A stretch of 64,000 nucleotides of DNA from Vaginella massiliensis (GTDB lineage Bacteria > Bacteroidota > Bacteroidia > Flavobacteriales > Weeksellaceae): assembly GCF_900089075.1 (NCBI RefSeq), contig NZ_LT593746.1, forward strand, positions 827,207 through 891,206, written 5' to 3'. Below are positions 1 to 64,000 of this stretch, piece after piece. The notes under the pieces were generated by a model. The model searched no databases. It was not told the DNA's origin and saw only the letters and a program-made list of their open reading frames with translations. Position 1 is the stretch's first letter. The number at the start of each line of letters is the position of its first letter. Made by a program: the position numbers and the translations under genes.

Positions 1-1325
1 TCTTTTGTAGAATCCTCAAATAGTTGTACAACTTCTTGTTCGTTATAATCGTCTAATTTATCGAGGCGAAAATCTGGACAATACAGAATGAAATTGGCAT
101 TGTCGATATCGTTTTGCGAAGGCTCTCCAAAATAACGTAACGAATTATAAAGAAATTTTTCTGTCCCGATATTTGCCAGCAGATCTACCTTGTCCATATA
201 GGCTCCAATCGTATCGATATACATTTTTTGCACGCTAGGATCGTCTATTCGTTCTACGCGAAGCGAGGTGAGTTTTCGTTTGAATTCTAATGGATCGAGA
301 TTGATGGGATTGTATTTGAATTGGGGTTCGTATTTGTATTTAGATGCAAAAAACTTCATTTTCTCGAATTCGAGATTTACTGGGTTGATGACCGATAACA
401 ATTCGAAATCTTTGACAAGTTGATACAACTTTTTGTCGACTTTGATCAGATCGCTTTCTAGCTCGTTGTGTAGAATATGGACCTGATTCGAAACTTTGAA
501 GCTGGTCTCTTTTTTTATAAATTCAAACGCATGATTGACGATCGCTGTCTTGAAACCTTCGCGTATCATGTAAATGATTTCTGGATAGGATTCGCCCGTG
601 AGTTCGTCGCAGTAAATTTTAGAAACTTCGGTAGCCAGCACAAGGGTGTTGTCGAAATTTTTACTAAGGTATTCTAACAAATAACCTCTTCCGTAGAACA
701 CATCATTGACAGCCGTAACATTCTCGATTTCACCAAGGTTTATTTCGCTCAATTCATTCTTCCAAAGTTCGACGTATTCATCAAATCGATCGTGATTGAT
801 TAGTTCTGATCCGATATTGAAAACCGGCACTTTTCGATCCCAACGCTTCCAATTGTACGAATGGATATCGTAGACCAAACAAGCCTTGAATTTGGATTCT
901 AATTTATTAATCAAAGCATGAACCACCCTATAAAAATTGTGGTGTTTGATGAGGCTGCGCTCTTTTTCGGCTGTAGTCAGCGGCTCTTTCCAACACTCTT
1001 TTCCCCACGCAGTTTCGTATACCGCATGGTCTGGATTGCGATTCAAATCGTATTCGAATCTCGAATCGTTTCCTTGTATGAGGATAGGAAATTGCGACAC
1101 AAAATCTGCCGTAAACGGATCTTCTTCGTACCAACGTTCGTAGTCTGATAATAATGTTTTTTCTAAAAGTTCTTCACGTAGCTGGTGACCATTATGGATG
1201 GCGGCGCAGACATAAGGAATATATTCATCGATACGCAAACGAAAAGATTCATCTTCTGCCAGAACATCAAACAATTCTTCTTTTTCGATCTTCTCGATTA
1301 TTTTTTCGATACTAAGCTTTTTCAT
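1..1325 (-). CDS. N-formylglutamate amidohydrolase-like / DUF1704 fusion protein (partial, runs off left edge)
   Basis: The reading frame starts at an ATG at 1325 and stays open to the window edge, giving 441 codons without a stop. The first ~270 residues look like an N-formylglutamate amidohydrolase domain (acidic N-terminal helix, then a VYDIHSYN core segment). From about residue 290 the sequence resembles the start of DUF1704, the family annotated as flavohemoglobin-expression-modulating QEGLA proteins; the QEGLA motif itself would lie beyond the edge. The start overlaps the end of the upstream ATP-grasp gene by 14 nt, so the two are probably translationally coupled. The family assignments are from recognition only; the substrate is unknown. 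Confidence 0.75.
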   Translation of the reverse strand, partial: MKKLSIEKIIEKIEKEELFDVLAEDESFRLRIDEYIPYVCAAIHNGHQLREELLEKTLLSDYERWYEEDPFTADFVSQFPILIQGNDSRFEYDLNRNPDHAVYETAWGKECWKEPLTTAEKERSLIKHHNFYRVVHALINKLESKFKACLVYDIHSYNWKRWDRKVPVFNIGSELINHDRFDEYVELWKNELSEINLGEIENVTAVNDVFYGRGYLLEYLSKNFDNTLVLATEVSKIYCDELTGESYPEIIYMIREGFKTAIVNHAFEFIKKETSFKVSNQVHILHNELESDLIKVDKKLYQLVKDFELLSVINPVNLEFEKMKFFASKYKYEPQFKYNPINLDPLEFKRKLTSLRVERIDDPSVQKMYIDTIGAYMDKVDLLANIGTEKFLYNSLRYFGEPSQNDIDNANFILYCPDFRLDKLDDYNEQEVVQLFEDSTK

Positions 1326-2307
1326 TTTTCAATTCTTGATATTTTTCCACAATCATAGAAATGATTTGTTTCTGAATTTCGGTATTATTGTTGGCTTCGT
1401 TGTGCGGATACACTCCACCCGGACTCATCACGTTCAACTCTACCATTTTATCATTGATAATGTCGATTCCGCAGATATACAGGCCGTCTTTCACCAATTG
1501 GTTTCCCATTCTACGACACAGTTTCAGCTCGTTTTCGGTGAGTTCGTGTTTTACCGAATTCCCTCCGGCGCTGATGTTGGAACGGTGATCACCTTCTGCA
1601 GGAATTCTTTTGATAGCGCCAATAGGCTCCCCATTGATCACAATGGCGCGGATGTCACCATTTTCTGCACCCTCGATATAGTTCTGCACAATGATTGGCT
1701 TTTTCATCGTATCGCTGTTGTGAATATAAAAATCGGCGATAGAAGAAAGGTTGCTCATGTGTTCGCGGTCGAGCAAGATAACGCCTTTTCCGCCCATTCC
1801 ATCGAGTGGTTTTACGATAAACTTTTCGAAATCGTTTCCTTCTACAAATTTTTTAATCAACTCAACTTCTGTCGTAATCAGCGTTCTAGGAACCACTTCT
1901 TCTGTTCCATCGTCGAATGAAGCTGCGTAAATTTTGTTATTAGCCTTTCGCAAGCCCGAAATTTTATTCACAAAGAATACTTCGTCTTCGATTAGTTCTA
2001 AAATGTTCAGCAACAAATTGTCTACTGGCGGATCTACTCGCATAAACACGATATCGAAGTTGACCAATTCTTGAGTAGAAGATTCGAATTGCATGGTTTC
2101 GTAAAACTCTTTGCAATCCTCTATGTTGGGTTTGGCGATGAATTTCTGACATTTACCCAAGACTTTGCCGTTTTGAAGCGAAATCCCAGATTTGGTAACC
2201 ATCGACACTTCGTAGCCTCTTTCTACGCATTCTTTAATCAAACGTATGGTCGTGTCCTTCTTAGGTAACACCCTTTCCCAAGGGTACATGACGAAGCATA
2301 TTTTCAT
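1312..2307 (-). CDS. Glutathione-synthase-like ATP-grasp ligase
   Basis: This 331-residue protein resembles prokaryotic glutathione synthetases: an N-terminal pre-ATP-grasp domain (KICFVMYPWERV...), a central segment IVKPLDGMGGKGVILLD that matches the ATP-grasp glycine-rich loop, and a C-terminal GIDIINDKMVELNVMSPGG metal/ATP-binding segment. It would join an amino acid or peptide to a carboxylate with ATP hydrolysis in the cytoplasm. It is the first gene of a two-gene unit with the amidohydrolase/DUF1704 gene, a pairing that recurs in Bacteroidota as far as I recall. True glutathione synthesis is not proven; the product could be another small peptide. Confidence 0.8.
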   Translation of the reverse strand: MKICFVMYPWERVLPKKDTTIRLIKECVERGYEVSMVTKSGISLQNGKVLGKCQKFIAKPNIEDCKEFYETMQFESSTQELVNFDIVFMRVDPPVDNLLLNILELIEDEVFFVNKISGLRKANNKIYAASFDDGTEEVVPRTLITTEVELIKKFVEGNDFEKFIVKPLDGMGGKGVILLDREHMSNLSSIADFYIHNSDTMKKPIIVQNYIEGAENGDIRAIVINGEPIGAIKRIPAEGDHRSNISAGGNSVKHELTENELKLCRRMGNQLVKDGLYICGIDIINDKMVELNVMSPGGVYPHNEANNNTEIQKQIISMIVEKYQELKNEKA

Positions 2308-2390
2308 ATAAAATATTAGTTTTAAGTCTATGCAATTTAATTAAAACGATGAGATAAAAAAATCTAATTTTATATCCATCAAAAATTTAA

Positions 2391-2435
2391 TAAAAAAATA
2401 AGCCATCGCGTGTAAAATTGGGATGGCTTATTTTA
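2391..2435 (-). terminator. Rho-independent terminator
   Basis: An inverted repeat (AATAAGCCATC ... GATGGCTTATT) is followed on the minus strand by a T-run. It lies just past the stop of the TlpA-like gene that ends at 2447, so it probably ends that transcript. Confidence 0.7.
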
Positions 2436-2446
2436 TAAATGTAAAC

Positions 2447-2977
2447 TTAAAACCTCACTTGTTTGAGGGTGTCCAAGGTCGATTGTATGCTTGGATCGTT
2501 GGCTTTTACAGCATAATATTTTGCAATTTCACCTTGTTGATTTACCACTAAATAACGCGGCACCCAATTGAGATCGATGTAGTTGTTGAAATCATTTTTC
2601 CAACCGCTATCGAACCAATAATGTTTTCCTGCAATCTGGTATTTTTCAATTCCATTTTTCCAAGCGTTTTTTTTGCGGTCTACAGACAGAAAAACGAAAA
2701 TTACCTCTGGATTTTGCGCTTGTAGGGCTTGCAATTGCGGTAGACCCTCTATACAATCTTTGCACCACGTCGCCCAAATATCCAAAACAATGATTTCGCC
2801 TTTGTTCTGTTCGAAAATTTCTCGAAGTTCGATCGACTCATTGTCTAACGTCAACACTTTTTGATTGAGAGCTTCTTCCGAAAAAATAGTTTTGTTTTCT
2901 TGCGGAATTTTTTGTGCTTGAGCGGTATTCAATCCCAAGCCAACTGCCAAGATGCATAATGCAAAAAGATATTTCAT
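2447..2977 (-). CDS. TlpA-like secreted thioredoxin-fold protein
   Basis: The protein has 176 residues with a Sec signal peptide ending near AQA (residue ~21) and a thioredoxin fold with the redox motif WATWCKDC near residue 70. It belongs to the TlpA/ResA-like thiol-disulfide oxidoreductases that reduce or remodel disulfides in the periplasm. A cis-Pro region (NWVPRYLVVN) follows later in the chain, as expected. It is transcribed alone, divergently from pth, and is followed by a clear hairpin terminator. The client proteins cannot be told from the sequence. Confidence 0.8.
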   Translation of the reverse strand: MKYLFALCILAVGLGLNTAQAQKIPQENKTIFSEEALNQKVLTLDNESIELREIFEQNKGEIIVLDIWATWCKDCIEGLPQLQALQAQNPEVIFVFLSVDRKKNAWKNGIEKYQIAGKHYWFDSGWKNDFNNYIDLNWVPRYLVVNQQGEIAKYYAVKANDPSIQSTLDTLKQVRF

Positions 2978-3056
2978 GCCTTTTGGTTGTCAAATTGTAT
3001 ACCATTTTGTAACATTGTTTAGAAAAAATCTTGAAAGAAACCCTTAATTTTACCGC

Positions 3057-3623
3057 ATGCAAAAATATTTAATCGTAGGATTGGGAAATATTGGCGAACA
3101 GTATGCAAATACACGTCACAATATCGGATTCAAAGTGGTAGAAGAAATTGTAGCACGAAATGATGCTGCATTTTCTCCATCAAATTTTGGCGAAGTAGCT
3201 CAATTCAAATTCAAAGCAAGACCAATAGTTGTCTTAAAACCGAACACCTATATGAATTTGAGTGGCGATGCAGTGCGCTTTTGGCTGAATAAAGAAAACA
3301 TTGCCATCGATAATCTATTGGTTATAACCGATGATCTGAATTTGCCTTTTGGCACACTGCGCATGCGTGGAAAAGGGAGCGATGGAGGGCATAATGGGTT
3401 GAAAGATATTCAGAACAAATTGCAAACCACAAATTATCCGCGTTTACGATTTGGGGTAGGAAACAAATTTCTAAAAGGTCAACAAATAGATTATGTGTTG
3501 GGAGCATGGACAGAAGAGGAGCAACTCGCCTTTCAAGAAAGGGTAAAACTGGCAAGCGACGCAGCACTTTCATTTGTTTTTAATGGTTTGAATAATACAA
3601 TGAATCTGTACAATGGTAAATAG
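3057..3623 (+). CDS. pth: Peptidyl-tRNA hydrolase
   Basis: The 188-residue product matches bacterial Pth over its whole length: the N-terminal LIVGLGNIGEQYANTRHNIGF carries the catalytic His of the NTRHN motif, and PNTYMNLSG, DDLNLPFG and KGSDGGHNGLK are the family's other signature blocks. It releases tRNA from peptidyl-tRNAs that drop off ribosomes. The length is typical of the family. Its 3' end overlaps the downstream rhodanese-like gene by 11 nt, suggesting coupled translation. Confidence 0.95.
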   Translation: MQKYLIVGLGNIGEQYANTRHNIGFKVVEEIVARNDAAFSPSNFGEVAQFKFKARPIVVLKPNTYMNLSGDAVRFWLNKENIAIDNLLVITDDLNLPFGTLRMRGKGSDGGHNGLKDIQNKLQTTNYPRLRFGVGNKFLKGQQIDYVLGAWTEEEQLAFQERVKLASDAALSFVFNGLNNTMNLYNGK

Positions 3624-4077
3624 AATTCTTGGTATAATAATGCTTTTGTGTAGCATCGCGACGACGTCTTGTTCGAGCAATCAAAAAACAATTGATCGAC
3701 TAGATCTGATATATGGAAATTTACTCGCAAAAGACATCAATACCGCAAACCGAGTAAATTTTGAAGATCCCTTTCATATCTTGATCGATGTGCGCACCGA
3801 AGAAGAATACAACGAAGGGCACATCCCCTATGCTATAAATTTGGATATACAAGCCGATGATTTTGCCAATCGTCTGCTGCTACTCGATCCCAAAAAAATG
3901 TATTTTGTATACGGAAAAGATAAAAATCAGGCGCTTTTGGCGAGAGAGGCCTTGAAAGTTGCCAAAATTACCAAAGTGTTTGGTTTCGAAAATGGTATAG
4001 GAGATTACAGCGGAACACTCGTGAAAACCACCTGGGAATTTGATGATGAGTCTTCCGACGGAATAGAAATCAAGTAG
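3613..4077 (+). CDS. Rhodanese-like lipoprotein lacking the catalytic cysteine
   Basis: The protein has 154 residues. A lipoprotein signal ends at ATTSC (Cys near residue 20), so it is probably anchored in a membrane facing the periplasm. The rest is a rhodanese fold: LIDVRTEEEYNEGHIPYAINLDI is the classical CH2A segment. The active-site loop normally carries Cys (YC..G.RS), but here it reads FVYGKDKNQAL with Gly in that place, so sulfur transfer is unlikely and a binding role is more plausible. It overlaps pth and is followed 2 nt later by the DUF3820 gene. Confidence 0.75.
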   Translation: MVNRILGIIMLLCSIATTSCSSNQKTIDRLDLIYGNLLAKDINTANRVNFEDPFHILIDVRTEEEYNEGHIPYAINLDIQADDFANRLLLLDPKKMYFVYGKDKNQALLAREALKVAKITKVFGFENGIGDYSGTLVKTTWEFDDESSDGIEIK

Positions 4078-4079
4078 GC

Positions 4080-4301
4080 ATGAACCAAGAGTTACTGAAA
4101 GATATTGTTCGCTACAAAATGCCTTTTGGTAAATATGAAGGTCGATTGCTGTGCGATTTGCCGGTTTCGTATCTCGAATGGTTTGTTTCGAAAGGAGGCT
4201 TCCCAAAAGGGAAATTGGGCGAATTATTGGCAACCGTCTACGAGATAAAACTCAACGGATTGGAAGAAATCATCACCGAATTGAAAAAACTTTACACTTA
4301 A
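4080..4301 (+). CDS. DUF3820 family small protein
   Basis: The product is 73 residues long. The segment MPFGKYEGRLLCDLPVSYLEWF is the hallmark of the DUF3820 family: a short cytoplasmic domain with a GK-x-G loop and a YL-W motif, also found next to nuclease domains in other proteins. No catalytic role is established that I know of. It is the last gene of the pth - rhodanese-like - DUF3820 unit, with 2-nt spacing. Confidence 0.75.
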   Translation: MNQELLKDIVRYKMPFGKYEGRLLCDLPVSYLEWFVSKGGFPKGKLGELLATVYEIKLNGLEEIITELKKLYT

Positions 4302-4348
4302 ATTTTCTGCATTCGTAATCCGAAAAAAGGCAATTGGATCGTTTGGTA

Positions 4349-4921
4349 TTAACTGTTTTTGTACAAATTACTTCCATCGATATAATTCCAAACTTTTGGC
4401 GGTAACATCGGGCGGATGTTCATTTTTTGTTTGATCGCGTCTCGGATAAATGTAGACGAAATTTCCATCAGTGGCGCTTCAACTATCTCGACACTGCCGA
4501 TGCTTACATCGGTTTGAAATCCTGGTCGTGGATAAACATAAATTTTATATCGATCCAACAATCGCTCGGCATTCTTCCATTTGTGGATACCCAAAATATT
4601 ATCAGATCCCATGATCAACGAAAAATCGTAATTCGGATATTTTTCTTCCAAATAGATTAAGGTGTCTATCGTATAAGAAGGTTTTGGTAAGTTGAATTCG
4701 ATGTTGCAAGCTCGTAAATTAGGATAATCTTGAATTGAAAGTTCGACCATTTCCAACCGATTGTATTCGCTTGCCAAAGATTTTTTCTCTTTGAAAGGAT
4801 TTTGAGGCGAAACGACAAACCAAACTTGATCCAAATCTGTAAACTGCTGAAAATGATTGGCAATAATCAAATGACCAATATGAATTGGATTGAACGAACC
4901 GAAATACAAACCTACTTTCAT
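4349..4921 (-). CDS. nadD: Nicotinate-nucleotide adenylyltransferase
   Basis: The 190-residue protein starts with VGLYFGSFNPIHIGHL, the nucleotidyltransferase GSFNP/HxGH signature, and has a C-terminal SSTFIRDAIK (the SxT/SxR motif). It converts nicotinate mononucleotide and ATP to deamido-NAD in the NAD biosynthesis pathway. The length is normal for NadD. It is convergent with the DUF3820 gene and lies downstream of the ABC-F gene, separated by a terminator. Confidence 0.93.
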   Translation of the reverse strand: MKVGLYFGSFNPIHIGHLIIANHFQQFTDLDQVWFVVSPQNPFKEKKSLASEYNRLEMVELSIQDYPNLRACNIEFNLPKPSYTIDTLIYLEEKYPNYDFSLIMGSDNILGIHKWKNAERLLDRYKIYVYPRPGFQTDVSIGSVEIVEAPLMEISSTFIRDAIKQKMNIRPMLPPKVWNYIDGSNLYKNS

Positions 4922-4988
4922 TGATGTAAATATTTATTTGCAAGCTAATAATTTGCTGTCTGATATAAAAAAATCAAATGCTATTCCA

Positions 4989-5022
4989 AAAAAAAAGAGC
5001 TTTATACAAAGCTCTTTAAAAA
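4989..5022 (-). terminator. Rho-independent terminator of the ABC-F gene
   Basis: A hairpin with 10-nt arms (AAAGAGCTTT ... AAAGCTCTTT at 4994-5003 and 5008-5017, 4-nt loop) is followed on the minus strand by a T-rich run, directly past the stop of the ABC-F ATPase. Confidence 0.8.
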
Positions 5023-5023
5023 A

Positions 5024-6670
<1,647 letters not shown>

Positions 6671-6718
6671 TTAAATTAACGGCAAAGTTACGAATTTATA
6701 TTGGATTAATTTTTCGCG

Positions 6719-7171
6719 GTGGTAAAAGAGATAGTGATAAAAAATAAACGAGCTCGGTTCGAGTACGAGCTTTTGGAATCTTTTGATGCAGGAATTCAAT
6801 TATTCGGAACCGAAATAAAATCGATTCGGATGGGCAAAGCTTCGATTGTCGATAGTTTTTGCCAAATGAAGGATGGAGAACTCTTTATTATCAATATGTT
6901 TATTGATGAATATGACTGGGGAACTCATTATAATCACAAAACCAAGCGTGATCGAAAATTGTTATTAGAAAAAAAAGAATTAAAAAAAATAGACCGCAAA
7001 ACCAAAGAATCTGGGATGACGATTGTTCCTACTGCGTTGTATATCAACAATAAAGGGTTGGCAAAAGTAAAGATTTATCTCGCACGAGGAAAGAAGCTTT
7101 ACGACAAACGAGAGACGCTCAAGGGAAAAGATTTAAAAAGAGATTTGGATAGAATCATAAAGAATTCTTAA
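6719..7171 (+). CDS. smpB: SsrA-binding protein
   Basis: The 150-residue product is SmpB, the tmRNA partner in trans-translation: [31 protein letters not shown] is the conserved N-terminal OB-fold block, and the basic C-terminal tail ([13 protein letters not shown]) mimics an anticodon arm. No in-frame ATG exists near the family's usual start, so a GTG at 6719 is the most likely start. It is divergent from the ABC-F gene. Confidence 0.93.
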
Positions 7172-7190
7172 ATTTGCTTATTATTTTTTA

Positions 7191-7229
7191 TATATTTGAA
7201 TTGTAAAATACACTAAATGTTTGATAATG
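7191..7229 (+). promoter_or_regulatory. Promoter of the OmpA-family gene
   Basis: TATATTTG at 7191-7198 fits the Bacteroidota -7 consensus TAnnTTTG and lies 28 nt before the ATG at 7227. A clear TTTG at the usual -33 distance is not seen. Confidence 0.45.
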
Positions 7230-8708
7230 AAAAAGTTTAATCTATTATTGTCTACAGTTATGCTATTCGTTGCGGGTAGCACATTTGTAGATGCTCAAAA
7301 TTCTCAGAATCCTTGGGCAATTACGGTAGGGGCACACGCAACCGACCATAAGGCGGTACGTGGTGCTTTTAATCACTACTTTGATACAGATAACTGGAGC
7401 ATCGTACCTCCACTTTCTAAATTGTCTGTAATTCGTAACGTTAACCGTTCTTTTGATGTTGATTTGACAGCTTCTGTTGGTGAGATCGATAACAAAAGAT
7501 TGAAAATCGATGATGAATTATTCATCAATGCAGGCTTAGGTTTGCGCTACAAATTTGCTAACGGGTATATCTTAAACGAAAACTCTTGGTTCGATCCATA
7601 TTTAAGAGTTGGAGCAAGTTACCACCGTTACGACTATACTAGCTTAGGTGACAAACCATGGGTAGCATACCAAGGACAATCAGACAAAGAGTATGTAGAT
7701 TTATTGAACAATCCTGATGCAGAAGCAGAAAAAAATCACTTTGCATTACAAGGAGGGGCTGGAATCAACTTCTGGTTTACTAAAAACTTCGGTTTGAATG
7801 TAGCTTCTGATTACAACTGGATTCCTTCAACTGGAGCAGATTACTTCGACTTCTTCCAACACACTGTAGGAGTTACTTTCCGTTTCGGTAACAGAGACCG
7901 CGATGGTGATGGTATTCCAGATGATGAAGATGCATGTCCAGATGATTTCGGTATCAAAACAGATGATCCTGCAACCAACGGATGTCCAGACCGCGACGGT
8001 GACGGTATTCCAGATCACTTAGATGCATGTCCAGATGTACCAGGTGTAGCTGAATACAACGGATGTCCAGATACAGACGGTGATGGTATTCCAGATAACT
8101 TAGACGAATGTCCTACAGTAGCTGGTCCAGCTGAAAACAATGGATGTCCTTGGCCAGATACAGACGGTGACGGAATTCCAGATAAAGATGATGCTTGTCC
8201 TACAGAACCAGGATTGCCACAATTCCAAGGTTGTCCAGACACAGACGGTGACGGAATTCCAGATAAAGATGATGAATGTCCAACAGAAAAAGGTCCAGCT
8301 GAAAACAACGGTTGTCCTTGGAAAATTGAACACGTAACTCGTGCTTTATCTGCAATCTTGTTCGAGTACAACTCAGATAAAATTATTCCAGAATCTGAAA
8401 GAGACGTGATCAAAGCTGCAAACATCTTGAAATCTGAAGACTTCAGAGATAAAGATTTCTATGTAGACGGACACACTGACCAAAGAGGTACAGCTGCTTA
8501 CAACAAGAAATTATCTGACAGACGTGCAAAAGCTATCGTAAACGCATTGAAAGCTCAAGGTGTTAACGCAGATAGATTAACGCCACGTGGATTAGGTGAA
8601 TCTAACTTACTATGTAAGGAAGAGAACGAAACTTGTTGGCAACAAAACCGTCGTGTAGAATTGTTACCAAAAGAAGTGACAACTACAACGACTATCAAAA
8701 AGAAATAA
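7227..8708 (+). CDS. OmpA-family outer-membrane protein with thrombospondin type 3 repeats
   Basis: The ATG at 7227 is preferred to a TTG 6 nt earlier because it gives a clean signal peptide (MKKFNLLLSTVMLF...). The mature protein starts with an 8-strand-type beta-barrel region of about 200 residues. Then come five thrombospondin type 3 repeats of the form D-x-DGDGIPD-x4-CP, which bind calcium. A C-terminal OmpA domain (residues ~380-490) follows, with the peptidoglycan-binding signature DGHTDQRGTAAYNKKLSDRR. It probably links the outer membrane to peptidoglycan. The gene is G/C-richer and more codon-biased than its neighbours, fitting a highly expressed major OMP. Confidence 0.9.
   Translation: MKKFNLLLSTVMLFVAGSTFVDAQNSQNPWAITVGAHATDHKAVRGAFNHYFDTDNWSIVPPLSKLSVIRNVNRSFDVDLTASVGEIDNKRLKIDDELFINAGLGLRYKFANGYILNENSWFDPYLRVGASYHRYDYTSLGDKPWVAYQGQSDKEYVDLLNNPDAEAEKNHFALQGGAGINFWFTKNFGLNVASDYNWIPSTGADYFDFFQHTVGVTFRFGNRDRDGDGIPDDEDACPDDFGIKTDDPATNGCPDRDGDGIPDHLDACPDVPGVAEYNGCPDTDGDGIPDNLDECPTVAGPAENNGCPWPDTDGDGIPDKDDACPTEPGLPQFQGCPDTDGDGIPDKDDECPTEKGPAENNGCPWKIEHVTRALSAILFEYNSDKIIPESERDVIKAANILKSEDFRDKDFYVDGHTDQRGTAAYNKKLSDRRAKAIVNALKAQGVNADRLTPRGLGESNLLCKEENETCWQQNRRVELLPKEVTTTTTIKKK
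7897..8315 (+). repeat. Tandem coding repeats (TSP3)
   Basis: Five imperfect tandem units encode DGDGIPD-type calcium loops separated by CP-containing linkers. The nucleotide core GACGGTGAYGGWATTCCAGAT recurs. The repeats are in frame with the OmpA-family gene and are protein repeats, not a mobile or CRISPR element. Confidence 0.9.
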
Positions 8709-8727
8709 TTCGATTTGATATATCAAC

Positions 8728-8762
8728 AAAAATCCACCTCGCAAGAGGTGGATTTTTTTTTA
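8728..8762 (+). terminator. Rho-independent terminator of the OmpA-family gene
   Basis: A perfect 10-nt stem (AATCCACCTC / GAGGTGGATT, GCAA tetraloop, 8731-8754) is followed by a run of T on the plus strand, 20 nt after the OmpA-family stop. Confidence 0.9.
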
Positions 8763-8827
8763 ATGAATTTCAAACTTCATCCAAAAACTCATCACTTATC
8801 ATTTATAACTCATCACTCATTACCCCA

Positions 8828-9475
8828 TCACTTATTCGTGCTTTCCAACATGGGTACAAATTGGTAATCACCAAATTCCAAAACCTCAAAATCATTTTCA
8901 TTCAAACGAAGATAGGTATACATCTTTTGATTTACTTTGCCAATCGGGATAACAAGAATACCGCCTATACGCAACTGCTTCAATAATTCTTGTGGCAATT
9001 CAGGCGCGCCAGCCGTTACAATAATCTTGTCGAAAGGAGCAAAGGCAGGCAAACCCTTGTAACCATCTCCAAATGTTTGATATTTAGGCTTGAACTTGAT
9101 TTTATTCAAGATGATTCTAGAAAAATCGAACAATTCCTTTTGTCGCTCTATTGTATAAACATCAGCACCCATGGCAACCAAAACAGCTGTTTGATACCCG
9201 CTGCCCGTACCAATTTCTAAAATTTTTTCACCCTTGTTGACGTGTAACAAAGATGTTTGAAATGCAACGGTGTAAGGATGAGAAATCGTTTGACCAGCCG
9301 CAATCGGAAACGCTTCGTCTCGATAAGCAAATTCCTCGAAAGCGCTATCTATAAATAGATGTCGAGGAATCATATTCATAGCCAGCAAAACATTTTCATC
9401 CTCAATACCCTTTTTATGTAAGGTTTCTATAAGTTGTTTTCGTTTTCCTTTGTGCTTAAATTCATCTATCGGCAT
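8828..9475 (-). CDS. pcm: Protein-L-isoaspartate O-methyltransferase
   Basis: The 215-residue protein has the PCMT motifs: PRHLFID, GQTISHPYTVAFQTSLL, and the SAM-binding ILEIGTGSGYQTAVL, followed by VTAGAPELPQELL. It methylates isoaspartyl residues in damaged proteins using S-adenosylmethionine, starting their repair. The length is normal. It is divergent from the Gfo/Idh/MocA gene and convergent with the OmpA gene. Confidence 0.93.
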   Translation of the reverse strand: MPIDEFKHKGKRKQLIETLHKKGIEDENVLLAMNMIPRHLFIDSAFEEFAYRDEAFPIAAGQTISHPYTVAFQTSLLHVNKGEKILEIGTGSGYQTAVLVAMGADVYTIERQKELFDFSRIILNKIKFKPKYQTFGDGYKGLPAFAPFDKIIVTAGAPELPQELLKQLRIGGILVIPIGKVNQKMYTYLRLNENDFEVLEFGDYQFVPMLESTNK

Positions 9476-9546
9476 GTTCCATTTTTTTTACAAAATTGCA
9501 ATAAAAAGTACTAAAAACTCACTATTTTTAACGCAAATATTTTTGT

Positions 9547-10545
9547 ATGTTAAAAGTCGGAGTAATCGGTGCTGGACATCTCGGGAAAATTCACCTCAAA
9601 CTTTTAAATCAGTCCGATAAATATCAATTGGTTGGTTTTTATGACACCTCTGCAACCAATGGACAACAGGTAGAACAAGAATTCGGCTATCGATATTACG
9701 CCAATATGATGGACCTGATTCGTGCGGTAGATGTAGTCGATATCGTTACGCCCACTTTGTCGCATTACGAAGTAGCCTTGAAAGCGATAGAAGAACGAAA
9801 ACATTTCTTTATAGAAAAACCCATTACCAACACACTAGAAGAGGCTAATTATCTAATCGATTTGTGCAACAAACATCAATTAAAAGCACAAGTTGGGCAT
9901 GTAGAACGATTCAATCCAGCTTTTCTCGCTGCAAGAGAATTCATTACAGAACCGTTGTTCATCGAATCTCATCGATTAGCAGAGTTCAATCCGAGAGGAA
10001 CAGACGTGCCAGTTGTTTTAGATTTGATGATTCATGATTTGGACATTATCTTATCGATAGTCAATTCGCCTATAGCAGATATCAAATCGAGTGGAGTAGC
10101 GGTGATAAGCGATACACCAGATATAAGCAATGCACGCATCGAATTCGAAAATGGCTGTGTAGTAAACGTCTCAACCAGTCGTATGTCGATGAAAAACATG
10201 CGTAAAATGCGCGTGTTTCAACGAAATGCTTACATCTCGATAGACTTTTTAGAAAAGAAAACCGAAATCATCAAAATGCAAGATGCACCCGAAACACCGA
10301 ATGATTTTGCTATGATTTTGGAAAATGATAAAGGAGAAAAAAAAGAAATCTTGTTCGAACATCCTTCGATACATTTGAACAATGCTATTTTGGACGAATT
10401 GGAATCTTTTGCAGATGCTATAACACAAAATTCACCAATAAAAGTAAGCCTTGAAGACGGGCGAAATGCGCTGAAACTCGCTCTTGAAATCATTCAATAT
10501 TTTGAAAATAATCAAAAACAAATCATAAACAAACAAACCAAATAA
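9547..10545 (+). CDS. Gfo/Idh/MocA family oxidoreductase
   Basis: The 332-residue protein has an N-terminal Rossmann fold (KVGVIGAGHLGKIHL) and the EKPITNTLEEA motif typical of the Gfo/Idh/MocA NAD(P)-dependent dehydrogenases, then a HVERFNPAF segment and the C-terminal alpha/beta domain. The substrate, probably a sugar or cyclitol derivative, is unknown. It is followed 2 nt later by 3-hydroxybutyryl-CoA dehydrogenase, so the two are probably co-transcribed. Confidence 0.88.
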   Translation: MLKVGVIGAGHLGKIHLKLLNQSDKYQLVGFYDTSATNGQQVEQEFGYRYYANMMDLIRAVDVVDIVTPTLSHYEVALKAIEERKHFFIEKPITNTLEEANYLIDLCNKHQLKAQVGHVERFNPAFLAAREFITEPLFIESHRLAEFNPRGTDVPVVLDLMIHDLDIILSIVNSPIADIKSSGVAVISDTPDISNARIEFENGCVVNVSTSRMSMKNMRKMRVFQRNAYISIDFLEKKTEIIKMQDAPETPNDFAMILENDKGEKKEILFEHPSIHLNNAILDELESFADAITQNSPIKVSLEDGRNALKLALEIIQYFENNQKQIINKQTK

Positions 10546-10547
10546 TA

Positions 10548-11438
10548 ATGAAAAATATTACAGTAATTGGAGCCGGAACAATGGGAAATGGTATTGCACA
10601 CGTTTTTGCCCAATCAGGATTCACCGTAAACTTGGTAGACATTTCGGAAGAAGCATTGGGTAAAGGATTGAAAACAATCTCGACAAATCTCGACCGAATG
10701 TTGACAAAAGGAACAATCACCGAAGGGGATAAAAAAGCAACTTTAGCCAATATTACAAGCTTTACCGATACTGCAGAGGCAGCCAAAAATGCAGATTTGA
10801 TAGTAGAGGCAGCAACAGAAAACATGGATTTGAAATTGAAAATTTTCAAACAACTAGACGAGGTGGCACCTGCCAATGCAATTCTGGCAACCAACACTTC
10901 TTCGATCTCGATTACCAAAATAGCATCGGTGACCAATCGTCCAGAAAAAGTAATCGGAATGCATTTTATGAATCCAGTACCGGTCATGAAGTTGGTCGAA
11001 ATCATTCGTGGTTACAGTACAACAGACGAGGTTACAAAACAAATCATGGAGATTTCGAAAAAGCTGAACAAAATTCCAGTAGAGGTAAACGATTACCCAG
11101 GTTTCATCGCCAATCGTATTTTAATGCCAATGATCAACGAAGCTATCTATTCTCTGTACGAAGGCGTTGCCGGAGTGAAAGAAATAGACGAAGTGATGAA
11201 GTTGGGAATGGCGCATCCAATGGGACCATTGCAATTGGCAGATTTCATAGGGTTAGATGTATGTCTTTCGATTTTAGAAGTGTTGTACGACGGATTCAAG
11301 AATCCAAAGTACGCGCCTTGCCCACTGTTGGTAAACATGGTAACAGCAGGTAAGAAAGGCGTAAAATCGGGCGAAGGTTTCTATGATTATAGCGAATCGA
11401 AAAAAGCAGAGAAATTAGCAGCACAATTTGCTAAATAA
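10548..11438 (+). CDS. hbd: 3-hydroxybutyryl-CoA dehydrogenase
   Basis: The protein has 296 residues with an N-terminal NAD-binding GAGTMGNGIAHVFAQSG, the catalytic MHFMNPVPVMKLVEIIRG (His-Glu dyad region) and the C-terminal DYPGFIANRILMPMINEA and MGPLQLADFIGLDV blocks. It oxidises (S)-3-hydroxyacyl-CoA, typically in fatty acid or butanoate metabolism; PaaH activity in phenylacetate breakdown is another option. It is the second gene of a two-gene unit and ends at a strong terminator. Confidence 0.93.
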   Translation: MKNITVIGAGTMGNGIAHVFAQSGFTVNLVDISEEALGKGLKTISTNLDRMLTKGTITEGDKKATLANITSFTDTAEAAKNADLIVEAATENMDLKLKIFKQLDEVAPANAILATNTSSISITKIASVTNRPEKVIGMHFMNPVPVMKLVEIIRGYSTTDEVTKQIMEISKKLNKIPVEVNDYPGFIANRILMPMINEAIYSLYEGVAGVKEIDEVMKLGMAHPMGPLQLADFIGLDVCLSILEVLYDGFKNPKYAPCPLLVNMVTAGKKGVKSGEGFYDYSESKKAEKLAAQFAK

Positions 11439-11450
11439 TAGTTTAAGGTA

Positions 11451-11483
11451 TAAAAAAAACTCGCTGCAAAGCGAGTTTTTTTA
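11451..11483. terminator. Bidirectional terminator between convergent genes
   Basis: A hairpin AAAACTCGCT/AGCGAGTTTT (loop GCAA) flanked by A-run and T-run sits between the hbd stop (plus) and the stop of the T9SS cargo gene (minus), so it can serve both transcripts. Confidence 0.88.
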
Positions 11484-11485
11484 TG

Positions 11486-12958
11486 CTATTTCTTGATGAA
11501 TTTCTGAACGCTTCGGTTACCCGATATATCCGTAATTTTCACTAAATACACTCCGGGCGCGAGAGTATTTACAGCGATTGCGTTCGTCTTTTTAGACTGT
11601 AACACAACTTGCCCGTTTGCATTGATGATTTCTACCGTAACAAGTTCAAGACCCGATTGAATGTTTAAGACATTGTCTACCGGATTTGGATAAATTTCAA
11701 ACTGAAGTTTGGAAACATTCTCTGTCGCCAAATTAATATAGAAATTACTATAATCTACCCAACCCAATAATGCGTCATCGGCCTGATGAAAGATGACTGC
11801 TTCAACATCTGCGGCTGTTGCATCTTGCTTGTTTGTCCAAAAATTTCCTTGTGCTGTTACATCATTTGCAGAGTTGTTGTACAGTGCATAGGGTACTTCA
11901 TTATTTCCATTTTCGATGATGATATTTTCTCCGCTGCGATTCTCATCCCCAAGATTTATTTTGGTTCCGTTTCCGATCAAAGTTATTCCCCAAAGATGAC
12001 CGCTTATATAATTGTCGAAAATTTTGATTTCTTTCAGTGGGCTTTCAGCTATTTGTGAAATAGAGATTCCGCTTCCACCAATATTCGGGATGCCTTCAGA
12101 ATCGTTATTCACAATTGTATTTCCAATAATTTCACCTCCAGAATGCACGCCAACCAATGTAATTCCATAACGATTATCTTTGATGGTGTTGCCCTCAATC
12201 ACGGCAGTATTATCTGCTCCCAATAAGCTCGAAGAGGCAATTCCACCTACTCGTGTGTTTTCTCGATTTCCAATGATGGTATTGTTTCTGATGTATTGAA
12301 TTTGTCCCTCTCCACTTGGTCCCATGTTGATTTGTGGTCTATTCGTATTGCCCGAATTGTTGTTGTACAAATAATTGTTTTCGAAAACCAATCCTACATT
12401 CGCATTGGCGGCAGAGCCAATAGCTGGAGTTTCGTTGTTCTGGAATCGCGAATTTTTTATAACAGGAACACCTCTACTGAACGACAATACACCGCCAGTT
12501 GATATGCCAGAATGTGTATTGCTAAAATTACAATTATCTGCTACAAAGTCACCTCCCAACGCTCTGATTCCTCCACTATAAAAAATCGAAATGTTTTTGA
12601 GTATAGTGTTCGAACCCTGCTCTAGTCGAAAACCTTGATATTTGATTGTGTCATTTTCTACCGTAAACACAGCTTTTTTCGGAGCTTGTAAATTGATTGT
12701 TCCGGCAACCGTCCAAAGCACATCGTCTTTGAAATAAAACGTCAAATCTTCGTCCAATACAAAAGTGTCGTTTGCCGAAATCGTGATGTTTTGATGAATA
12801 AAATATGCCGAACTTTCACCCTCGACCAACGAGACCGCTGTGGGATCGGCCTCTGCAATGTCCTGAATTTTGAGGGTAATTCCTGTTCCAGGTGAAACAT
12901 ATTGCGAGAATGCTAATGGCGAGTACCCTAAAAATCCGATTAGTAGATATTTTTTCAT
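11486..12958 (-). CDS. Secreted parallel beta-helix protein with T9SS sorting domain
   Basis: The 490-residue protein has a signal peptide (ends near AFSQ), then a long stretch rich in short N/G/I repeats (GNTIVNNDSEG, NNTIIGNREN, GNTIKDNRYG) typical of right-handed parallel beta-helix (NosD/pectate-lyase-like) folds. The last ~75 residues, starting YPNPVDN and ending SVQKFIKK, form a type A T9SS C-terminal domain that targets the protein across the outer membrane by type IX secretion. The ligand or substrate is unknown; polysaccharide binding is a guess. It pairs with the presence of porZ nearby. Confidence 0.85.
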   Translation of the reverse strand: MKKYLLIGFLGYSPLAFSQYVSPGTGITLKIQDIAEADPTAVSLVEGESSAYFIHQNITISANDTFVLDEDLTFYFKDDVLWTVAGTINLQAPKKAVFTVENDTIKYQGFRLEQGSNTILKNISIFYSGGIRALGGDFVADNCNFSNTHSGISTGGVLSFSRGVPVIKNSRFQNNETPAIGSAANANVGLVFENNYLYNNNSGNTNRPQINMGPSGEGQIQYIRNNTIIGNRENTRVGGIASSSLLGADNTAVIEGNTIKDNRYGITLVGVHSGGEIIGNTIVNNDSEGIPNIGGSGISISQIAESPLKEIKIFDNYISGHLWGITLIGNGTKINLGDENRSGENIIIENGNNEVPYALYNNSANDVTAQGNFWTNKQDATAADVEAVIFHQADDALLGWVDYSNFYINLATENVSKLQFEIYPNPVDNVLNIQSGLELVTVEIINANGQVVLQSKKTNAIAVNTLAPGVYLVKITDISGNRSVQKFIKK

Positions 12959-12971
12959 ATAAAATAAATTT

Positions 12972-13493
12972 TTAAGAGTTAAAAAATAATGCTTTCAATT
13001 CTTCTGCTTCAGCTGGTTTCATGCGTCCAGCCAAAACCAAGCTGAGTTGTTTTCTTCTGAGTGCAGCTTCGTATCGTTCTATTTCCAATTCGGTTTCGGG
13101 GATCAGTTCTGGTACTTTTATCGGTTTGTTTTGCTCATCTACAGCGACAAAAGTATAGATTCCGCTATTGGTTTTGTTGTAACAACCGTTATTGTAATCG
13201 TAGATAAAAACATCGACATAGACCTCCATCGAAGTCGAGAAGGCACGCGTAACTTTCGATTCTAATCTCACCGTGCTTCCGAGCGGAATCGGTTTATCGA
13301 ACGAAACATGGTTGACGCTGGCTGTCACAACCTGATAACTTTGCGAATGTGTTTTGGCAGAAATAGAAGAGATTCTATCCATGCGAGCCAAAAGTTCGCC
13401 TCCAAACATATTATTCAAGGTGTTGATTTCATTGGGTAAGACAAGGTTCGTCATTACTGCTAATGATTCTTTTGCTGTTTTAGATTTTTGCAT
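12972..13493 (-). CDS. Acyl-CoA thioesterase (hotdog fold, YciA/BFIT-like)
   Basis: The start is set at the ATG at 13493 because the frame upstream runs through the terminator hairpin of the preceding gene. The ~173-residue product has the hotdog motifs NTLNNMFGGELLARMD and TASVNHVSFDKPIPLGSTVRLESKV, with the typical helix after GG. Such enzymes hydrolyse acyl-CoA to free acid and CoA. It follows the SPOR gene on the same strand but behind a terminator. Confidence 0.88.
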   Translation of the reverse strand: MQKSKTAKESLAVMTNLVLPNEINTLNNMFGGELLARMDRISSISAKTHSQSYQVVTASVNHVSFDKPIPLGSTVRLESKVTRAFSTSMEVYVDVFIYDYNNGCYNKTNSGIYTFVAVDEQNKPIKVPELIPETELEIERYEAALRRKQLSLVLAGRMKPAEAEELKALFFNS

Positions 13494-13494
13494 A

Positions 13495-13535
13495 AAAAAA
13501 GACCTTTGTGATTGTGGCAAAGGTCTAAAAAATAT
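13495..13535 (-). terminator. Rho-independent terminator of the SPOR-domain gene
   Basis: Arms AGACCTTTG (13500-13508) and CAAAGGTCT (13518-13526) are followed on the minus strand by seven T, directly before the thioesterase ATG. This position supports the shorter thioesterase start. Confidence 0.8.
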
Positions 13536-13541
13536 TTGATA

Positions 13542-14477
13542 TCAATTTGTTCTAATCCAAGCAGCTTTGTCGTGCTCATGAATTTTATTCAGAAATGCTC
13601 TAGCTTCGGCTTCGTTGTCGAATGCATTGTAGTTTACATAAAAATAGCTACCTTTCTTGTAAACCATTCCCGCTTGTGAATATCCCTGATTTTTTAGGTT
13701 CTGTATAGCAAGCTCGGCTTCTTCTAATCGTTTGAAAGATCCTGCAACAACCTGATAATGCTTAGTTGCCTGCGCTGTGTTCACCACAAAAGTTTGGGTC
13801 TTATTGGTCTCCGATTTCACACTCGTTTTCAACTGCGGTAAATGATCGATGAGTACTGTTTTTTGCTCTGCTTCTACCGTCGCAACTTTCTCTTTACCAA
13901 TCATCGGGAGCACAATGCCACTCCATTGCTCATCAACAAAAGTTTTTACAGGTTGCGGAGTGTTGAAGTATAAAAAACCTCCGATAAGGATTGGTAAAAT
14001 AGAGGCTGCAGCCAATAATCCTGAATATTTTCTGGTAGATGAAGTTTCAGAAATTTCATTTTCTAAAATATAATTCGCCTTTACCACGGGCAAACCGTAG
14101 CTACTCAACAAGAAATTCTCTTGATTTGGAATGAATTCCAAGGCGTTTACATCGTTCAATTTGATCGTTCCAATTCCATTGAGATCCAATTCTTTACCTG
14201 CAAAAAGATGTTCTCTCCAAAATTTCACTTGGTTTTGAATCATTTCCATTGCTTGGTCGTACGAACATTGCGTCGTTTGTTGGATATGATTGACCAATAA
14301 ACCATCGTTGTTTTTCAAAGAGGCATTGAAAGAAATTTCTTTATATGGAGGTCGAAACTCATTGTTCGAAGCATTGAGCATAGCAGATTTTTTTTGTGCC
14401 AAAAAAGCGCCAAAACTTGGTACAATTACACAATCGTGTTGCAATAATAATGCTTTGATTTGATTTTCTATTTTCAT
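13542..14477 (-). CDS. CCDC81-type HU domain / SPOR domain membrane protein
   Basis: The 311-residue protein begins with KIENQIKALLLQHDCVIVPSFGAFLA, the start of the prokaryotic CCDC81-like HU domain pair (residues ~1-130). One membrane helix (YSGLLAAASILPILIGGFLYF, residues ~160-180) follows. The C-terminal ~75 residues are a SPOR domain (HYQVVAGSFKRLEEAELAIQNLKNQGY), which binds denuded glycan strands at the septum. This architecture is typical of Bacteroidota and is thought to link the cell interior to peptidoglycan, possibly in division. It is divergent from dprA. Confidence 0.87.
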   Translation of the reverse strand: MKIENQIKALLLQHDCVIVPSFGAFLAQKKSAMLNASNNEFRPPYKEISFNASLKNNDGLLVNHIQQTTQCSYDQAMEMIQNQVKFWREHLFAGKELDLNGIGTIKLNDVNALEFIPNQENFLLSSYGLPVVKANYILENEISETSSTRKYSGLLAAASILPILIGGFLYFNTPQPVKTFVDEQWSGIVLPMIGKEKVATVEAEQKTVLIDHLPQLKTSVKSETNKTQTFVVNTAQATKHYQVVAGSFKRLEEAELAIQNLKNQGYSQAGMVYKKGSYFYVNYNAFDNEAEARAFLNKIHEHDKAAWIRTN

Positions 14478-14541
14478 AAATTCAAAATTGAATTGAAACT
14501 TTAGTAGACAAAAGTACTAAGTTTTTCTTAACTTTAAAGTT

Positions 14542-15636
14542 ATGTTAAATGATTTGAAATACCAAATTGCCCTCACATTCTGTAAAGGTTTAGGTCCTAT
14601 TTTTAGCAAACAGTTGATAAAAAGCCACTCTACAGCCGAAAACGTGTGGAACAAAAAGTTATCAACAATTCATCCTCAACCTTCCATTCCGCTCAAAGCT
14701 TTAAAGGATATCGGTAGTCCAAATCTTTTGGAACAAGCTGAAAAAGAATTGGATTTTTGCCTGCAAAATCAAATAAAAGTGGTGTCTTATTTTCAAGATG
14801 AGTATCCTGCCTTGTTGAAAGAATGTGTCGATGCTCCACTTGTGCTTTATTACAAAGGAAATTTGCTAAAGCATCCAAAATCAATTGCGATTGTGGGCTC
14901 TCGCAAAATGACGGCTTACGGAGGCATGTTTATCCAAACATTGCTAGAAGATTTGAGAAATTATGAACTCAACATCATTAGCGGTTTGGCCTATGGTTGC
15001 GATATACAAGCACACCGCATGGCGTTGGAAGTTGGTTTGCCCAATTGGGCTATTTTGGCTCATCATTTGGGTAAAATTTATCCTTCTCAACATAAAAAAG
15101 AAGCCGAAGCTATACTCGATACTGGCGGATGGATATCCGAATACAATTCGCAACAAGCCATTGTGCCCGAAAATTTCTTACAACGCAATCGTATCATCGC
15201 CGGGTTGGCTGATGCAACAATTGTGGTAGAATCGGCTTTTTCTGGCGGAGCGTTGGTTACTGCAAAATTTGCAAACGACTACAACCGAGATGTTTTTGCT
15301 CTGCCCGGTCGGTTGAACGATGAAATGAGTAAAGGCAACAATCATTTGATCAAATCGCATCAAGCTTACCTGATAGAGCGCGCCGAAGATTTGCTTTATC
15401 AATTAGATTTAAATTCTTCTAAAATCACAAAACAAGCACAAGCATCGCTTTTTGCTGAGCTTACAGTCAACGAAACGAAGATTCTAGATTTGTTGAAGGC
15501 GCATCAGAAATTACACCTCGACCAATTGGCCAATTTGTCTGGTCAATACACCTATCAATTATTACCCATTTTATTAGATTTGGAACTCAAAATGGTGGTG
15601 AAACCGTTGCCAGGAAAATTTTTTGAATTGTATTAA
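14542..15636 (+). CDS. dprA: DNA-processing protein DprA
   Basis: The 364-residue protein has a SAM-like N-terminal helix-hairpin region, the Rossmann-like DNA_processg_A core with SIAIVGSRKMTAYG, SGLAYGCDIQAHRMAL and ENFLQRNRIIAGLADATIVVE, and a C-terminal winged-helix extension (residues ~300-364). It loads RecA onto incoming single-stranded DNA during transformation. The length fits the long form with the winged-helix tail. Confidence 0.94.
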   Translation: MLNDLKYQIALTFCKGLGPIFSKQLIKSHSTAENVWNKKLSTIHPQPSIPLKALKDIGSPNLLEQAEKELDFCLQNQIKVVSYFQDEYPALLKECVDAPLVLYYKGNLLKHPKSIAIVGSRKMTAYGGMFIQTLLEDLRNYELNIISGLAYGCDIQAHRMALEVGLPNWAILAHHLGKIYPSQHKKEAEAILDTGGWISEYNSQQAIVPENFLQRNRIIAGLADATIVVESAFSGGALVTAKFANDYNRDVFALPGRLNDEMSKGNNHLIKSHQAYLIERAEDLLYQLDLNSSKITKQAQASLFAELTVNETKILDLLKAHQKLHLDQLANLSGQYTYQLLPILLDLELKMVVKPLPGKFFELY

Positions 15637-15651
15637 AATTCTTTTGCCTTT

Positions 15652-15682
15652 CTTGCGTTTAGAGAATAACTAGCTACTTTTG
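15652..15682 (+). promoter_or_regulatory. Possible promoter of porZ
   Basis: TACTTTTG (15675-15682) fits the TAnnTTTG -7 box, with a CTTG 19 nt upstream in the -33 place. The box ends only 6 nt before the preferred ATG, so transcription would start at or very near the start codon. Confidence 0.35.
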
Positions 15683-15688
15683 TTGGGT

Positions 15689-17974
15689 ATGAAAAATTTA
15701 CTTTACTTTTTGATAAGCATTTCGAGTTTACTTCATGCGCAGAATACCGATACTCGATGGGTTGATCTGTTTTCTTATGCTCATGTAAGCCATATAAAGG
15801 AAGTCGACGGTATATTGTATTGCGCAGCAGAGAATGGGATTTTTGCTTTCAATCCGACTACCTACGAAACTCAAAAATTCAGCAAAGTAAATCTATTACA
15901 CGATGTAGGAATTACCGCCATGGACTACAATGCCGAGCTAGGCATGATGATGATTGGTTACGAAAACGGTTCGATCGATATTTTGCATGACGGCAAAACC
16001 AAATATATCCTCGACATTCCTTGGAATACGTTTCAGGGATCCAAAGCCGTGAACGACATTTTTATCTACGACAACAAAGCGATGATTGCTGGTGATTTTG
16101 GTATCGCAAGTTTTTCATTAGAACGCTTCGAATTTATCGAAACTACCTTTTTTAATGAAAACGGTAAACGCCTCAAAGTATTCGAAACGGCGGTTTTGGG
16201 AGATGATTTATACGTTGCATCAGAAAGTGGTTTGCATCACTCCAAGTTGGTAGACGGCGTCAACTACCCGAATTTTAATGATGCGCGTTGGACTTATTTA
16301 CGCAAAGAAGAAGGGTTTCAACATCTTTCGATCTATCGAGAGGAGGTAATCGGAAATCATTGGCAAAATATTTTCAGGATAAACGGGAAAGAATTGCCAA
16401 CCTTATTCAGCGTTGACGAGTTTCCAAAATCGTTGAATGTAAATGGAGATTATATTGCTGTCGGACAAAATGAAGAGGTCGTTTTTTGGAACGGTGAAAG
16501 GGATTCTAAAGAAATTGTCTTAGATAAAATTGAATTTGAAACCGGAATTGTCTTAAACGGGAAATTTTATGGTGGAACTACGCATCATGGGCTGATCGAG
16601 TTTGACAACGCCCTAATGAAAGAAAACAAAAAAGGCTTCATGCCAGATGGTCCATACAATAACAAATCGTGGTCGGTGACAGCCCTCAATTCTAAAGTTT
16701 GGATTGCTCCGGGTGGGGCAACCATAGACTATAGCGATGTTACCGCAAACGCAGATGGATTATTTCATTTCAATGGTGAAAAATGGATGCATTTCGATTC
16801 CGAAAAAGATTTTTTTGGTGGGAAAGATTTACTGCACGTCACAGTGAATCCGCTCGATGATAAACAGTTTTTTGTGTCCTCTTGGTACGAATACGATACA
16901 TCGGAGAAAAAAAATAGAATAGGAGGTTTCGAAATCACGATGACCGACGCAGATCAGTATAATGTAAATCATATCACCTCACCCCTGACTTGGAGATATC
17001 GCCTCGGCGGCGCGCAATATGACGAAAATGGAGATTTGTACGTGGTTTCTTCCTTTGCCGAAGAGTCGGGTGAAACCCTTTGGAGTAGCGTTTCGGTATC
17101 GAAACGAAGCGGAAATTCTTGGCAGAGTAAAACGGTAATTCAAAGCAAAAATCGACTCACATCGGCTCGGAAACCTGCATTAGATCAAACCCATTTATGG
17201 ATTCCAGGATCGCGCAACGGTGGCGTGGTGGTCATGGACAAACAAAACCTGAATCATGTTTATACGATTTTTACAGACAACGATTTGCCCTCTGGTAATG
17301 TATGGGCAACTGCCATCGATCGTTCGGGTACTTTATGGATAGGCACCGATCGAGGGCTGAGGGTGTTGAGAAGCCCAAGCTATGCTGTAGAATCGGGTGA
17401 TTTCATGACAGAACCGATCGTAATTTCGCAAGATGGCTTATACGAAGCACTGCTCACCGATGTCAAAATCAACAGTTTTAAGGTTGATAATGCCAACCGA
17501 AAATGGACTGCCACAAGCGGTTCGGGAGCCTATTATTTTTCAGACAATGGCGAACAAACAGCCTTGCATTTTACCAAGAAAAACTCGCCTCTACCATCAG
17601 ACGAAGTGAAGGAAATCGATGTAGATCCAAGCACAGGATATGTTTATTTTGCTACCGAAAAAGGCGTGGTAGCTTACCGTGGCGATGTTGGGCAAACTGG
17701 CGAAGGCTTCGATAATGCTTATGCATATCCAAATCCCGTTCGTCCAGGTTTCAACGGCAAAGTCACCATAAAAGGCTTACCCAATCGTGCCGATGTAAAA
17801 ATTACAGATGTTGTAGGAAATCTGGTTTACGAAACAAGAGCTTCTGGTGGCATTGCGGAGTGGGATACAAGAAATCTGAAAGGTAAATTGGTGGCGTCTG
17901 GTATATATTTGGTTCTGTTGACCAACCAAGATGGACAAGAAACCAAAACGCTGAAAATAGCTGTCGTGCGCTAA
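15689..17974 (+). CDS. porZ: Type IX secretion component PorZ (beta-propeller)
   Basis: The ATG at 15689 gives a signal peptide (LLYFLISISSLLHAQ). About 760 residues follow with repeated two-component-regulator-type beta-propeller blades (VWATAIDRSGTLWIGTDRGLRVL is a clear blade), then a C-terminal sorting-type domain beginning YPNPVRPGFNGKV. This is the architecture of PorZ, the attachment-complex protein that recruits A-LPS during T9SS maturation. The product acts at the cell surface. The stop codon overlaps the recO ATG by one base (TAATG), so the two are coupled. Confidence 0.85.
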   Translation: MKNLLYFLISISSLLHAQNTDTRWVDLFSYAHVSHIKEVDGILYCAAENGIFAFNPTTYETQKFSKVNLLHDVGITAMDYNAELGMMMIGYENGSIDILHDGKTKYILDIPWNTFQGSKAVNDIFIYDNKAMIAGDFGIASFSLERFEFIETTFFNENGKRLKVFETAVLGDDLYVASESGLHHSKLVDGVNYPNFNDARWTYLRKEEGFQHLSIYREEVIGNHWQNIFRINGKELPTLFSVDEFPKSLNVNGDYIAVGQNEEVVFWNGERDSKEIVLDKIEFETGIVLNGKFYGGTTHHGLIEFDNALMKENKKGFMPDGPYNNKSWSVTALNSKVWIAPGGATIDYSDVTANADGLFHFNGEKWMHFDSEKDFFGGKDLLHVTVNPLDDKQFFVSSWYEYDTSEKKNRIGGFEITMTDADQYNVNHITSPLTWRYRLGGAQYDENGDLYVVSSFAEESGETLWSSVSVSKRSGNSWQSKTVIQSKNRLTSARKPALDQTHLWIPGSRNGGVVVMDKQNLNHVYTIFTDNDLPSGNVWATAIDRSGTLWIGTDRGLRVLRSPSYAVESGDFMTEPIVISQDGLYEALLTDVKINSFKVDNANRKWTATSGSGAYYFSDNGEQTALHFTKKNSPLPSDEVKEIDVDPSTGYVYFATEKGVVAYRGDVGQTGEGFDNAYAYPNPVRPGFNGKVTIKGLPNRADVKITDVVGNLVYETRASGGIAEWDTRNLKGKLVASGIYLVLLTNQDGQETKTLKIAVVR

Positions 17975-18693
17975 TGGAGGTCAAAACAAAAGGCTTGGTA
18001 TTGAGCACGTTGAAGTACGGCGAAACAAGTCTTATCGCCAAAATCTATACGCTCGATTTTGGTTTGAAATCTTTCATGGTGAAAGGTGCTTTCAGCAAAA
18101 AAAAATCGCCAGCACTCTACTTTCCACTCAACGAGTTGGAATTGTCTTTTGTACAAAAAAACAAAACGCAATCTACACTCATTCACCTCAGGGCGCCTCA
18201 ACTTTTGTCGGTCTACAAAGAATTGCATTACAACCCCATAAAGTCGACCATGGTGATGTTCTTGGCAGAAATGCTACAAATGGTTCTCAAAGAAGAAGAA
18301 AGCAACGCTTTGCTGTATCGTTATATAGAAGAAAACCTGATTCGGTTCGATGAACGAGAAAAAAATTACGCAGATTTTCATCTTTGGTTTTTGATGCAAC
18401 TGACTAAGTTTCTAGGTTTTTTTCCGAATATTGATGAAATGGAGCAAGATTATTTCGATTTAGAAAATGGTGTTTTCACTTCAGAATCTGTTCATGTAGA
18501 ACATCTTACCCATACTCAGACTCAACTTTGGAAAGCTTTATTGCAATTGGATTTTAGAGAAAATCAATCGACAGCCTTTAATCAATCGCAAAGAAGAGAA
18601 TTGTTGCAGTTGTTGATGAAGTATTATCAAATTCATCTGCCCAATTTTTTCCAACCCAAATCTTTAGAAGTCTTGCACGAGATTTTTAGTTGA
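17974..18693 (+). CDS. recO: DNA repair protein RecO
   Basis: The 239-residue protein begins with an OB-fold domain (KGLVLSTLKYGETSLIAKIYTLDFG, then MVKGAFSKKK) and continues with the helical RecO C-terminal domain (HLWFLMQLTKFLGFFPN). RecO helps load RecA on SSB-coated gaps in the RecFOR pathway. It is coupled to porZ by a TAATG overlap, an arrangement common in Flavobacteriia. Confidence 0.92.
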   Translation: MEVKTKGLVLSTLKYGETSLIAKIYTLDFGLKSFMVKGAFSKKKSPALYFPLNELELSFVQKNKTQSTLIHLRAPQLLSVYKELHYNPIKSTMVMFLAEMLQMVLKEEESNALLYRYIEENLIRFDEREKNYADFHLWFLMQLTKFLGFFPNIDEMEQDYFDLENGVFTSESVHVEHLTHTQTQLWKALLQLDFRENQSTAFNQSQRRELLQLLMKYYQIHLPNFFQPKSLEVLHEIFS

Positions 18694-18695
18694 GG

Positions 18696-19289
18696 TTATT
18701 TAGCGGTTATAAATGCGTTGTCTATATTGATTAAATATAAATTGATAGAATCTTGTTTGTTAAACTTATTCAAATTCTGGGTAACAGTGTTTATAGCTTC
18801 GTTTGATTGTTTTTCTAACATCAAGGTCCAAAGAATAAGTACTTTATATTTTTTGTCGGAATTTAATTTTGGTATTTTTTTAGAATAATGATTCCATTCG
18901 ATTTCAAAATTAGCAGGATTTATAGCAGATTGTGGAATAAAAGTGTCAAATCTATTGTTTGTATTCCAATCTAAAAACCCATTCAACTTTGCTTTTGCAT
19001 AACAATTTGCATGAAAGGATGATAATTTATTTTCTTCAAAATATAAAATTTGTATTGGTTGAGTAAGGTCGTTCGTTCTCAGTTCATTTGTTTCTATTTT
19101 CGATAATTCATAGAAATCTTTAGAATCAATAATGAGATTGGTGGTTGAATGTTCTATTTTTTGATAAAACTTTTCAACTTCCGATTCATCAAACACGTTA
19201 ATTTCTCTAACGCCATACAAATTAGAAAGCATTCTTGTGCAGGAGAAAATTGTCAGCGTAACTATTAAAAAAAGGATTATTTTTTTCAT
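18696..19289 (-). CDS. Hypothetical lipoprotein
   Basis: I do not recognise this protein. The ATG at 19289 is preferred because it starts a clean lipoprotein signal (MKKIILFLIVTLTIFSC, Cys at residue 17); the frame upstream runs into a terminator. The ~197-residue product is rich in N, K and I, with no motif I can name. It is convergent with recO and downstream of a broken lipoprotein gene, both in a very AT-rich patch that may be recently acquired. Confidence 0.6.
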   Translation of the reverse strand: MKKIILFLIVTLTIFSCTRMLSNLYGVREINVFDESEVEKFYQKIEHSTTNLIIDSKDFYELSKIETNELRTNDLTQPIQILYFEENKLSSFHANCYAKAKLNGFLDWNTNNRFDTFIPQSAINPANFEIEWNHYSKKIPKLNSDKKYKVLILWTLMLEKQSNEAINTVTQNLNKFNKQDSINLYLINIDNAFITAK

Positions 19290-19291
19290 AT

Positions 19292-19330
19292 AAAAAAGAA
19301 ACGGCAATTCTTTTTAGAATTGTCGTTTTT
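19292..19330 (-). terminator. Rho-independent terminator
   Basis: Arms of 12 nt with one mismatch (19300-19311 and 19316-19327) are followed by a T-rich run on the minus strand, at the end of the broken lipoprotein gene. Confidence 0.65.
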
Positions 19331-19333
19331 AAA

Positions 19334-19895
19334 TTAAATTATTCTGTCTACAATTATAGTATATTGATCATTAATTTCATCATAAAATGCCTTGTAAATC
19401 CCAGCTTTAATGGTTAAACTATCATTACCATATACATCTGAATAGATTGGTAAATAATCATCACTTGTCAATCCATTATCTATCGTTTCTGGTACTATAG
19501 CTAATTTGTCATCTACTTTGTAAATTGTAGCGTTGGTATCTAGCATGGAAATTTCTGATTGTTCAATGCTGATTGTTACCCATATTCCCAATGGAAATTC
19601 ACAGCCAGCATTTCCTCCCAACCCAGACCATCTAAATCTAATTCGAATTTTTTCTTGGACATCTGGTTTATTCGATAGTTCAGAGTTTTATACTACTAAA
19701 TCAGAATAATCTAAAGTTTTAGTGTTTTTTAAAAAGAACTTTTCTGAATCACTTTTCACATAATCTGAAAATTCTTTTAAACTTAATTTTTTTTATTACT
19801 CTCAAAGTTTTCTAGTTCAAACTCATCATTTGAGCAAGAGTTTAATAATAAAGATGTTGCAATAAACATCATAAATAATAAAAATGTTTTCTCAT
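19334..19895 (-). pseudogene. Broken lipoprotein gene (two frameshifts and one in-frame stop)
   Basis: Read together, three minus-strand segments form one lipoprotein. The ATG at 19895 needs one more A in the run at 19887-19890 to enter the frame of TFLLFMMFIATSLLLNSC (lipobox). That frame runs to NESNKK-like residues and needs one more A in the 8-base run at 19787-19794 to continue as LSLKEFSDYVKSDSEKFFL. This frame then meets a TAA (19688-19690) and continues open into the last 95 codons ending at 19334. No function is recognised. Both indels are in A-runs, so sequencing error is possible for them, but the in-frame stop is a substitution-type lesion. Confidence 0.65.
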
Positions 19896-20007
19896 GGTTT
19901 AAAGATTTTTAAATTTAATCAAAAAAAACGAATAACTTTTTTCATTTTAGTGTTTTTTTACTGAATGATAGTAAAATATTACTTTTTTTGGTTTAAACAA
20001 AGTTTGT

Positions 20008-20365
20008 ATGAATATAGGAGCGAGCTTAAATAGAGGAAAGGAATTAAAAAAAGCTATCTCAACAGGAGGTTGCCGATTTGCTAAATATATCTCAAAAAAC
20101 GTTATCCAACATGGAGAGTGATAAAAGTAAACCTGCTATTGATTTACTTTCCAAAATGTATGAGTATTATGACTTGGATTTATATGAACTATTAGCTCAA
20201 AAAGGATTTGTTTTTCATCAGAAAAACCAACAAGATGGTGAAAATGGTATTATTCGTCATTATCACACTTCCGATAAATTAATTGAGCAATTAGAAAAAA
20301 GATTAGAAGAAAAGGATAACATAATTCGATTATTAGAAGAGAAGTTAGAGCAGTTGGACAAATAA
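20008..20365 (+). pseudogene. XRE-type helix-turn-helix regulator with a frameshift in an A-run
   Basis: From the ATG at 20008 the first 15 codons read as the start of an XRE regulator (MNIGASLNRGKELKK). Removing one A from the seven-base run at 20046-20052 joins this in frame to LSQQEVADLLNISQKTLSNMES, a full helix-turn-helix, and to the rest ending at 20365. The C-terminal 35 residues are a predicted coiled coil (EQLEKRLEEKDNIIRLLEEKLEQL). As written, only the part from 20078 is open, lacking half of the HTH. The protein would be a DNA-binding repressor. Whether the extra A is real or a sequencing error is undecided. Confidence 0.7.
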
Positions 20366-20373
20366 TTATATTA

Positions 20374-21147
20374 CTACAGTCTTTGTCTCACCGCTTCATA
20401 AACACAAATCGCAGCTGCATTGCTTACATTGAGCGAATCTACAAAGCCCAACATTGGAATTTTGATCAACACATCCGACTCATCAGCCCAAAAATCAGAT
20501 AAACCCGTGGCTTCGGTTCCCAATACAATCGCCGAAGAAGATTTGAAATCCACCTCGTACAAACTTTTGGTATTGTCTCGTAAAAAAGTAGAAACGATTT
20601 GTATGTTATTGTTTTTCAAGAAATGTAAAACTTCTTCTTTGCTACCCGAAGCGATTTGGTTGGTAAACAAAGTTCCGACCGAAGAGCGTATCACATTCGG
20701 ATTATAGAAATCAACCGTTTCGTCGCAAACTATCACGGCGTCTACATTTGCACCGTCTGCTGTACGCAAAACTGCTCCTAAATTTCCGGGTTTTTCGACC
20801 GCTTCCAAAACCAAAATCAAAGCGTTTTCGGGTAATTGGAGTTTGTGGAGTGCAACCGATTTCGTCTTATAAATGCCGATAATGCCGCCCGTCGTTTTTC
20901 TGTATGCTATTTTTTCGAAAACGGTAGCGCTGATTTCAAATTGCTTCACCTTTGGCAAAGGGTATTCGTTGGGATAAATCGATGGGCATATATAAAACTC
21001 TACCGCTTCGAAACCAGCTTTCAGTGCCAATTCATTCTCCTGAATTCCCTCGACCATAAAAACACCCTGATTTTTGCGTTCGCGAGATTTCTCTTGAAGT
21101 TTGATAATGTTTTTTATTCTCGGATTTTGAACACTTTCGATTTGCAT
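20374..21147 (-). CDS. TrmH/SpoU family RNA 2'-O-methyltransferase
   Basis: The 257-residue protein has an N-terminal L30e-like substrate domain (IKNIIKLQEKSRERKNQGVFMVEG) and a C-terminal SPOUT knot domain with the three SpoU motifs: LEAVEKPGNLGAVLRTADG, SSAIVLGTEATGLS and IPMLGFVDSLNVSNAAAICVYEAVRQR. It methylates a ribose in rRNA or tRNA using SAM. RlmB-like rRNA activity is likely, but the exact site is not given by the sequence. Confidence 0.88.
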   Translation of the reverse strand: MQIESVQNPRIKNIIKLQEKSRERKNQGVFMVEGIQENELALKAGFEAVEFYICPSIYPNEYPLPKVKQFEISATVFEKIAYRKTTGGIIGIYKTKSVALHKLQLPENALILVLEAVEKPGNLGAVLRTADGANVDAVIVCDETVDFYNPNVIRSSVGTLFTNQIASGSKEEVLHFLKNNNIQIVSTFLRDNTKSLYEVDFKSSSAIVLGTEATGLSDFWADESDVLIKIPMLGFVDSLNVSNAAAICVYEAVRQRL

Positions 21148-21240
21148 AGCGCAAAATTAACGCATTCCATTTTGCGAAACAATTAATCGGCTCATTCTCT
21201 TACAAATTTTGTAACTTTGCCAACTGAAATAAATTTTCGT

Positions 21241-22533
21241 ATGACCAAATCAGGAAAAATGGAGTTGATGGCTCCAGCAGGAAATTTCGAATCGTTGCAA
21301 GCCGCACTCGATAATGGGGCAGATTCTGTATATTTTGGGGTAGAACAGCTGAATATGCGAGCTCGTGCATCGATAAATTTCACCATGGACGATTTGTCCG
21401 AGATTGTGAAACGTTGCGAAGAGAAAGGCGTACGTTCGTACCTTACCCTCAATACTATAATTTACGATCATGATTTGTCGTTGATCAAAATTTTATTAGA
21501 CAAAGCCAAAGAAGCCAACATCACGGCAGTGATTGCTATGGATCAATCGGTAATCGCCTATGCCAGACAAATTGGAATGGAAGTGCATATTTCGACACAA
21601 ATCAATGTGACCAACATAGAGACGGTGAAGTTTTACGCGATGTTTGCCGATACCATGGTTTTGTCTCGTGAATTGAGTCTGAAACAGGTGAAAAAAATTA
21701 CCGAACAGATAGAAAAAGAACAAGTAAAAGGACCAAACGGAAATCTTGTAGAAATAGAAATTTTCGGTCACGGTGCCTTGTGTATGGCTGTTTCTGGGAA
21801 GTGCTATTTGAGTTTGCACTCGCACAACTCATCGGCAAATAGAGGAGCATGCAAGCAAAATTGTCGAAAAAAATACACCGTAATCGACCAAGAATCTGGT
21901 TTCGAAATCGAATTGGATAACGAGTATATGATGTCGCCAAAAGATTTATGCACCATGGAATTCTTAGACGAGGTGGTAGATGCAGGTGTGAAGGTACTGA
22001 AAATCGAAGGTCGTGGCCGCGCGCCAGAATACGTGGCAACGGTGATTCGCTGTTATCGTGAAGCAATAGATGCCATTGCCGACGGAACCTACTCGAAAGA
22101 AAAAGTAGACTATTGGATGGGCTTATTGCAAACCGTTTACAACCGTGGTTTTTGGTCTGGATATTATTTGGGTCAGAAATTAGGGGAATGGTCTGCTGTG
22201 CCAGGTTCTATGGCAACCCAAAAGAAAGTCTATATTGGTAAAGGTTATCACTTCTTCCCAAAAGCCAATATTGGGCAATTCACCATAGAAGCTTATGATT
22301 TGAAGGTTGGCGATACCATCTTGGTGACTGGACCAACAACTGGCGCAAAAGAAATGGTGGTGACCGAAATGATGGTCGATGATGTGAAATCTGATTTGGC
22401 AACAAAAGGGGATAGCATAACCATTCCGATGGATTTCAGAATAAGACCGTCTGATAAATTGTACAAACTGGTAAAAGTAGAACAACCTGGCACCCAGCAA
22501 AACAATGTAGAAGAAGGAGCTTATTCGCACTAA
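21241..22533 (+). CDS. Peptidase U32 family protein (TrhP/RlhA-like)
   Basis: The ATG at 21241 is preferred over a TTG 24 nt upstream. The ~430-residue protein shows MELMAPAGNFESLQAALDNGADSVYFG, GHGALCMAVSGKCYLS (the U32 signature EIFxHGAxCxxxSGxC) and the downstream cysteines RGACKQNC, which probably bind an iron-sulfur cluster. U32 family members known as TrhP and RlhA act in prephenate-dependent tRNA or rRNA uridine/cytidine hydroxylation rather than as proteases. The ferredoxin gene 13 nt downstream fits an electron-delivery partner. Confidence 0.85.
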   Translation: MTKSGKMELMAPAGNFESLQAALDNGADSVYFGVEQLNMRARASINFTMDDLSEIVKRCEEKGVRSYLTLNTIIYDHDLSLIKILLDKAKEANITAVIAMDQSVIAYARQIGMEVHISTQINVTNIETVKFYAMFADTMVLSRELSLKQVKKITEQIEKEQVKGPNGNLVEIEIFGHGALCMAVSGKCYLSLHSHNSSANRGACKQNCRKKYTVIDQESGFEIELDNEYMMSPKDLCTMEFLDEVVDAGVKVLKIEGRGRAPEYVATVIRCYREAIDAIADGTYSKEKVDYWMGLLQTVYNRGFWSGYYLGQKLGEWSAVPGSMATQKKVYIGKGYHFFPKANIGQFTIEAYDLKVGDTILVTGPTTGAKEMVVTEMMVDDVKSDLATKGDSITIPMDFRIRPSDKLYKLVKVEQPGTQQNNVEEGAYSH

Positions 22534-22546
22534 AATTTGTACATCA

Positions 22547-22777
22547 ATGGTCATCATCACCTTACAAAGAGATAAATGCGTCGGTTGTAATTATTGTTAC
22601 GAGCTGGCTCCAGAACGCTTCAGGATGTCGAAAAAAGACGGGAAATCGGTCTTGCTAAAATCGGTAGAAAAAAAAGGTTTTTTTACCCTTAAAGACCCAG
22701 ACCATAGTATTTATGACAGCTGCGAACGAGCAGCGAAGGCTTGTCCGGTAAACATTATATCAGTGAAAGAAATATAA
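22547..22777 (+). CDS. Single-cluster ferredoxin
   Basis: The 76-residue protein has CVGCNYC near the N-terminus and C...CPVN near the C-terminus, the four-Cys pattern of a one-cluster [4Fe-4S] (or [3Fe-4S]) ferredoxin. The insertion between the Cys groups is longer than in a two-cluster ferredoxin. It follows the U32 gene by 13 nt and ends at a terminator, so it is probably co-transcribed with it. Confidence 0.85.
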   Translation: MVIITLQRDKCVGCNYCYELAPERFRMSKKDGKSVLLKSVEKKGFFTLKDPDHSIYDSCERAAKACPVNIISVKEI

Positions 22778-22783
22778 AATTCG

Positions 22784-22808
22784 AACCATCCTAAGTGATG
22801 GTTTTTTT
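22784..22808 (+). terminator. Rho-independent terminator
   Basis: A short hairpin (AACCATC / GATGGTT) is followed by seven T on the plus strand, right after the ferredoxin stop. Confidence 0.7.
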
Positions 22809-22856
22809 GTGGAGTTTTAGCAAGGTTTTATGTAATTTAGTACCAAATCTTTTTCT

Positions 22857-23441
22857 ATGACCAAAAACGAGGCACGTAAATTATTTAGAATTCGTAGAAA
22901 AGCTTTTTCAGATCAAGAAGTGAATGCTAAAAGTGAAGAGATTCTTCGGTGGATTAAATCCTTCAACCTGAATGATGTAGAAGTGTTTCATATTTTTTTA
23001 CCCATCGAGAAAAATAACGAAATCAATACTTATCCGATTATCGATTATCTTTTTGAGCAAAACAAGCGCGTTGTGGTGCCAATTGTCGAAGGAACAGAGC
23101 TGTTGAATGCCGAGATAAAACCGGATTTTTCTACGACGCTCAAAGCGTTTGACATTCCAGAACCGATTGATTATCGTTTGATAGCGAGTCGAGAAATAGA
23201 TGCAGTTTTCACTCCGTTGTTTGTGGTTGATTTACAAGGGAATAGAGTAGGGTATGGTGGCGGATATTACGACCGTTTTTTTGCAGCGGCTGATTCTGAC
23301 TTTTTGAAAATTGGGCTAAGTTACTTCGAACCAATCGAGAAGATCGAAGATATTCACCTGGGCGATGTGCCGTTGGATCTGATGGTATCGCCAAGCGGAA
23401 TTGTGTCGTTCGATGCTTTGTCGTCCAAGGTTTTGAAGTAA
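22857..23441 (+). CDS. 5-formyltetrahydrofolate cyclo-ligase
   Basis: The 194-residue product has the family's N-terminal basic segment (KNEARKLFRIRRKAF) and the signature VGYGGGYYDRFF, preceded by PLFVVDLQGNR. It converts 5-formyl-THF to 5,10-methenyl-THF with ATP. Its 3' end overlaps the end of the convergent lipoprotein gene by 88 nt. Confidence 0.92.
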   Translation: MTKNEARKLFRIRRKAFSDQEVNAKSEEILRWIKSFNLNDVEVFHIFLPIEKNNEINTYPIIDYLFEQNKRVVVPIVEGTELLNAEIKPDFSTTLKAFDIPEPIDYRLIASREIDAVFTPLFVVDLQGNRVGYGGGYYDRFFAAADSDFLKIGLSYFEPIEKIEDIHLGDVPLDLMVSPSGIVSFDALSSKVLK

Positions 23442-23971
23442 AACTTAAATTCTTTTTTGAATTTGATGGGCTCCAGTTTCAGAACTGCAATAGAAATGCG
23501 GTTGTTCGACTCGACCAGTTTTTTGCTTTCGGCAAAATAGTTTACGGTATAATTTATCTTTTTTACCGTATCGCTTTGCTCTTCAAGGTTTTGAATTTTC
23601 AGGTTTTCGATCGAGGCAAATTTTACATTTTTTGCCTTCATCTCTTCCAAAATGCTTTTGATCTTCATCGAGTCTGTTTTTGGGAAATAGGTTTTCAACT
23701 GCTCCCACAACATTTGCGATACCGTAGAGTCGTTAGAATTGATCGCCAGCGTAGACAATTCGTAAAATTCGCGTAGTTTTTGTTTGCTGATGAAGTCGAT
23801 GGCTTGTGCAGAATCCATTTTAGTATTCAGTGTAGAAGCTTCGTTTTTGTACGATTTTATTTCTTCTAAATTATAATCACCAGAATAAGTTGAATCTTTC
23901 TTACAAGAGAAAATCACCATACACAGTGCGATGAGCAGGAGTTGAGAGCAGAATTTATTCATCAGTTTCAT
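23354..23971 (-). CDS. Hypothetical lipoprotein
   Basis: The 205-residue protein carries a lipoprotein signal (Cys in VIFSCKK, residue ~23). The rest is a helical, charged domain without a motif I recognise. It starts inside the end of the upstream membrane-protein gene (17-nt overlap), so the two are translationally coupled and probably work together. Its C-terminal ~29 residues overlap the 3' end of the convergent cyclo-ligase gene. Confidence 0.7.
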   Translation of the reverse strand: MKLMNKFCSQLLLIALCMVIFSCKKDSTYSGDYNLEEIKSYKNEASTLNTKMDSAQAIDFISKQKLREFYELSTLAINSNDSTVSQMLWEQLKTYFPKTDSMKIKSILEEMKAKNVKFASIENLKIQNLEEQSDTVKKINYTVNYFAESKKLVESNNRISIAVLKLEPIKFKKEFKFYFKTLDDKASNDTIPLGDTIRSNGTSPR

Positions 23972-25031
23972 CGTGTTGGATTTTGAATTTTAGTTTAACG
24001 ATTTTACCTTGTTTGTTTCGCTCCGATTCAATCAAGGTATAATTTTTTAGGGTGGTTGTTGGCAAAGTCATCAGGTTGATGTATTGCTGTTTCGATAAGA
24101 TTTCTACGCCAAATACATCGTTGTCGTATACCTGATAAATCAATGCATTGTCGTCGATCATCTGGTTGAGTTTCTTCACGCGTTCTTTCAAGTCCTTGGC
24201 AGAATTCGAATAATAATGCAACATGACTTTGTAATCGTCGGCATTCAAAACAATGTTTTCTGCTTTGGTATAATTTTTCAAATTGATTTTCAGCGTGTCT
24301 ACCTTATGATAGGGTGAGCTTACCGCCATATACAAGGTGTCTCGTGGACTCTCGAATGATACGCAACCTGTATTGGTATTCAACACCAAAGGGGTAAAAC
24401 CTTCGCGCAGAATGGTAACTTCTATGGGCGTGGTAATGCGTGAAGTACGATCCGAGTCGATGAAACAAAATTCGTAGGTAGGATCTTTGAACAGTTGAAA
24501 CGCCCCAATTGCCAATCCGCCAACCAAAATCATTATTCCTAATCCGTAGCCAAACCATTTAGACAACTTTGTTTTGGGCGTAGCCTCTACAGGACTTGGG
24601 ATAGGATTGGATTTATTTTCGATGCTTGGTTCTTCCCTCACTTCAATATTCTGCCTTGCCTCAATCGGTTCCGATTCTAGCGAGGTGGGTTGTTCGATGA
24701 GGTCTAATTTTGGTTTTTCGGGTTTGCCAAAAACTTCTACTTCTTTTTTATGCACGTACTGTGCCCAATTTCGGTAACCGCAATATTGAGCAAGCAAATT
24801 TAGCATGTCGATTCGCGGTAATTTCTTGAATTCTGATTTGAAATAGGTATAAAACCATTTTTCGCTCACCGTAGATTTGGTCTTATCCAACAAATCTTCT
24901 TGAAAAGTGGTAATGTCGACTCCTCGCCAATGGGTTACATCATTTGATTGAGCAGAATTCTCTTGCAAAAATTTTCTTGCAACCGAATCTTTCAATAAAT
25001 CGAATATTTCTTTGTCTGTGAATTTGCTCAA
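23955..25031 (-). CDS. Hypothetical single-pass membrane protein
   Basis: The 358-residue protein has a cytoplasmic-looking N-terminal part (~110 residues, with a WFYTYFKSEFKKLPRIDMLN helical region), a Pro/Glu-rich linker (residues ~110-155), one membrane helix (FGYGLGIMILVGGLAIGAFQLF, ~165-186) and a C-terminal domain of beta and helical character outside. I do not recognise the family. It is coupled to the downstream lipoprotein by a 17-nt overlap, which suggests an envelope complex. It is the last chromosomal gene before the mobile element. Confidence 0.7.
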   Translation of the reverse strand: MSKFTDKEIFDLLKDSVARKFLQENSAQSNDVTHWRGVDITTFQEDLLDKTKSTVSEKWFYTYFKSEFKKLPRIDMLNLLAQYCGYRNWAQYVHKKEVEVFGKPEKPKLDLIEQPTSLESEPIEARQNIEVREEPSIENKSNPIPSPVEATPKTKLSKWFGYGLGIMILVGGLAIGAFQLFKDPTYEFCFIDSDRTSRITTPIEVTILREGFTPLVLNTNTGCVSFESPRDTLYMAVSSPYHKVDTLKINLKNYTKAENIVLNADDYKVMLHYYSNSAKDLKERVKKLNQMIDDNALIYQVYDNDVFGVEILSKQQYINLMTLPTTTLKNYTLIESERNKQGKIVKLKFKIQHDETDE

Positions 25032-25129
25032 ACCTTCGCTTGTTTTTCTTTACAAAAGTAAAAATTATTTCCCATTGTGCTTTTGTTCTGTCAAAATAGG
25101 CTTTCTTTTTTTATTAAAAAAAGATTAAT

Positions 25130-25222
25130 TTAACCTAAAACGGTTAATAAAGAGTAGTTTACAAGAGTGGGAAGCTCTATCGGTAACGATTTAGTAATGG
25201 TGCTTACTGCACTTGCTTTCAT
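25130..25222 (-). CDS. Possible 30-codon small protein
   Basis: The frame starts ATG-AAA-GCA (MKASAVSTITK...) and encodes a short, uncharged, Ser/Thr/Leu-rich peptide. A TAnnTTTG-type box (TACATTTG, complement of 25248-25255) lies 25 nt upstream of the start, which is why it is listed. It may instead be the remnant of a longer gene or chance. No relative is recognised. Confidence 0.25.
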   Translation of the reverse strand: MKASAVSTITKSLPIELPTLVNYSLLTVLG

Positions 25223-25265
25223 TGGATTACCTTGTAAATCATTAATGCAAATGTAATAAATAATG

Positions 25266-25297
25266 GGTAAAGTACAGTTACGTACTTTACCTTTTTT
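25266..25297 (+). terminator. Terminator-like hairpin
   Basis: Arms GGTAAAGTAC and GTACTTTACC (10 nt, 6-nt loop) are followed by six T on the plus strand. No plus-strand gene lies close upstream, so what it ends is unclear; it may protect the element or the chromosome from read-through. Confidence 0.6.
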
Positions 25298-25321
25298 AAT
25301 GGTTATCCATATCCAAAAAAT

Positions 25322-25347
25322 AAAAAAAATCCCCACACTGGGGGATT
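25322..25347 (-). terminator. Terminator-like hairpin
   Basis: Arms AATCCCC/GGGGATT (7 nt) with a T-run on the minus strand. No minus-strand gene precedes it within 400 nt, so it may block transcription leaving the element toward the chromosome. Confidence 0.55.
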
Positions 25348-25444
25348 ACTGTGAGGTTTAATTCAATATTATTTCCAAATTTTGGCATATCTACAATAGA
25401 TGCAACTCCGAAACAAGTAGTGAGAACTTCTAAAAGACTATCCT

Positions 25445-26290
25445 ATGGAAATCGTGTTGAGTAAAATATTATCGAAAATTCGACATCAGGAAGATAAGCT
25501 ATCTTCCAAAATGATGGTAACGACAGACGAGGCATACCAAATGACCTTGTTCTTAAACGAAATGCTGGCTACAATAAAGGCTAAAATAATTCGGGATAAC
25601 TTTGCGAATGAACAACAGGAGATTGACTTCTTCAAGAATATCAAACCACAGGTTTTAGGAAAGCTCATTTACTACAACAAAGTATTCCGTATTGAAACTT
25701 CCTGCCCTATGAGTAAGGGTAAAATATATCATAGCTATTTTGAAAGTCAATTAAAAATTCTCAAAGCAGAATATAAAGACAGTATTTGCAATCGGGATTT
25801 TTACAGATATTACCGTGCAGGTAGAACGGACCGTGATCATAGTTATTTCAGGCTCGGACAAATCAACTATCATGAAGGGTTAAAGAGTGGCGTATTTGAA
25901 ATTGACCTTAGTTTCTCAACATATTACGATAACAAAATAGCCTATATTATAGCAAATGAATTGCTTTATACTTACCTGCTTGCCAAAATAAACCCCGGAG
26001 AAAACCCTGATATGATTTTAATGAATGGGGATACAAACAAAGATATTTCGTGGACAAATTCTCAAAATGCTCTTATTGAGCTGATATACGCCCTGTATGC
26101 TTCAAATTCCATTTCACACGGAAATATCGGTATTCGGAAAATGGCATTGATCTTTCAAGTCCTGTTCCAGACTCCATTAAAGGACATACATCATGCTTTC
26201 CATAGAATGAAAACACGAAGCGGTTCCCGAACGGCATTTTTAGACCAACTCAAAATATCCCTCGAAGAATATATGGATAAAGACCTTTAG
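25445..26290 (+). CDS. rteC: RteC family regulator of mobile-element excision
   Basis: The 281-residue protein matches the RteC family: the helical N-terminal half with NEQQEIDFFKNIKPQVLGKLIYYNKVFRIE and FYRYYRAGRTDRDHSYF, and the C-terminal SWTNSQNALIELIYALYASNSI winged-helix-like part. In CTnDOT, RteC activates the xis2c-xis2d-orf3-exc operon; here exactly that gene order follows. The gene ends at its own terminator. A second RteC paralogue lies at 40.7-41.6 kb. Confidence 0.9.
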   Translation: MEIVLSKILSKIRHQEDKLSSKMMVTTDEAYQMTLFLNEMLATIKAKIIRDNFANEQQEIDFFKNIKPQVLGKLIYYNKVFRIETSCPMSKGKIYHSYFESQLKILKAEYKDSICNRDFYRYYRAGRTDRDHSYFRLGQINYHEGLKSGVFEIDLSFSTYYDNKIAYIIANELLYTYLLAKINPGENPDMILMNGDTNKDISWTNSQNALIELIYALYASNSISHGNIGIRKMALIFQVLFQTPLKDIHHAFHRMKTRSGSRTAFLDQLKISLEEYMDKDL

Positions 26291-26311
26291 CTAAATTAAA
26301 ACAGTAAGTTC

Positions 26312-26343
26312 AAAGCAGTACACAAAATGTACTGCTTTTTCTT
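26312..26343 (+). terminator. Rho-independent terminator of rteC
   Basis: Arms AAAGCAGTAC and GTACTGCTTT (7-nt loop) are followed by T on the plus strand, 22 nt after the rteC stop. Confidence 0.8.
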
Positions 26344-26353
26344 TGCCCATATC

Positions 26354-26530
26354 TGCCAATTGGCAAAACCTCCATATCAAGACCAAAATTCCTGTCTGAT
26401 TTCCGTAAAACCATTATTAAACAAGGGTTTCCCCTAATTACAAAAATTTTCAAAAAAATGCCAAACCAATTGGTAAGGATTGGCGGACAAACTCTGCCAC
26501 CCTTACCAATTTTGCAGAGTGAACTTTAAA
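26354..26530 (+). promoter_or_regulatory. Candidate RteC-controlled region upstream of the excision operon
   Basis: This 250-nt intergenic stretch holds two perfect palindromes with the same core, TGCCAATTGGCA (26354-26365) and ACCAATTGGT (26465-26474), plus single half-sites (GGATTGGC near 26477, ACCAATTTT near 26504). An inverted repeat ACTCTGC/GCAGAGT flanks the last half-site. AGTGAACTTTAAA (26518-26530) recurs upstream of the orf3-like gene. RteC is known to bind inverted half-sites here in CTnDOT, so these are candidates; the sequence identity with CTnDOT sites was not checked. Confidence 0.4.
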
Positions 26531-26540
26531 AAACTATGCA

Positions 26541-26900
26541 ATGAAAATCATAACCATTGAAGAAGAAGCGTGGAAACAGCTAAACAGTCGTATCAATGCT
26601 ATTGCTGATTATCTGAAAAGGCAGGAAGATACAAGCTATGATGACCTGTGGCTCAATAACCACGAGGTATGCCAATACCTGCACATCAGCGAAAAGACCT
26701 TGTGGCGTATGCGTACCAAAGGCGAGATCACCTATTCAAAAATCTACGGGCAGTACTTCTATACTGTTGGAGCAATTAAAGAGATGCTCAATGCTAATGC
26801 TGTACAGAGTAGTGATGAATACGTGCAGGAACTTATGGCAAAAGGCAAAAGCTATATCGAAAAAGGCAGGAAACTAAAGAGTGATAAAAAACAGGTATGA
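26541..26900 (+). CDS. Excisionase-like helix-turn-helix protein (Xis2c position)
   Basis: The 119-residue protein has a central MerR/excisionase-type HTH (LWLNNHEVCQYLHISEKTLWRMRTKGEITYSKIYGQYFY, residues ~38-77) between two helical arms. It sits first in the operon, like xis2c in CTnDOT, where such proteins bind att DNA and direct excision. The name is based on order and fold, not on a measured identity. Confidence 0.8.
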   Translation: MKIITIEEEAWKQLNSRINAIADYLKRQEDTSYDDLWLNNHEVCQYLHISEKTLWRMRTKGEITYSKIYGQYFYTVGAIKEMLNANAVQSSDEYVQELMAKGKSYIEKGRKLKSDKKQV

Positions 26901-26920
26901 ACCTTTAAAAATATATCCCT

Positions 26921-27229
26921 ATGAATATTGACAGAATAGAATTTTTAGCGTGGATGGAACGTATAATGGAACGATTTGATATGCTGGACGACCATATTGA
27001 TAATTTGAAAAAGAAACGCAACAGCATTGATGGTGAAGAGCTTTTGGATAATCAGGACTTGCTTCAAATGCTGAAAATCAGCAATCGTTCCCTGCAGCGG
27101 TATCGCTCCATCGGTAAACTTCCCTATTATACTATTAGCGGAAAACTGTATTACAAGCTATCCGATGTGCATCAGTTCATAAGAGAGAGCTTTAACCCTC
27201 CCACAACTAAAATGAACGCCAATAAGTGA
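26921..27229 (+). CDS. Excisionase-like helix-turn-helix protein (Xis2d position)
   Basis: The 102-residue protein has the same HTH layout as its neighbour: ELLDNQDLLQMLKISNRSLQRYRSIGKLPYYTISGKLYYKLSDVHQFI. It follows the first HTH gene by 20 nt and takes the xis2d place in the excision operon. The two are probably old duplicates. The N-terminal ~40 residues form a helical arm that may mediate pairing. Confidence 0.8.
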   Translation: MNIDRIEFLAWMERIMERFDMLDDHIDNLKKKRNSIDGEELLDNQDLLQMLKISNRSLQRYRSIGKLPYYTISGKLYYKLSDVHQFIRESFNPPTTKMNANK

Positions 27230-27232
27230 CAA

Positions 27233-27303
27233 ACACTGCCTTTGAGTGCCACTTAATGCAATGCAGTGAACGCTTCTTTTACTTTCGGCAGTGAACTTTT
27301 AAA
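27233..27303 (+). promoter_or_regulatory. Repeated GCAGTGAAC element upstream of orf3-like gene
   Basis: GCAGTGAAC occurs at 27263-27271 and 27288-27296, 25 nt apart, and ACACTGCC at 27233 is a near inverse of the second copy. AGTGAACTTTTAAA also resembles the sequence before the first HTH gene. These may be binding sites of an element regulator; no promoter boxes are certain. Confidence 0.35.
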
Positions 27304-27314
27304 TTTTTGAGATT

Positions 27315-28784
27315 ATGAGCGAAGAAACAACCAATAAACAGGAAATGCCCGAACAGTTATCGGACATATTATTAGTGCTGGATAAAGAAAAAATGAAAAT
27401 CCAGGCGGTAAAGAGTATTGATGAGAACGGGAAAATGGAAACCGTTGACCCCACGAAGAAAAATCAAAATCAGTTTATGCGTGTGGACAAAAGCGGTGAT
27501 TTCTTTTCCAACTTCTTCTCCAATTTTTTCAGTCAACTGAAAAACCCTACCAATTTTTCGTTCTTCAAAGTGCCTGCACCTATCGCCGTTGAGAAAGCAC
27601 AGGAAATGCAAAAACAGGTTGATAAACCAACTCCCGAAGGCGAAAAAGTGATGAAAGAACACGAAGTAAAACCCGAACCACAACAAGAACAGAAACCAGA
27701 AAATAAAAATGATATGGCAGCAACAACACAAACACAGGAAAAAAGCGAGTACCGTTTCCAACCCGAACAGGTTGATTGGGAAACAATGAAAAATCTCGGA
27801 GTAAGCAAGGAGTATCTTGAAAAGCGAAACCTGCTTGAACCGCTATTGAAAGGTTACAAAACGAATGAGCTTTTGAATGTAAGTATCAATTTCGGAGGCG
27901 TTGCAGTTCGTACAGATGCCCGTCTTGCACTGCAAATGGACCAAGACGGAAAACCCGTAGTATTTGTACACGGTGTCCGCAAAGCTCCTGAACTACACAA
28001 AGAATTTTTTGGGCACACGTTTACGGAAGAAGACAAGAAGAACCTGCTCGAAACGGGAAATATGGGGCGGGTGGTTGATTTGAAAAACTCCAAAACAGGC
28101 GAACTAATGCCGTCCATTATCAGCGTGGACAGACTTACCAATCAACTTATTGCCCTGCGGACATCTTTAATCAAAATTCCCGATGAGATTAAAGGAGTTA
28201 AACTTAATGATGAGCAAAAGCAAACCTTAATGGAGGGCAAACCTCTATTCGTTGAGGGTATGACTTCAACAAAAGGAAAATCCTTTGATGCAACATTACA
28301 GTATAATGCAGATAAAAACTATGTGGAGTATCTATTTGACAGAACCAACAACAATCAGCAATCACAAAAAACGCAACAAAGTACCCAACAGGGCAATGAG
28401 CAAAGCCAGCCGCAGGAAGCTCCAAGAACTTTCAGGGGAAAAGAACTTGATGATGAGCAATACAATAAGTTCAAAGACGGACAAACGGTTTACATAGCCA
28501 ATTTGGTAGATAAGAAAGGGCAAACTTATAATGGCTATATCACTTTCAACAAGGAAACGGGAAAAACCGATTTTGAGTTTCCTAACAAATACAAAGAGCG
28601 TATTAAACCTACCGAAGAACACAAAACGCAAACCGAGGTCAATTCCAAAGGCAAAACGAACGAAGCGACCAAGAATATTAAAGAGCCTTTGCAAAAAGGA
28701 CAGCAAAGACCAAAAAACAGACAACAGCAGGAACAACAGGAGCAGCCAAAAACCCCTGCAAAATCCAAAGGAAGAAAAATGTAG
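27315..28784 (+). CDS. DUF4099/DUF3945 domain protein (orf3 position)
   Basis: The 489-residue protein starts with a DUF4099-like region, then a Gln/Pro/Lys-rich linker, and a central part (VDWETMKNLGVSKEYLEKRNLLEPLLKGYKTNELL) typical of this family in Bacteroidota elements. Two DUF3945-type repeats follow (near residues ~295-345 and ~380-430), each with a G-x(2)-hydrophobic-x-G...GKxFxA/GY pattern. The C-terminus is basic and Gln-rich. It precedes topB by 3 nt. In CTnDOT orf3 is part of the excision operon but is not essential for it as far as I recall. Confidence 0.8.
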   Translation: MSEETTNKQEMPEQLSDILLVLDKEKMKIQAVKSIDENGKMETVDPTKKNQNQFMRVDKSGDFFSNFFSNFFSQLKNPTNFSFFKVPAPIAVEKAQEMQKQVDKPTPEGEKVMKEHEVKPEPQQEQKPENKNDMAATTQTQEKSEYRFQPEQVDWETMKNLGVSKEYLEKRNLLEPLLKGYKTNELLNVSINFGGVAVRTDARLALQMDQDGKPVVFVHGVRKAPELHKEFFGHTFTEEDKKNLLETGNMGRVVDLKNSKTGELMPSIISVDRLTNQLIALRTSLIKIPDEIKGVKLNDEQKQTLMEGKPLFVEGMTSTKGKSFDATLQYNADKNYVEYLFDRTNNNQQSQKTQQSTQQGNEQSQPQEAPRTFRGKELDDEQYNKFKDGQTVYIANLVDKKGQTYNGYITFNKETGKTDFEFPNKYKERIKPTEEHKTQTEVNSKGKTNEATKNIKEPLQKGQQRPKNRQQQEQQEQPKTPAKSKGRKM

Positions 28785-28787
28785 TGT

Positions 28788-30872
28788 ATGAAAACAATTA
28801 TTGCAGAAAAACCAAGCGTAGCAAGGGAAATAGCCGGACTTGTGGGAGCTTCTGATAAAAAGGACGGCTACCTGACGGGCAATGGCTATTTTGTTACGTG
28901 GGCATTCGGTCATTTGATAGGATTGGGAATGCCCGAAGATTACGGGATTTCAGGATTTGACAAAGCATCATTGCCCATACTCCCCAACCCGTTTTTACTG
29001 ACCGTCCGGAAAGTAAAAAAAGACAAAGGCTATACTGCCGATACACGTGCATTAAAGCAACTGAAAATAATAGACCAGCTTTTCAACCGTAGTGATAGCA
29101 TTATTGTAGCTACCGATGCAGGACGTGAAGGCGAGTTGATTTTCAGATTTATTTATGAGTATTTGAAATGCCGTAAACCTTTTGAACGCCTTTGGATAAG
29201 TTCGCTGACCGAAAAAGCCATTAAACAGGGTTTTGAGAACCTCAAATACGGGGCAGCATTCGACGGGTTGTATCAAGCGGCACAAGGCAGAAGCCGTGCC
29301 GATTGGTTGGTGGGCATCAATGCTACACAGGCATTGAGCATTGCCGCAGGCAATGGAGTTTATTCGCTCGGAAGAGTACAAACACCCACACTCGCTTTGA
29401 TATGCAAACGCTATCTGGAAAACAAAAATTTCTCGGTGCAGCAATATTGGCAGATACAGTTGTTGCATCACAAAGCAGGTATTGATTTTAAAAGCCTTTC
29501 TAAAACTAAATGGGAAGACCAAAAACTCGCTAACGATACGCTGAAATCCATTCAGCGAAGCGATACGGCAACAATTACATCGGTAGAAACCAAAAGGGTT
29601 ACAGAGCAACCGCCTTTGTTGTTTGACCTTACAGGATTGCAAAAGGAAGCAAACAAAAAGCTCAACCTTTCTGCCGAAGAAACGCTGAACATTGCCCAAA
29701 GCCTTTATGAAAAGAAGTTTATCACTTACCCTCGCACCGGAAGCAAATACATTCCCGAAGATATGTGGGCAGAAATTCCCAATCTCGTGAGAGCATTGCA
29801 GGACAGGGAAACCTGCAAACAAGCTGTAACCAAAGTGAAATGGGGTCGTTTCAATAAACGTACCGTAAATGATTTGCGTGTAACCGACCATCACGGTTTG
29901 CTGATTACGGATAAAATACCGTCTGCCCTGAACGCAAAGGAAAACGCAGTTTATGATATGATTGCCTTTCGATTACTCGAAGCCATTTCACAAGCCTGTA
30001 TCAAGGAGATAACCGATGTGGCTTTACAGGCACTGCATTACGACTTTACGGCAAAAGGCTGTAAGATTATTGAAGCAGGCTGGCGTTCCCTTATAGGTAC
30101 TTTTTTGGATGATGATACCGAACCTGTACAGGATTTACCTGAACTGAAAAAAGGCGATGAAATCAAAATCAAAGAAGCCTCCGTTTTGGAGAAGAAAACC
30201 AAACCGCCTGTGCTTTATACCGAAGCAGGTCTATTGTCGGCAATGGAAAATGCAGGCAGAGAAATCGAAAACGAGGACGAACGGAAAGCCCTGCAAAATA
30301 TCGGTATTGGTACGCCTGCTACAAGGGCAGCGATAATCGAAACGCTGTTTACCCGTAACTATATCCAACGAGAAAAGAAATCCCTGACACCAACCGAAAA
30401 AGGATTGCAGGTATATGAACTCGTAAAAGACCGAAAAATTGCAGATGTGGCAATGACTGCCGAGTGGGAACTGGCATTGCAGAAAATTGAAAACAACGAA
30501 GCCGATGCCGGAGTGTTCCAAAGCGAAATGGAAAGCTATGCTTCCTCTATTACCAATGAACTATTGCAAACTTCCATTGCCCAAAACAACCTGCCTAAAT
30601 TGGTTTGCCCGAAATGCAAAAGTCAGCAACTCATTATCCGTGACAAGATTGTCAAATGCCCTGATGAAAGCTGTAATTGGGTGCAGTTCCGCAATGTGTG
30701 TGGTGTACCAATCAGCATAGCCGATATTGAAAGCCTTGTCAATAAAGGCAAAACATCACTTATCAAAGGAATGAAAAGCAAAGCCGGAAAGAAATTCGAT
30801 GCGTACATCGTACTAAATGCCAATGCTGAGAGTTCCTTTGAATTTGAGAAGAACAAAAACTACAAAAAGTAA
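28788..30872 (+). CDS. topB: DNA topoisomerase III (Exc-like)
   Basis: The 694-residue type IA topoisomerase has the TOPRIM domain (IIAEKPSVAREIA; VATDAGREGELIFRFIYEY), a gate domain with the catalytic Tyr at residue 314 in ITYPRTGSKYIPED, and a C-terminal zinc-type segment (CPKCKSQQLIIRDKIVKCPDESC). A final ~50-residue repeat resembles the DUF3945 units of the preceding gene. In CTnDOT the same-position Exc is a topoisomerase III needed for excision. It relaxes or decatenates single-stranded-gap DNA. The next gene starts at its stop codon (TAATG). Confidence 0.92.
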   Translation: MKTIIAEKPSVAREIAGLVGASDKKDGYLTGNGYFVTWAFGHLIGLGMPEDYGISGFDKASLPILPNPFLLTVRKVKKDKGYTADTRALKQLKIIDQLFNRSDSIIVATDAGREGELIFRFIYEYLKCRKPFERLWISSLTEKAIKQGFENLKYGAAFDGLYQAAQGRSRADWLVGINATQALSIAAGNGVYSLGRVQTPTLALICKRYLENKNFSVQQYWQIQLLHHKAGIDFKSLSKTKWEDQKLANDTLKSIQRSDTATITSVETKRVTEQPPLLFDLTGLQKEANKKLNLSAEETLNIAQSLYEKKFITYPRTGSKYIPEDMWAEIPNLVRALQDRETCKQAVTKVKWGRFNKRTVNDLRVTDHHGLLITDKIPSALNAKENAVYDMIAFRLLEAISQACIKEITDVALQALHYDFTAKGCKIIEAGWRSLIGTFLDDDTEPVQDLPELKKGDEIKIKEASVLEKKTKPPVLYTEAGLLSAMENAGREIENEDERKALQNIGIGTPATRAAIIETLFTRNYIQREKKSLTPTEKGLQVYELVKDRKIADVAMTAEWELALQKIENNEADAGVFQSEMESYASSITNELLQTSIAQNNLPKLVCPKCKSQQLIIRDKIVKCPDESCNWVQFRNVCGVPISIADIESLVNKGKTSLIKGMKSKAGKKFDAYIVLNANAESSFEFEKNKNYKK

Positions 30873-31753
30873 TGGAAAACAAGCCCACAGTTATACCCAA
30901 AGAAATCAACAATCTGATTTATACCCTACGGGGTAAACAGGTAATGCTGGATAGTGACCTTGCTACATTATATCAGGTAGAAACCAAAATATTGAACAAG
31001 GCTGTAAAAAGGAATTTAGATAGATTTCCCGATAAATTCTGTTTTCAACTGACTGAAGAAGAAAGTGATTTTTTGAGGTTCCAAATTGGAACCTCAAACG
31101 TTGGGCGAGGCGGAAGACGTTATCTGCCCTACGTTTTTACCGAACAAGGAATAGCAATGTTGTCGGCTGTACTCCGTTCTGATGTCGCTGTTAGGGTTAG
31201 TATTGAGATAATGGACGCATTTGTAGAAATGCGGAGGATGTTAATGAGTAATGCTTCATTATTTCATCGTTTGGATAAAATTGAAATACGGCAGTTGGAA
31301 GCTGACCAGAAAATCGAGGAAATATTTAAGGCTTTGGAAAGCGACAAGCTCCACAGCGAAAAAGGTATTTTCTATAACGGGCAGGTTTTTGATGCCTACG
31401 CCTTTTTATCAGATATTATCCGAAGTGCAGAAAGTTCTATTATCCTGCTTGATAATTATGTGGACGATACGGTGCTGACCTTGTTGGGCAAACGAAATAC
31501 AAATGTAACTGCCACCATATATACCAAAATCATCAGCAATCAATTACGGTTGGATTTGCAACGGTACAACAGCCAATATCCTGCTATTGAGATTGAAATT
31601 TTCTCCGATGCCCACGACCGATTTTTGATTATTGACGATATAGAGCTTTATCATATCGGGGCATCACTGAAAGACCTGGGCAAAAAATGGTTTGCCTTTT
31701 CACGGATGGATATAGAAGTCGGCAGGATGCTTCAAATCCTTAATCAACAATAA
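30872..31753 (+). CDS. ORF6N domain protein with PLD-like C-terminus
   Basis: The 293-residue protein starts with an ORF6N DNA-binding domain (LRGKQVMLDSDLATLYQVETKILNKAVKRNLDRFPDKFCFQL...YVFTEQGIAMLSAVLRS, residues ~15-115), followed by a coiled linker and a C-terminal part resembling a phospholipase-D-like fold (SDAHDRFLIIDDIELYHIGASLKDLGKKWFAF, an HxD-type segment). Such proteins are common in Bacteroidota elements; DNA binding is likely, the exact function unknown. Its ATG overlaps the topB stop. Confidence 0.8.
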   Translation: MENKPTVIPKEINNLIYTLRGKQVMLDSDLATLYQVETKILNKAVKRNLDRFPDKFCFQLTEEESDFLRFQIGTSNVGRGGRRYLPYVFTEQGIAMLSAVLRSDVAVRVSIEIMDAFVEMRRMLMSNASLFHRLDKIEIRQLEADQKIEEIFKALESDKLHSEKGIFYNGQVFDAYAFLSDIIRSAESSIILLDNYVDDTVLTLLGKRNTNVTATIYTKIISNQLRLDLQRYNSQYPAIEIEIFSDAHDRFLIIDDIELYHIGASLKDLGKKWFAFSRMDIEVGRMLQILNQQ

Positions 31754-31780
31754 ACCCTCCATTCAGAGGGTTTATTGTTA
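31749..31780. terminator. Bidirectional terminator between ORF6N and HEPN genes
   Basis: Arms AATAAACCCTC and GAGGGTTTATT (11 nt, 6-nt loop) lie between two convergent stop codons; the ORF6N stop is inside the left arm. Confidence 0.85.
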
Positions 31781-31782
31781 TA

Positions 31783-32541
31783 CTATAACTGTAATTGGGC
31801 TGTGATACTCTTATAATAAACTTTTAGTGCATCACGTTCATCTTTACCAACATAACTATTGTGAGCAACCAAACACCGTATTTTGTATAGTTCATCAACC
31901 ATTACATTCAACCAATGTTCATTCTGCTTAGGAAAATACTTCCCAAAAATTGTCCAATTCCCAACTATTATTTTTCCTAACTCAATAAAGTCGCAGTAAA
32001 ATAAATCACTATTACCTCGAATGGGCAAATATTTACTTTCTTGTTCGCTTTTCTTTAGTTCATCTATGGTTTCTTGTACTTTTCGGGGAATATTTATTGT
32101 TTCAGTCTTCATAATTTCTTCAATAAATATTCTTAAAGAATTTTCAATACAATATAAATACAAATAGACTTCCGACATTTCTCGTCCTTTTTGTTGTATG
32201 TCTTGCGGCAAAAGGTTTAAATGCCCAAAGTTTACATTTTGTTGTATTTCCTCGATGCTATCTAATAGGGAATTTTCATCTGAAATTAGAGGGTAGAATA
32301 TCTCATTAATATATTTTCTTCGTTCCGCATATCCTCCTTTTGCTTGCATTTCTCTTCTAAATTCTTGAAGAGTAAAGCAAATTTTAAATTCCTTTGGTTG
32401 GTTGGTTTGGAACTTCGCAGATTTATTCAGTTCACTTTTCAATCTTTTATATTCTGCTTCATTATCACTTGTTATAGTAACATCGGTAGATGCTCCTGTA
32501 AGTAGTATTTTTAAGCGTTCAATGTTTTCTGTATAATTCAT
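31783..32541 (-). CDS. HEPN-domain protein, putative RNase effector
   Basis: The 252-residue protein is helical, and its C-terminal part carries R221-x4-H226 (KIRCLVAHNS), the R-x4-6-H signature of HEPN ribonucleases, after IELGKIIVGNWTIF. This resembles Swt1- or MAE_28990-type HEPN proteins of defence loci. It follows the DUF262-DUF1524 gene by 18 nt on the same strand and is opposite to the surrounding element genes. I infer it is an RNA-cutting effector or partner of that protein; this is not shown by the sequence alone. Confidence 0.65.
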   Translation of the reverse strand: MNYTENIERLKILLTGASTDVTITSDNEAEYKRLKSELNKSAKFQTNQPKEFKICFTLQEFRREMQAKGGYAERRKYINEIFYPLISDENSLLDSIEEIQQNVNFGHLNLLPQDIQQKGREMSEVYLYLYCIENSLRIFIEEIMKTETINIPRKVQETIDELKKSEQESKYLPIRGNSDLFYCDFIELGKIIVGNWTIFGKYFPKQNEHWLNVMVDELYKIRCLVAHNSYVGKDERDALKVYYKSITAQLQL

Positions 32542-32559
32542 TTACATAAATATTTTAGG

Positions 32560-34689
32560 TTATTCTTCTATACTATGTTCTTCTTCTGGAAGCATAAAAT
32601 CAAGAAATAATAATTCTGCTTTAGCTTCATCATCTTCAAATTTCAAATCCCAGCGTTGCTCCATAAATTCTAATAATTTATTACCTCGGTCAAGTATAGC
32701 AACCGGGTTCCAAACATCATATCCAGACACTTCAATCTCTGAATGCGAACCGTCAGAATATCCTTGTCTTATTTTTTCCTTTCTGTCATTATATTTTGCT
32801 GTTTTCTTATCTTCAAAGCAATCATTTTGTAAACTTGAATTTATACTTTGCGACAATGGTAAAAGATTGCCCAATGTTCCCTGAAAAAAAGGTTGAAAAT
32901 TCTTTTTATATTCCTTAAAATTTTGTTTCCAATATTTATCTGTTGGTGTCTGTGGATAAATATGCTCAATAGAAACCTTATCTTTTTCGCTCTTAACAAA
33001 CAGTTTCCAATCTATCTTTTGGCTTCCTCTTTGTCTAACTTTCTCCATTTCATATTCATATAAGAAATATCGAAGCCCATTCCAAGAATAGAAACCTCCT
33101 CCGCTTTTAAACTTCTTGTCAATGAACTTTTGAAAATAGGTATAATCAAAGTAGATTTCTTCAGAATTTTCAGGTGTATAAAAACAATAATCCATTCTTT
33201 CATTCAATCTGTGAATGATATTGTCAATTGTTAGTTCCCCATTTCGCAGTTGTCTTGCTGCACGATAAAATTCACTGTTTCTGTATGTTGAAAAAGCTCG
33301 GCTAAGCCTGAATGTAATAAAAATGAAACGCTCAATTGCTCTAAAGAGCTGAACTCTCTTATTAGGATTAACATTCTTACTCAAATAAGCTACTGTTACG
33401 AGTGGACGAAAATAGATTATACCAATTCTATTCAAACGGTCTATCCAAAGACTTTCCTGTGTGGTTAAGTCCGGATTATTTACAGGGTTATGGGTATTAT
33501 ACCAATGTACAGCGGCAGCCTTTAAGCTGTTCACATAATCTTCTATTTCTTTGGGAGAAAGTTGGGAACGCATAACAATTACTTCTTCTTCTCCGTTTAT
33601 TTCAACTTCTTCTTGGTCGGTATCTTCATCCTCCCGAACTTCTTCAAACTCTTGCAACGAACTTATTTTTACCTCTGTTTTTGCATAAATATTTTGAGGT
33701 GTAAATTTCTGTTCCAGCAAAAAACGGATATAATCATCTCCTTTCTCCCTCGTGTATTGAAAGTACATTATCCAATGAGCCACTAAAAAATCATCATCAT
33801 TAAGTGGATTTTTCTTGTTTCTCCCAAGTTGATAATAAACTTCTTTCCAAGCATCATTGATTTTTTCACGCAGAGAATTTCTCTCATCAGTTTTTAACTC
33901 CTTTTCATCATACAAAGTCGTCAAATAAATTAGCCTGTTTTTGAGAAGTTCCAAATTTGACAGCTTTTTGCCACGATTATTCATCGTTTCAAATGCTACG
34001 AAAACATCAAAATCGTCACTTATTTCGTAAACATTGAACATCAGGTTTTGCGTAACTTTTTTGAATAATGTTTCTATCTCGGTTAAACCGTATGTTTCAA
34101 AATAGTTTTGCAGATTTTCCTTGAAAAAATGCTTTGCATTTTCAAGATTGAGCGTGTAAAAAGTTTCTTGTACTGTTCCGCTATTTGGTTCTAAGAAAAC
34201 CTTATGACGTAAATATTTAAAACTCGGATTATCGACCTCATAGCCAAACTTGTAGGTTGTAACAATAAACTGAGGAGGTTTTTCTATTACTAAATATTCT
34301 TCTTTAATAGCCTTTAAGCTAAAAGAGCCAAGATAAATTTCTTCATCTTTTTTGCCTTTGTTTTCCGGTATTGCTTTTAGTTGTTCAGAAATAGCTTGAA
34401 TGAAAATTACAAATGTTGTCAATCGCTGTTGCCCATCAACAATATGAAAAGGTTTAAATCCTCTATCTTCAATTAACCATCGTTCGTCGTTCCAGTTATT
34501 CCAGATATTTTTATCTACCTTTTTCAAAGAGAGTAAACCTGTATAGTGAAATCTATCGGCAGGAAGATTGACTAAATCTTCCCAAAAATCTTTTAGTTGT
34601 CTTGTTGTCCAAGCGTAGCCACGCTGATAATCGGGTATTTTAAATATTCTGTCTTTAAAAATACTTTTTAAGGGTTCTAATTCATTCAT
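32560..34689 (-). CDS. DUF262-DUF1524 protein (GmrSD/type IV restriction-like)
   Basis: The 709-residue protein has an N-terminal DUF262 (ParB/GmrS-like NTPase) domain with FKIPDYQRGYAW and HIVDGQQRLTTFVIF, the latter the DGQQR motif needed for nucleotide use in this family, and a C-terminal DUF1524 (GmrD-like HNH nuclease) domain with VSIEHIYPQTP and GTLGNLLPLSQSINSSLQND. This fused order is that of single-chain GmrSD enzymes, which cut glucosylated or otherwise modified phage DNA. An acidic linker (EEVREDEDTDQEEVE) separates the halves. It is expressed with the HEPN gene and sits between element genes on the opposite strand. Confidence 0.85.
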   Translation of the reverse strand: MNELEPLKSIFKDRIFKIPDYQRGYAWTTRQLKDFWEDLVNLPADRFHYTGLLSLKKVDKNIWNNWNDERWLIEDRGFKPFHIVDGQQRLTTFVIFIQAISEQLKAIPENKGKKDEEIYLGSFSLKAIKEEYLVIEKPPQFIVTTYKFGYEVDNPSFKYLRHKVFLEPNSGTVQETFYTLNLENAKHFFKENLQNYFETYGLTEIETLFKKVTQNLMFNVYEISDDFDVFVAFETMNNRGKKLSNLELLKNRLIYLTTLYDEKELKTDERNSLREKINDAWKEVYYQLGRNKKNPLNDDDFLVAHWIMYFQYTREKGDDYIRFLLEQKFTPQNIYAKTEVKISSLQEFEEVREDEDTDQEEVEINGEEEVIVMRSQLSPKEIEDYVNSLKAAAVHWYNTHNPVNNPDLTTQESLWIDRLNRIGIIYFRPLVTVAYLSKNVNPNKRVQLFRAIERFIFITFRLSRAFSTYRNSEFYRAARQLRNGELTIDNIIHRLNERMDYCFYTPENSEEIYFDYTYFQKFIDKKFKSGGGFYSWNGLRYFLYEYEMEKVRQRGSQKIDWKLFVKSEKDKVSIEHIYPQTPTDKYWKQNFKEYKKNFQPFFQGTLGNLLPLSQSINSSLQNDCFEDKKTAKYNDRKEKIRQGYSDGSHSEIEVSGYDVWNPVAILDRGNKLLEFMEQRWDLKFEDDEAKAELLFLDFMLPEEEHSIEE

Positions 34690-34874
34690 TATTTGATGAC
34701 CGTTCTTTAATTGTTGATTTTATCAAGTATCAAAAATACAAAATAAAATCCCTCGTTATTAATACTCTTACGTCAAATCCTGCCTCTCAAAGCCAAACCC
34801 TGCCACTTCTTCAAAGGCTCTTGCTCCCTGCTCTAATTTTAGGCTTTACGCAAAATTCTAAAACAAAATTTATT

Positions 34875-35312
34875 ATGAGTACACAGCAAAAAGACTTGTC
34901 GTATTTCAAATTACGACTGCAAGAACACCTTAACAGTAGCTTTCCTGAAAAAGCACACGACCAAAAATTTATCGACCAGCGCTGCTCGTGGGCTGCCAAT
35001 GCTTATGAGGGTGCGTTCAGCTCCGGAAACGCTATCGACCAATGCAATGAGATTGCGAATTACATACTCTTTGAGGGATTACACTTCTCCAAGTTTGATA
35101 CGGTTTTTCAGGTCGTGTGTAATGAGTTCGACACCCTAATGGCAGACGAGGAACTGCGACCGTTCGCACTTAAAATGTTCCCTGTCTGCGAGCCTGTTTT
35201 CTCCAAGTATGAATTAACAGATGATTTCGCCTACGGGTATGAGTTTGATGTCCTCTACACCGAACTGACGGGAACAATCGCCATTTGGATTGAAGATAAT
35301 GGGCTTCAGTAA
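34875..35312 (+). CDS. DUF1896 family protein
   Basis: The ATG at 34875 starts a ~145-residue acidic protein; upstream in-frame codons give no reasonable start. The sequence ([41 protein letters not shown]... and the [30 protein letters not shown] end) is the DUF1896 family, found only in Bacteroidota mobile elements as far as I know. Its end overlaps the methylase/helicase start by 14 nt. Confidence 0.85.
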
Positions 35313-38300
35313 AAAGCAACATCTCCAACAGAATATTGATGCCCTGCGGATTGCTTTTAAACTGGAGAACGAGAAACGACAAGCTACCGTAGGTGAAAGA
35401 CTACTAATGATGCAATGCAGCGGATTTGGCGGTCTTAAATTCGTTCTGAACCCCATAGCGAACGAAATAGACATCAATCATTGGCGGAAAACCGAACACG
35501 ATTTATTCCCGATTACGCAGGAACTCCACGAATTACTAAAAGAAAACGCTACGGACGAAAAGCAATACCGCCGGTACGTGGACAGTATGAAAAGTTCGGT
35601 ACTGACCGCTTTTTATACACCGCCGGAGGTTATCAACGCTATATCCTCAACATTGAGGGATAGCGGTCTGAACATTGACAAATTCCTCGACCCCTCCGCA
35701 GGTATCGGGTCTTTTGTTCAGTCCTTTGCAGAGAGCCAAACCAAAGTTACAGCCTATGAAAAGGATTTATTGACGGGCAAAATTCTAAAACACCTTTATC
35801 CCGAAAGCAATATACGTGTGAGTGGCTTTGAAGAAATCCCCGATAAGGAACAAAACACGTATGATGTAATTGCCAGCAATATACCGTTTGGCGATACTTC
35901 TGTATTCGACATTTCCTATTCCCGAAGTAAGGACAGTGCAAAAGTACAGGCTGCTCGAAGCATACACAATTACTTTTTTCTGAAAGGGGCTGATATGCTC
36001 CGTGATGGCGGTATATTGGCTTATATCACTTCGCAAGGCATACTTAACAGCCCGAAGAACGAACCCATACGCAGGGCGTTAATGGAAAACAATAATTTGG
36101 TTTCGGTTGTGCGGCTGCCCAACAATCTGTTTACAGAATATGCAGGTACAGAAGTTGGAAGTGACCTGATTATCCTGCAAAAGAATACGGCAAAACAAAG
36201 CCTGACCGAAACGGAAGAACTGTTTTGCCAAAGCAAGCAAACCAAATACAATACGCCAAGCAATGCTTACTTTCAGAATGGAACAAGGGTCATACATACC
36301 GACCGTAAAATAGATACCGACCCTTACGGACAGCCCGCAATCATCTATACCCATAAAGACGGTGTTGCCGGAATTGCCAAAGATTTGAAACAAATGCTTT
36401 CTGATGATTTTGGAAAGCACCTGAATTTGTCTTTGTACAAAGGCGAACGGAACGATGAGCCAATCGTACAAATTCCGGTACAGTCAACGCCCCCAGTCAT
36501 TGAGCGTGAAATTATTCAGCCGGAACAACCTCGTTTTACGCAAACAACCATAGTAAAGGAAAGCTCACAGGAATTTACACAGCTAAGCATTTTCGACCTG
36601 TTTGAAAATGTGAGCGAACCTGTAATGGCGGTTGCTCCACCCAAAAGAACTACGCAAGCCAAAAGACAGACCGCTAACAAAAGACGAGGTGCGATAGGTC
36701 GCCAAACTGACCTGTTCAGTTCTGCTACGCAACAGCCTTACACACCTCCGATTTCAAACGGTACTACAAACGGAACAACGGCTATCAATGGTGAAAAACA
36801 GGAAGCAATCGGCGATTTGTTTTCGCAAGTAAACGGGAATGGCCAAGCTGATAAGCAAGCTATTTCCGTAGCCGTTCCTGTTACCATTCCCGAACCTGCC
36901 TTATACAGTAAGGAATTGCAATCGTACCACCGTAACGATTGCCTTGTCGTGGACAATGGCTGGGTCGGTCATTTGCAGGAGGTCGATAAGGAAAACGGAA
37001 CGGCAATGTTCCACCCGTTGCAACTGCCGTCAGCCCAAAAAGCAAGAGCCGAAGCCTATATCGCTGTGCGTGATACCTATAATGACCTGTATCAAAAAGA
37101 AGCCGAAAAGCAAACGGAACATAAGGAAGAAAGAGAAAAACTGAACAGCCTGTACGATGCCTTTGTCAAAAAGTACAGCAACCTGAACAGTGCCGATAAT
37201 ATCAAGCTGATTAAAACGGATAGTGCCGGAAAGGAAATCCCGTATTTGGAGCGTGTGAAAGGCGGTATTGTTCAAAAAGCGGATATTTTCAGCCACCCCG
37301 TAAGTTTTTCTACCACAACATTAGCAACCGACAATCCAAAGGAAGCGTTAGCGGCATCGCTGAATAAATACGGAACGGTTGATTTGGACTATATGTCCGA
37401 AATCAGCAATATGACTACCGATGCCCTGAAAGAGCATTTACACGGTCGTATTTTTTACAATCCGTTGGAAAGGGAGTACGAGATTGCCGAACGCTGGATT
37501 GCCGGTAACGTGGTGGAGAAAGCCAAAGAAATCAGTGCCTATGTTGAAAGCAATCCCGATGATAAGGAAGCCAAACAAAGCCTTACGGTATTGGAGGAAG
37601 CCCGACCAAGACGTATCGAATTTGAGGAACTCGATTTTAATTTGGGCGAACGCTGGATACCCACAGGCATTTATGCCCGATTTGCTTCACATCTTTTTGA
37701 TACGGACGTACTTGTTCATTATTCTGAAAGCTCCGACGATTTTTCAGTAAAGTGCGACCGTAAGAATTTACACATATGGGAAAAATATGCTGTCAAAGCC
37801 GAAAGCAGAACGTTTGACGGGATTGCTTTACTAAAACACGCCCTTGTCAATACCACACCGGATATTACCAAGAAAATCAAGGTTGGCGACCAAGAGGTCA
37901 AGGTACGGGATATGGAAGCCATACAAATGGCATACACCAAGATTGACGAAATCCGTACCGCATTTACCGAGTGGCTTCACGCCCAAAACGATGAGTTTAA
38001 AAACAGGCTGACCGACCAATACAACGATACGTTTAATTGCTTCGTCCGCCCCAACTATGAAGGAACACATCAGGATTTTCCGGGATTAGACCGTAAAGCA
38101 TTGGGCATTAAAGACCTGTATTCGAGCCAAAAGGACACCGTTTGGATGATAAAACTCAATAACGGTGCTATCTGCGACCACGAAGTAGGTGCAGGAAAAA
38201 CCCTTGTGATGTGTGTGGCAGCACAGGAAATGAAGCGTTTGGGTTTAGCCCACAAGCCTATGATTATCGGGCTGAAAAGCAATGTTCACGAAATTGCCGA

Positions 38301-40728
38301 AGCCTACCGCACTGCTTATCCACACGCTAAAATCCTGTTTCCTGGCAAAGAAGATTTTACGCCCCAAAAACGCCTGCGGATTTTCGGGGATATTAAAAAT
38401 AACGATTGGGATTGTGTAATCCTTACACACGACCAATTCGGAATGATACCCCAAAGCCCCGAAATACAAAAAGAAATCCTTGAAATAGAATTGGACAGCG
38501 TAGAGCGTAACCTCGATGCCCTACAATCGCAAGGCAAGGAAGTGACCAGAGGAATGCTTGCCGGAGTAATCAAGCGGAAAGAAAACCTCGAAGTAAAGCT
38601 CAAAACCCTACAACACGATATTCAAAACCGCAAAGATGATGTGGTGGATTTTAAGATGATGGGTATAGACCATTTGTTCGTGGACGAAAGCCATCAGTTC
38701 AAAAATCTGATGTTCAATACAAGGCATACACGGGTTGCCGGATTGGGCAATGTGGACGGTAGTCAAAAGGCAATGAACCTGCTCTTTGCTATCCGTACCA
38801 TTCAGGAACGCATCAATGCGGATATGGGAGCAACTTTCCTTTCGGGTACAACTATCAGCAATTCATTAACGGAATTGTACCTGCTGTTCAAATACCTGCG
38901 ACCAAGAGCAATGGAAAAGCAGGGTATTCATTCTTTTGATGCGTGGGCAGCTATCTATGCGAGGAAAACAACCGATTATGAGTTTTCAGTCGCTAACAAT
39001 ATCGTGGCAAAAGAGCGTTTCCGATACTTTATCAAAGTGCCGGAGCTTGCCCAATTCTATTCTGAAATCACGGATTACCGAACAGCAAAGGATATAGGCA
39101 TTGACCGCCCGAATAAGAACGAGGTGCTGTATAACATACCACCTACTCCAGACCAAGCTGAATTTATCCAAAAACTAATGGAGTTTGCCAAAACAGGAAA
39201 TGCGGAACTGTTGGGCAGACCAAAGCTAAGTGCCAGCGAAGAAAAAGCAAAGATGCTTATTGCTACGGATTACGCCCGTAAGATGTCGCTCGATATGCGA
39301 ATGGTAAGCGGTGCTTATGAAGACCATCCAGATAATAAGGCTTCGCATTGTGCCAATAATATTGCTAAGTATTATAACCAATACAACGCACAGAAAGGAA
39401 CACAATTCGTTTTCTCTGATTTAGGAACCTACAAGCCGGGCGAATGGAACGTGTGCTCCGAAATTAAACGTAAGCTCGTGGAAGACCACGGTATACCTGC
39501 GAATGAAGTCCGGTTTATTCAGGAAGCCAAAACGGACAAGCAACGTAAGGAATTGATTAAGGGAATGAACGAGGGTAAAATCCGTGTGCTGTTCGGTTCT
39601 ACAAGTATGCTGGGTACGGGCGTGAACGCACAGAAAAGAGCCGTTGCCGTTCATCATTTAGATACCCCTTGGCGACCGAGCGACCTTGCCCAAAGGGATG
39701 GCAGAGCTGTTCGTAAGGGCAATGAGATTGCCAAGTTTTTTGCAGATAACAAAGTAGATGTAATCATCTATGCCGTAGAAAAATCACTGGACAGTTATAA
39801 GTTCAACCTGCTGTACAATAAACAGCTATTTATTGACCAATTAAAAAACAATAATCTCGGTAAACGTACCATTGACGAGGGCAGTATGGACGAAAAATCG
39901 GGAATGAACTTTTCGGAATATGTGGCTATCCTTTCAGGAAATACAGACCTGTTGGACAAAGCCAAATTAGAAAAGCAGATTGCAGGACTGGAAAGCGAAA
40001 AGCAAGCGTTCAACCGTTCTAAATTCAGTGCTAAATACAAGCTACAAGACTTTACGGAATTGCTGGAAGCCTCCCAAAGTAGGTTAAACCGAATGAGCCT
40101 TGATTGGGAAAATTTACAGCAACGCATACAAAAGCGTTCTGACGGCACTATCGCAAACCCTGTTCAGTTGGACGGCTTACAGCCCAATGCGGATATAAAA
40201 CAAATCGGAGCGAAACTCAACCAGCTTGCGGATAAAGCCCGCACCGGAGGTCAGTATGAAGAAATAGGAAGCCTGTATGGATTTACCTTATTGGTTAAAA
40301 CCGAAATATCCGAAAAAGAGGGCGTAGATATTCGGGTAAACCGCTTTTTGGTACAGGGAGAGGGCAATATCAAGTACACTTACAACAATGGTTTAATGGC
40401 GAAAGAACCCGAAACCGCATCATTGAACTTTTTGAGGGCATTGGAAAAATTGCCCGGCTATATTGACCAGGAACAAAAGAAGATTACTGAAATTAAAAAA
40501 GACCTGCCTATACTTCAGGAAGTAGTGGGCGGAACGTGGTCTAAGGAAAGCCGATTGAGCGAACTTAAAACGGAACTGGCTGCCGTGGAACGAAAAATAC
40601 AGTTATCCATTACCCCTGAACCTAAAGAAGATGCTGTGGAGCAGACCGAAAAACAGAAAGAAACGCAAAAGGTTTCAGAGAGCATTGTACGGACAAAGGG
40701 TATTCATCTGTCTCGTGGGGTATTGTAA
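35299..40728 (+). CDS. Giant N6-adenine methylase / SNF2-like helicase (DarB-like)
   Basis: The 1809-residue protein, started at the ATG at 35299, has an N-terminal N6-methylase domain ([14 protein letters not shown] near residue 131, motif I; SNIPFGD near 192, an NPPF-type motif IV). A linker leads to an SF2 helicase: GAGKT near 965 (Walker A), DESHQF near 1128 (Walker B) and [14 protein letters not shown] near 1465 (motif VI). The C-terminal ~300 residues are coiled. Proteins of this plan include phage P1 DarB and large methylases of Bacteroidota ICEs, thought to protect entering DNA from restriction. The methylase motif variant SNIPFGD leaves activity open. Confidence 0.85.
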
Positions 40729-40747
40729 TGTAATCTAAAAGTAACCA

Positions 40748-41566
40748 CTATTTTTCGTCCTCTTCGTCCATTTTCCTAATCAAGGCATCACGCAAACTGT
40801 CCAGAAATTTGGTACGGTTTATTTTCCGGGATTTAAGTTCCATAAACGTATGATAGAAATCGCCCAAACTGATATTGAAGGTATTTTCAAATGTTTTGGC
40901 GATGGCTATTATATCGGCATTGCCAAAAGCACCCTGCGAATGCAGTGCGTAAATCAATTCGGTTAATGCTGTTTTGCTCTCTGCCCAGTTTAACGAAGCG
41001 TGGTAGCGTGATTTCCGCTGGTTGTTGTTATTCAGTTGGTCTTCAATATAGACTTGTATCAGGTCATTGGCGATAATCTTTGCTGCCTTATAATCGTGGG
41101 AAGTGGAAAACCTATGGTCGGTTTCAAAATACACCGTATCCAGGCTCAATTTTATGTCGTGTTTGCCACGCAAAAACAGCTTCTCATCAATAAATGTATT
41201 ATTGGTGCGGTAGTATTTATAAAATTCAATATTATTGTCAAAATACTTTTTGAGCTTTCTCAACTCTTCGTTGAAATGTTTCCTGATTGCCTTTGTTTCA
41301 TTAGGCTTTTTTGTTTCGATTTTATAAATGGCATTGTAGTAAATGAGTTTTGCGACAATGGCTGGCTTCTGATGTTTGAAGAAATGAATTTCGGCATCAG
41401 TATTCTTAAACCCGTTCTTCAGTACGTACTCTTTTACTTCAGATAAAGATTTAACGATAAGTTCTATAATGATTTCAATACGTTGTATAGAGTGTTCCGA
41501 TTCGATTTCTATATCCTGAATGTCGTGTTCAAGTTTATGTAGTATTTTATTATAGGTTACATCCAT
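40748..41566 (-). CDS. Second RteC family regulator
   Basis: The protein is a paralogue of the first RteC: EIHFFKHQKPAIVAKLIYYNAIYKIETKKP and the C-terminal LNWAESKTALTELIYALHSQGAFGNADI parallel it closely. The start is set at the ATG at 41566 rather than 36 nt upstream, giving ~272 residues with N-terminal MDVTYNKILHKLE. It is convergent with the methylase/helicase gene. Two RteC copies suggest either a second control circuit or a junction of two elements. Confidence 0.87.
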   Translation of the reverse strand: MDVTYNKILHKLEHDIQDIEIESEHSIQRIEIIIELIVKSLSEVKEYVLKNGFKNTDAEIHFFKHQKPAIVAKLIYYNAIYKIETKKPNETKAIRKHFNEELRKLKKYFDNNIEFYKYYRTNNTFIDEKLFLRGKHDIKLSLDTVYFETDHRFSTSHDYKAAKIIANDLIQVYIEDQLNNNNQRKSRYHASLNWAESKTALTELIYALHSQGAFGNADIIAIAKTFENTFNISLGDFYHTFMELKSRKINRTKFLDSLRDALIRKMDEEDEK

Positions 41567-41612
41567 AGCTTTAATTAAATGTGAAAAAACAGACCAATGC
41601 ATTTAACAAACT

Positions 41613-42089
41613 TTACCTGGATGCTTCAATAGCTTTTAGTAATTCCTTTATTTCTAATGGCTTTAACACCCCGTTGTATCTGAACAAAACCTGATATTTA
41701 GTATCTAATAAAACCCAGGTAGGGAAAGCAACTTTTTCTGAACCATTTAAAGCTACAGCAAGCTCGTGAATACCCGATGACAACCCTGTAGGTTTGTATT
41801 GAAAGGTTTTCTGTTGAAACACAATATCATCTTTGCCTTCGGCATTGAATATTACATAGTAGAACTTGTCGGACTGCATTAAGAAATCCTTATTCTTTTC
41901 TAATTGATTTTTTTGCATCTGGCAGTACTTGCACCAGTCTGTTGAAAGCAATATCAGTATTGGCTTTTCTTTTTTTAACATCAGGCTATCTACATCCTCA
42001 ATGGCAAAAGTTTTCATTTGGGCAGTAGCGATACTGCCCAAAAAGAAAACCATAATAATAACTAATCCAAATCTATTTACTAAGCTCAT
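41613..42089 (-). CDS. Secreted thioredoxin-like protein
   Basis: The 158-residue protein has a signal peptide (GLVIIMVFFLGSIATAQ) and a thioredoxin fold with the redox motif DWCKYCQMQ near residue 51, followed by VAFPTWVLLD with the cis-Pro. It lies 3 nt downstream of the TonB receptor gene. The receptor plug contains NCNVC, two Cys close together, so this protein may handle the disulfide or metal state of its partner. That link is inferred. Confidence 0.8.
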   Translation of the reverse strand: MSLVNRFGLVIIMVFFLGSIATAQMKTFAIEDVDSLMLKKEKPILILLSTDWCKYCQMQKNQLEKNKDFLMQSDKFYYVIFNAEGKDDIVFQQKTFQYKPTGLSSGIHELAVALNGSEKVAFPTWVLLDTKYQVLFRYNGVLKPLEIKELLKAIEASR

Positions 42090-42092
42090 TAA

Positions 42093-44384
42093 TTAATACA
42101 GATTATAACGGAAACCTAAGAAGCCTCTTATTCCCTGATTAGGTCCATATACATACGATGGGTCAAAAGTCAATCCATAAGGATTGTCAGGCGTTACCAT
42201 TGCCTGTCCGTTTCCGTCAAATTGAACATTATTGTCAAACGGGTCATTGGCTCTTGCTATGATAAACGGATTGCCTTTGTTTGGTGTCCAGTTCAAAAGG
42301 TTTTTAACACCACCATAGATTTCAATATTCTTACCAACTTTCTTTGTTAATTGAATATTCTGTATGCTCCACCAAGGGGAATATTCGCTACGGGGGTCGG
42401 TGTCGCTCAATAAAGGTAAACGCATTGGTCCATACAGGTTACCTGTATAATCCACGGTCAATCCTATGCCTTTGAATGTGTACCCAACATTCCAGGTTCC
42501 TGTAAATTTCTCGGTAAATAATTGTCTTACTTTTTCGCCTTCCTCTTTACTATACACATCCATAGCAGTTGCTCCGGCTAAAATTTTCAAACCATTAGGG
42601 AAAGCTACATCTATGTTTAATGATATACCCTGTGACACAGCGTGACCATCTAAATTGTCATAAATAATTTTGTTAGGGTCAGTATCATAGTCTGCTATGA
42701 TTTTATTATTAAAATAGGTGTAAAATGCGGTGGCATCTAATCCGATAAATGTACTTCCTGCATAAATCTTTTTTACGAAGTTCAGATTACCATTCCACGA
42801 AGTTTCCGGTTTTAAATCATTAATAAAAACGACCTCTCTTGCTCCGGTTAAAGCTGCGTGGTCTTCGGTGAATACGTTAGCAACCCTGTAACCATTACCA
42901 AAACTTAAACTTAATACATTGTTTTTATTATCAGAACTCCACTTATAGTTTACACGTGGAGTAAGGATACTACCGTGTAGTGAATTATAATCGTAACGCA
43001 TTCCTAACAATACTTTGTTATTGTCGTTAAACGTGATTTCGTCTTGTATAAACAGACCTGGCAGATTGGTATGGGTTGGTTTATTTTTGTCCAAGTCGTT
43101 TGCATCTGCTGTTGCAGGCGTATTATCATCGTAATAGGTATAACGATAGGCAAGACCAGTCAATAAATCGTGTTTCCCTAATGTTTTAAACCAGGTCAAT
43201 TGACCAAAAGCTATTTTCTGGTCAGCCATATATGGGGTATTGCCGTAAACGGAATTTTGGTCGTGTCCGTTGGCACTGAACTGGAAAAATATTTTTTCGC
43301 TTACAGGTAGCTGATAGTTACCCATCAATTCCCAACGGCTGGTATAGATACTTTCGCCATACACTTCATCGCCACCTCTGTATTTCTTTTCCCAATTCAT
43401 TTCTCCACCCCAACGGTCTTCATATACATATCGTCCTGCCAAAGTAAATACCCTGTTGTCTTTTCTGTCAAAGCTCCATTTATTGAAAATTGAAATTCGG
43501 TTTTGCAAAGTCACATCGGTAAAATTGTCGTTGTTATTGTCAATAGGGTTGCTGTAATTGAAGTAATTTACACCCAATAGTGACTGAGCTTTTTTACCAA
43601 CGCTGAACTTAGCGGCTAAATCGGCATTAACCTCTGCCCAGGTTGTTCCAAATACATCCGCAGAAATAATAGGTGCATTGCCGGGTCTTTTGGTAATAAT
43701 ATTAATCAAACCGCCCACGGCTTCACTACCATACAGCGTTGATGCCGGTCCTTTCACGATTTCTACACGGTCAATAAGAGCCTGTGGGATACCGCTCAAT
43801 CCATATACGGTAGAAAGCCCGCTGACAATCGGCATACCGTCTATCAATATCATTGTATAAGGACCTTCTAATCCATTTATATGTATATCGCCGGTATTAC
43901 ATACATTACAGTTTAATTGAGGACGTACCCCATTAATATTTTGTAAGGCATCAAAAAGGGATGGCGTAGGATTAGCTTTGAAAAACTTGGAGGTATAAAC
44001 TTCGACGGGTACAGGGCTTTCCAGTTTAGATACTTCTTTCATCGTTCCGGTGATAACAACGCCTTCCAATTCTTCCGAAGATTCTTCCAAAGTAAAATCT
44101 TTAGAAAGCGATTCGCTGTTGATAGTTATGGATTCTCTGTATTTGTTAAAACCGATATGGTTTACTTCTACCTCCCAAGTTCCGTAAGGAATGTTTTCCA
44201 ATCGGTAATTACCCTGGTCATCCGCAGATGCACCGATTTTTAGTTTGGGGATAAAAATGGATGCAGCCTCCATTGAGGTTCCTTTTGCATCCGAAATTTT
44301 CCCCGACAGCTTACCTGTCTGGGCGTAGGTTATCAAACCGGTAAGCATAATAACTGCTGTAAATAGTGTTTTGAATTTTGCCAT
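42093..44384 (-). CDS. TonB-dependent outer-membrane receptor (metal uptake, inferred)
   Basis: The 763-residue protein has a signal peptide (ends near TYAQ), a carboxypeptidase-regulatory-like beta-sandwich domain (residues ~25-105), a plug domain (VVITGTMKEVSKLESPVPVEVYTSKFF, then VEIVKGPASTLYGSEAVGGLINIITK) and a 22-strand barrel ending with an aromatic-Y residue. The plug contains NCNVCNTGDIHINGL, with two Cys. It is TonB-dependent importer-like; the ligand, probably a metal complex, is inferred from the divergent DtxR-type gene, the operator overlapping its promoter (44432-44447) and the adjacent thioredoxin. Confidence 0.88.
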   Translation of the reverse strand: MAKFKTLFTAVIMLTGLITYAQTGKLSGKISDAKGTSMEAASIFIPKLKIGASADDQGNYRLENIPYGTWEVEVNHIGFNKYRESITINSESLSKDFTLEESSEELEGVVITGTMKEVSKLESPVPVEVYTSKFFKANPTPSLFDALQNINGVRPQLNCNVCNTGDIHINGLEGPYTMILIDGMPIVSGLSTVYGLSGIPQALIDRVEIVKGPASTLYGSEAVGGLINIITKRPGNAPIISADVFGTTWAEVNADLAAKFSVGKKAQSLLGVNYFNYSNPIDNNNDNFTDVTLQNRISIFNKWSFDRKDNRVFTLAGRYVYEDRWGGEMNWEKKYRGGDEVYGESIYTSRWELMGNYQLPVSEKIFFQFSANGHDQNSVYGNTPYMADQKIAFGQLTWFKTLGKHDLLTGLAYRYTYYDDNTPATADANDLDKNKPTHTNLPGLFIQDEITFNDNNKVLLGMRYDYNSLHGSILTPRVNYKWSSDNKNNVLSLSFGNGYRVANVFTEDHAALTGAREVVFINDLKPETSWNGNLNFVKKIYAGSTFIGLDATAFYTYFNNKIIADYDTDPNKIIYDNLDGHAVSQGISLNIDVAFPNGLKILAGATAMDVYSKEEGEKVRQLFTEKFTGTWNVGYTFKGIGLTVDYTGNLYGPMRLPLLSDTDPRSEYSPWWSIQNIQLTKKVGKNIEIYGGVKNLLNWTPNKGNPFIIARANDPFDNNVQFDGNGQAMVTPDNPYGLTFDPSYVYGPNQGIRGFLGFRYNLY

Positions 44385-44419
44385 TTTATTTTATTTTTAA
44401 AACTATATTTTTAGATTGA

Positions 44420-44498
44420 CAAAATTACTAAGTTAGATTATACTAATAAAATAAATTCTAACTTTGTTGTTAGTTGGGACTAATATTTAATACTTTTG
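44420..44498. promoter_or_regulatory. Divergent promoter region with two DtxR-type operators
   Basis: Two GTTAG-N6-CTAAT palindromes (44432-44447 and 44469-44484) lie between the TonB receptor and regulator genes. On the minus strand TTTA-N19-TAATTTTG (-33 at 44447-44450, -7 at 44420-44427) flanks the first palindrome, which sits inside the spacer, leaving 4 nt before the -7 box. On the plus strand TACTTTTG (44491-44498) follows the second palindrome. The regulator's ATG is at 44503, so its transcript would be nearly leaderless. Confidence 0.7.
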
Positions 44499-44502
44499 CT
44501 CT

Positions 44503-45168
44503 ATGATATCACAGACGGAAGAGAATTACCTGAAGGCTATATATACGCTTACCAGTTTAAAAGGTGAGGCAAGTGTGAATGACATCAGCAAGCAGTTGGA
44601 CATCAAAATGCCTACTGTAAACAGTATGATGAAAAGGCTTGCAGAAAAAAAGCTGGTGGTTTATGAAAGCTACAAGCCGCTTAAACTTACTGCTGCCGGC
44701 AAGAAGCAGGCGGCTCTTATTATCCGTAAGCACAGACTGACTGAGATGTACCTCGTGGAAAAAATGGGATTTGGCTGGGAAAATGTACATAATATAGCCG
44801 AGCAGATAGAGCATATCCAGGCACCGGAATTTTTTGAGAAGATGGATGAGTTATTGGGCTACCCCAAAGTGGACCCTCACGGTTCACCTATACCGGATGT
44901 TGATGGTAACATTGCCTCTGACCATTATATAAAGTTAAGTGATTGTAAGCCCGGCGATGTGGTTACTTTTATGGCGGTACAGCCATCCTCCGAAGAATTG
45001 CTGAAATTCCTGAACAGCCGTGCGTTATCATTAGGATTGGATATTAAGATTGAACAAATCGAAACTTTTGACAACAGTATGCGTGTCAGCTATACAGGCA
45101 AGCAAAACGAAATGTTGAGTAATCAGGTCTGCGACAAGCTGCTCGTGAGTAAAAATACAAAAAAATAG
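44503..45168 (+). CDS. DtxR/MntR-family metal-dependent repressor
   Basis: The 221-residue protein has an N-terminal winged helix (SVNDISKQLDIKMPTVNSMMKRL), a dimerisation and metal domain with HRLTEMYLVEK and EQIEHIQAPEF (His, Glu and Glu-His ligands present) and KVDPHGSPIPD, and a C-terminal SH3/FeoA-like domain (residues ~145-215), as in DtxR and IdeR. The place of MntR Asp8 / DtxR Met10 is Asn8 here, so the metal choice is open. It is divergent from the TonB receptor, between two operators, and is a good candidate for the repressor of the whole island. Confidence 0.9.
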   Translation: MISQTEENYLKAIYTLTSLKGEASVNDISKQLDIKMPTVNSMMKRLAEKKLVVYESYKPLKLTAAGKKQAALIIRKHRLTEMYLVEKMGFGWENVHNIAEQIEHIQAPEFFEKMDELLGYPKVDPHGSPIPDVDGNIASDHYIKLSDCKPGDVVTFMAVQPSSEELLKFLNSRALSLGLDIKIEQIETFDNSMRVSYTGKQNEMLSNQVCDKLLVSKNTKK

Positions 45169-45218
45169 TTGAGCCTTCTTTGATGATGTCCAACTATTCT
45201 CTAATACTTAATCAATAT

Positions 45219-46013
45219 CTATTCCTTCAAAACAATTGTCCGTTCAACAGACGTATTTTCTCCGTTCAATGGCTTTCCTGAAGCATCAATCAAAGTCAGT
45301 TTAATGGTGTTTTCTCCAAGTGGCATACCTTTTATCTGATAAGGCTGCCAATTATCCAAGACTAATTTTTCTCCGTTGATAGAAGCCTGCACTTTATTTC
45401 CATCCTTGGAAAGCGTGGTATTCAACACATAAAAATCAAGCAATACAGCTTCGGTGTCTTTCCCTGCATATTCTCCTTTTGGTCTGCTGTAAAAAAGCAT
45501 AGGCGAAGTCGGAGTTTCTAATTCCCGGTATTTGCCGTCATTGGAAATTGCAAAATGTTTCAATACAAAAGCTGACGGTTCTTTTATGGACTCGTGATAG
45601 GAGCGGGAAAGAAAAGACAACAGGTAATGTTCGCTGCCTTTTTTCAACTTTACTTCATTTTCAGGCTTATACAATGCGGCGTAAGGTGCATTATCCATAA
45701 TGAAATGAATATGCTGCCCGTCGTGCGAATTAGCAAGAAAATGTGCATTATGGTCTTCGGTATGTTCCGTAAGCGTAAAATTTTCAATGTCATAATTTAC
45801 TTTGAAAGATACCGAGTCTGAATTAATTTCCTGAACCTGAATATCCTGTATTCTGAGCGTAGCTCCGGGAAACACCTTAGAATGTCCCACAGGTGTAACT
45901 GTTACTTCACTTTCATCTGTTTGATTATTTTCTTTTTGTCCTTTGCTATTGCATCCTGCTAAAAGCATTAATGCAATAACGTTCATTCCAATTAGTCTGA
46001 ATGTCTTGTTCAT
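45219..46013 (-). CDS. His-rich lipoprotein of the metal-transport operon
   Basis: The 264-residue protein has a lipoprotein signal (ALMLLAGCNSKGQ, Cys ~22) and a His/Asp-rich stretch (TEHTEDHNAHFLANSHDGQHIHF, residues ~79-103), suited to binding metal ions. The later part has beta-sandwich features (a KGMPLGENTIKLTLIDASGK end). It is the last gene of the SBP-ATPase-permease-permease unit, 22 nt after the second permease. I infer a metal-binding envelope protein; no named family is claimed. Confidence 0.65.
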   Translation of the reverse strand: MNKTFRLIGMNVIALMLLAGCNSKGQKENNQTDESEVTVTPVGHSKVFPGATLRIQDIQVQEINSDSVSFKVNYDIENFTLTEHTEDHNAHFLANSHDGQHIHFIMDNAPYAALYKPENEVKLKKGSEHYLLSFLSRSYHESIKEPSAFVLKHFAISNDGKYRELETPTSPMLFYSRPKGEYAGKDTEAVLLDFYVLNTTLSKDGNKVQASINGEKLVLDNWQPYQIKGMPLGENTIKLTLIDASGKPLNGENTSVERTIVLKE

Positions 46014-46034
46014 CTTCTATTAATTTTAAATCTG

Positions 46035-46931
46035 TTATTCTATGTTTTGCGACAATGAAATATCCTTTATCGCCAATTTTCTTTTTTTGTTTTTCAGCAC
46101 AAATTGGGTGTACACGAAAACAATGGCAAACACAACTCCTGTCATTAACGCCATACATCCGGCAATGGAAGCGTTGAGCCAATACGCCAACCAATATCCG
46201 GTAAAGGAAACCAGAATGCCGATACCTACCGTAATGAAAAGCATTTTCTTTAAGTTTTCGGTTAGTAGATAAGCTGTTGCAGGCGGTCCGATAAGAAAAG
46301 TAATGACCAATATCGCTCCCACAGATTCAAAGGCACTTACCGTAGTAAAAGATACTGCTGCCATCAGGAGGTAATGCCACAATGCGGTAGAAATGCCGAT
46401 AGCCGTAGCAAAAGACGGGTCGAACGAGGTTAGCTTCAGTTCTTTGTAGCCGAAATAAATAAACAATACCACCAGAAGCAGCACTACCGAAAGGATATAT
46501 ACCGGTTTGGGACCTATATTTGTGCCGTCAGCAAGTATCCAAAGGTTGATGGGTACATAAGCGAGTTCTCCGTACAGTACACAATCCTGGTCAAGGTCTA
46601 TCTTTCCGGCAAAAGTGCTGATAAGTATGATGCCCACCGCAAACATAAAAGTAAACACAATCCCGATGGAAGCATCGGTCTGTAAACGGGCTTTGCGGTG
46701 CAGGTATTCGATGATGAATGTCGCTAATAACCCCGTGGCTCCTGCACCAAGAAGCATCGGAAGCGTATCACGGCTACCGCTCCATAAGAAAGCGATAACA
46801 ATGCCAGGCAATACGGCGTGGCTGATGGCATCGCCTACCATACTCATTTTGCGGAGTATGAGGAAACTGCCCAGCAGTCCGCAGGAAATAGCCACCAGTG
46901 CTCCGGTTAATATTATCCAAAATGCTATCAT
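46035..46931 (-). CDS. Metal ABC transporter permease (MntB/ZnuB-like)
   Basis: The 298-residue protein has about nine membrane helices and the ABC-3 family motifs LRKMSMVGDAISHAVLPGI near the N-terminus and GAILVITFLIGPPATAYLLT (the cytoplasmic loop). It transports Mn, Fe or Zn through the inner membrane together with the ATPase and SBP encoded upstream. It ends with a basic tail. It is the second permease of the operon, 14 nt after the permease-DtxR fusion gene. Confidence 0.92.
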   Translation of the reverse strand: MIAFWIILTGALVAISCGLLGSFLILRKMSMVGDAISHAVLPGIVIAFLWSGSRDTLPMLLGAGATGLLATFIIEYLHRKARLQTDASIGIVFTFMFAVGIILISTFAGKIDLDQDCVLYGELAYVPINLWILADGTNIGPKPVYILSVVLLLVVLFIYFGYKELKLTSFDPSFATAIGISTALWHYLLMAAVSFTTVSAFESVGAILVITFLIGPPATAYLLTENLKKMLFITVGIGILVSFTGYWLAYWLNASIAGCMALMTGVVFAIVFVYTQFVLKNKKRKLAIKDISLSQNIE

Positions 46932-46945
46932 TTTATCTGTTTGTA

Positions 46946-48229
46946 TTACTTCGGTATCACCGTTCCGTGCGGGTCAGTGTCCGGGTTGTCCAAATATTTT
47001 TCCAGTTGTTTTTCGAGTTCGGGCGTGATGTAATGCTCCATTTCCTCGGCATTGTCGTGTACGTGGTCGGGAGCTATTTCCATATAATTGGTCAGGTACA
47101 ATTCCCACAAACGGTGTAACCGCACTATCTTTTTTGCTTTTTCAAGACCGTTTGCTGTCAGTTGCCATTGTTGGTATTCGTTTACCACCTCTTTTCTCTT
47201 TTTAAGCCTTGTCAGCCCGGACTTCAATTGTGCCGGTTGCATTTTCCGGAAAGCCAGCAATTCTTCCGCCGTCCTTTTCTTATCGAAATTATTTTCTTTC
47301 TCTCCGATTTGATAAAACAGTTTCAGTATATTTTCATCCACCATTGTACGGCTGTTTTTGTTCCGCTTCATTGTTTTGGGAACAATTCCCAACGGAGCAA
47401 AAAAGAACGAAAAAAATGCAATCAGTGAAGAAACCACTACCATCCACGGACCCGTAGGCATTGCCGGGGCGATGTACGAGATGTACGCCCCTGCCAGTCC
47501 CGATAAGGCTCCGAATATCGCTGCCAGCCCAACCATTCTTCGGATATTGTGTGTCCAATACCTTGCCGCTGCGGCAGGCGTAATCAGCATCGCCGCCATC
47601 AGCACAACGCCTACTGCGGTAATGCCCGTTACCACCGCTAATACGGTAAGGCTGGTCAACAACATATCCAATTTTCGCACGGGCAAGCCCAATACCTGGG
47701 CATAATGCTCGTCAAAAGCGATAATGGTAAATTCCTTAAAAAACGCCAGTGTAGCCACAATCAGCACCACGGCAATAATGGAGAAGGTTATCAGGTCGCT
47801 GCCAACAAGTGTTGCTGCCTTCCCGAATATAAAACTGTCCATTCCGCTCTGTGCCGCATTGCCCGATTGTTGTATGTAGGTCATCATCACGATGCCCAGA
47901 GCAAAGAACACTGAAAGTACCAACCCGATGGCGGCATCTTTTTTTATCTTGGATTTAGCCGTGATGTAATCTATTGTTACCAAAGAAAGCCATCCCGAAA
48001 TGAAAGCTCCCACAAGCATCAATGAAATATTCTTTGTCCCTGCAAAAAGAAAGGCGGCACAAATACCCGGCAAAACCGAATGGGAAACGGCATCGCCTAC
48101 AAGTGATTTTTTCTTCAGTACAATGAACGAACCCACGATGGCGGCACTTACCGAAAGCAGGATGCTCCCGATAACCACATACTTGATATTTGGGTCATTG
48201 AATGAAAAAAAGTTGATGAAATTATCCAT
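46946..48229 (-). CDS. Metal ABC transporter permease fused to a DtxR-like domain
   Basis: Residues 1-~290 form an ABC-3 permease (LKKKSLVGDAVSHSVLPGICAAF; VLMAAMLITPAAAARY). The last ~130 residues form a DtxR-like winged helix plus dimerisation domain: KSGLTRLKKRKEVVNEYQQWQLT, then LHRLWELYLTNYM, EEMEHYITPEL and DTDPHGTVIPK, with His, Glu and Glu-His metal ligands in place. The C-terminal SH3 domain is absent. A metal-sensing domain on the inside of a metal importer could stop transport when cytoplasmic metal is high, or be a second repressor. Fused proteins of this plan exist in other Bacteroidota, as I recall. Confidence 0.85.
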   Translation of the reverse strand: MDNFINFFSFNDPNIKYVVIGSILLSVSAAIVGSFIVLKKKSLVGDAVSHSVLPGICAAFLFAGTKNISLMLVGAFISGWLSLVTIDYITAKSKIKKDAAIGLVLSVFFALGIVMMTYIQQSGNAAQSGMDSFIFGKAATLVGSDLITFSIIAVVLIVATLAFFKEFTIIAFDEHYAQVLGLPVRKLDMLLTSLTVLAVVTGITAVGVVLMAAMLITPAAAARYWTHNIRRMVGLAAIFGALSGLAGAYISYIAPAMPTGPWMVVVSSLIAFFSFFFAPLGIVPKTMKRNKNSRTMVDENILKLFYQIGEKENNFDKKRTAEELLAFRKMQPAQLKSGLTRLKKRKEVVNEYQQWQLTANGLEKAKKIVRLHRLWELYLTNYMEIAPDHVHDNAEEMEHYITPELEKQLEKYLDNPDTDPHGTVIPK

Positions 48230-48241
48230 TGTTTCTGCCGA

Positions 48242-49027
48242 TTATCCTTTTTCGGAAAATTTATCTTTAGCCAACAAGTCACCGGCTTCTGCCAATACGG
48301 ACAATCTTGTGCCGTAGGTCTTTTTGAGCAGTTCGGGAATGTAAACCTGCTTTACCGGACCCGAAGCCACGAGCCGCATATTGAGCATTACGAGCCAGTC
48401 GAAATATTCGGTGATAGTGTCCAAATCGTGGTGAACAACGATAACGTTCTTTTTAGCATTGACCATTTCACGCAGAAGTGTAATAATGGCTTCTTCCGTA
48501 GCGGCATCGACACCGGCAAAGGGTTCGTCCATCAGGTAAAAATCGGCTTCCTGAGCCAATGCCCTTGCGATGAAAACCCGTTGCTGCTGTCCACCCGAAA
48601 GCTGGGAAATCTGCCTTTTGGCAAAATCAGTCATTCCTACTTTTTCCAGACATTCCATTGCTATTTTCCTGTCGGAACTGCGTACGTTGCGAAGCATTCC
48701 GATTTTAGCATATCTTCCCATCAATACTACATCAAGTGCAGATACCGGAAAATCCCAATCCACCGTTTCCCGCTGGGGAACATAACTCACTCGGCTGCGG
48801 ACTTCATCCAGTTCTTTGCCAAATATTTTTACATAGCCACTCGATAGCGGAATTAAGCCCATTATGGATTTAAGCAAAGTGGATTTACCGGAACCGTTGG
48901 GTCCGATGATGCCCGTAATGCTTCCTTCGGGCAGGCTGAAATCTACGCCCCAGAGTGCCGGTTTGCTGGAATAGCTCACGGTAAGGTCGTGAACTTCCAA
49001 TACAGGATTTTCAGATTGGATAATCAT
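48242..49027 (-). CDS. Metal ABC transporter ATP-binding protein
   Basis: The 261-residue protein has GPNGSGKSTLLKSIMG (Walker A), LSGGQQQRVFIARALAQ (signature) and FYLMDEPFAGVD (Walker B), with the following HHDLDTITEYF switch His. It drives import by the ABC-3 permeases. It lies 5 nt after the SBP gene and 12 nt before the fused permease, all one operon. Confidence 0.93.
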   Translation of the reverse strand: MIIQSENPVLEVHDLTVSYSSKPALWGVDFSLPEGSITGIIGPNGSGKSTLLKSIMGLIPLSSGYVKIFGKELDEVRSRVSYVPQRETVDWDFPVSALDVVLMGRYAKIGMLRNVRSSDRKIAMECLEKVGMTDFAKRQISQLSGGQQQRVFIARALAQEADFYLMDEPFAGVDAATEEAIITLLREMVNAKKNVIVVHHDLDTITEYFDWLVMLNMRLVASGPVKQVYIPELLKKTYGTRLSVLAEAGDLLAKDKFSEKG

Positions 49028-49032
49028 TTTGT

Positions 49033-49959
49033 TTACTGTTTTAATGCAGTTACAATGGTAGTGACATTATGCTTTACCATACCGATGTATGTACCTTCGG
49101 GAGTTCCTTTTTTGCCCATTGCATCTGAAAAGAGATTACCACCGATAGCGAGTTTTTTTCCTTTGTTATTTACACCTTCCACCACAGCTTTGAGCGATTT
49201 GTCCGATACGGAACTTTCCACAAATACTGCGGGAATATCGTTTTTGAGGATAAAATCGACCAAATCGGTAACATCCCGCAAACCGATTTCCGACATTGTA
49301 GAGATACCCTGCAATCCCCGAACCTCAATCCCATAAGCCTTTCCAAAATAGCTGAACGCATCGTGTGCGGTAATCAAAACCCGTCTGTTTTCAGGGATGG
49401 TTTCAATTTCGGCTTTCACCCAATGGTCGAGGCTGTCCAGTTCTTTAAGATATTTATCAGCGTTTTGCTGATAATACGCTGTGTTTTCGGGATTGAGCCG
49501 GATAAGATTTTTCAGTGCTATTTCCGCCGCTTCTTTCCAAAGAGCTACGTCAAACCAGATATGCGGGTCATAGGTATTTTCGGATACACTGATTATTTTT
49601 CCACGGCTGATGGTGTCGCCCAATGCAATTACCGGCTTTACGTGGGTTTGCTTCTCCAGTATTTCACCCATTTTGCCTTCAAGATGCAGTCCGTTGTAAA
49701 AGATGTAATCGGCATCCATTATTTTTTTGAGGTCGCCCTGGCTGGCTTTGTACAGATGCGGGTCCACTCCGGGCTGCATAATGGCTTCTACCTTTGCAGC
49801 ATCTCCGGCTATATTTTCTACTATATCGGCTATCATTCCCGTTGTAGTAATGATATAGGGCTTTTCATCTGTTGCTGTCTTTTTGTTTTCCCCGCAGGAA
49901 AACAACAGGGAAACAATGGCTAAAACACAAAGATAATATACGTGATTTTTCATCTTCAT
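49033..49959 (-). CDS. Metal ABC substrate-binding lipoprotein (Mn/Fe type)
   Basis: Started at the ATG at 49959, the 308-residue product has a lipoprotein signal (ending LLFSC) and the cluster A-I binding protein fold. The metal ligand blocks are GVDPHLYKAS (His), YDPHIWFD (His), VFVESSVSD (Glu) and LFSDAMG (Asp). The His-His-Glu-Asp set and the absence of a His-rich loop fit Mn/Fe-binding proteins such as PsaA, rather than ZnuA. It is the first gene of the transport operon, under the palindrome at 50028-50051. Confidence 0.88.
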   Translation of the reverse strand: MKMKNHVYYLCVLAIVSLLFSCGENKKTATDEKPYIITTTGMIADIVENIAGDAAKVEAIMQPGVDPHLYKASQGDLKKIMDADYIFYNGLHLEGKMGEILEKQTHVKPVIALGDTISRGKIISVSENTYDPHIWFDVALWKEAAEIALKNLIRLNPENTAYYQQNADKYLKELDSLDHWVKAEIETIPENRRVLITAHDAFSYFGKAYGIEVRGLQGISTMSEIGLRDVTDLVDFILKNDIPAVFVESSVSDKSLKAVVEGVNNKGKKLAIGGNLFSDAMGKKGTPEGTYIGMVKHNVTTIVTALKQ

Positions 49960-50015
49960 TTGAATTACGATTTTTCCTAAGTCATTCATAGAATGATACA
50001 AAATAAATATTTAGG

Positions 50016-50073
50016 CAAATATAATTAAAATGTTAGACTTGTATAACATTTAGACGATATTATTCTATATTTG
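50016..50073. promoter_or_regulatory. Divergent promoter region with an AT-rich palindrome
   Basis: AAATGTTA-N8-TAACATTT (50028-50051) is a perfect 8+8 palindrome that contains the variant GTTAG-N6-ATAAC. It sits between two -7 boxes: TATATTTG on the minus strand (50016-50023, for the metal transporter) and TATATTTG on the plus strand (50066-50073, for the small DtxR-like gene). Its core differs from the other four operators and could serve the adjacent regulator. Confidence 0.65.
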
Positions 50074-50159
50074 CTTTTAGGAATGGTGGTAATGCTGAAA
50101 GTCTGAATGCTATTTATATCAATCTTAAAACTGTATTGATTGTAATCTGGAGAAATAAG

Positions 50160-50609
50160 ATGGAAGAAATAAACGACCTGACATATGCTGAAAAAATGTA
50201 CCTGTTGAAGATTTATCAGCTCTCAATGGATGAGGATAAGCGTATTTCTACTACTCAAATAGCCAAATTGCTCGAAGTTAAAGCACCTTCGGCAACAGAT
50301 ATGCTGAAAAGACTGGCTTGTAAAGGACTGGTATCGTATAGTAAATACCAGGGTTGCGAAATAACAAAGGAAGGCATCAGTATTGCATCTGTGATTTTGG
50401 AGCAAACGCTATTGACACAACGGTTTCTAAATACGCAACTGGGTATGGCTATGGAAGATAGTCAGCGTATTGCAGAAAAAATCATTACGCTGGATGAACC
50501 TCTGCTGTTTGATAGTTTTGCTAAAATCCTAAAAGTTCACCAAACCGATAGCATACGGCGATTATCTTATACCCCAAATCCAAACCAACCCTTTTTCTTC
50601 TTTTTGTAA
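50160..50609 (+). CDS. Short DtxR-like regulator with a degenerate metal site
   Basis: The ATG at 50160 gives 149 residues. The winged helix (ISTTQIAKLLEVKAPSATDMLKRLACKGLVSYSKY) and dimer helix are present, and the DtxR Met10 position is Met here. But the His of the HxLLE motif is replaced (TLLTQRFL) and the Glu-His pair is lost (EKIITLDE), and the SH3 domain is missing. It may be metal-independent or sense something else. The last 43 nt overlap the convergent HAD gene. Confidence 0.75.
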   Translation: MEEINDLTYAEKMYLLKIYQLSMDEDKRISTTQIAKLLEVKAPSATDMLKRLACKGLVSYSKYQGCEITKEGISIASVILEQTLLTQRFLNTQLGMAMEDSQRIAEKIITLDEPLLFDSFAKILKVHQTDSIRRLSYTPNPNQPFFFFL

Positions 50610-51016
50610 TTGATATGAGCCTCTTTATTCTTTAATTGGTGTGCATATTCGCCACCTTCGGGATGAAGGGTCTGCCAGATAACATCCCACCCCATAAAGC
50701 CGCCTACATTGCGGTCGTCAATAAAAATGTCGGCATTAATTTTCCTGCTGAAATCACCTTCAGCGGTTTCTCCCGGATAGTTTTCATTGACTGCATAAAA
50801 TTCCAGCCCGTTCCCTCTGCAATAATCAACAGCCTCTTCCAGCTCTTTCCCTTTCCTGTAAGTCCACAATATCAACCGGTGTCCTTTGCTTTTAAGTGCT
50901 TTAAGTGTCGCAAAGGCAAACATCATTTCGTTCCCGATATCGGGGTATTTATGTTCAACAACAGTGCCGTCAAAATCTACGGCTATTACTTTTCCTTTCG
51001 TATCAATAAGGTTCAT
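50567..51016 (-). CDS. HAD-superfamily small hydrolase
   Basis: The 149-residue protein has the HAD motif I VIAVDFDGTVVEHKYP, motif II LILWTYRKGKEL and motif III/IV INADIFIDDRNVGGF, all around a cytoplasmic fold without an obvious cap. A phosphatase acting on a small phosphoester is likely. It is the last gene of the 14-gene operon, overlapping the upstream gene by 4 nt; HAD enzymes need Mg or Mn. Confidence 0.78.
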   Translation of the reverse strand: MNLIDTKGKVIAVDFDGTVVEHKYPDIGNEMMFAFATLKALKSKGHRLILWTYRKGKELEEAVDYCRGNGLEFYAVNENYPGETAEGDFSRKINADIFIDDRNVGGFMGWDVIWQTLHPEGGEYAHQLKNKEAHINYKKKKKGWFGFGV

Positions 51017-51315
51017 TTCTTACTGTATTTTGCTCTAAGTTTTATTTTTTCGTTTTCTCTTTCAATCAGCAGGGCTGCTATAATCTGCCCTGCGGGAAGT
51101 TTATCTTTATTTTCAGCCAATGCTTTTTTGACCTTTTCTTCCGATACATCTATGTGGTACAATATGCTTAGCAGTTTATTGAAATCGGATTGTATCAGTC
51201 CGTCTAAGTAGCGTGCCAGTACCTCAAATTGTTCCTCGTTTGAATATTGGGATGCAACTTCTTCAAGCTGAAGTTTATCAGCAATCAGGGATATGGGGTA
51301 ATACGTTCTATCCAT
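51013..51315 (-). CDS. Conserved hypothetical small protein
   Basis: The 100-residue protein begins MDRTYYPISLIADKLQLEEVA, has a helical middle part and a basic end (LLIERENEKIKLRAKYSKK). I recognise no enzymatic motif. It lies between lpxH (21 nt upstream) and the HAD gene (4-nt overlap) in the operon, so it is very likely expressed. Confidence 0.7.
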   Translation of the reverse strand: MDRTYYPISLIADKLQLEEVASQYSNEEQFEVLARYLDGLIQSDFNKLLSILYHIDVSEEKVKKALAENKDKLPAGQIIAALLIERENEKIKLRAKYSKK

Positions 51316-51335
51316 TTATGAATATTTTTTGATGA

Positions 51336-52133
51336 TTAATGTAATTTAGCTTCCCGATTGCCGAATTTGTTTAAACACATCGTACAGCCGTCAAATTTGC
51401 CGTATGTAAAATGATGTATCCAGTCACCCAGATTGATGTACCGGGATTTTTCGTTAAGTGCTATATCCAAAGGAAGATGCCTGTGTCCGAAAACGAAATA
51501 ATCATAATGTGCGGATGCCAGTTTTTGTCTGGCATATTGGACCAGCCATTCTTTATCTTCTCCAAGAAACTTTACATCTTCATCACCTGAAATAAGTTTG
51601 TTTTTGACCGAAAGGTATTGCCCCAATCTTATGCCGATGTCGGGATGCAACCAACGGAACAGCCACACAAACAATGGACAGGTAAATATCTTTTTCAACC
51701 GTTTATAGCCCTTGTCATAAGGACCCAATCCATCTCCGTGAGCGATAAAAAAACGTTTCCCGTTAATCGTAAATATTTCCGGCGAATGAAATACGGGAAT
51801 GTTCAGTTCCTTCTCAAAATATCCGCTCATCCATAAGTCGTGATTGCCTGCAAAGAAATATACGGGAATACCGCTGTCGGTTATTTCGGCAAGTTTGCCC
51901 AATAGCCTGACAAATCCTTTCGGAACAACGGTTTTATACTCGAACCAGAAATCAAATATATCTCCCAGCAAAAAAATAGCTCCGGCATCCTTTTTTACGC
52001 TGTCCAGCCATTTTATCAGCCGTAATTCTCTCGCATAACTTTCCTTTGCAGTTGGTGCACCCAAATGGCTGTCGGAGGCAAAATATACGTTTTTACCACT
52101 GCTTAATTCTATGTAACGGCATCTTGTTTCCAA
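51336..52133 (-). CDS. lpxH: UDP-2,3-diacylglucosamine hydrolase, LpxH-like
   Basis: The ~265-residue calcineurin-like phosphoesterase shows DSHLG (motif D-x-H), LLGDIFDFWFEYK, FAGNHDLWMSG and IAHGDGLG and a late FGHRHLP. These two-metal (Mn) motifs and the length are those of LpxH, which makes lipid X in lipid A synthesis. No in-frame ATG is near; TTG at 52133 is the best start. It lies 27 nt after gpmA in the operon. Confidence 0.8.
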   Translation of the reverse strand: METRCRYIELSSGKNVYFASDSHLGAPTAKESYARELRLIKWLDSVKKDAGAIFLLGDIFDFWFEYKTVVPKGFVRLLGKLAEITDSGIPVYFFAGNHDLWMSGYFEKELNIPVFHSPEIFTINGKRFFIAHGDGLGPYDKGYKRLKKIFTCPLFVWLFRWLHPDIGIRLGQYLSVKNKLISGDEDVKFLGEDKEWLVQYARQKLASAHYDYFVFGHRHLPLDIALNEKSRYINLGDWIHHFTYGKFDGCTMCLNKFGNREAKLH

Positions 52134-52159
52134 ACATTCATTCAGTGTTTTAATGATTT

Positions 52160-52795
52160 CTAAATCGGGACGGTATTGTTTGTTTCTGCGATAACCCTTC
52201 CCAGTTTTACGGCATTCATCTGGTCATCGAAAATGTACGTCAGGGGTTCGCCTGTTGCAATTTCCCGTTTCAGTATTTCTTCGGGAGAGAGATGTTCCAG
52301 GTACATTATCAATGCCCGCAAACTATTACCGTGAGCCACAAGAAGTACATTCTTATGCTGCTGTAATTGTGGCTGTATGAAATTTTCAAAATAAGGTATC
52401 ACTCGGTCGTAAGTATCTTTCAGGCTTTCACCACCCGGAGGTGCAATGTCGAATGAACGTCGCCAGATATGTACCTGCTCGGCTCCGTATTTTTTGGCTG
52501 TTTCGGCTTTGTTCAATCCTTCCAGCATACCGTAGGCTCGTTCGTTCAATGCCTCGTTAATGATAATGGGCGTGTTTGTTTTTCCCATTTCGTTCAGGAT
52601 GATTTTTAATGTATGCTGTGCCCTGATGAGCTTAGATGTAAAGGCTACATCTACTTTTTCTTCTTTCAGGATTTGCCCTGCCCGTTCAGCTTCCAGTTGT
52701 CCAAGTGCTGTAATATCTACATCCTGCCAACCTGTAAAACGGTTTTCAAGGTTCCATTGTGATTGTCCGTGCCGGACTAAAAATAATTTTCTCAT
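52160..52795 (-). CDS. gpmA: 2,3-bisphosphoglycerate-dependent phosphoglycerate mutase
   Basis: The ATG at 52795 begins [27 protein letters not shown], the RHG signature of histidine phosphatase d[24 protein letters not shown] and [13 protein letters not shown] follow. The ~211-residue enzyme interconverts 3- and 2-phosphoglycerate in glycolysis through a phospho-His and needs no metal. Longer reading in the same frame overlaps dihydroorotase and is unlikely. Its place between metalloenzyme genes is notable because the alternative mutase, GpmI, needs Mn. Confidence 0.9.
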
Positions 52796-52799
52796 CGTT

Positions 52800-54146
52800 T
52801 TATGTATTATGTTTAACCAATGCTTTTCCTTTTCTATCTTCATTAAAATGCCCCTCTTCGTAAACAAGGTTTCCATTGACCAATGTGTGTGTAACCTTAG
52901 TTTGAAAAACAGTACCTTCCAATGGCGACCAGCCACATTTATACAGGATATTGTCTTTTGAAACCATCCATTCCCTGTTCATATCCACCAATACCAAATC
53001 CGCATAATATCCCTCCCTGATAAATCCACGGTTCTCGATTTGGTAAAGTATAGCAGGGTTATGGCACATCTTCTCCGCTATTTTTTCCAACGATATAATT
53101 CCCTGCTTAAAAAATTCAAGCATAATATTCAGTGAATGCTGTACCATAGGTGCGCCTGAAAGAGCGGTAAAATAGTTGCCGCTTTTTTCTTCAAGGGTGT
53201 GCGGTGCGTGGTCGGTAGTAACCAGGTCAATATGATTGTCTGTCAATGCCTGCAACAAACCTTTTCTGTCTGCTTCTGATTTGATGGATGGGTTCCATTT
53301 TATGAATGCGCCCAATCGGTCATAGTCTTTCTCGGAAAACCAAAGATGCTGTACGCAAACTTCGGTAGTGATGTTCTTATCAGTCAGGGGAATGGTTTTG
53401 TCAAATAGCTGTGCTTCGGATGCGGTTGTAAGGTGCAGGATATGCAAACGGGCATTGTATTTGGTTGCCAAAGCAATAAAGTCCCGTGTTGCTTCGATAC
53501 AGGCTTGCTCATTGCGTATTTGAGGATGGAACTTAAATGGAATATCGTTACCATATTGCAGCTTATAAACAGCTTCGTTTGCTGTAATGAGGGCTTCCTT
53601 TTCGGCGTGTACGGCAATGATACATTGGCAATGGGCAAACAGTTTTTCCATTACCTGCGGATTGTCGGCAAGCAGGTTTCCTTTCTTTGTAAAGTATAAG
53701 CCGTCGTCTGATACCGCCAGGAACTGAGAGGTATCCATCTGAAGAATATCCTCAATGTTATCGGCATTTACGCCCATAAAAAAGCCAAAGTTTGCCAATG
53801 ACTTCTGTGCTGCCATACGGTATTTGTTTTCCCATAATTTCAGCGTGAGTACATTGGGCTTCGTGTTCGGCATATCTATAAACGAGGTAACGCCTCCGGC
53901 TATGGCTGCCTTGCTTTCTGTATATAAATCCGCTTTGTGCGTTAATCCGGGGTCACGAAAATGCACCTGACCGTCAATAACCCCTGGAAATAAATACTTA
54001 CCGTTTCCGCTAATCACTTTTGCATCCCACTGATGAAGTGCAATACCTATTTTTTGGATACGACCATTAGCAATGAGTACATCTGCATTGGTAATGATGC
54101 CCTCATTGACTACGTTGGTATCTTTTATGAGAATAGGTTGTGTCAT
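52800..54146 (-). CDS. pyrC: Dihydroorotase
   Basis: The ~448-residue amidohydrolase has [15 protein letters not shown] (His-x-His metal motif), [33 protein letters not shown] and [10 protein letters not shown], as class I dihydroorotases. It closes carbamoyl-aspartate to dihydroorotate in pyrimidine synthesis and binds Zn. The ATG at 54146 is preferred over a TTG 18 nt earlier. It is the tenth gene of the operon. Confidence 0.88.
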
Positions 54147-54154
54147 TTTCTTTG

Positions 54155-54925
54155 TTAATTCCAAATGCCGTTGGCTTCCGTTAGAATAACAGGAGCGCCA
54201 TCGGTAACGATTAGCGTATGTTCGTGCTGGGCTACATAGCCGCCTTTATTGCCTACAAGTGTCCATTCATCCAGTTTCGGATTACCCAATACTGCCATTG
54301 TAGAGTGGGTGGCTATAAATGTTTCCACGGCAACAACCGTATTTTTCCTGAACCGGCTGAAATTCATCTTGTCCCGGAAATTAGGGATGGACGGCTCTTC
54401 GTGCAGCCTGTTCCCGATACCGTGACCCGTAAGATTGTGTATCACTTTGTATCCTCTTTTTTTGGCTTCCGTTTCAATAATAAACCCCACATCTTTTATC
54501 CGCACACCGGCTTTGATGTTGCCGATGGCTTTCTTCAGTATTTGCTTGGACGCATCAACCAAAAGAGTGTGGTTATGCACATCGTTTCCCAATACAAACG
54601 AACCGCCATTATCCGCCCAAAAGCCGTTCAGTTCGGCAGATACATCTACGTTTACCAAATCACCTTCTTTCAGGATTTTAGTGGCAGACGGAATGCCGTG
54701 TGCTACTTCCTGATTGACACAGATACAGGTACAACCGGGAAATTTGTAAGTGGAATATGGGGCTGACTTTGCTCCGAAACTGTAAAGCATCTTCGCTCCG
54801 AAATCATCCAGTTCTTTTGTGGACATACCGGGTTCGGCGTAGCGTTGCATTGCCCTTAGTGTAAGAGCAACCGCTTTGCTTACTGCCTGCATCCCGATTA
54901 AATCCGTTTCTGCTGATATTGACAT
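54155..54925 (-). CDS. map: Methionine aminopeptidase type I
   Basis: The ATG at 54925 gives a 256-residue enzyme with CTCICVNQEVAHGIPSATK, DLVNVDVSAELNGFWADNGGSF (Asp metal ligands), TGHGIGNRLHEEPSIPN (His) and FIATHSTM and HEHTLIVT (Glu-His end). It removes N-terminal Met from new proteins and needs two Fe, Mn or Co ions. The typical chromosomal map is usually beside secY, so this is probably an extra copy (not visible here). Confidence 0.92.
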   Translation of the reverse strand: MSISAETDLIGMQAVSKAVALTLRAMQRYAEPGMSTKELDDFGAKMLYSFGAKSAPYSTYKFPGCTCICVNQEVAHGIPSATKILKEGDLVNVDVSAELNGFWADNGGSFVLGNDVHNHTLLVDASKQILKKAIGNIKAGVRIKDVGFIIETEAKKRGYKVIHNLTGHGIGNRLHEEPSIPNFRDKMNFSRFRKNTVVAVETFIATHSTMAVLGNPKLDEWTLVGNKGGYVAQHEHTLIVTDGAPVILTEANGIWN

Positions 54926-54945
54926 AATTCTTATTATTAATTGTT

Positions 54946-57285
54946 TTAGCTGCCGCAGGCAATGCACTCTTCGGGATTGTCCAATGAACAGGAAATTTCC
55001 GCTTGTTTGTCTTCGGCTGATTGCACCGTTTCTACCGTAAACTTGATGGCATCTGCTGCCGCTTTGGTTCGCAGGTAATACATTCCTGTTTTCAGTCCGC
55101 TTTTCCAGGAGTGGAAGTGCATCGAAGTGAGCTTTGCCATATTGGGTTCTGCCATAAAAAGGTTGAGCGATTGGGATTGACAGATAAATGCACCTCTGTC
55201 GGCAGCCATATCAATGATGGTTTTCTGTTTGATTTCCCATACGGTCTTGTACAGTTCTTTTAAATCCGTAGGAATTTCCTCAATGTTTTGAACAGAACCA
55301 TTCTCGGCAATCAGCCTGTTTTTCATTTGGGCATCCCAAAGGTTTAATTCTATCAGGTCTTTCAGTAAATGCTTATTGACCACCACAAACTCACCCGAAA
55401 GCACACGCCTGTTATAAACATTACTTGTGTAAGGTTCAAAGCATTCGTTGTTCCCCAATATCTGCGAAGTAGAAGCGGTAGGCATCGGAGCCACTAACAA
55501 GGAATTGCGTACGCCAAATTCCATTACGTCTTTACGTAAATCTGCCCAATCCCAACGGTCTGATGGCTCGACATTCCATAAATCAAACTGAAACTTTCCC
55601 TCGGAAAGGGGCGAGCCCTTGAAACTCTCGTAAGCCCCCTGTTCCTTCGCCAGCTCCATCGAACTTTCCATTGCCGCATAGTAGATGGTTTCAAAAATAT
55701 CCTTGTTCAGTTGCCGTGCTTCCTCACTTTCAAAAGGCATCCGCAATAACAGGAAGACATCCGCCAAACCTTGTACGCCCAAACCGATAGGTCGGTGTCT
55801 GAAGTTGGAGTTTTGCGTTTCGGGTACGGGATAGTAATTGCCGTCAATGACTTTATTGAGGTTTCGGGTAACAATCTTCGTTACTTCGTACAGCTTCTGA
55901 AAATCAAAGCCATTCTCTGCAACATATCTCGGCAAAGCCAGTGAAGCCAGGTTGCATACGGCAACTTCTCCGGCATTGGTGAACTCCATTATCTCGGTAC
56001 ACAGGTTGGAGCTACGGATTACGCCTATATTTTTCTGGTTGGACTTTTCGTTGACGGCATCTTTGTAGCATATATAAGGCGTACCTGTTTCTATTTGGGC
56101 TTCCAATATGGCGTTCCAAAGCTCACGGGCTTTTACCTGCCTGCGGAATTTCCCTTCCTGCTCATATTGTTGGTACAATGCCGCAAACTCATCGCCATAA
56201 GTATCGTACAATCCTGGGGCTTCATTCGGGTCAAACAGTGACCAATCGGCATTTTCTTCTACCCGTTGCATAAACAAGTCGGGTATCCACAGGGCAGGGA
56301 ACAAATCCCTTGCCCGCATTTCTTCCTTGCCGTGGTTTTTGCGGAGGTCGAGGAAATCAAAAATATCGGCGTGCCACGGTTCCAGATATACCGCAATGGC
56401 TCCCTTGCGTTTGCCGCCGCCCTGGTCCACATAACGGGCTGTGTCATTATACACCCTAAGCATCGGGATGATGCCGTTGGAAATACCGCCTGTACCTTTG
56501 ATGTAGCTGCCCGTAGCCCTTACATTGTGAATGCTCAACCCGATACCTCCGGCTGATTGCGAAATCAAAGCACAGCGTTTCAGGGTGTCGAAAATACCGC
56601 TGATGCTGTCTTCGGTCATACTCAACAGGAAACAGGACGACATCTGCGGTTTGGGTGTTCCGGCATTGAATAAGGTAGGCGTAGCGTGGATAAACCATTT
56701 TTCGCTCATCAGGTTGTAGGTTTCTATTGCTGCTGCAATATCTTCTTTGTGTATGCCTATTGCCACCCGCATAAACAAGTGCTGCGGACGTTCGGTTATT
56801 TTGCCGTTAGTGCGGATGAGGTATGAGCGTTCCAGTGTTTTGAACCCGAAATAGTCAAAATTATAATCCCGGTCATAAATGATACTGCTGTCTATGGCAT
56901 CGGCATTTTTTCGGATGATGTCATAGGTTTCTTTAGATAATAAAGGTGCGTACGTATTGGTTACAGGGTCGATATAATCGTACAGCAATTTAGCTGTTTT
57001 GGAAAATGACTTTAGGGTATTCTTATGCAGGTTGCTGACCGCAATTCTTGCAGCAAGCACAGCGAAATCAGGATGTACCGTTGTATAGGCGGCAGCCGTT
57101 TCTGCGGCAAGATTATCCAGCTCGGTAGTGGTTACATTGTCATAGATGCCCTGAATTACTTTCTTGGCAATTTCGATGACATCCTTTTCGTCCACAGCCA
57201 GTCCGTACACTAATTTGTGTAGCCGTGCCGTAATCTTATCGAAATGTACGGCTTCCTGTTTTCCGTTTCTTTTTATTACAAACAT
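54946..57285 (-). CDS. nrdA: Class Ia ribonucleotide reductase, large subunit
   Basis: The 779-residue protein has an ATP-cone ([20 protein letters not shown], residues 1-~90), the catalytic barrel with SSCFLLSM and NLCTEIMEF cysteines, [12 protein letters not shown] and the C-terminal CIACGS redox pair. It makes deoxynucleotides from ribonucleoside diphosphates using the NrdB radical. It resembles eukaryotic-type class Ia enzymes. Its gene is separated from nrdB by def, and lies 20 nt before map. Confidence 0.95.
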
Positions 57286-57307
57286 TGAGCGTTGCGTTAA
57301 TTTATTT

Positions 57308-57892
57308 TTAGTTCTTGAATTTCATTTTATAGGGCGTGGTAACGTTTCCTTTCAGCACTTGTTTCAGCTTACTTTCCATCAGTTTTTTACTCAATGGTTT
57401 TACACGGTCTATGTATAAAATGCCTTGCGTATGGTCGTATTCGTGCAGGATAACACGGGCAGTCATTCCGCTAAACTTTTTCTGTATGGTTTCAAAATGC
57501 TGATTTTGATACTGCACTTCCACAGACCAGGAACGAACCACCTTGCCGGACAGAAATGGCAGGCTCAAACAACCTTCCGTTTCTTCCCATTTGTTTTCAG
57601 AAAGGCTTATAATTTCTGTATTGATAAATACTTCCCGGATGCCCGTATCTCCTTCGGTAAAAACATCTTTCCGTTCTGTTTCTCCCATATTATCAAACAG
57701 AATTTTGCTGTCCGCTACAAAGAGCTGAAGCGGCTTGCCAATTTGCGGTGCAGCCAGTCCACAGCCCTGTGCGTTTTCCATCGTTTCCCACATATCGGCA
57801 ATGAGCGTATCCAGTCCGGGAAAATCCTGCTCCACCTTATCTGCTGTCATTTTCAGCACATTATTCCCATATCCGTAAACCGGTAACTTCAT
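57308..57892 (-). CDS. def: Peptide deformylase
   Basis: The ATG at 57892 gives a ~194-residue enzyme with [21 protein letters not shown] (Cys ligand) and [18 protein letters not shown] (HExxH metal site). It removes the formyl group from N-terminal Met and is naturally an Fe enzyme. It sits between nrdB and nrdA. The Tyr in HEYDH is a variant of the usual HEFDH or HEIDH. Confidence 0.93.
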
Positions 57893-57906
57893 CTCAAGCA
57901 CATTTA

Positions 57907-58878
57907 TTAAAAATCTTCATCGAGCGAAAAGCTGTTTTGTTCTTTTGTATTCTGTACCACACCCGATTTTTGGTATTCGCCTACACGACGTTCAAAAAAG
58001 TTGGTTTTTCCTTGCAGTGAAATCAGCTCCATAAAGTCAAACGGGTTGGTAGCATTCCAAATCTTTTTACAGCCTAATGCCACAAGCAACCGGTCAGCTA
58101 CAAACTCAATGTACTGGCACATCAGTTCGGCATTCATCCCGATAAGCCTAACGGGTAAAGCATCTGTTACAAATTCTTTTTCAACGTCAACCGCATCGGC
58201 TATTATTTTTTGCACGGTTGCTTCGGGCAATTTGTTGACCAGGTGATTGACATACAGCAAACAGGCAAAATCGCAGTGCAGACCTTCGTCACGGCTGATG
58301 AGTTCATTGGAAAACGTCAGACCGGGCATCAGTCCCCGTTTTTTCAGCCAGAAAATGGAACAAAAGCTGCCTGAAAAGAAAATCCCTTCGACAGCCGCAA
58401 ATGCAATCAGCCTTTCGGCGAAATTGTCGCTTTCAATCCAGCGTAAAGCCCAATCGGCTTTTTTGCCCACACAGGGGATGGTGTCAATAGCTCGTAACAG
58501 GTAATCCTTTTCTACAGCGTCTTTTACATAGGTATCAATCAGCAGGGAGTACATTTCCGAATGGATATTCTCAATCATAATCTGGAACCCGTAGAAGCAA
58601 CGTGCTTCGGGATATTGCACTTCCTGTACAAAGTTTATGGCAAGGTTTTCATTTACGATACCGTCACTCGCCGCAAAAAATGCCAGTACGTGCGATATGA
58701 AATAGCGTTCGTCATTGTTCAGCTTGTTGTGCCAGTCGTTCATATCGGGCGACAAGTCCACTTCTTCGGCTGTCCAAAAACTCGCTTCTGCTTTTTTGTA
58801 GAATTGCCAGATGTCATCGTGCTGAATGGGAAAGATGACAAACCGGTCTTTGTTATCCTGTAAAATCGGCTCAATCAT
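57907..58878 (-). CDS. nrdB: Class Ia ribonucleotide reductase, small subunit
   Basis: The 323-residue protein has all ligands of the diiron-type R2: [13 protein letters not shown] (Asp), [23 protein letters not shown] (Glu and His ligands and the radical Tyr in EMYSLL), and [16 protein letters not shown]. It is strikingly like animal R2 in these parts. The radical-carrying Tyr is kept. The start overlaps the pepA stop by 8 nt. The metal may be Fe or a mixed Mn/Fe; the sequence does not decide. Confidence 0.94.
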
Positions 58879-60313
58879 CTTTGCACTTTCTTTTTACAAA
58901 TTCATATAATAACCGTACAGGTACAGCCGTAGCTCCGCTCTGCCTGTATCCTTTGGCTTCTTTGACGAATGCTGCTCCTGCAATGTCAAGGTGTAACCAG
59001 GGATAGTCCGTAAAGTGTTCCAAGAATATGGAAGAGGTGCTGACACCGCCTACCGGACCGCCCAGATTGCTCATATCGGCAACCGAAGATTTCAGCAAAT
59101 CTTTGTATTCTTTCCAAAGGGGTAGTTGCAATAACCTTTCGTAAACCTGCTCGCCAATGCCTTTGAGCTCATCAATCTGTTCCTGAGCATTTCCCAACAC
59201 GGCTATTCCTAACGAACCTGTAATGGCAGCCGAAGCTCCCGTTAAGGTTGCCATATCAATGACCAGTTCAGGCTCAAACCGTTTGGCGTATGTCAAGGCA
59301 TCAGCCAATACCAAACGCCCTTCAGCATCGGTATTCTGTACCTCTATGGTAGTGCCGTCCATCATTGTGATGACATCATCAACGACCAAAGCATTAGCCG
59401 AAATCTTATTGTCCGTAGCGGGAACCAATCCGATTACATAATAGGGCAGTTTGTTTCCTGCAATAGCAGCAACCGTTCCCAATACTGCCGCACCTCCTGC
59501 CATATCGCATTTCATCGTGAGCATATTACCGCCTGTCTTCAGCGAGTAACCACCCGTATCGAACATCACGCCTTTGCCCACCAGCACCAGCGGCTTTTCA
59601 TTGACCGCATTTTCGGGCTTGTAATGGAAAATATTGAAGGTTGGCGGTGTTTCCGAACCTTTGTTTACCGCAAGCAAACCACCCATTTTCAATTCCTCTA
59701 TCTGTGCTTTGTGCAGGATTTCGGTTTCAAAACCAAACTGTTTTCCAGCTTCTGTTGCCACTTCGGAAAACCGCAGGGCATCCATATAATTGACAGGCTC
59801 GTTTACTAATGTTTTCGTCAGTGAAACGGCTTCTACAAGCCGTTTCAGCTCTTCAATCTTGTCTTTCGGAAAAGAGCGGTTACGGATATGCACATCAACG
59901 GGATGCTGTTTCTTTTTTGCTTTGTATTTATTAAAATCATAGCTACTCAACAGCATTCCCTCTAAAAACGCATAGCGTTCTGCTTCCGTAAGTTCATCCA
60001 GCCCCCGTAGTCGTGCAGTTTGGGTTTGCTGTTTCTGCAAGGCAGCATACAGCGATGCTCCTGCCAACCTTAATGCCTCGGTTTCCGTATTGGGCGTGAT
60101 GACAATAAAGTTCTGTTTATCGCCCAATGTGGTAATCACTTCCGTTTGATTTTCAGAAAATGCCTTGTCAATGTTTTGTACCAATGATTTCTGAAAGGCA
60201 TAGCGTTCTGCCTGCTCTTTGGTGGCAATGAGTATGATGTTTGCAGCACTATCTGCAACGTCTTCTTTTTTTGTATAGGGTATGAAATTTAAGTTCAAGT
60301 AATTATCCTGCAT
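58871..60313 (-). CDS. pepA: M17 leucyl aminopeptidase
   Basis: The 480-residue protein has the M17 signature [14 protein letters not shown] and [20 protein letters not shown] with KCDMAGGAA before it, giving the two-metal (Zn/Mn) site. It trims N-terminal residues from peptides in the cytoplasm. The family is usually hexameric. It overlaps the peroxiredoxin stop by 11 nt and nrdB by 8 nt. Confidence 0.92.
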
Positions 60314-60929
60314 TTTGCTCTTTTAGTTTTGCTGTTACCGTTTGTTGTCCTGGTGTCCATCCGCAACCTGTCAATTCTTCTGTTTGCAGTGCATCCAGTA
60401 CCCTAAGCACTTCGTTTACATTTCTGCCTACGTTCATCGGATACACGCTTACCCATTGTATTTTGCCATTGGGGTCGATGATGAAGGTGGCACGGTAGGC
60501 AACTTTTTCTTCACTGTCGAGTATGCCCATTTCTTCAGCTAAAGATTTTGAGGTATCAGCAAGCATCGGAATAGTCAGTTTTGCCAATTCCGGATGGTTT
60601 TGCCTCCATCCAAGATGCACGAACTCTGTATCGGTAGAAGCTCCGATAACCTGTGCGTTACGTTCTACAAATGCGGTATTGTTATTGTCAAATTCGATGA
60701 TTTCGGTAGGACATACAAACGTGAAATCTTTCGGCCACCAGAACAGCACTGTCCATTTGCCTTGCTCTGAAAGATAACGGTTGTCGATGTCCGTAATTTC
60801 TATGCCGTTTTCTGTGGTTACAACAGCTTTCTTGAAAAATTCGGGCAGTTTATCCCCGATACTTAAAGGTCCTTTTTGTACCAGTTGCATTTGCTGCTGG
60901 CTCATTAGTTTTTTTACTGAATTGCACAT
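60303..60929 (-). CDS. Peroxiredoxin (AhpC type)
   Basis: The 208-residue protein has the peroxidatic motif WPKDFTFVCPTEI and a C-terminal TGCGWTPG with the second Cys, plus ADTSKSLAEEMGILD. It reduces H2O2 and organic peroxides. No partner reductase is in the window. It follows the TPR gene by 5 nt within the operon and is one of the two antioxidant enzymes at the operon's start. Confidence 0.9.
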   Translation of the reverse strand: MCNSVKKLMSQQQMQLVQKGPLSIGDKLPEFFKKAVVTTENGIEITDIDNRYLSEQGKWTVLFWWPKDFTFVCPTEIIEFDNNNTAFVERNAQVIGASTDTEFVHLGWRQNHPELAKLTIPMLADTSKSLAEEMGILDSEEKVAYRATFIIDPNGKIQWVSVYPMNVGRNVNEVLRVLDALQTEELTGCGWTPGQQTVTAKLKEQNAG

Positions 60930-60934
60930 AATCT

Positions 60935-61399
60935 CTAATCTATTTTTATTAAATTGTTTTCTACTAATTGTTCTTTCAGGGTTCTGAAAAGCTGTTCCTG
61001 CTTTTCCTTTCCTGTATTATTTTTCTCTGCAAAACGGACATAAGCCAATGTGGCTCTTTTCAGTTCCGATTGTATCTCGTCAGGATTGAGGGCTTTATTG
61101 GCTGAAAGATGCAGGAGGTAATACACCGTACGTTTGAGCATATTTTCCGCTTCTTCCAGATTGCCAAGCTCTTCGTAGGTGTTCGCCAGGTTATTGCAGG
61201 AAATGATATATACCTGTATGAACGGTATTTTCAGACGGATGCAATCCGGGATGTTATTGTTCAGTACTTCCGCTCTGTACAGTGCGTCTTTATATCCTGA
61301 CAGTGCTTTTTCAAAATTGCCTTTATTGAAATGCTCGTTATTCGATACAGTTAATGACTGCCAATATTTTTCTATATGGTCCATACAGGTATCACTCAT
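60935..61399 (-). CDS. TPR-like small helical protein
   Basis: The 154-residue protein has two helix pairs of TPR character (NKGNFEKALSGYKDALYRAEVLNNN and ISCNNLANTYEELGNLEEAENMLKRT) and no catalytic motif. It is probably a cytoplasmic protein-binding partner. It starts 2 nt before the SOD stop region's end and is fixed between sodA and the peroxiredoxin gene, so it may help mature or repair one of them; that is inference. Confidence 0.72.
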   Translation of the reverse strand: MSDTCMDHIEKYWQSLTVSNNEHFNKGNFEKALSGYKDALYRAEVLNNNIPDCIRLKIPFIQVYIISCNNLANTYEELGNLEEAENMLKRTVYYLLHLSANKALNPDEIQSELKRATLAYVRFAEKNNTGKEKQEQLFRTLKEQLVENNLIKID

Positions 61400-61400
61400 T

Positions 61401-61997
61401 TTATTTTAAATTGTTGTTCGCAAAATCCCAGTTGACGATTTCCCAAAAGCCTTCCACAAATTTTGGACGGGCATTGCGGTAGTCGATGTAGTAGGCGTGT
61501 TCCCATACGTCCAGCGTGAGGATTGGGGTTTTATTTTCAGTCAATGGAGTATGGGCATCTTTCATCGGCACGATTTCCAGTTTTTGGTTTTCGTCCTGTG
61601 CGAGCCACGCCCATCCGCATCCAAATAGCTTTACTGCCGTAGTAGAAAACAGTTCCTTGAAGTTTTCAAAACTGCCGAAATCACGATTGATAAGTTCGGC
61701 TATCCTGCCTTGTGGAGTTTTACCGCCATTTGGCGAAAGGCAATGCCAGAAAAAGCTGTGGTTCCAATGCTGTGCAGCATTATTGAACAGTCCGGCATTG
61801 TTTTCTGCAAATCCCTTTCGTATGATTTCCTCGACGGTAGCGTTTTCTAAGGGGGTGTCTTTTACCAACCCTGCAAGGTTGTTGACATACGTAGCGTGAT
61901 GCTTACCGTAATGATAATCGAAGGTTTCCTCCGTGATTATCGGATTAAGGGCATTTCTGTCGTACGGAAGCTCCGGTAATACTTGTGTAATTCTCAT
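61401..61997 (-). CDS. sodA: Superoxide dismutase, Fe/Mn family
   Basis: The 198-residue protein has the metal-binding blocks HHATYVNNLAGL, NNAAQHWNHSFFWHCLSP, LFGCGWAWL and DVWEHAYYIDYRNARP. AAQ at the Gln place is the Fe-SOD signature rather than Mn-SOD, though cambialistic use is common in this phylum. It removes superoxide. Its ATG overlaps the stop of a 56-residue upstream frame (ATGA), so it is translationally coupled. Confidence 0.93.
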   Translation of the reverse strand: MRITQVLPELPYDRNALNPIITEETFDYHYGKHHATYVNNLAGLVKDTPLENATVEEIIRKGFAENNAGLFNNAAQHWNHSFFWHCLSPNGGKTPQGRIAELINRDFGSFENFKELFSTTAVKLFGCGWAWLAQDENQKLEIVPMKDAHTPLTENKTPILTLDVWEHAYYIDYRNARPKFVEGFWEIVNWDFANNNLK

Positions 61998-62164
61998 CTC
62001 TTATTGTTCTTTAGTTTTAAAATTTTAATCGCTCTTTTTAATTGACTGACCTGCCCTAATTGCTCTGTGGCTTTCTTCATATTGTTCTGCATCAGGTTAT
62101 TATCCCGAATATTTCTTTCGAGGTATTTCTTGTTTTCTTCCAATAATTCTATTACATACTCCAT
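61994..62164 (-). CDS. 56-residue leader protein of the metalloenzyme operon
   Basis: This frame begins ATG-GAG-TAT at 62164 (MEYVIELLEENKKYLERNI...), is helical, rich in Asn/Lys/Leu with a basic end (KILKLKNNKR), and ends in a TGA that overlaps the sodA ATG by 4 nt (ATGA). It is the first frame downstream of the operator promoter at 62200-62230. No relative is recognised. The tight coupling suggests real translation, as a leader or a small partner protein. Confidence 0.6.
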   Translation of the reverse strand: MEYVIELLEENKKYLERNIRDNNLMQNNMKKATEQLGQVSQLKRAIKILKLKNNKR

Positions 62165-62199
62165 ATCACTAATCTTGTTTTTGATTAAAATTAGATTAG

Positions 62200-62230
62200 C
62201 AAAAATAATAAGTTAGAATGTACTAACAAA
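62200..62230 (-). promoter_or_regulatory. Promoter with embedded DtxR-type operator, metalloenzyme operon
   Basis: On the minus strand TTTG (62230-62227), a 19-nt spacer and TATTTTTG (62207-62200) form an ideal Bacteroidota promoter. GTTAG-N6-CTAAC (62212-62227) fills the spacer, with 4 nt between its edge and the -7 box. A bound repressor would block RNA polymerase directly. Confidence 0.8.
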
Positions 62231-62290
62231 ATAATTAGATGAATTATTTTGAATTTACCAAATCGCCTGTAAAAGCTATATTGCTAAAAT

Positions 62291-62325
62291 AAAAAGCCAG
62301 AGTCCTATTAGAACTCCGGCTTTTA
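62291..62325 (-). terminator. Rho-independent terminator of the AraC-type gene
   Basis: Arms of 12 nt with one mismatch (AAAAGCCAGAGT and ACTCCGGCTTTT) are followed on the minus strand by T. It lies between the AraC-type stop at 62434 and the operon promoter. The other ~100 nt up to 62433 contain nothing recognisable. Confidence 0.75.
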
Positions 62326-62433
62326 CGAACTAAATTCAAAAAAATAATTATGAGAAAATTATTAGTCTTTTATCAATTTGATGGAATTGATTGTATATCA
62401 TTTCAAAAATAAAATGTAACCAAAAAGATTGAT

Positions 62434-63414
62434 TTACTTCTTCAACTGACTCGGTAAAATTCCAAATTTTCGTTTGAAAGCTGCCGAAAAATGGCGTTGG
62501 TTTTTGTAACCGATTAATTGTGAAACTTCGCCCACATTCATATCTTCTTCAGTCAGCAATTGTTTTGCCTGGTTCATTTTGGCATCGCTCCAAAATCCGA
62601 AAACCGTGGTGCCGAACAGCTCTTTAAATCCTTTTTTCAGAATAAAGTCATTCGTACCAACAAGATGAGCCAAATCGATAAGTGTACACGCTGCATCCAG
62701 ATGTTGCAGGATAAATTCTCTTACCGCATATATTTTATCTACATCCGATTTTTTGAGTGTAGAATGAGAAAAAGTATCATTTGAAAACTGTTCTAGCTGA
62801 AGCAACAAAAGTTCAATGACCTTGGCTTCCAGAAACATCCGTTTAAAAATTCCCTGACGTTGGCAATTCATAATTTCGTCAACTATCTGGTACATTTTAT
62901 GACTAACAGGGTGATGGTTTTGTGTCAGTAATGCTGATTTCCCTTTCTCCATAGCATTACGGAACGCATCAAAAAGGTGGTGATTTTGTGGTAGGAATTT
63001 TTTAAAAAAATCAGGAGAAAGATTGATTTCACAAAGTTGAAACTCTTCGCTTTCCCATTGCATTTTACCGCATATTTCATTTGCATAGATAATGTTGTGT
63101 TGGTGAGAGACGAAACCTATTGATTTATCTAAGCCCCCTGTACTAACTGTACTTTTCCCTTTTAGGGCAAAATGCATCTCAATCGTTTCAAAATCACTTT
63201 CAAAATCAAGGCGTATGGTATTGCGTAAAAAAGTATTACCAAAGCCGATATGAACTCCTTCAAATAAAATTTCTTTATAAAAACCTTTACCAAAATAGTG
63301 TTCTATAAAGGTTGTGTTTTCAATAATATCTTTGTCCGTAGATATATTCCAGTCCGGATATTCCTTTTCTATGAGTGTAATGTTTTCCTCATTGTCATAC
63401 AACCGTAAATTCAT
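62434..63414 (-). CDS. AraC family transcriptional regulator
   Basis: The 326-residue protein has a C-terminal AraC/XylS double HTH (TLIDLAHLVGTNDFILKKGFKELFGTTVFGFWSDAKMNQAKQLL and NVGEVSQLIGYKNQRHFSAAFKRKFGILPSQL) and a longer N-terminal domain with MHFALKGKSTVSTG. This layout is that of PchR/YbtA-type siderophore regulators. It is divergent from the ABC exporter, and TCCGTA-C-TACGGA (63434-63446) between them is a candidate site for it. Confidence 0.88.
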   Translation of the reverse strand: MNLRLYDNEENITLIEKEYPDWNISTDKDIIENTTFIEHYFGKGFYKEILFEGVHIGFGNTFLRNTIRLDFESDFETIEMHFALKGKSTVSTGGLDKSIGFVSHQHNIIYANEICGKMQWESEEFQLCEINLSPDFFKKFLPQNHHLFDAFRNAMEKGKSALLTQNHHPVSHKMYQIVDEIMNCQRQGIFKRMFLEAKVIELLLLQLEQFSNDTFSHSTLKKSDVDKIYAVREFILQHLDAACTLIDLAHLVGTNDFILKKGFKELFGTTVFGFWSDAKMNQAKQLLTEEDMNVGEVSQLIGYKNQRHFSAAFKRKFGILPSQLKK

Positions 63415-63433
63415 TTGTATTTATATTAATTAA

Positions 63434-63498
63434 TCCGTACTACGGACATTTTAATCCCTCTTACATACCTGTTAGAATAATCTAACTTTTTATATTTG
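63434..63498. promoter_or_regulatory. Divergent regulatory region of AraC/ABC genes
   Basis: TCCGTA-C-TACGGA (63434-63446) is a perfect 6+6 dyad near the AraC-type start. GTTAGA-N4-TCTAAC (63471-63486), the most symmetric of the five sites, is followed after 4 nt by the -7 box TATATTTG (63491-63498) for the plus-strand ABC gene. The -33 element is weak, as expected of an activator-dependent promoter. Confidence 0.7.
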
Positions 63499-63552
63499 CA
63501 CAAAGTTATAAATTATTTAGAACCATTCTTAATAGAAAGTAATATTTTACCA

Positions 63553-64000
63553 ATGAATGAAAAAAAACGAAAAAAAACCGGAATAGCACGGCTGTTGGAA
63601 ATTGCCGGAAGACGGAGAGGATTACTATTTGTATCGGGATTTCTGGCGGTGGTTCACGCTGTGTTGAGCTTGGTTCCTTACATCCTGATGTTTTATATCA
63701 TCAGGGAACTGACGAAGGAAACGGTAGATTTTACGCTTACAAGAACATATATTGTATATGCAGTGATTGCAGCTATTATCAGTATGGCTTTGTTGTTTCT
63801 GTCTGGAATTTTATCGCATATTGCGGCTTTCAATATTCTGTACGAACTTCGGAAATTCATTGCAGAAAAAGTAGGGAAAATGCCGATGGGCTACCTGAAC
63901 AACCATAATTCGGGAGCATTGAAAAAAATCCTATCGGACGATGTGGAACGGATTGAAAGTTTCATTGCCCACCAGATTCCCGATTTCGTGAAAGGAATTG
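63553..64000 (+). CDS. ABC transporter permease/ATPase half-exporter (partial, runs off right edge)
   Basis: The frame starts at the ATG at 63553 and is open to the edge (149 codons). The translated part (RRGLLFVSGFLAVVHAVLSLVPYILMFY, then a second membrane helix pair, then MGYLNNHNSGALKKILSDDVERIES) matches the transmembrane domain of type IV ABC exporters. Those next to PchR-like AraC genes often move siderophores (IrtAB/YbtPQ type). The ATPase domain lies outside the window. It is under the operator at 63471-63486. Confidence 0.8.
   Translation, partial: MNEKKRKKTGIARLLEIAGRRRGLLFVSGFLAVVHAVLSLVPYILMFYIIRELTKETVDFTLTRTYIVYAVIAAIISMALLFLSGILSHIAAFNILYELRKFIAEKVGKMPMGYLNNHNSGALKKILSDDVERIESFIAHQIPDFVKGI

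Follow-up and report, generated by a model that had tools for sequence, protein, structure and literature searches.

The closest described relative of the protein considered here is YtgCR of Chlamydia, an importer permease whose C-terminal tail is reportedly cleaved off to act as YtgR, an iron-dependent, DNA-binding repressor (PMC5599777, PMC7755916). Permease-DtxR fusions have been reported in 11 phyla (PMC5599777), and the prior explanation for them is the chlamydial model, with the tail as a repressor awaiting cleavage; our search for literature on such fusions in Bacteroidetes or Planctomycetes returned nothing relevant. MetNI and ModBC are established examples of a different kind of control, trans-inhibition of an importer via regulatory domains in the cytoplasm (PMC10710835). 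The kind of fusion described below is thus already known, a precedent on which an earlier note on this DNA was silent, while the apparent split within it, with sensing kept and DNA binding lost, is new to us.

The window, by which we mean the whole 64,000-nucleotide stretch of Vaginella massiliensis DNA that was analysed, carries an operon of genes for a substrate-binding protein, an ATPase, a fused permease and a second permease, possibly followed by a lipoprotein-like gene. Its features and those of its surroundings are as follows.

44432..44484, no strand: two candidate DtxR-type operators (44432-44447 and 44469-44484) ahead of dtxR, between it and the TonB-receptor gene
44503..45168, plus strand: full stand-alone DtxR/MntR-family regulator (PF01325 and PF02742)
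46035..46931, minus strand: second ABC-3 permease, with no tail (PF00950)
46946..48229, minus strand: fused gene, ABC-3 metal permease with DtxR-type tail, 427 aa (single open reading frame; Pfam ABC-3 and Fe_dep_repr_C)
46949..47158, minus strand: DtxR metal-binding/dimerisation domain, residues 358-427 (PF02742; conserved ligands)
47159..47335, minus strand: predicted winged-helix domain, residues 299-357, fold kept and DNA-recognition sequence degenerate (AlphaFold2, Foldseek; no PF01325; conservation test)
47294..47386, minus strand: predicted linker helix, residues 282-312 (AlphaFold2; spacing in relatives)
47399..48190, minus strand: ABC-3 permease domain, residues 14-277 (PF00950, 240 bits; PsaC fold, 7kyp)
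48242..49027, minus strand: ABC ATPase (MntA-like)
49033..50001, minus strand: ZnuA/TroA-type substrate-binding protein (PF01297, 273 bits)
50032..50047, no strand: candidate DtxR-type operator GTTAGACTTGTATAAC, central part of the 50028-50051 palindrome, in the gap that separates the operon from the short DtxR gene
50160..50609, plus strand: short DtxR paralogue, DNA-binding domain intact and metal domain degenerate (PF01325, 57 bits)

The fused gene is one uninterrupted, ATG-started frame, and its product is an ABC-3 metal permease of the TroC/PsaC/YtgC type by its PF00950 match, its PsaC-like fold and its operon with substrate-binding protein and ATPase. It is equally a YtgCR-type fusion, since a single frame holds an ABC-3 permease and a DtxR metal domain with its ligand residues, and the operon has the YtgCR-type order of substrate-binding protein, ATPase, fused permease and second permease. 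The Fe_dep_repr_C match spans residues 358-427 and all of the Pfam model (positions 1-70 of 70; 88.7 bits, E 2.5e-25), which rules out similarity by chance, and the candidate ligands within it are H372, E376, H391, E395, E398 and H399. The earlier claim of a permease fused to a DtxR-type winged helix and a complete metal domain is confirmed by the single frame, Pfam, AlphaFold2 and Foldseek; its account of the tail as DtxR-like stands for the winged-helix fold and the metal ligands but not throughout, as PF01325, the curated DtxR DNA-binding domain, goes unmatched by Pfam in the winged helix of the fused protein, and the third, SH3/FeoA domain of DtxR is missing from its 427 residues. Of the marks of a DtxR/MntR repressor, the tail has PF02742 with ligands and lacks PF01325 with a conserved recognition helix.

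An assembly or frameshift artefact is ruled out by relatives at 92% and 37-58% identity that have the same fusion, and no frameshift or read-through joining two genes was seen. The nearest copy, that of Chryseobacterium sp. JM1, is the one 92% identical, and its gene context is the same. Close relatives thus keep the fusion, although only one of three species of the window's own genus gives a match: the other two yielded no permease match even in a looser search, so that the whole transporter, and not merely the tail, seems absent from them. The flank of the operon at 50600-53000 is only partly shared with these two congeners (about 324 bases, 84-85%), and the region may accordingly have been laterally acquired or rearranged.

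AlphaFold2, whose models here are of single chains, gives the fused protein a pLDDT of 85 and a pTM of 0.75 and predicts a winged helix at residues 299-357 and a helical metal domain at 359-412. By Foldseek, the permease resembles PsaC (7kyp; TM 0.88 of target) and the tail resembles the manganese repressor DR2539 (8pw0; TM 0.82 of target). In the same model an unbroken helix, residues 282-312, begins just past the final transmembrane segment and continues as the first helix of the winged helix. In 22 of 24 relatives the spacing from P279 to K303 is 26 residues; the window's protein and one other have 25. The tail is predicted, then, to be rigidly joined to the membrane domain by a continuous helix of fixed length; this helix and the winged-helix fold are known here as features of the model. 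A short helical linker of this kind argues against proteolytic release of the tail, without deciding the matter.

The two halves of the tail have fared differently in evolution. PF02742 is present in all 94 fused tails and PF01325 in none (0 of 24 for the Bacteroidota fusions), whereas both are matched in each of 45 stand-alone DtxR proteins. The fairest comparison is a paired one, in 18 genomes that each encode a fused and a stand-alone DtxR protein: mean identity is the same in the metal domain (0.595 fused versus 0.594 stand-alone) but lower for the fused proteins in the winged helix-turn-helix, or wHTH (0.299 versus 0.479), and in the recognition helix (0.298 versus 0.591). The ratio of wHTH to metal-domain identity is 0.50 (95% 0.46-0.56) in fused and 0.81 (0.77-0.85) in stand-alone proteins, with no overlap over 300 bootstraps. 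In DtxR numbering, H79, E83, H98, E105 and H106 are invariant in all 24 fusions, ligand position E102 is D in three of the 24, and ligand position 10 is N except in four, where it is H; an extra histidine, H389, occurs in every one of the 24 Bacteroidota fusions and not in stand-alone DtxR. A Glu at position 102, where DtxR has Cys, we take to lean towards manganese. Between the window and JM1, identity is 70% in the wHTH, 96% in the permease and 91% in the metal domain; the corresponding dN/dS values, rough with synonymous sites near saturation, are well below 1 in all segments, and the wHTH, at 0.15, is the fastest segment yet under purifying selection. The fused wHTHs are basic. Judged on sequence, the tail shows no recognisable DNA-binding signature while its metal site has been kept, and the evidence tends against its being a repressor that binds DNA.

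Regulators with intact DNA-binding domains are close at hand, and the operon is not the sole source of DtxR-type protein in the region: others are encoded on either side of it, one in full (44503-45168) and one as a DNA-binding half (50160-50609). The latter gene is divergent from the operon, and its product gives no Pfam match to PF02742. It is present in JM1 as well (129 aa), with an identical recognition helix, and its DNA-binding half resembles the operon-heading DtxR proteins of relatives more than it does the full DtxR of the window; it is possibly the operon's own DtxR, cut down to the DNA-binding half. Of the 23 other aligned Bacteroidota loci, 17 have a stand-alone dtxR immediately ahead of the operon and in the same orientation, under a conserved operator of the TTTAG-N6-CTAAA type. 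TTTAG-N2-8-CTAAA precedes 25 of 30 dtxR genes so placed, where mononucleotide shuffles would give 0.17, and a related operator is found upstream of 27 of 30 dtxR-headed operons of relatives. In the window, the palindrome at 50028-50051 has the core GTTAG-N6-ATAAC, which JM1 retains, and fits the stand-alone DtxR proteins better than it does the tail. The full dtxR is divergent from a TonB-dependent receptor gene (42093-44384, minus strand), a pair conserved in JM1. GTTAG-N6-CTAAY sites with at most one mismatch number 14 strand matches in the window against 5.1 expected (1 of 100 shuffles), with sites of this type at 8591-8606, 44432-44484, 50032-50047, 62212-62227 (upstream of a superoxide dismutase-like gene, 61401-61997) and 63471-63486 (between genes for an AraC-type regulator and an ABC exporter-like protein). 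From their sequences, the window's DtxR-type operators likely mark a local metal regulon.

A constrained metal site, relaxed DNA reading, a predicted rigid link and a separate repressor with its operator together fit a metal sensor that acts on the transporter. We lean slightly, at a little better than even, towards a tail that senses metal in the cytoplasm and throttles the importer to which it belongs, while separate DtxR proteins see to transcription. Of the two roles that the earlier note offered, sensing at the channel with feedback inhibition is the one that the evidence favours more. In the mechanism that we infer, the fused gene would supply one of the two permease subunits of a Mn/Fe/Zn-type ABC importer, and the DtxR-derived tail on the permease's cytoplasmic end would probably bind the imported metal as its level inside the cell rises. 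The change so induced would then pass via helix 282-312 into the membrane domain and thereby lower transport, by feedback or trans-inhibition, and stand-alone DtxR proteins would govern transcription separately at TTAG-N6-CTAA-type operators. Many tail-less ABC-3 permeases work, so the tail is inessential to transport.

The main counter-evidence to the sensor reading is the reported DNA binding by YtgR of C. trachomatis. Four fusions from environmental Chlamydiae are likewise PF01325-negative; as such fusions lack the match and YtgR is nevertheless reported to bind DNA, a missing domain match need not mean that DNA is not bound. On the chlamydial pattern, a protease would free the tail to repress the operon as a soluble protein that depends on metal, and the matching domain and operon order of ytgABCD, the cleavage and iron-dependent DNA binding reported for YtgR of C. 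trachomatis, and the winged-helix fold retained according to AlphaFold2 and Foldseek all speak for it. We nonetheless consider it unlikely here, given the failure of PF01325 to match any of 94 fused tails, a recognition helix left unconserved despite conserved operon operators, the dedicated stand-alone DtxR adjoining the operon, and a linker that is helical and of fixed length rather than flexible. At one parachlamydial locus (L180, Parachlamydiales, 2063-3328), a Chlamydiae-type fusion has an intact metal domain and an apparently partly deleted winged helix, an observation relevant to the question of whether every chlamydial tail is able to bind DNA.

Metal binding need not imply gating, and the strong constraint on the metal site, together with the invariant H389 absent from stand-alone DtxR, would also suit a tail that accepts the ion at the cytoplasmic exit and passes it on, lending directionality or protection; this we judge decidedly unlikely, and the winged-helix-only tails of other Bacteroidota mean that the tail cannot serve as a relay and nothing else. 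It is very doubtful that the short DtxR pairs with the tail in a divided regulator, the tail serving as the metal-sensing half that sequesters or releases it: the two have degenerated in mirror image, the one keeping its recognition helix and losing its metal domain and the other the reverse, and both are kept beside the same operon in JM1, but the pattern is confined to two genomes, those of the window and JM1, and the full DtxR is present too. Very improbable as well is a tail that is a relic, or serves structure alone, and regulates nothing: its several losses on the tree (8 switches between tail and no tail) and its fast-changing wHTH could be cited for this, and against it stand a metal domain conserved as in working DtxR proteins and dN/dS well below 1 in every segment. 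The earlier proposal of a membrane-bound repressor, a tail that binds the operon promoter while attached to the permease, as was raised for full-length chlamydial YtgC (PMC5599777), we regard as the most improbable of all despite the retained winged helix and basic residues and the palindromic candidate operator upstream (50028-50051), because the paired-genome test disfavours it in its simple form, the degenerate wHTH has no PF01325 match and an unconserved recognition helix, a dedicated stand-alone DtxR exists, the conserved operator core is of the type that precedes stand-alone dtxR genes, and a single tail per transporter provides no ready-made dimer for binding DNA.

Full-length fusions span Bacteroidota and also appear in records labelled Balneolia, Latescibacterota, Omnitrophota, Sumerlaeota, Verrucomicrobia, Planctomycetota, Chlamydiae, Spirochaetaceae and Bdellovibrionales, or about ten phyla. 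In a tree of tails every fused tail falls on one side of a branch with support 91/92 over 66 columns, and in the permease tree the two subunits separate, with tails in both halves and the 8 tail/no tail changes mentioned above. One old fusion followed by losses is the simplest history, though with 66 columns and that support it is not firmly resolved; an independent origin of PERM2-type fusions, suspected from permease similarity, was set aside as the tail tree groups all fused tails, again not firmly. A third form has a single, PERM2-like permease that is fused. Other Bacteroidota have winged-helix-only tails without a metal domain, the first permease being modelled with the same continuous helix and the second permeases having similar tail extensions. 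Fused permeases at loci L076, L077, L078, L099 and L082-L084 have no substrate-binding protein or ATPase gene detected nearby, and those at L082-L084 have a longer tail (about 495 aa in total), with a FeoA domain matched in two of the six members of their alignment (A3).

In 23 operons, mostly from Planctomycetota and also from Latescibacterota, Omnitrophota and Spirochaetaceae, both permeases have DtxR tails, the first with HVD...AD..EH and the second mostly with H.H..AE..EH and DPHG. With tails on both subunits, one transporter could form a DtxR-like dimer; the window's transporter has a single tail, and a tail dimer there would have to be made between two transporters or with a partner protein. 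Tail residue 391 is D in the 23 operons with a Perm2 tail and in nine with none called (some at contig ends), and H in 40 without; we do not claim that the residue directly tracks the Perm2 tail, for the types follow phylogeny. Possibly, if at somewhat less than even chances in our estimation, widespread ABC-3 importers are gated post-translationally by a built-in DtxR-derived sensor devoid of DNA recognition, the fuller form of which, in Planctomycetota, Latescibacterota, Spirochaetaceae and others, would be a diverged DtxR pair, one per permease subunit, making a complete metal-dependent dimer under the channel. What the pattern suggests is a tail that, in many phyla, is a sensor acting on the importer; if so, a transcription-factor fold has been turned to controlling metal uptake after translation, and there is reason to re-examine the role of the fused tail in Chlamydia.

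Set beside known systems, the locus resembles C. trachomatis YtgCR (CT069) and ytgABCD, compared here by published description, in joining an ABC-3 permease to a DtxR-type C-terminal domain, in gene order and in conserved metal-coordinating residues (PMC5599777). It differs in that its tail is without a recognisable DtxR DNA-binding domain, and in having separate DtxR proteins and operators where YtgR is reportedly cleaved to become the iron-dependent repressor itself. With the DtxR/MntR repressors (DR2539, ScaR, SloR, DtxR) the tail shares fold, metal ligands and dimerisation domain, but it is fused to a membrane protein, lacks FeoA/SH3 and has a degenerate DNA-recognition sequence. The permease is like those of Streptococcus pneumoniae PsaBC and other ABC-3 importers in fold and sequence, PsaC having no tail. 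The mode of action that we propose, in which substrate on a pair of cytoplasmic regulatory domains would throttle import, is that of MetNI and ModBC, whose regulatory domains, however, are of other folds and sit on the ATPase subunit, whereas that of the window sits on the permease.

Follow-up and report, generated by a model that had tools for sequence, protein, structure and literature searches.

A putative manganese-sparing operon on a conjugative element of Vaginella massiliensis

To our knowledge, metal-sparing responses have been described for single enzymes or for zinc. Zur is a metal sensor that controls zinc-sparing duplicate enzymes, PyrC among them, and in Escherichia coli iron starvation leads to a manganese switch that involves sodA, nrdHIEF, and mntH. 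In Staphylococcus aureus, a superoxide dismutase (SOD) able to use Fe supports growth under Mn starvation (PMC5245786), the phosphoglycerate mutase GpmI is Mn-dependent and GpmA supports growth without Mn (PMC6684088), and a "manganese-sparing response" has been placed below MntR (PMC12421985). Nearly the gene series reported here is listed for ICEEaI, region GR6 of the Elizabethkingia anophelis 296-96 lineage, in Table 1 of its description: RteC, topoisomerase III, DNA methylase, TonB receptor, MntR, Mn ABC transporter, LpxH, phosphoglycerate mutase, methionine aminopeptidase (MAP), class Ia ribonucleotide reductase (RNR), peptide deformylase (Def), PepA, AhpC, SOD[Fe], AraC, heterodimeric efflux ABC, and 3-oxoacyl-ACP reductase (PMC8768576). 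In the sections of that paper cited here, the transporters are discussed as possible efflux systems and not as manganese sparing, and the Wisconsin ICEEaI has very different cargo (PMC8768576).

The operon and its regulatory surroundings

The window, i.e., the whole stretch of 64,000 nucleotides that was analyzed, contains a 14-gene minus-strand operon (62164-50567). A preliminary description of this DNA had listed these genes as a tightly packed series, and all 14 are present in that order:

61994-62164, minus: 56-aa leader protein, small unknown (ORF; a 56-aa ORF, 60% identical, at the same place in relative L019)
61401-61997, minus: Fe-pattern SOD (Pfam; motifs; solved relatives)
60935-61399, minus: TPR protein, module marker (TPR Pfam matches; relatives 59-69% identical in L019 and L020)
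60303-60929, minus: AhpC/Prx peroxiredoxin (Pfam above cut-off, NCBIfam models below)
58871-60313, minus: M17 leucyl aminopeptidase, metal ligands kept (Pfam; alignment)
57907-58878, minus: NrdB, eukaryote-like class I R2 with Tyr/Asp pairing, diiron type (mouse R2 1h0n; alignment)
57308-57901, minus: Def, ligands kept (TIGR00079 above cut-off; alignment)
54946-57285, minus: NrdA, class I RNR large subunit with ATP cone (TIGR02506 above cut-off; Pfam)
54155-54967, minus: type I MAP, ligands kept (TIGR00500 above cut-off; alignment)
52800-54164, minus: dihydroorotase (PyrC), Asp (SDDG) where relatives have Lys (NF006688 above cut-off; alignment)
52160-52795, minus: GpmA, 2,3-BPG-dependent (metal-free) phosphoglycerate mutase (TIGR01258 above cut-off; conserved RHG, Glu, His)
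51336-52133, minus: LpxH-like phosphoesterase, ligands kept (best NCBIfam model LpxH, 90 of 134 bits, below cut-off; alignment)
51013-51315, minus: 100-aa protein, no function assigned, core member, DUF100 (relatives in L019 and behind M17 in L078)
50567-51016, minus: BT0820-family HAD phosphatase (NF046079 above cut-off; solved relative 2obb)

Successive open reading frames (ORFs) are spaced by -4, 1, 5, -11, -8, 5, 22, -22, -10, 1, 26, 20, and -4 nt (range -22 to +26), and from this spacing we infer that all 14 genes may share one transcript. MAP, PyrC, and GpmA probably start at ATGs downstream of their longest-ORF starts; the later ATG for GpmA, at 52795, gives a spacing of 4 instead of 1 nt. 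A scan of 49900-63600 limited to sigma-70-type promoters gave no excess (26 vs. 30.7 in shuffles). Terminator-like sites on both strands of the same stretch were somewhat above chance (19 vs. 13.1 in shuffles, sd 3.4), and three weak minus-strand sites fall within the operon.

A DtxR-type operator had also been claimed for the operon start and is indeed found there. Similar sites, an importer, and regulators lie alongside:

62213-62226: putative DtxR/MntR-type operator TTAG-N6-CTAA in the operon promoter, before the first gene (pattern match)
50136-50609, plus: short DtxR-family protein, no metal-binding-domain match (family match)
50032-50047: one-mismatch operator in the transporter promoter (pattern match)
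49033-50001, minus: TroA-like metal-binding protein of the ABC importer (residues 39-321 best to TroA 1toa, 297 bits)
48242-49027, minus: ABC importer ATPase (family match)
46946-48229, minus: ABC-3 permease with a fused DtxR/MntR-like domain (family match)
46035-46931, minus: ABC-3 permease (family match)
44503-45168, plus: MntR-like regulator of the DtxR family, full-length, with Glu in place of DtxR Cys102 (alignment; NCBIfam)
44433-44483: pair of exact operators separating the MntR-like gene from the TonB receptor gene (pattern match)
42093-44384, minus: TonB-dependent receptor of the outer membrane, preceded by the operator pair (family match)

The exact pattern TTAGN6CTAA occurs five times in the window against 1.15 expected, a count reached in one of 100 shuffles. 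Four of the five sites are intergenic beside metal or cargo genes, and the fifth (8592) lies within an ORF. A looser 16-mer with two mismatches allowed was not enriched in the window (18 vs. 20.2 expected) and this search was dropped as uninformative, so the case for the operator is built on the exact sites and their positions. The palindrome is present in the promoters of three operons, that of the window and those of two diverged relatives (L019 and L020); when the 150-bp upstream stretches were shuffled, an exact site appeared in 16 (window), 20 (L019), and 5 (L020) of 2000 shuffles each, for a pattern picked after the sites had been seen. One exact operator lies at the AraC/ABC exporter/siderophore-interacting-protein cargo, which could hint at iron.

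The importer and the MntR-like regulator adjoin the operon, and their promoters feature the same or a one-mismatch site. The regulator combines a helix-turn-helix with a metal-binding domain, and in an alignment read by eye both metal domains of the DtxR type carry Glu where DtxR has Cys102, which we take to be the mark of a Mn-type (MntR) regulator of this family. Against the NCBIfam MntR model the regulator scores 130 bits and does not reach the cut-off of 350; MntR is still its best family, the DtxR model giving 81 bits. A PsaA-type Glu ligand in the TroA-like protein was considered and rejected, as the alignment puts His at the third ligand place, as in TroA, presumably a kind of protein that can bind Zn in addition to Mn. 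With this His the importer may not be specific for Mn.

Isozyme classes and chromosomal counterparts

Judged by sequence class, three operon enzymes have a Mn-enzyme counterpart of another class in the same genome (G000): SOD, RNR, and phosphoglycerate mutase. The operon SOD aligns with the motifs NNAAQHWNH and DAHTPL, as against NNGGG or NNAGG and NQDNPL in two chromosomal SODs, and we assume these to be the Fe and the Mn pattern, respectively. None of its best 24 solved relatives is labelled Mn, some being unlabelled. The operon SOD thus appears to be of the Fe pattern and both other SODs found in G000 of the Mn pattern, an assignment by motif that, for the operon SOD, was joined to the comparison with solved relatives.

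Glu, a Lys four residues on, and Tyr are given as features of class Id RNR in the cited part of PMC8463856. The chromosomal R2 of G000, read beside the other NrdA, scores 588 bits to the Flavobacterium johnsoniae class Id R2 (6cwo) and in alignment retains the Glu, the Lys four residues further on, and the Tyr of HSEAY. By these residues and this closeness, the host chromosomal RNR is predicted to be a class Id dimanganese enzyme. The operon R2 has mouse R2 as its best solved match (1h0n, 510 bits), aligns with an Asp ligand and Tyr, and is likely of the mouse-like class Ia diiron type. In two further carrier genomes, G296 and G297, the other R2 matches the host class Id R2 at 76% and 74% identity, respectively. 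GpmI, the non-homologous chromosomal counterpart of GpmA in G000, is present in all four carrier genomes tested (G000, G168, G296, and G297), each with GpmA in the operon; the conserved RHG, Glu, and His of GpmA are presumably its functional residues.

Chromosomal counterparts in G000 were found for SOD (two), RNR, Def (two), MAP, LpxH, and the HAD enzyme. No second copy of M17 or of PyrC was found in this genome; each has another copy in G296. The preliminary description had taken the enzymes for backups, a model that by its own rule fails where the operon holds the only copies; it accordingly falls for M17 and PyrC in this host. No PyrB above the cut-off was found in this genome either (one match, 70.5 bits vs. 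237), and in view of this and of the missing second PyrC, the operon PyrC is probably idle cargo here. In an alignment read by eye, no metal ligand is lost from M17, Def, MAP, or LpxH, the aligned positions in M17, Def, and MAP being assumed to be the ligands, so that these enzymes are not Mn-free by sequence. Among Def, MAP, M17, LpxH, and PyrC, an altered site is seen only in PyrC, whose SDDG Asp presumably stands at the position of the carbamylated Lys of relatives. Judged by paralogues with lost Zn ligands, the operon would not be a Zur-type zinc-sparing set.

Relatives and mobility

By its mobility signature the operon is cargo of a conjugative element, in which genes for a relaxase, a YWFCY/TraG coupling protein, ParA, and RteC are seen. 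A copy in another bacterium shows 4 differences in 11,316 bp, the coupling-protein gene there being only 83% identical, and the earlier suggestion of a mobile set is supported. The search for the same gene order in other Bacteroidota, proposed at the same time, yielded two shorter versions behind the same operator. One, of 9 genes, is in a Chryseobacterium MAG; the other, SOD-TPR-GpmA, is in a Weeksellaceae genome that also has a separate M17-DUF100 pair with its own operator site. Gene content varies among relatives. Relatives at 58-86% identity retain the order of the core and the operator, and show no other gene of the element in the ~20 kb fetched.

A phage-style nucleotide module around the eukaryote-like R2 was rejected, since the best 80 viral loci with a related R2 yielded no operon partner other than NrdA. 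Viral contigs gave 104 R2 relatives; among the best 80 of these 104, 69 have NrdA and NrdB and 11 NrdB alone, with no operon gene besides NrdA found near R2 (flanks of at most 8 kb, often less), and viral scans with TPR and SOD alignments found nothing. Plasmid cargo was rejected as well: the TPR protein had no match in plasmids, and matches to R2, GpmA, and M17 are nearly all below 60%. For R2 these comprise 204 records, 203 of them below 60% and one, at 73%, on a Hymenobacter plasmid, the single match for which the surroundings were inspected, with no operon partners in the annotation there; for GpmA (491 records) and M17 (90 records) all are below 60%. The importer stretch gave four short DNA matches to plasmids.

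A proposed manganese switch and its alternatives

Gene content, the three isozyme-class swaps, operator/promoter geometry, nested relatives, and the mobility signature are read from the DNA itself. The metal theme of the preliminary description stands, but its scarcity of "Fe, Mn or Zn" in general is too broad, because every swap in the core that relatives also have leads from Mn to Fe or to no metal. We consider it probable that the operon is a mobile Mn-sparing switch, repressed by an MntR/DtxR-type regulator, from Mn to Fe or no metal. When Mn is sufficient, a Mn-loaded repressor of this family would occupy TTAGN6CTAA and keep the operon, the importer, and the TonB receptor off. As Mn falls, all three would be derepressed, and the importer would scavenge Mn during the shortage. 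The Fe-SOD would take over from Mn-SOD, the diiron-tyrosyl RNR from the class Id dimanganese RNR, and GpmA, which needs no metal, from GpmI, with M17, Def, MAP, LpxH, the altered PyrC, and the peroxiredoxin as possible extra copies or variants around this core for metal-dependent or oxidant-sensitive steps. Since activation of class Id RNR requires superoxide (PMC8463856, cited part), SOD may be free to rise only after the O2-activated diiron RNR has taken over. The repressor's identity, the Mn response, the single transcript, and the metal bound by each protein are what this model predicts.

The genes could instead be general backups, as the preliminary description proposed, for Fe, Mn, and Zn enzymes that are mismetallated or damaged by oxidants, and be induced by any metal or oxidative stress. 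Such a set would account for a peroxiredoxin and a SOD near the operon front, for Def, MAP, M17, LpxH, and PyrC, presumably metalloenzymes of mixed metals, and for the ligands kept in the first four of these. It is nonetheless unlikely, given the uniform direction of the core swaps, a DtxR-type operator that is also found at the TroA-type importer, the poor response to iron loss that Fe-SOD and diiron RNR would make, and the single copies of M17 and PyrC here. The swaps also weigh against a Zn- or Fe-limitation regulon of the DtxR/Zur kind, with paralogues of lower Zn or Fe need: none of those of GpmA, SOD, and RNR spares Zn, and two increase the need for Fe. Such a regulon would fit a binding protein that can presumably take Zn, the altered metal site of PyrC, the Zur-controlled duplicates such as PyrC that we take to exist elsewhere, and the operator at the AraC and siderophore-interacting cargo, but the Glu seen by eye in both DtxR-type metal domains, presumably MntR-like in role, also counts against it, and we regard it as quite improbable. 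An iron-starvation regulon was rejected, as the operon would increase iron demand.

It is hardly credible that the genes are unrelated metabolic cargo of the element, without common function and selected for host-independent housekeeping. Unrelated cargo would not be expected to keep its core order and operator in 58-86% relatives that lack other element genes (~20 kb fetched), nor to differ at only 4 positions in 11,316 bp between two carriers with 83% coupling-protein genes, even though PyrC is probably idle in this host and gene content is not constant among relatives.

If the manganese switch is real, Mn independence would be one transferable operon, including an RNR class swap, that spreads between Bacteroidota, and there would be a reason for keeping a second, iron-type RNR beside a class Id dimanganese one in the same genome. 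For the E. anophelis hospital lineage, in which Table 1 of PMC8768576 places nearly the same gene list, selection could plausibly come from the host's withholding of Mn (nutritional immunity). That list also answers the preliminary description, which knew of no account of such an operon: it was already in print, with no functional reading in the parts of the paper cited here. The ICEEaI series is almost that of the window and L067 and runs in the same order, a match of names and order between gene lists and not of sequences. Its list differs by placing an alpha-acetolactate decarboxylase after MntR and before the transporter, and by not naming PyrC. The S. aureus Mn-starvation response (GpmA, cambialistic SodM, RsaC) likewise has GpmA beside Mn-dependent GpmI and a Fe-capable SOD. 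There, however, the accounts as cited describe separate chromosomal genes and an sRNA, neither one operon nor mobile, and no RNR swap. Zur-controlled paralogues are similar in that a metal sensor governs duplicate enzymes, but the metal and the sensor family are others, and the core described here exchanges Mn enzymes for other isozyme classes. In the E. coli switch, the metals of SOD and RNR are changed together with an importer, from Fe to Mn there and from Mn to Fe or none here. Whether the conjugative element carries a complete, self-regulated mirror of this enterobacterial switch, one that would take DNA synthesis, superoxide defence, and glycolysis of Mn-dependent Bacteroidota off Mn in a single step with the RNR and SOD swaps coupled, we judge to be evenly balanced.

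Structure of the operon and its surroundings

Fourteen minus-strand genes had been placed in one operon by the preliminary description, and open reading frames together with family profile searches confirm all 14 in the order proposed: a 56-aa ORF, SOD, TPR, Prx, M17, NrdB, Def, NrdA, MAP, PyrC, GpmA, an LpxH-like protein, a 100-aa protein (DUF100) and HAD. The tight packing was likewise borne out, with inter-gene spacings of -22 to +26 nt. The operon (43% G+C) and the importer beside it (44%) are richer in G+C than the opening 25 kb of the window (38%), and the host genome (G000) spans 2.43 Mb. The operon is real, conserved and mobile, and a manganese-sparing switch repressed by an MntR-type regulator is probably its best explanation.

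Features of the metal region (window positions)
44503-45168: gene for an MntR-like protein
46035-50001: TroA-type ABC importer adjoining the operon
46946-48229: ABC-3 permease with a fused DtxR/MntR-type domain
50136-50609: gene for a second, short DtxR protein
62164-50567, minus strand: 14-gene operon
63472-63485: exact TTAGN6CTAA site beside the AraC gene

Manganese enzymes and the operators

The two further SODs detected in the host genome, one of which has a lipoprotein-like start, carry NNGGG or NNAGG plus NQDNPL, which we take to be the Mn-SOD pattern. The motifs of the operon SOD are NNAAQHWNH and DAHTPL, and none of its 24 best solved relatives bears a Mn label, several having no metal label at all. 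The GpmA encoded by the operon retains, in alignment, the conserved residues that we presume to be catalytic, and the host genome also encodes GpmI. In S. aureus, GpmI is Mn-dependent while GpmA is not (PMC6684088). As for ribonucleotide reductase (RNR), the top solved relatives of the host's other R2 are the class Id enzymes of Flavobacterium johnsoniae (6cwo, 588 bits), and its alignment retains features described for class Id R2 (PMC8463856), namely a Glu ligand with a Lys four positions after it, and the Tyr. According to the same source, the class Id cofactor is Mn2(III/IV), superoxide is used in its assembly and SOD inhibits that assembly. The operon R2 is closest to mouse R2 (510 bits), with Asp and Tyr present. 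Separately, eukaryote-like R2 proteins are widespread among viral contigs, whose lengths reach 476 kb, the best segment being 60-74% identical to the operon R2 among the best 80 of 104 such relatives (L079-L158).

Judged from these residues and relatives, three unrelated enzymes (SOD, RNR and phosphoglycerate mutase) are predicted to replace Mn by Fe or to dispense with metal. Taken alone, this swap could be chance, because Fe-SOD and GpmA are present in many bacteria; the weight of the manganese reading comes from the relatives of the operon and from its operator. In the three operons, those of the window, a Chryseobacterium MAG (L019) and a Weeksellaceae relative (L020), the palindrome TTAGN6CTAA lies upstream of TAnnTTTG, which we take to be the Bacteroidota promoter element, with start-to-element distances of 19, 19 and 24 nt; at the importer promoter a one-mismatch palindrome at window position 50032 starts 23 nt ahead of that element. 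The exact site arose in 16 (window), 20 (L019) and 5 (L020) of 2000 shuffled 150-bp upstream stretches each, counts that follow a pattern fixed after the sites had been seen. Exact operators number 5 in the window vs 1.15 expected: one lies at the operon promoter, at 62213, one in the AraC/ABC intergenic region and one within an ORF, and a pair at 44433 and 44470 separates the MntR-like gene from the gene for a TonB receptor. A two-mismatch search of the window gave no excess.

The best alignments of the MntR-like protein are to metal-dependent regulators including ScaR and SloR; its top NCBIfam family is MntR, at a score below the cut-off, and it has Glu at the DtxR Cys102 position, the role of which we assume. 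The importer binding protein is nearest TroA, so zinc is also a possible metal for it. The permease fusion presumably resembles the chlamydial YtgCR architecture, and the short DtxR protein gave no match to the metal-binding domain. In the stretches retrieved for L019 and L020, the MntR-like gene of this element was not seen; a host regulator would thus presumably have to act there.

Relatives and further gene copies

One scan of 84,980 species genomes with a two-sequence TPR alignment gave three loci, a lower bound as it reaches close relatives only. Among the 296 genomes of the order, a TPR search gave four matches at E <= 0.001, the window's own genome included; of the others only the Weeksellaceae relative (G168) is strong, the last two (E 5e-4 and 9e-4) falling within longer frames. 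The copy in 'Bacteroidetes bacterium 47-18' (L018, genome G296) has 4 differences in 11,316 bp. The L019 operon (genome G297) reads 56-aa ORF-SOD-TPR-Prx-M17-NrdB-NrdA-GpmA-DUF100 at 58-86% identity, without Def, MAP, PyrC, LpxH and HAD. L020 holds SOD-TPR-GpmA (79, 59 and 72% identity) in a genome that also has a chromosomal Mn-pattern SOD; apart from this trio lies an M17-DUF100 mini-operon (L078:7154-8926; 58 and 44%) with its own TTAGN6CTAA site just upstream. The R2 proteins of G296 and G297 are 76% and 74% identical to the host class Id R2, and both genomes also encode GpmI. By gene content, what the operons have in common is thus the manganese swap; five further enzymes of the window operon (Def, MAP, PyrC, LpxH and HAD) were gained there or lost in relatives. 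The nine-gene Chryseobacterium operon (L019:3958-17464) lies between helicase-like and metallophosphoesterase-like genes, which we take for a ligase-associated DNA repair cluster, and may have been inserted into it.

That the operon supplies backups to chromosomal homologues held for most genes tested and failed for M17 and PyrC in this host, no second copy of either being found in G000. Further copies there comprise two of Def (one with a secretion-like start), one MAP of similar length adjoining GpmI plus two longer M24 frames, one LpxH (57% identical) and one HAD (58% over 111 residues). This HAD sits between GpmI and MAP, so that the operon GpmA, HAD and MAP mirror a chromosomal cluster; GpmI-HAD-MAP occurs in G000 and the Weeksellaceae relative, and HAD-MAP in G297 (L012, L040, L011, L034, L037). 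The second carrier, G296, has another copy each of M17, PyrC, LpxH, Def and MAP. For PyrB, nothing in G000 exceeded the cut-off (one match, 70.5 bits vs 237) and G298, apparently a second handle of the Weeksellaceae genome, gave no match; G296 and G297 have one each. G298 (2.4 Mb; 99% complete as G168) also gave no peptide deformylase match, and three other genomes searched gave 3, 4 and 3.

The operon Def, MAP, M17 and LpxH retain, in alignment, the residues at what we take to be the metal-ligand positions. At the position of a Lys in both aligned relatives, presumably the carbamylated residue, the operon PyrC carries Asp, so its metal site may differ from theirs.

Mobility and comparison with known systems

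The element is predicted to be conjugative from its RteC, relaxase, YWFCY/TraG coupling protein, topoisomerase and ParA genes. One G296 contig aligns, over its initial 40 kb, with window positions 26.2-62.25 kb except 31.8-34.8 kb: identity is 98.2% from regulator to operon, 91% over 34.8-44.8 kb and 88% for 26.2-31.8 kb. Identity between the coupling-protein genes is 83%. That the metal module is nearly identical and the backbone next to it diverged suggests recent exchange or transfer. In G296 the operon directly follows the coupling-protein gene, and in G000 an AraC-ABC-SIP-SDR block intervenes, in which the AraC gene and the divergent ABC exporter, siderophore-interacting protein and SDR genes have one exact operator in common (L067:4641-12645). 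Positions 31783-34689 hold a restriction gene of the GmrSD type together with a Swt1-like HEPN gene that scores narrowly below its Pfam cut-off; 31788-34768 has no alignment to the G296 stretch, and the region is possibly a defence insert.

That no such operon had been described proved correct, within the open-licence PMC literature searched, for its function and not for its gene list. Table 1 of PMC8768576 gives nearly the same genes in the same order for ICEEaI, a conjugative element of a Taiwanese Elizabethkingia anophelis lineage; the available text discusses the transporters and does not interpret the set as a whole. The word manganese is absent from the available main text of PMC8694125 and PMC9639502, no mention is listed for PMC6854844, and among the open-licence PMC papers listed none describes a mobile element with an operon for sparing manganese. 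Single enzymes of manganese-sparing responses are already known in S. aureus, and the gene list of the element is in print; within that literature, neither the organisation as one transferable operon with an RNR swap nor the logic behind it appears to have been described.
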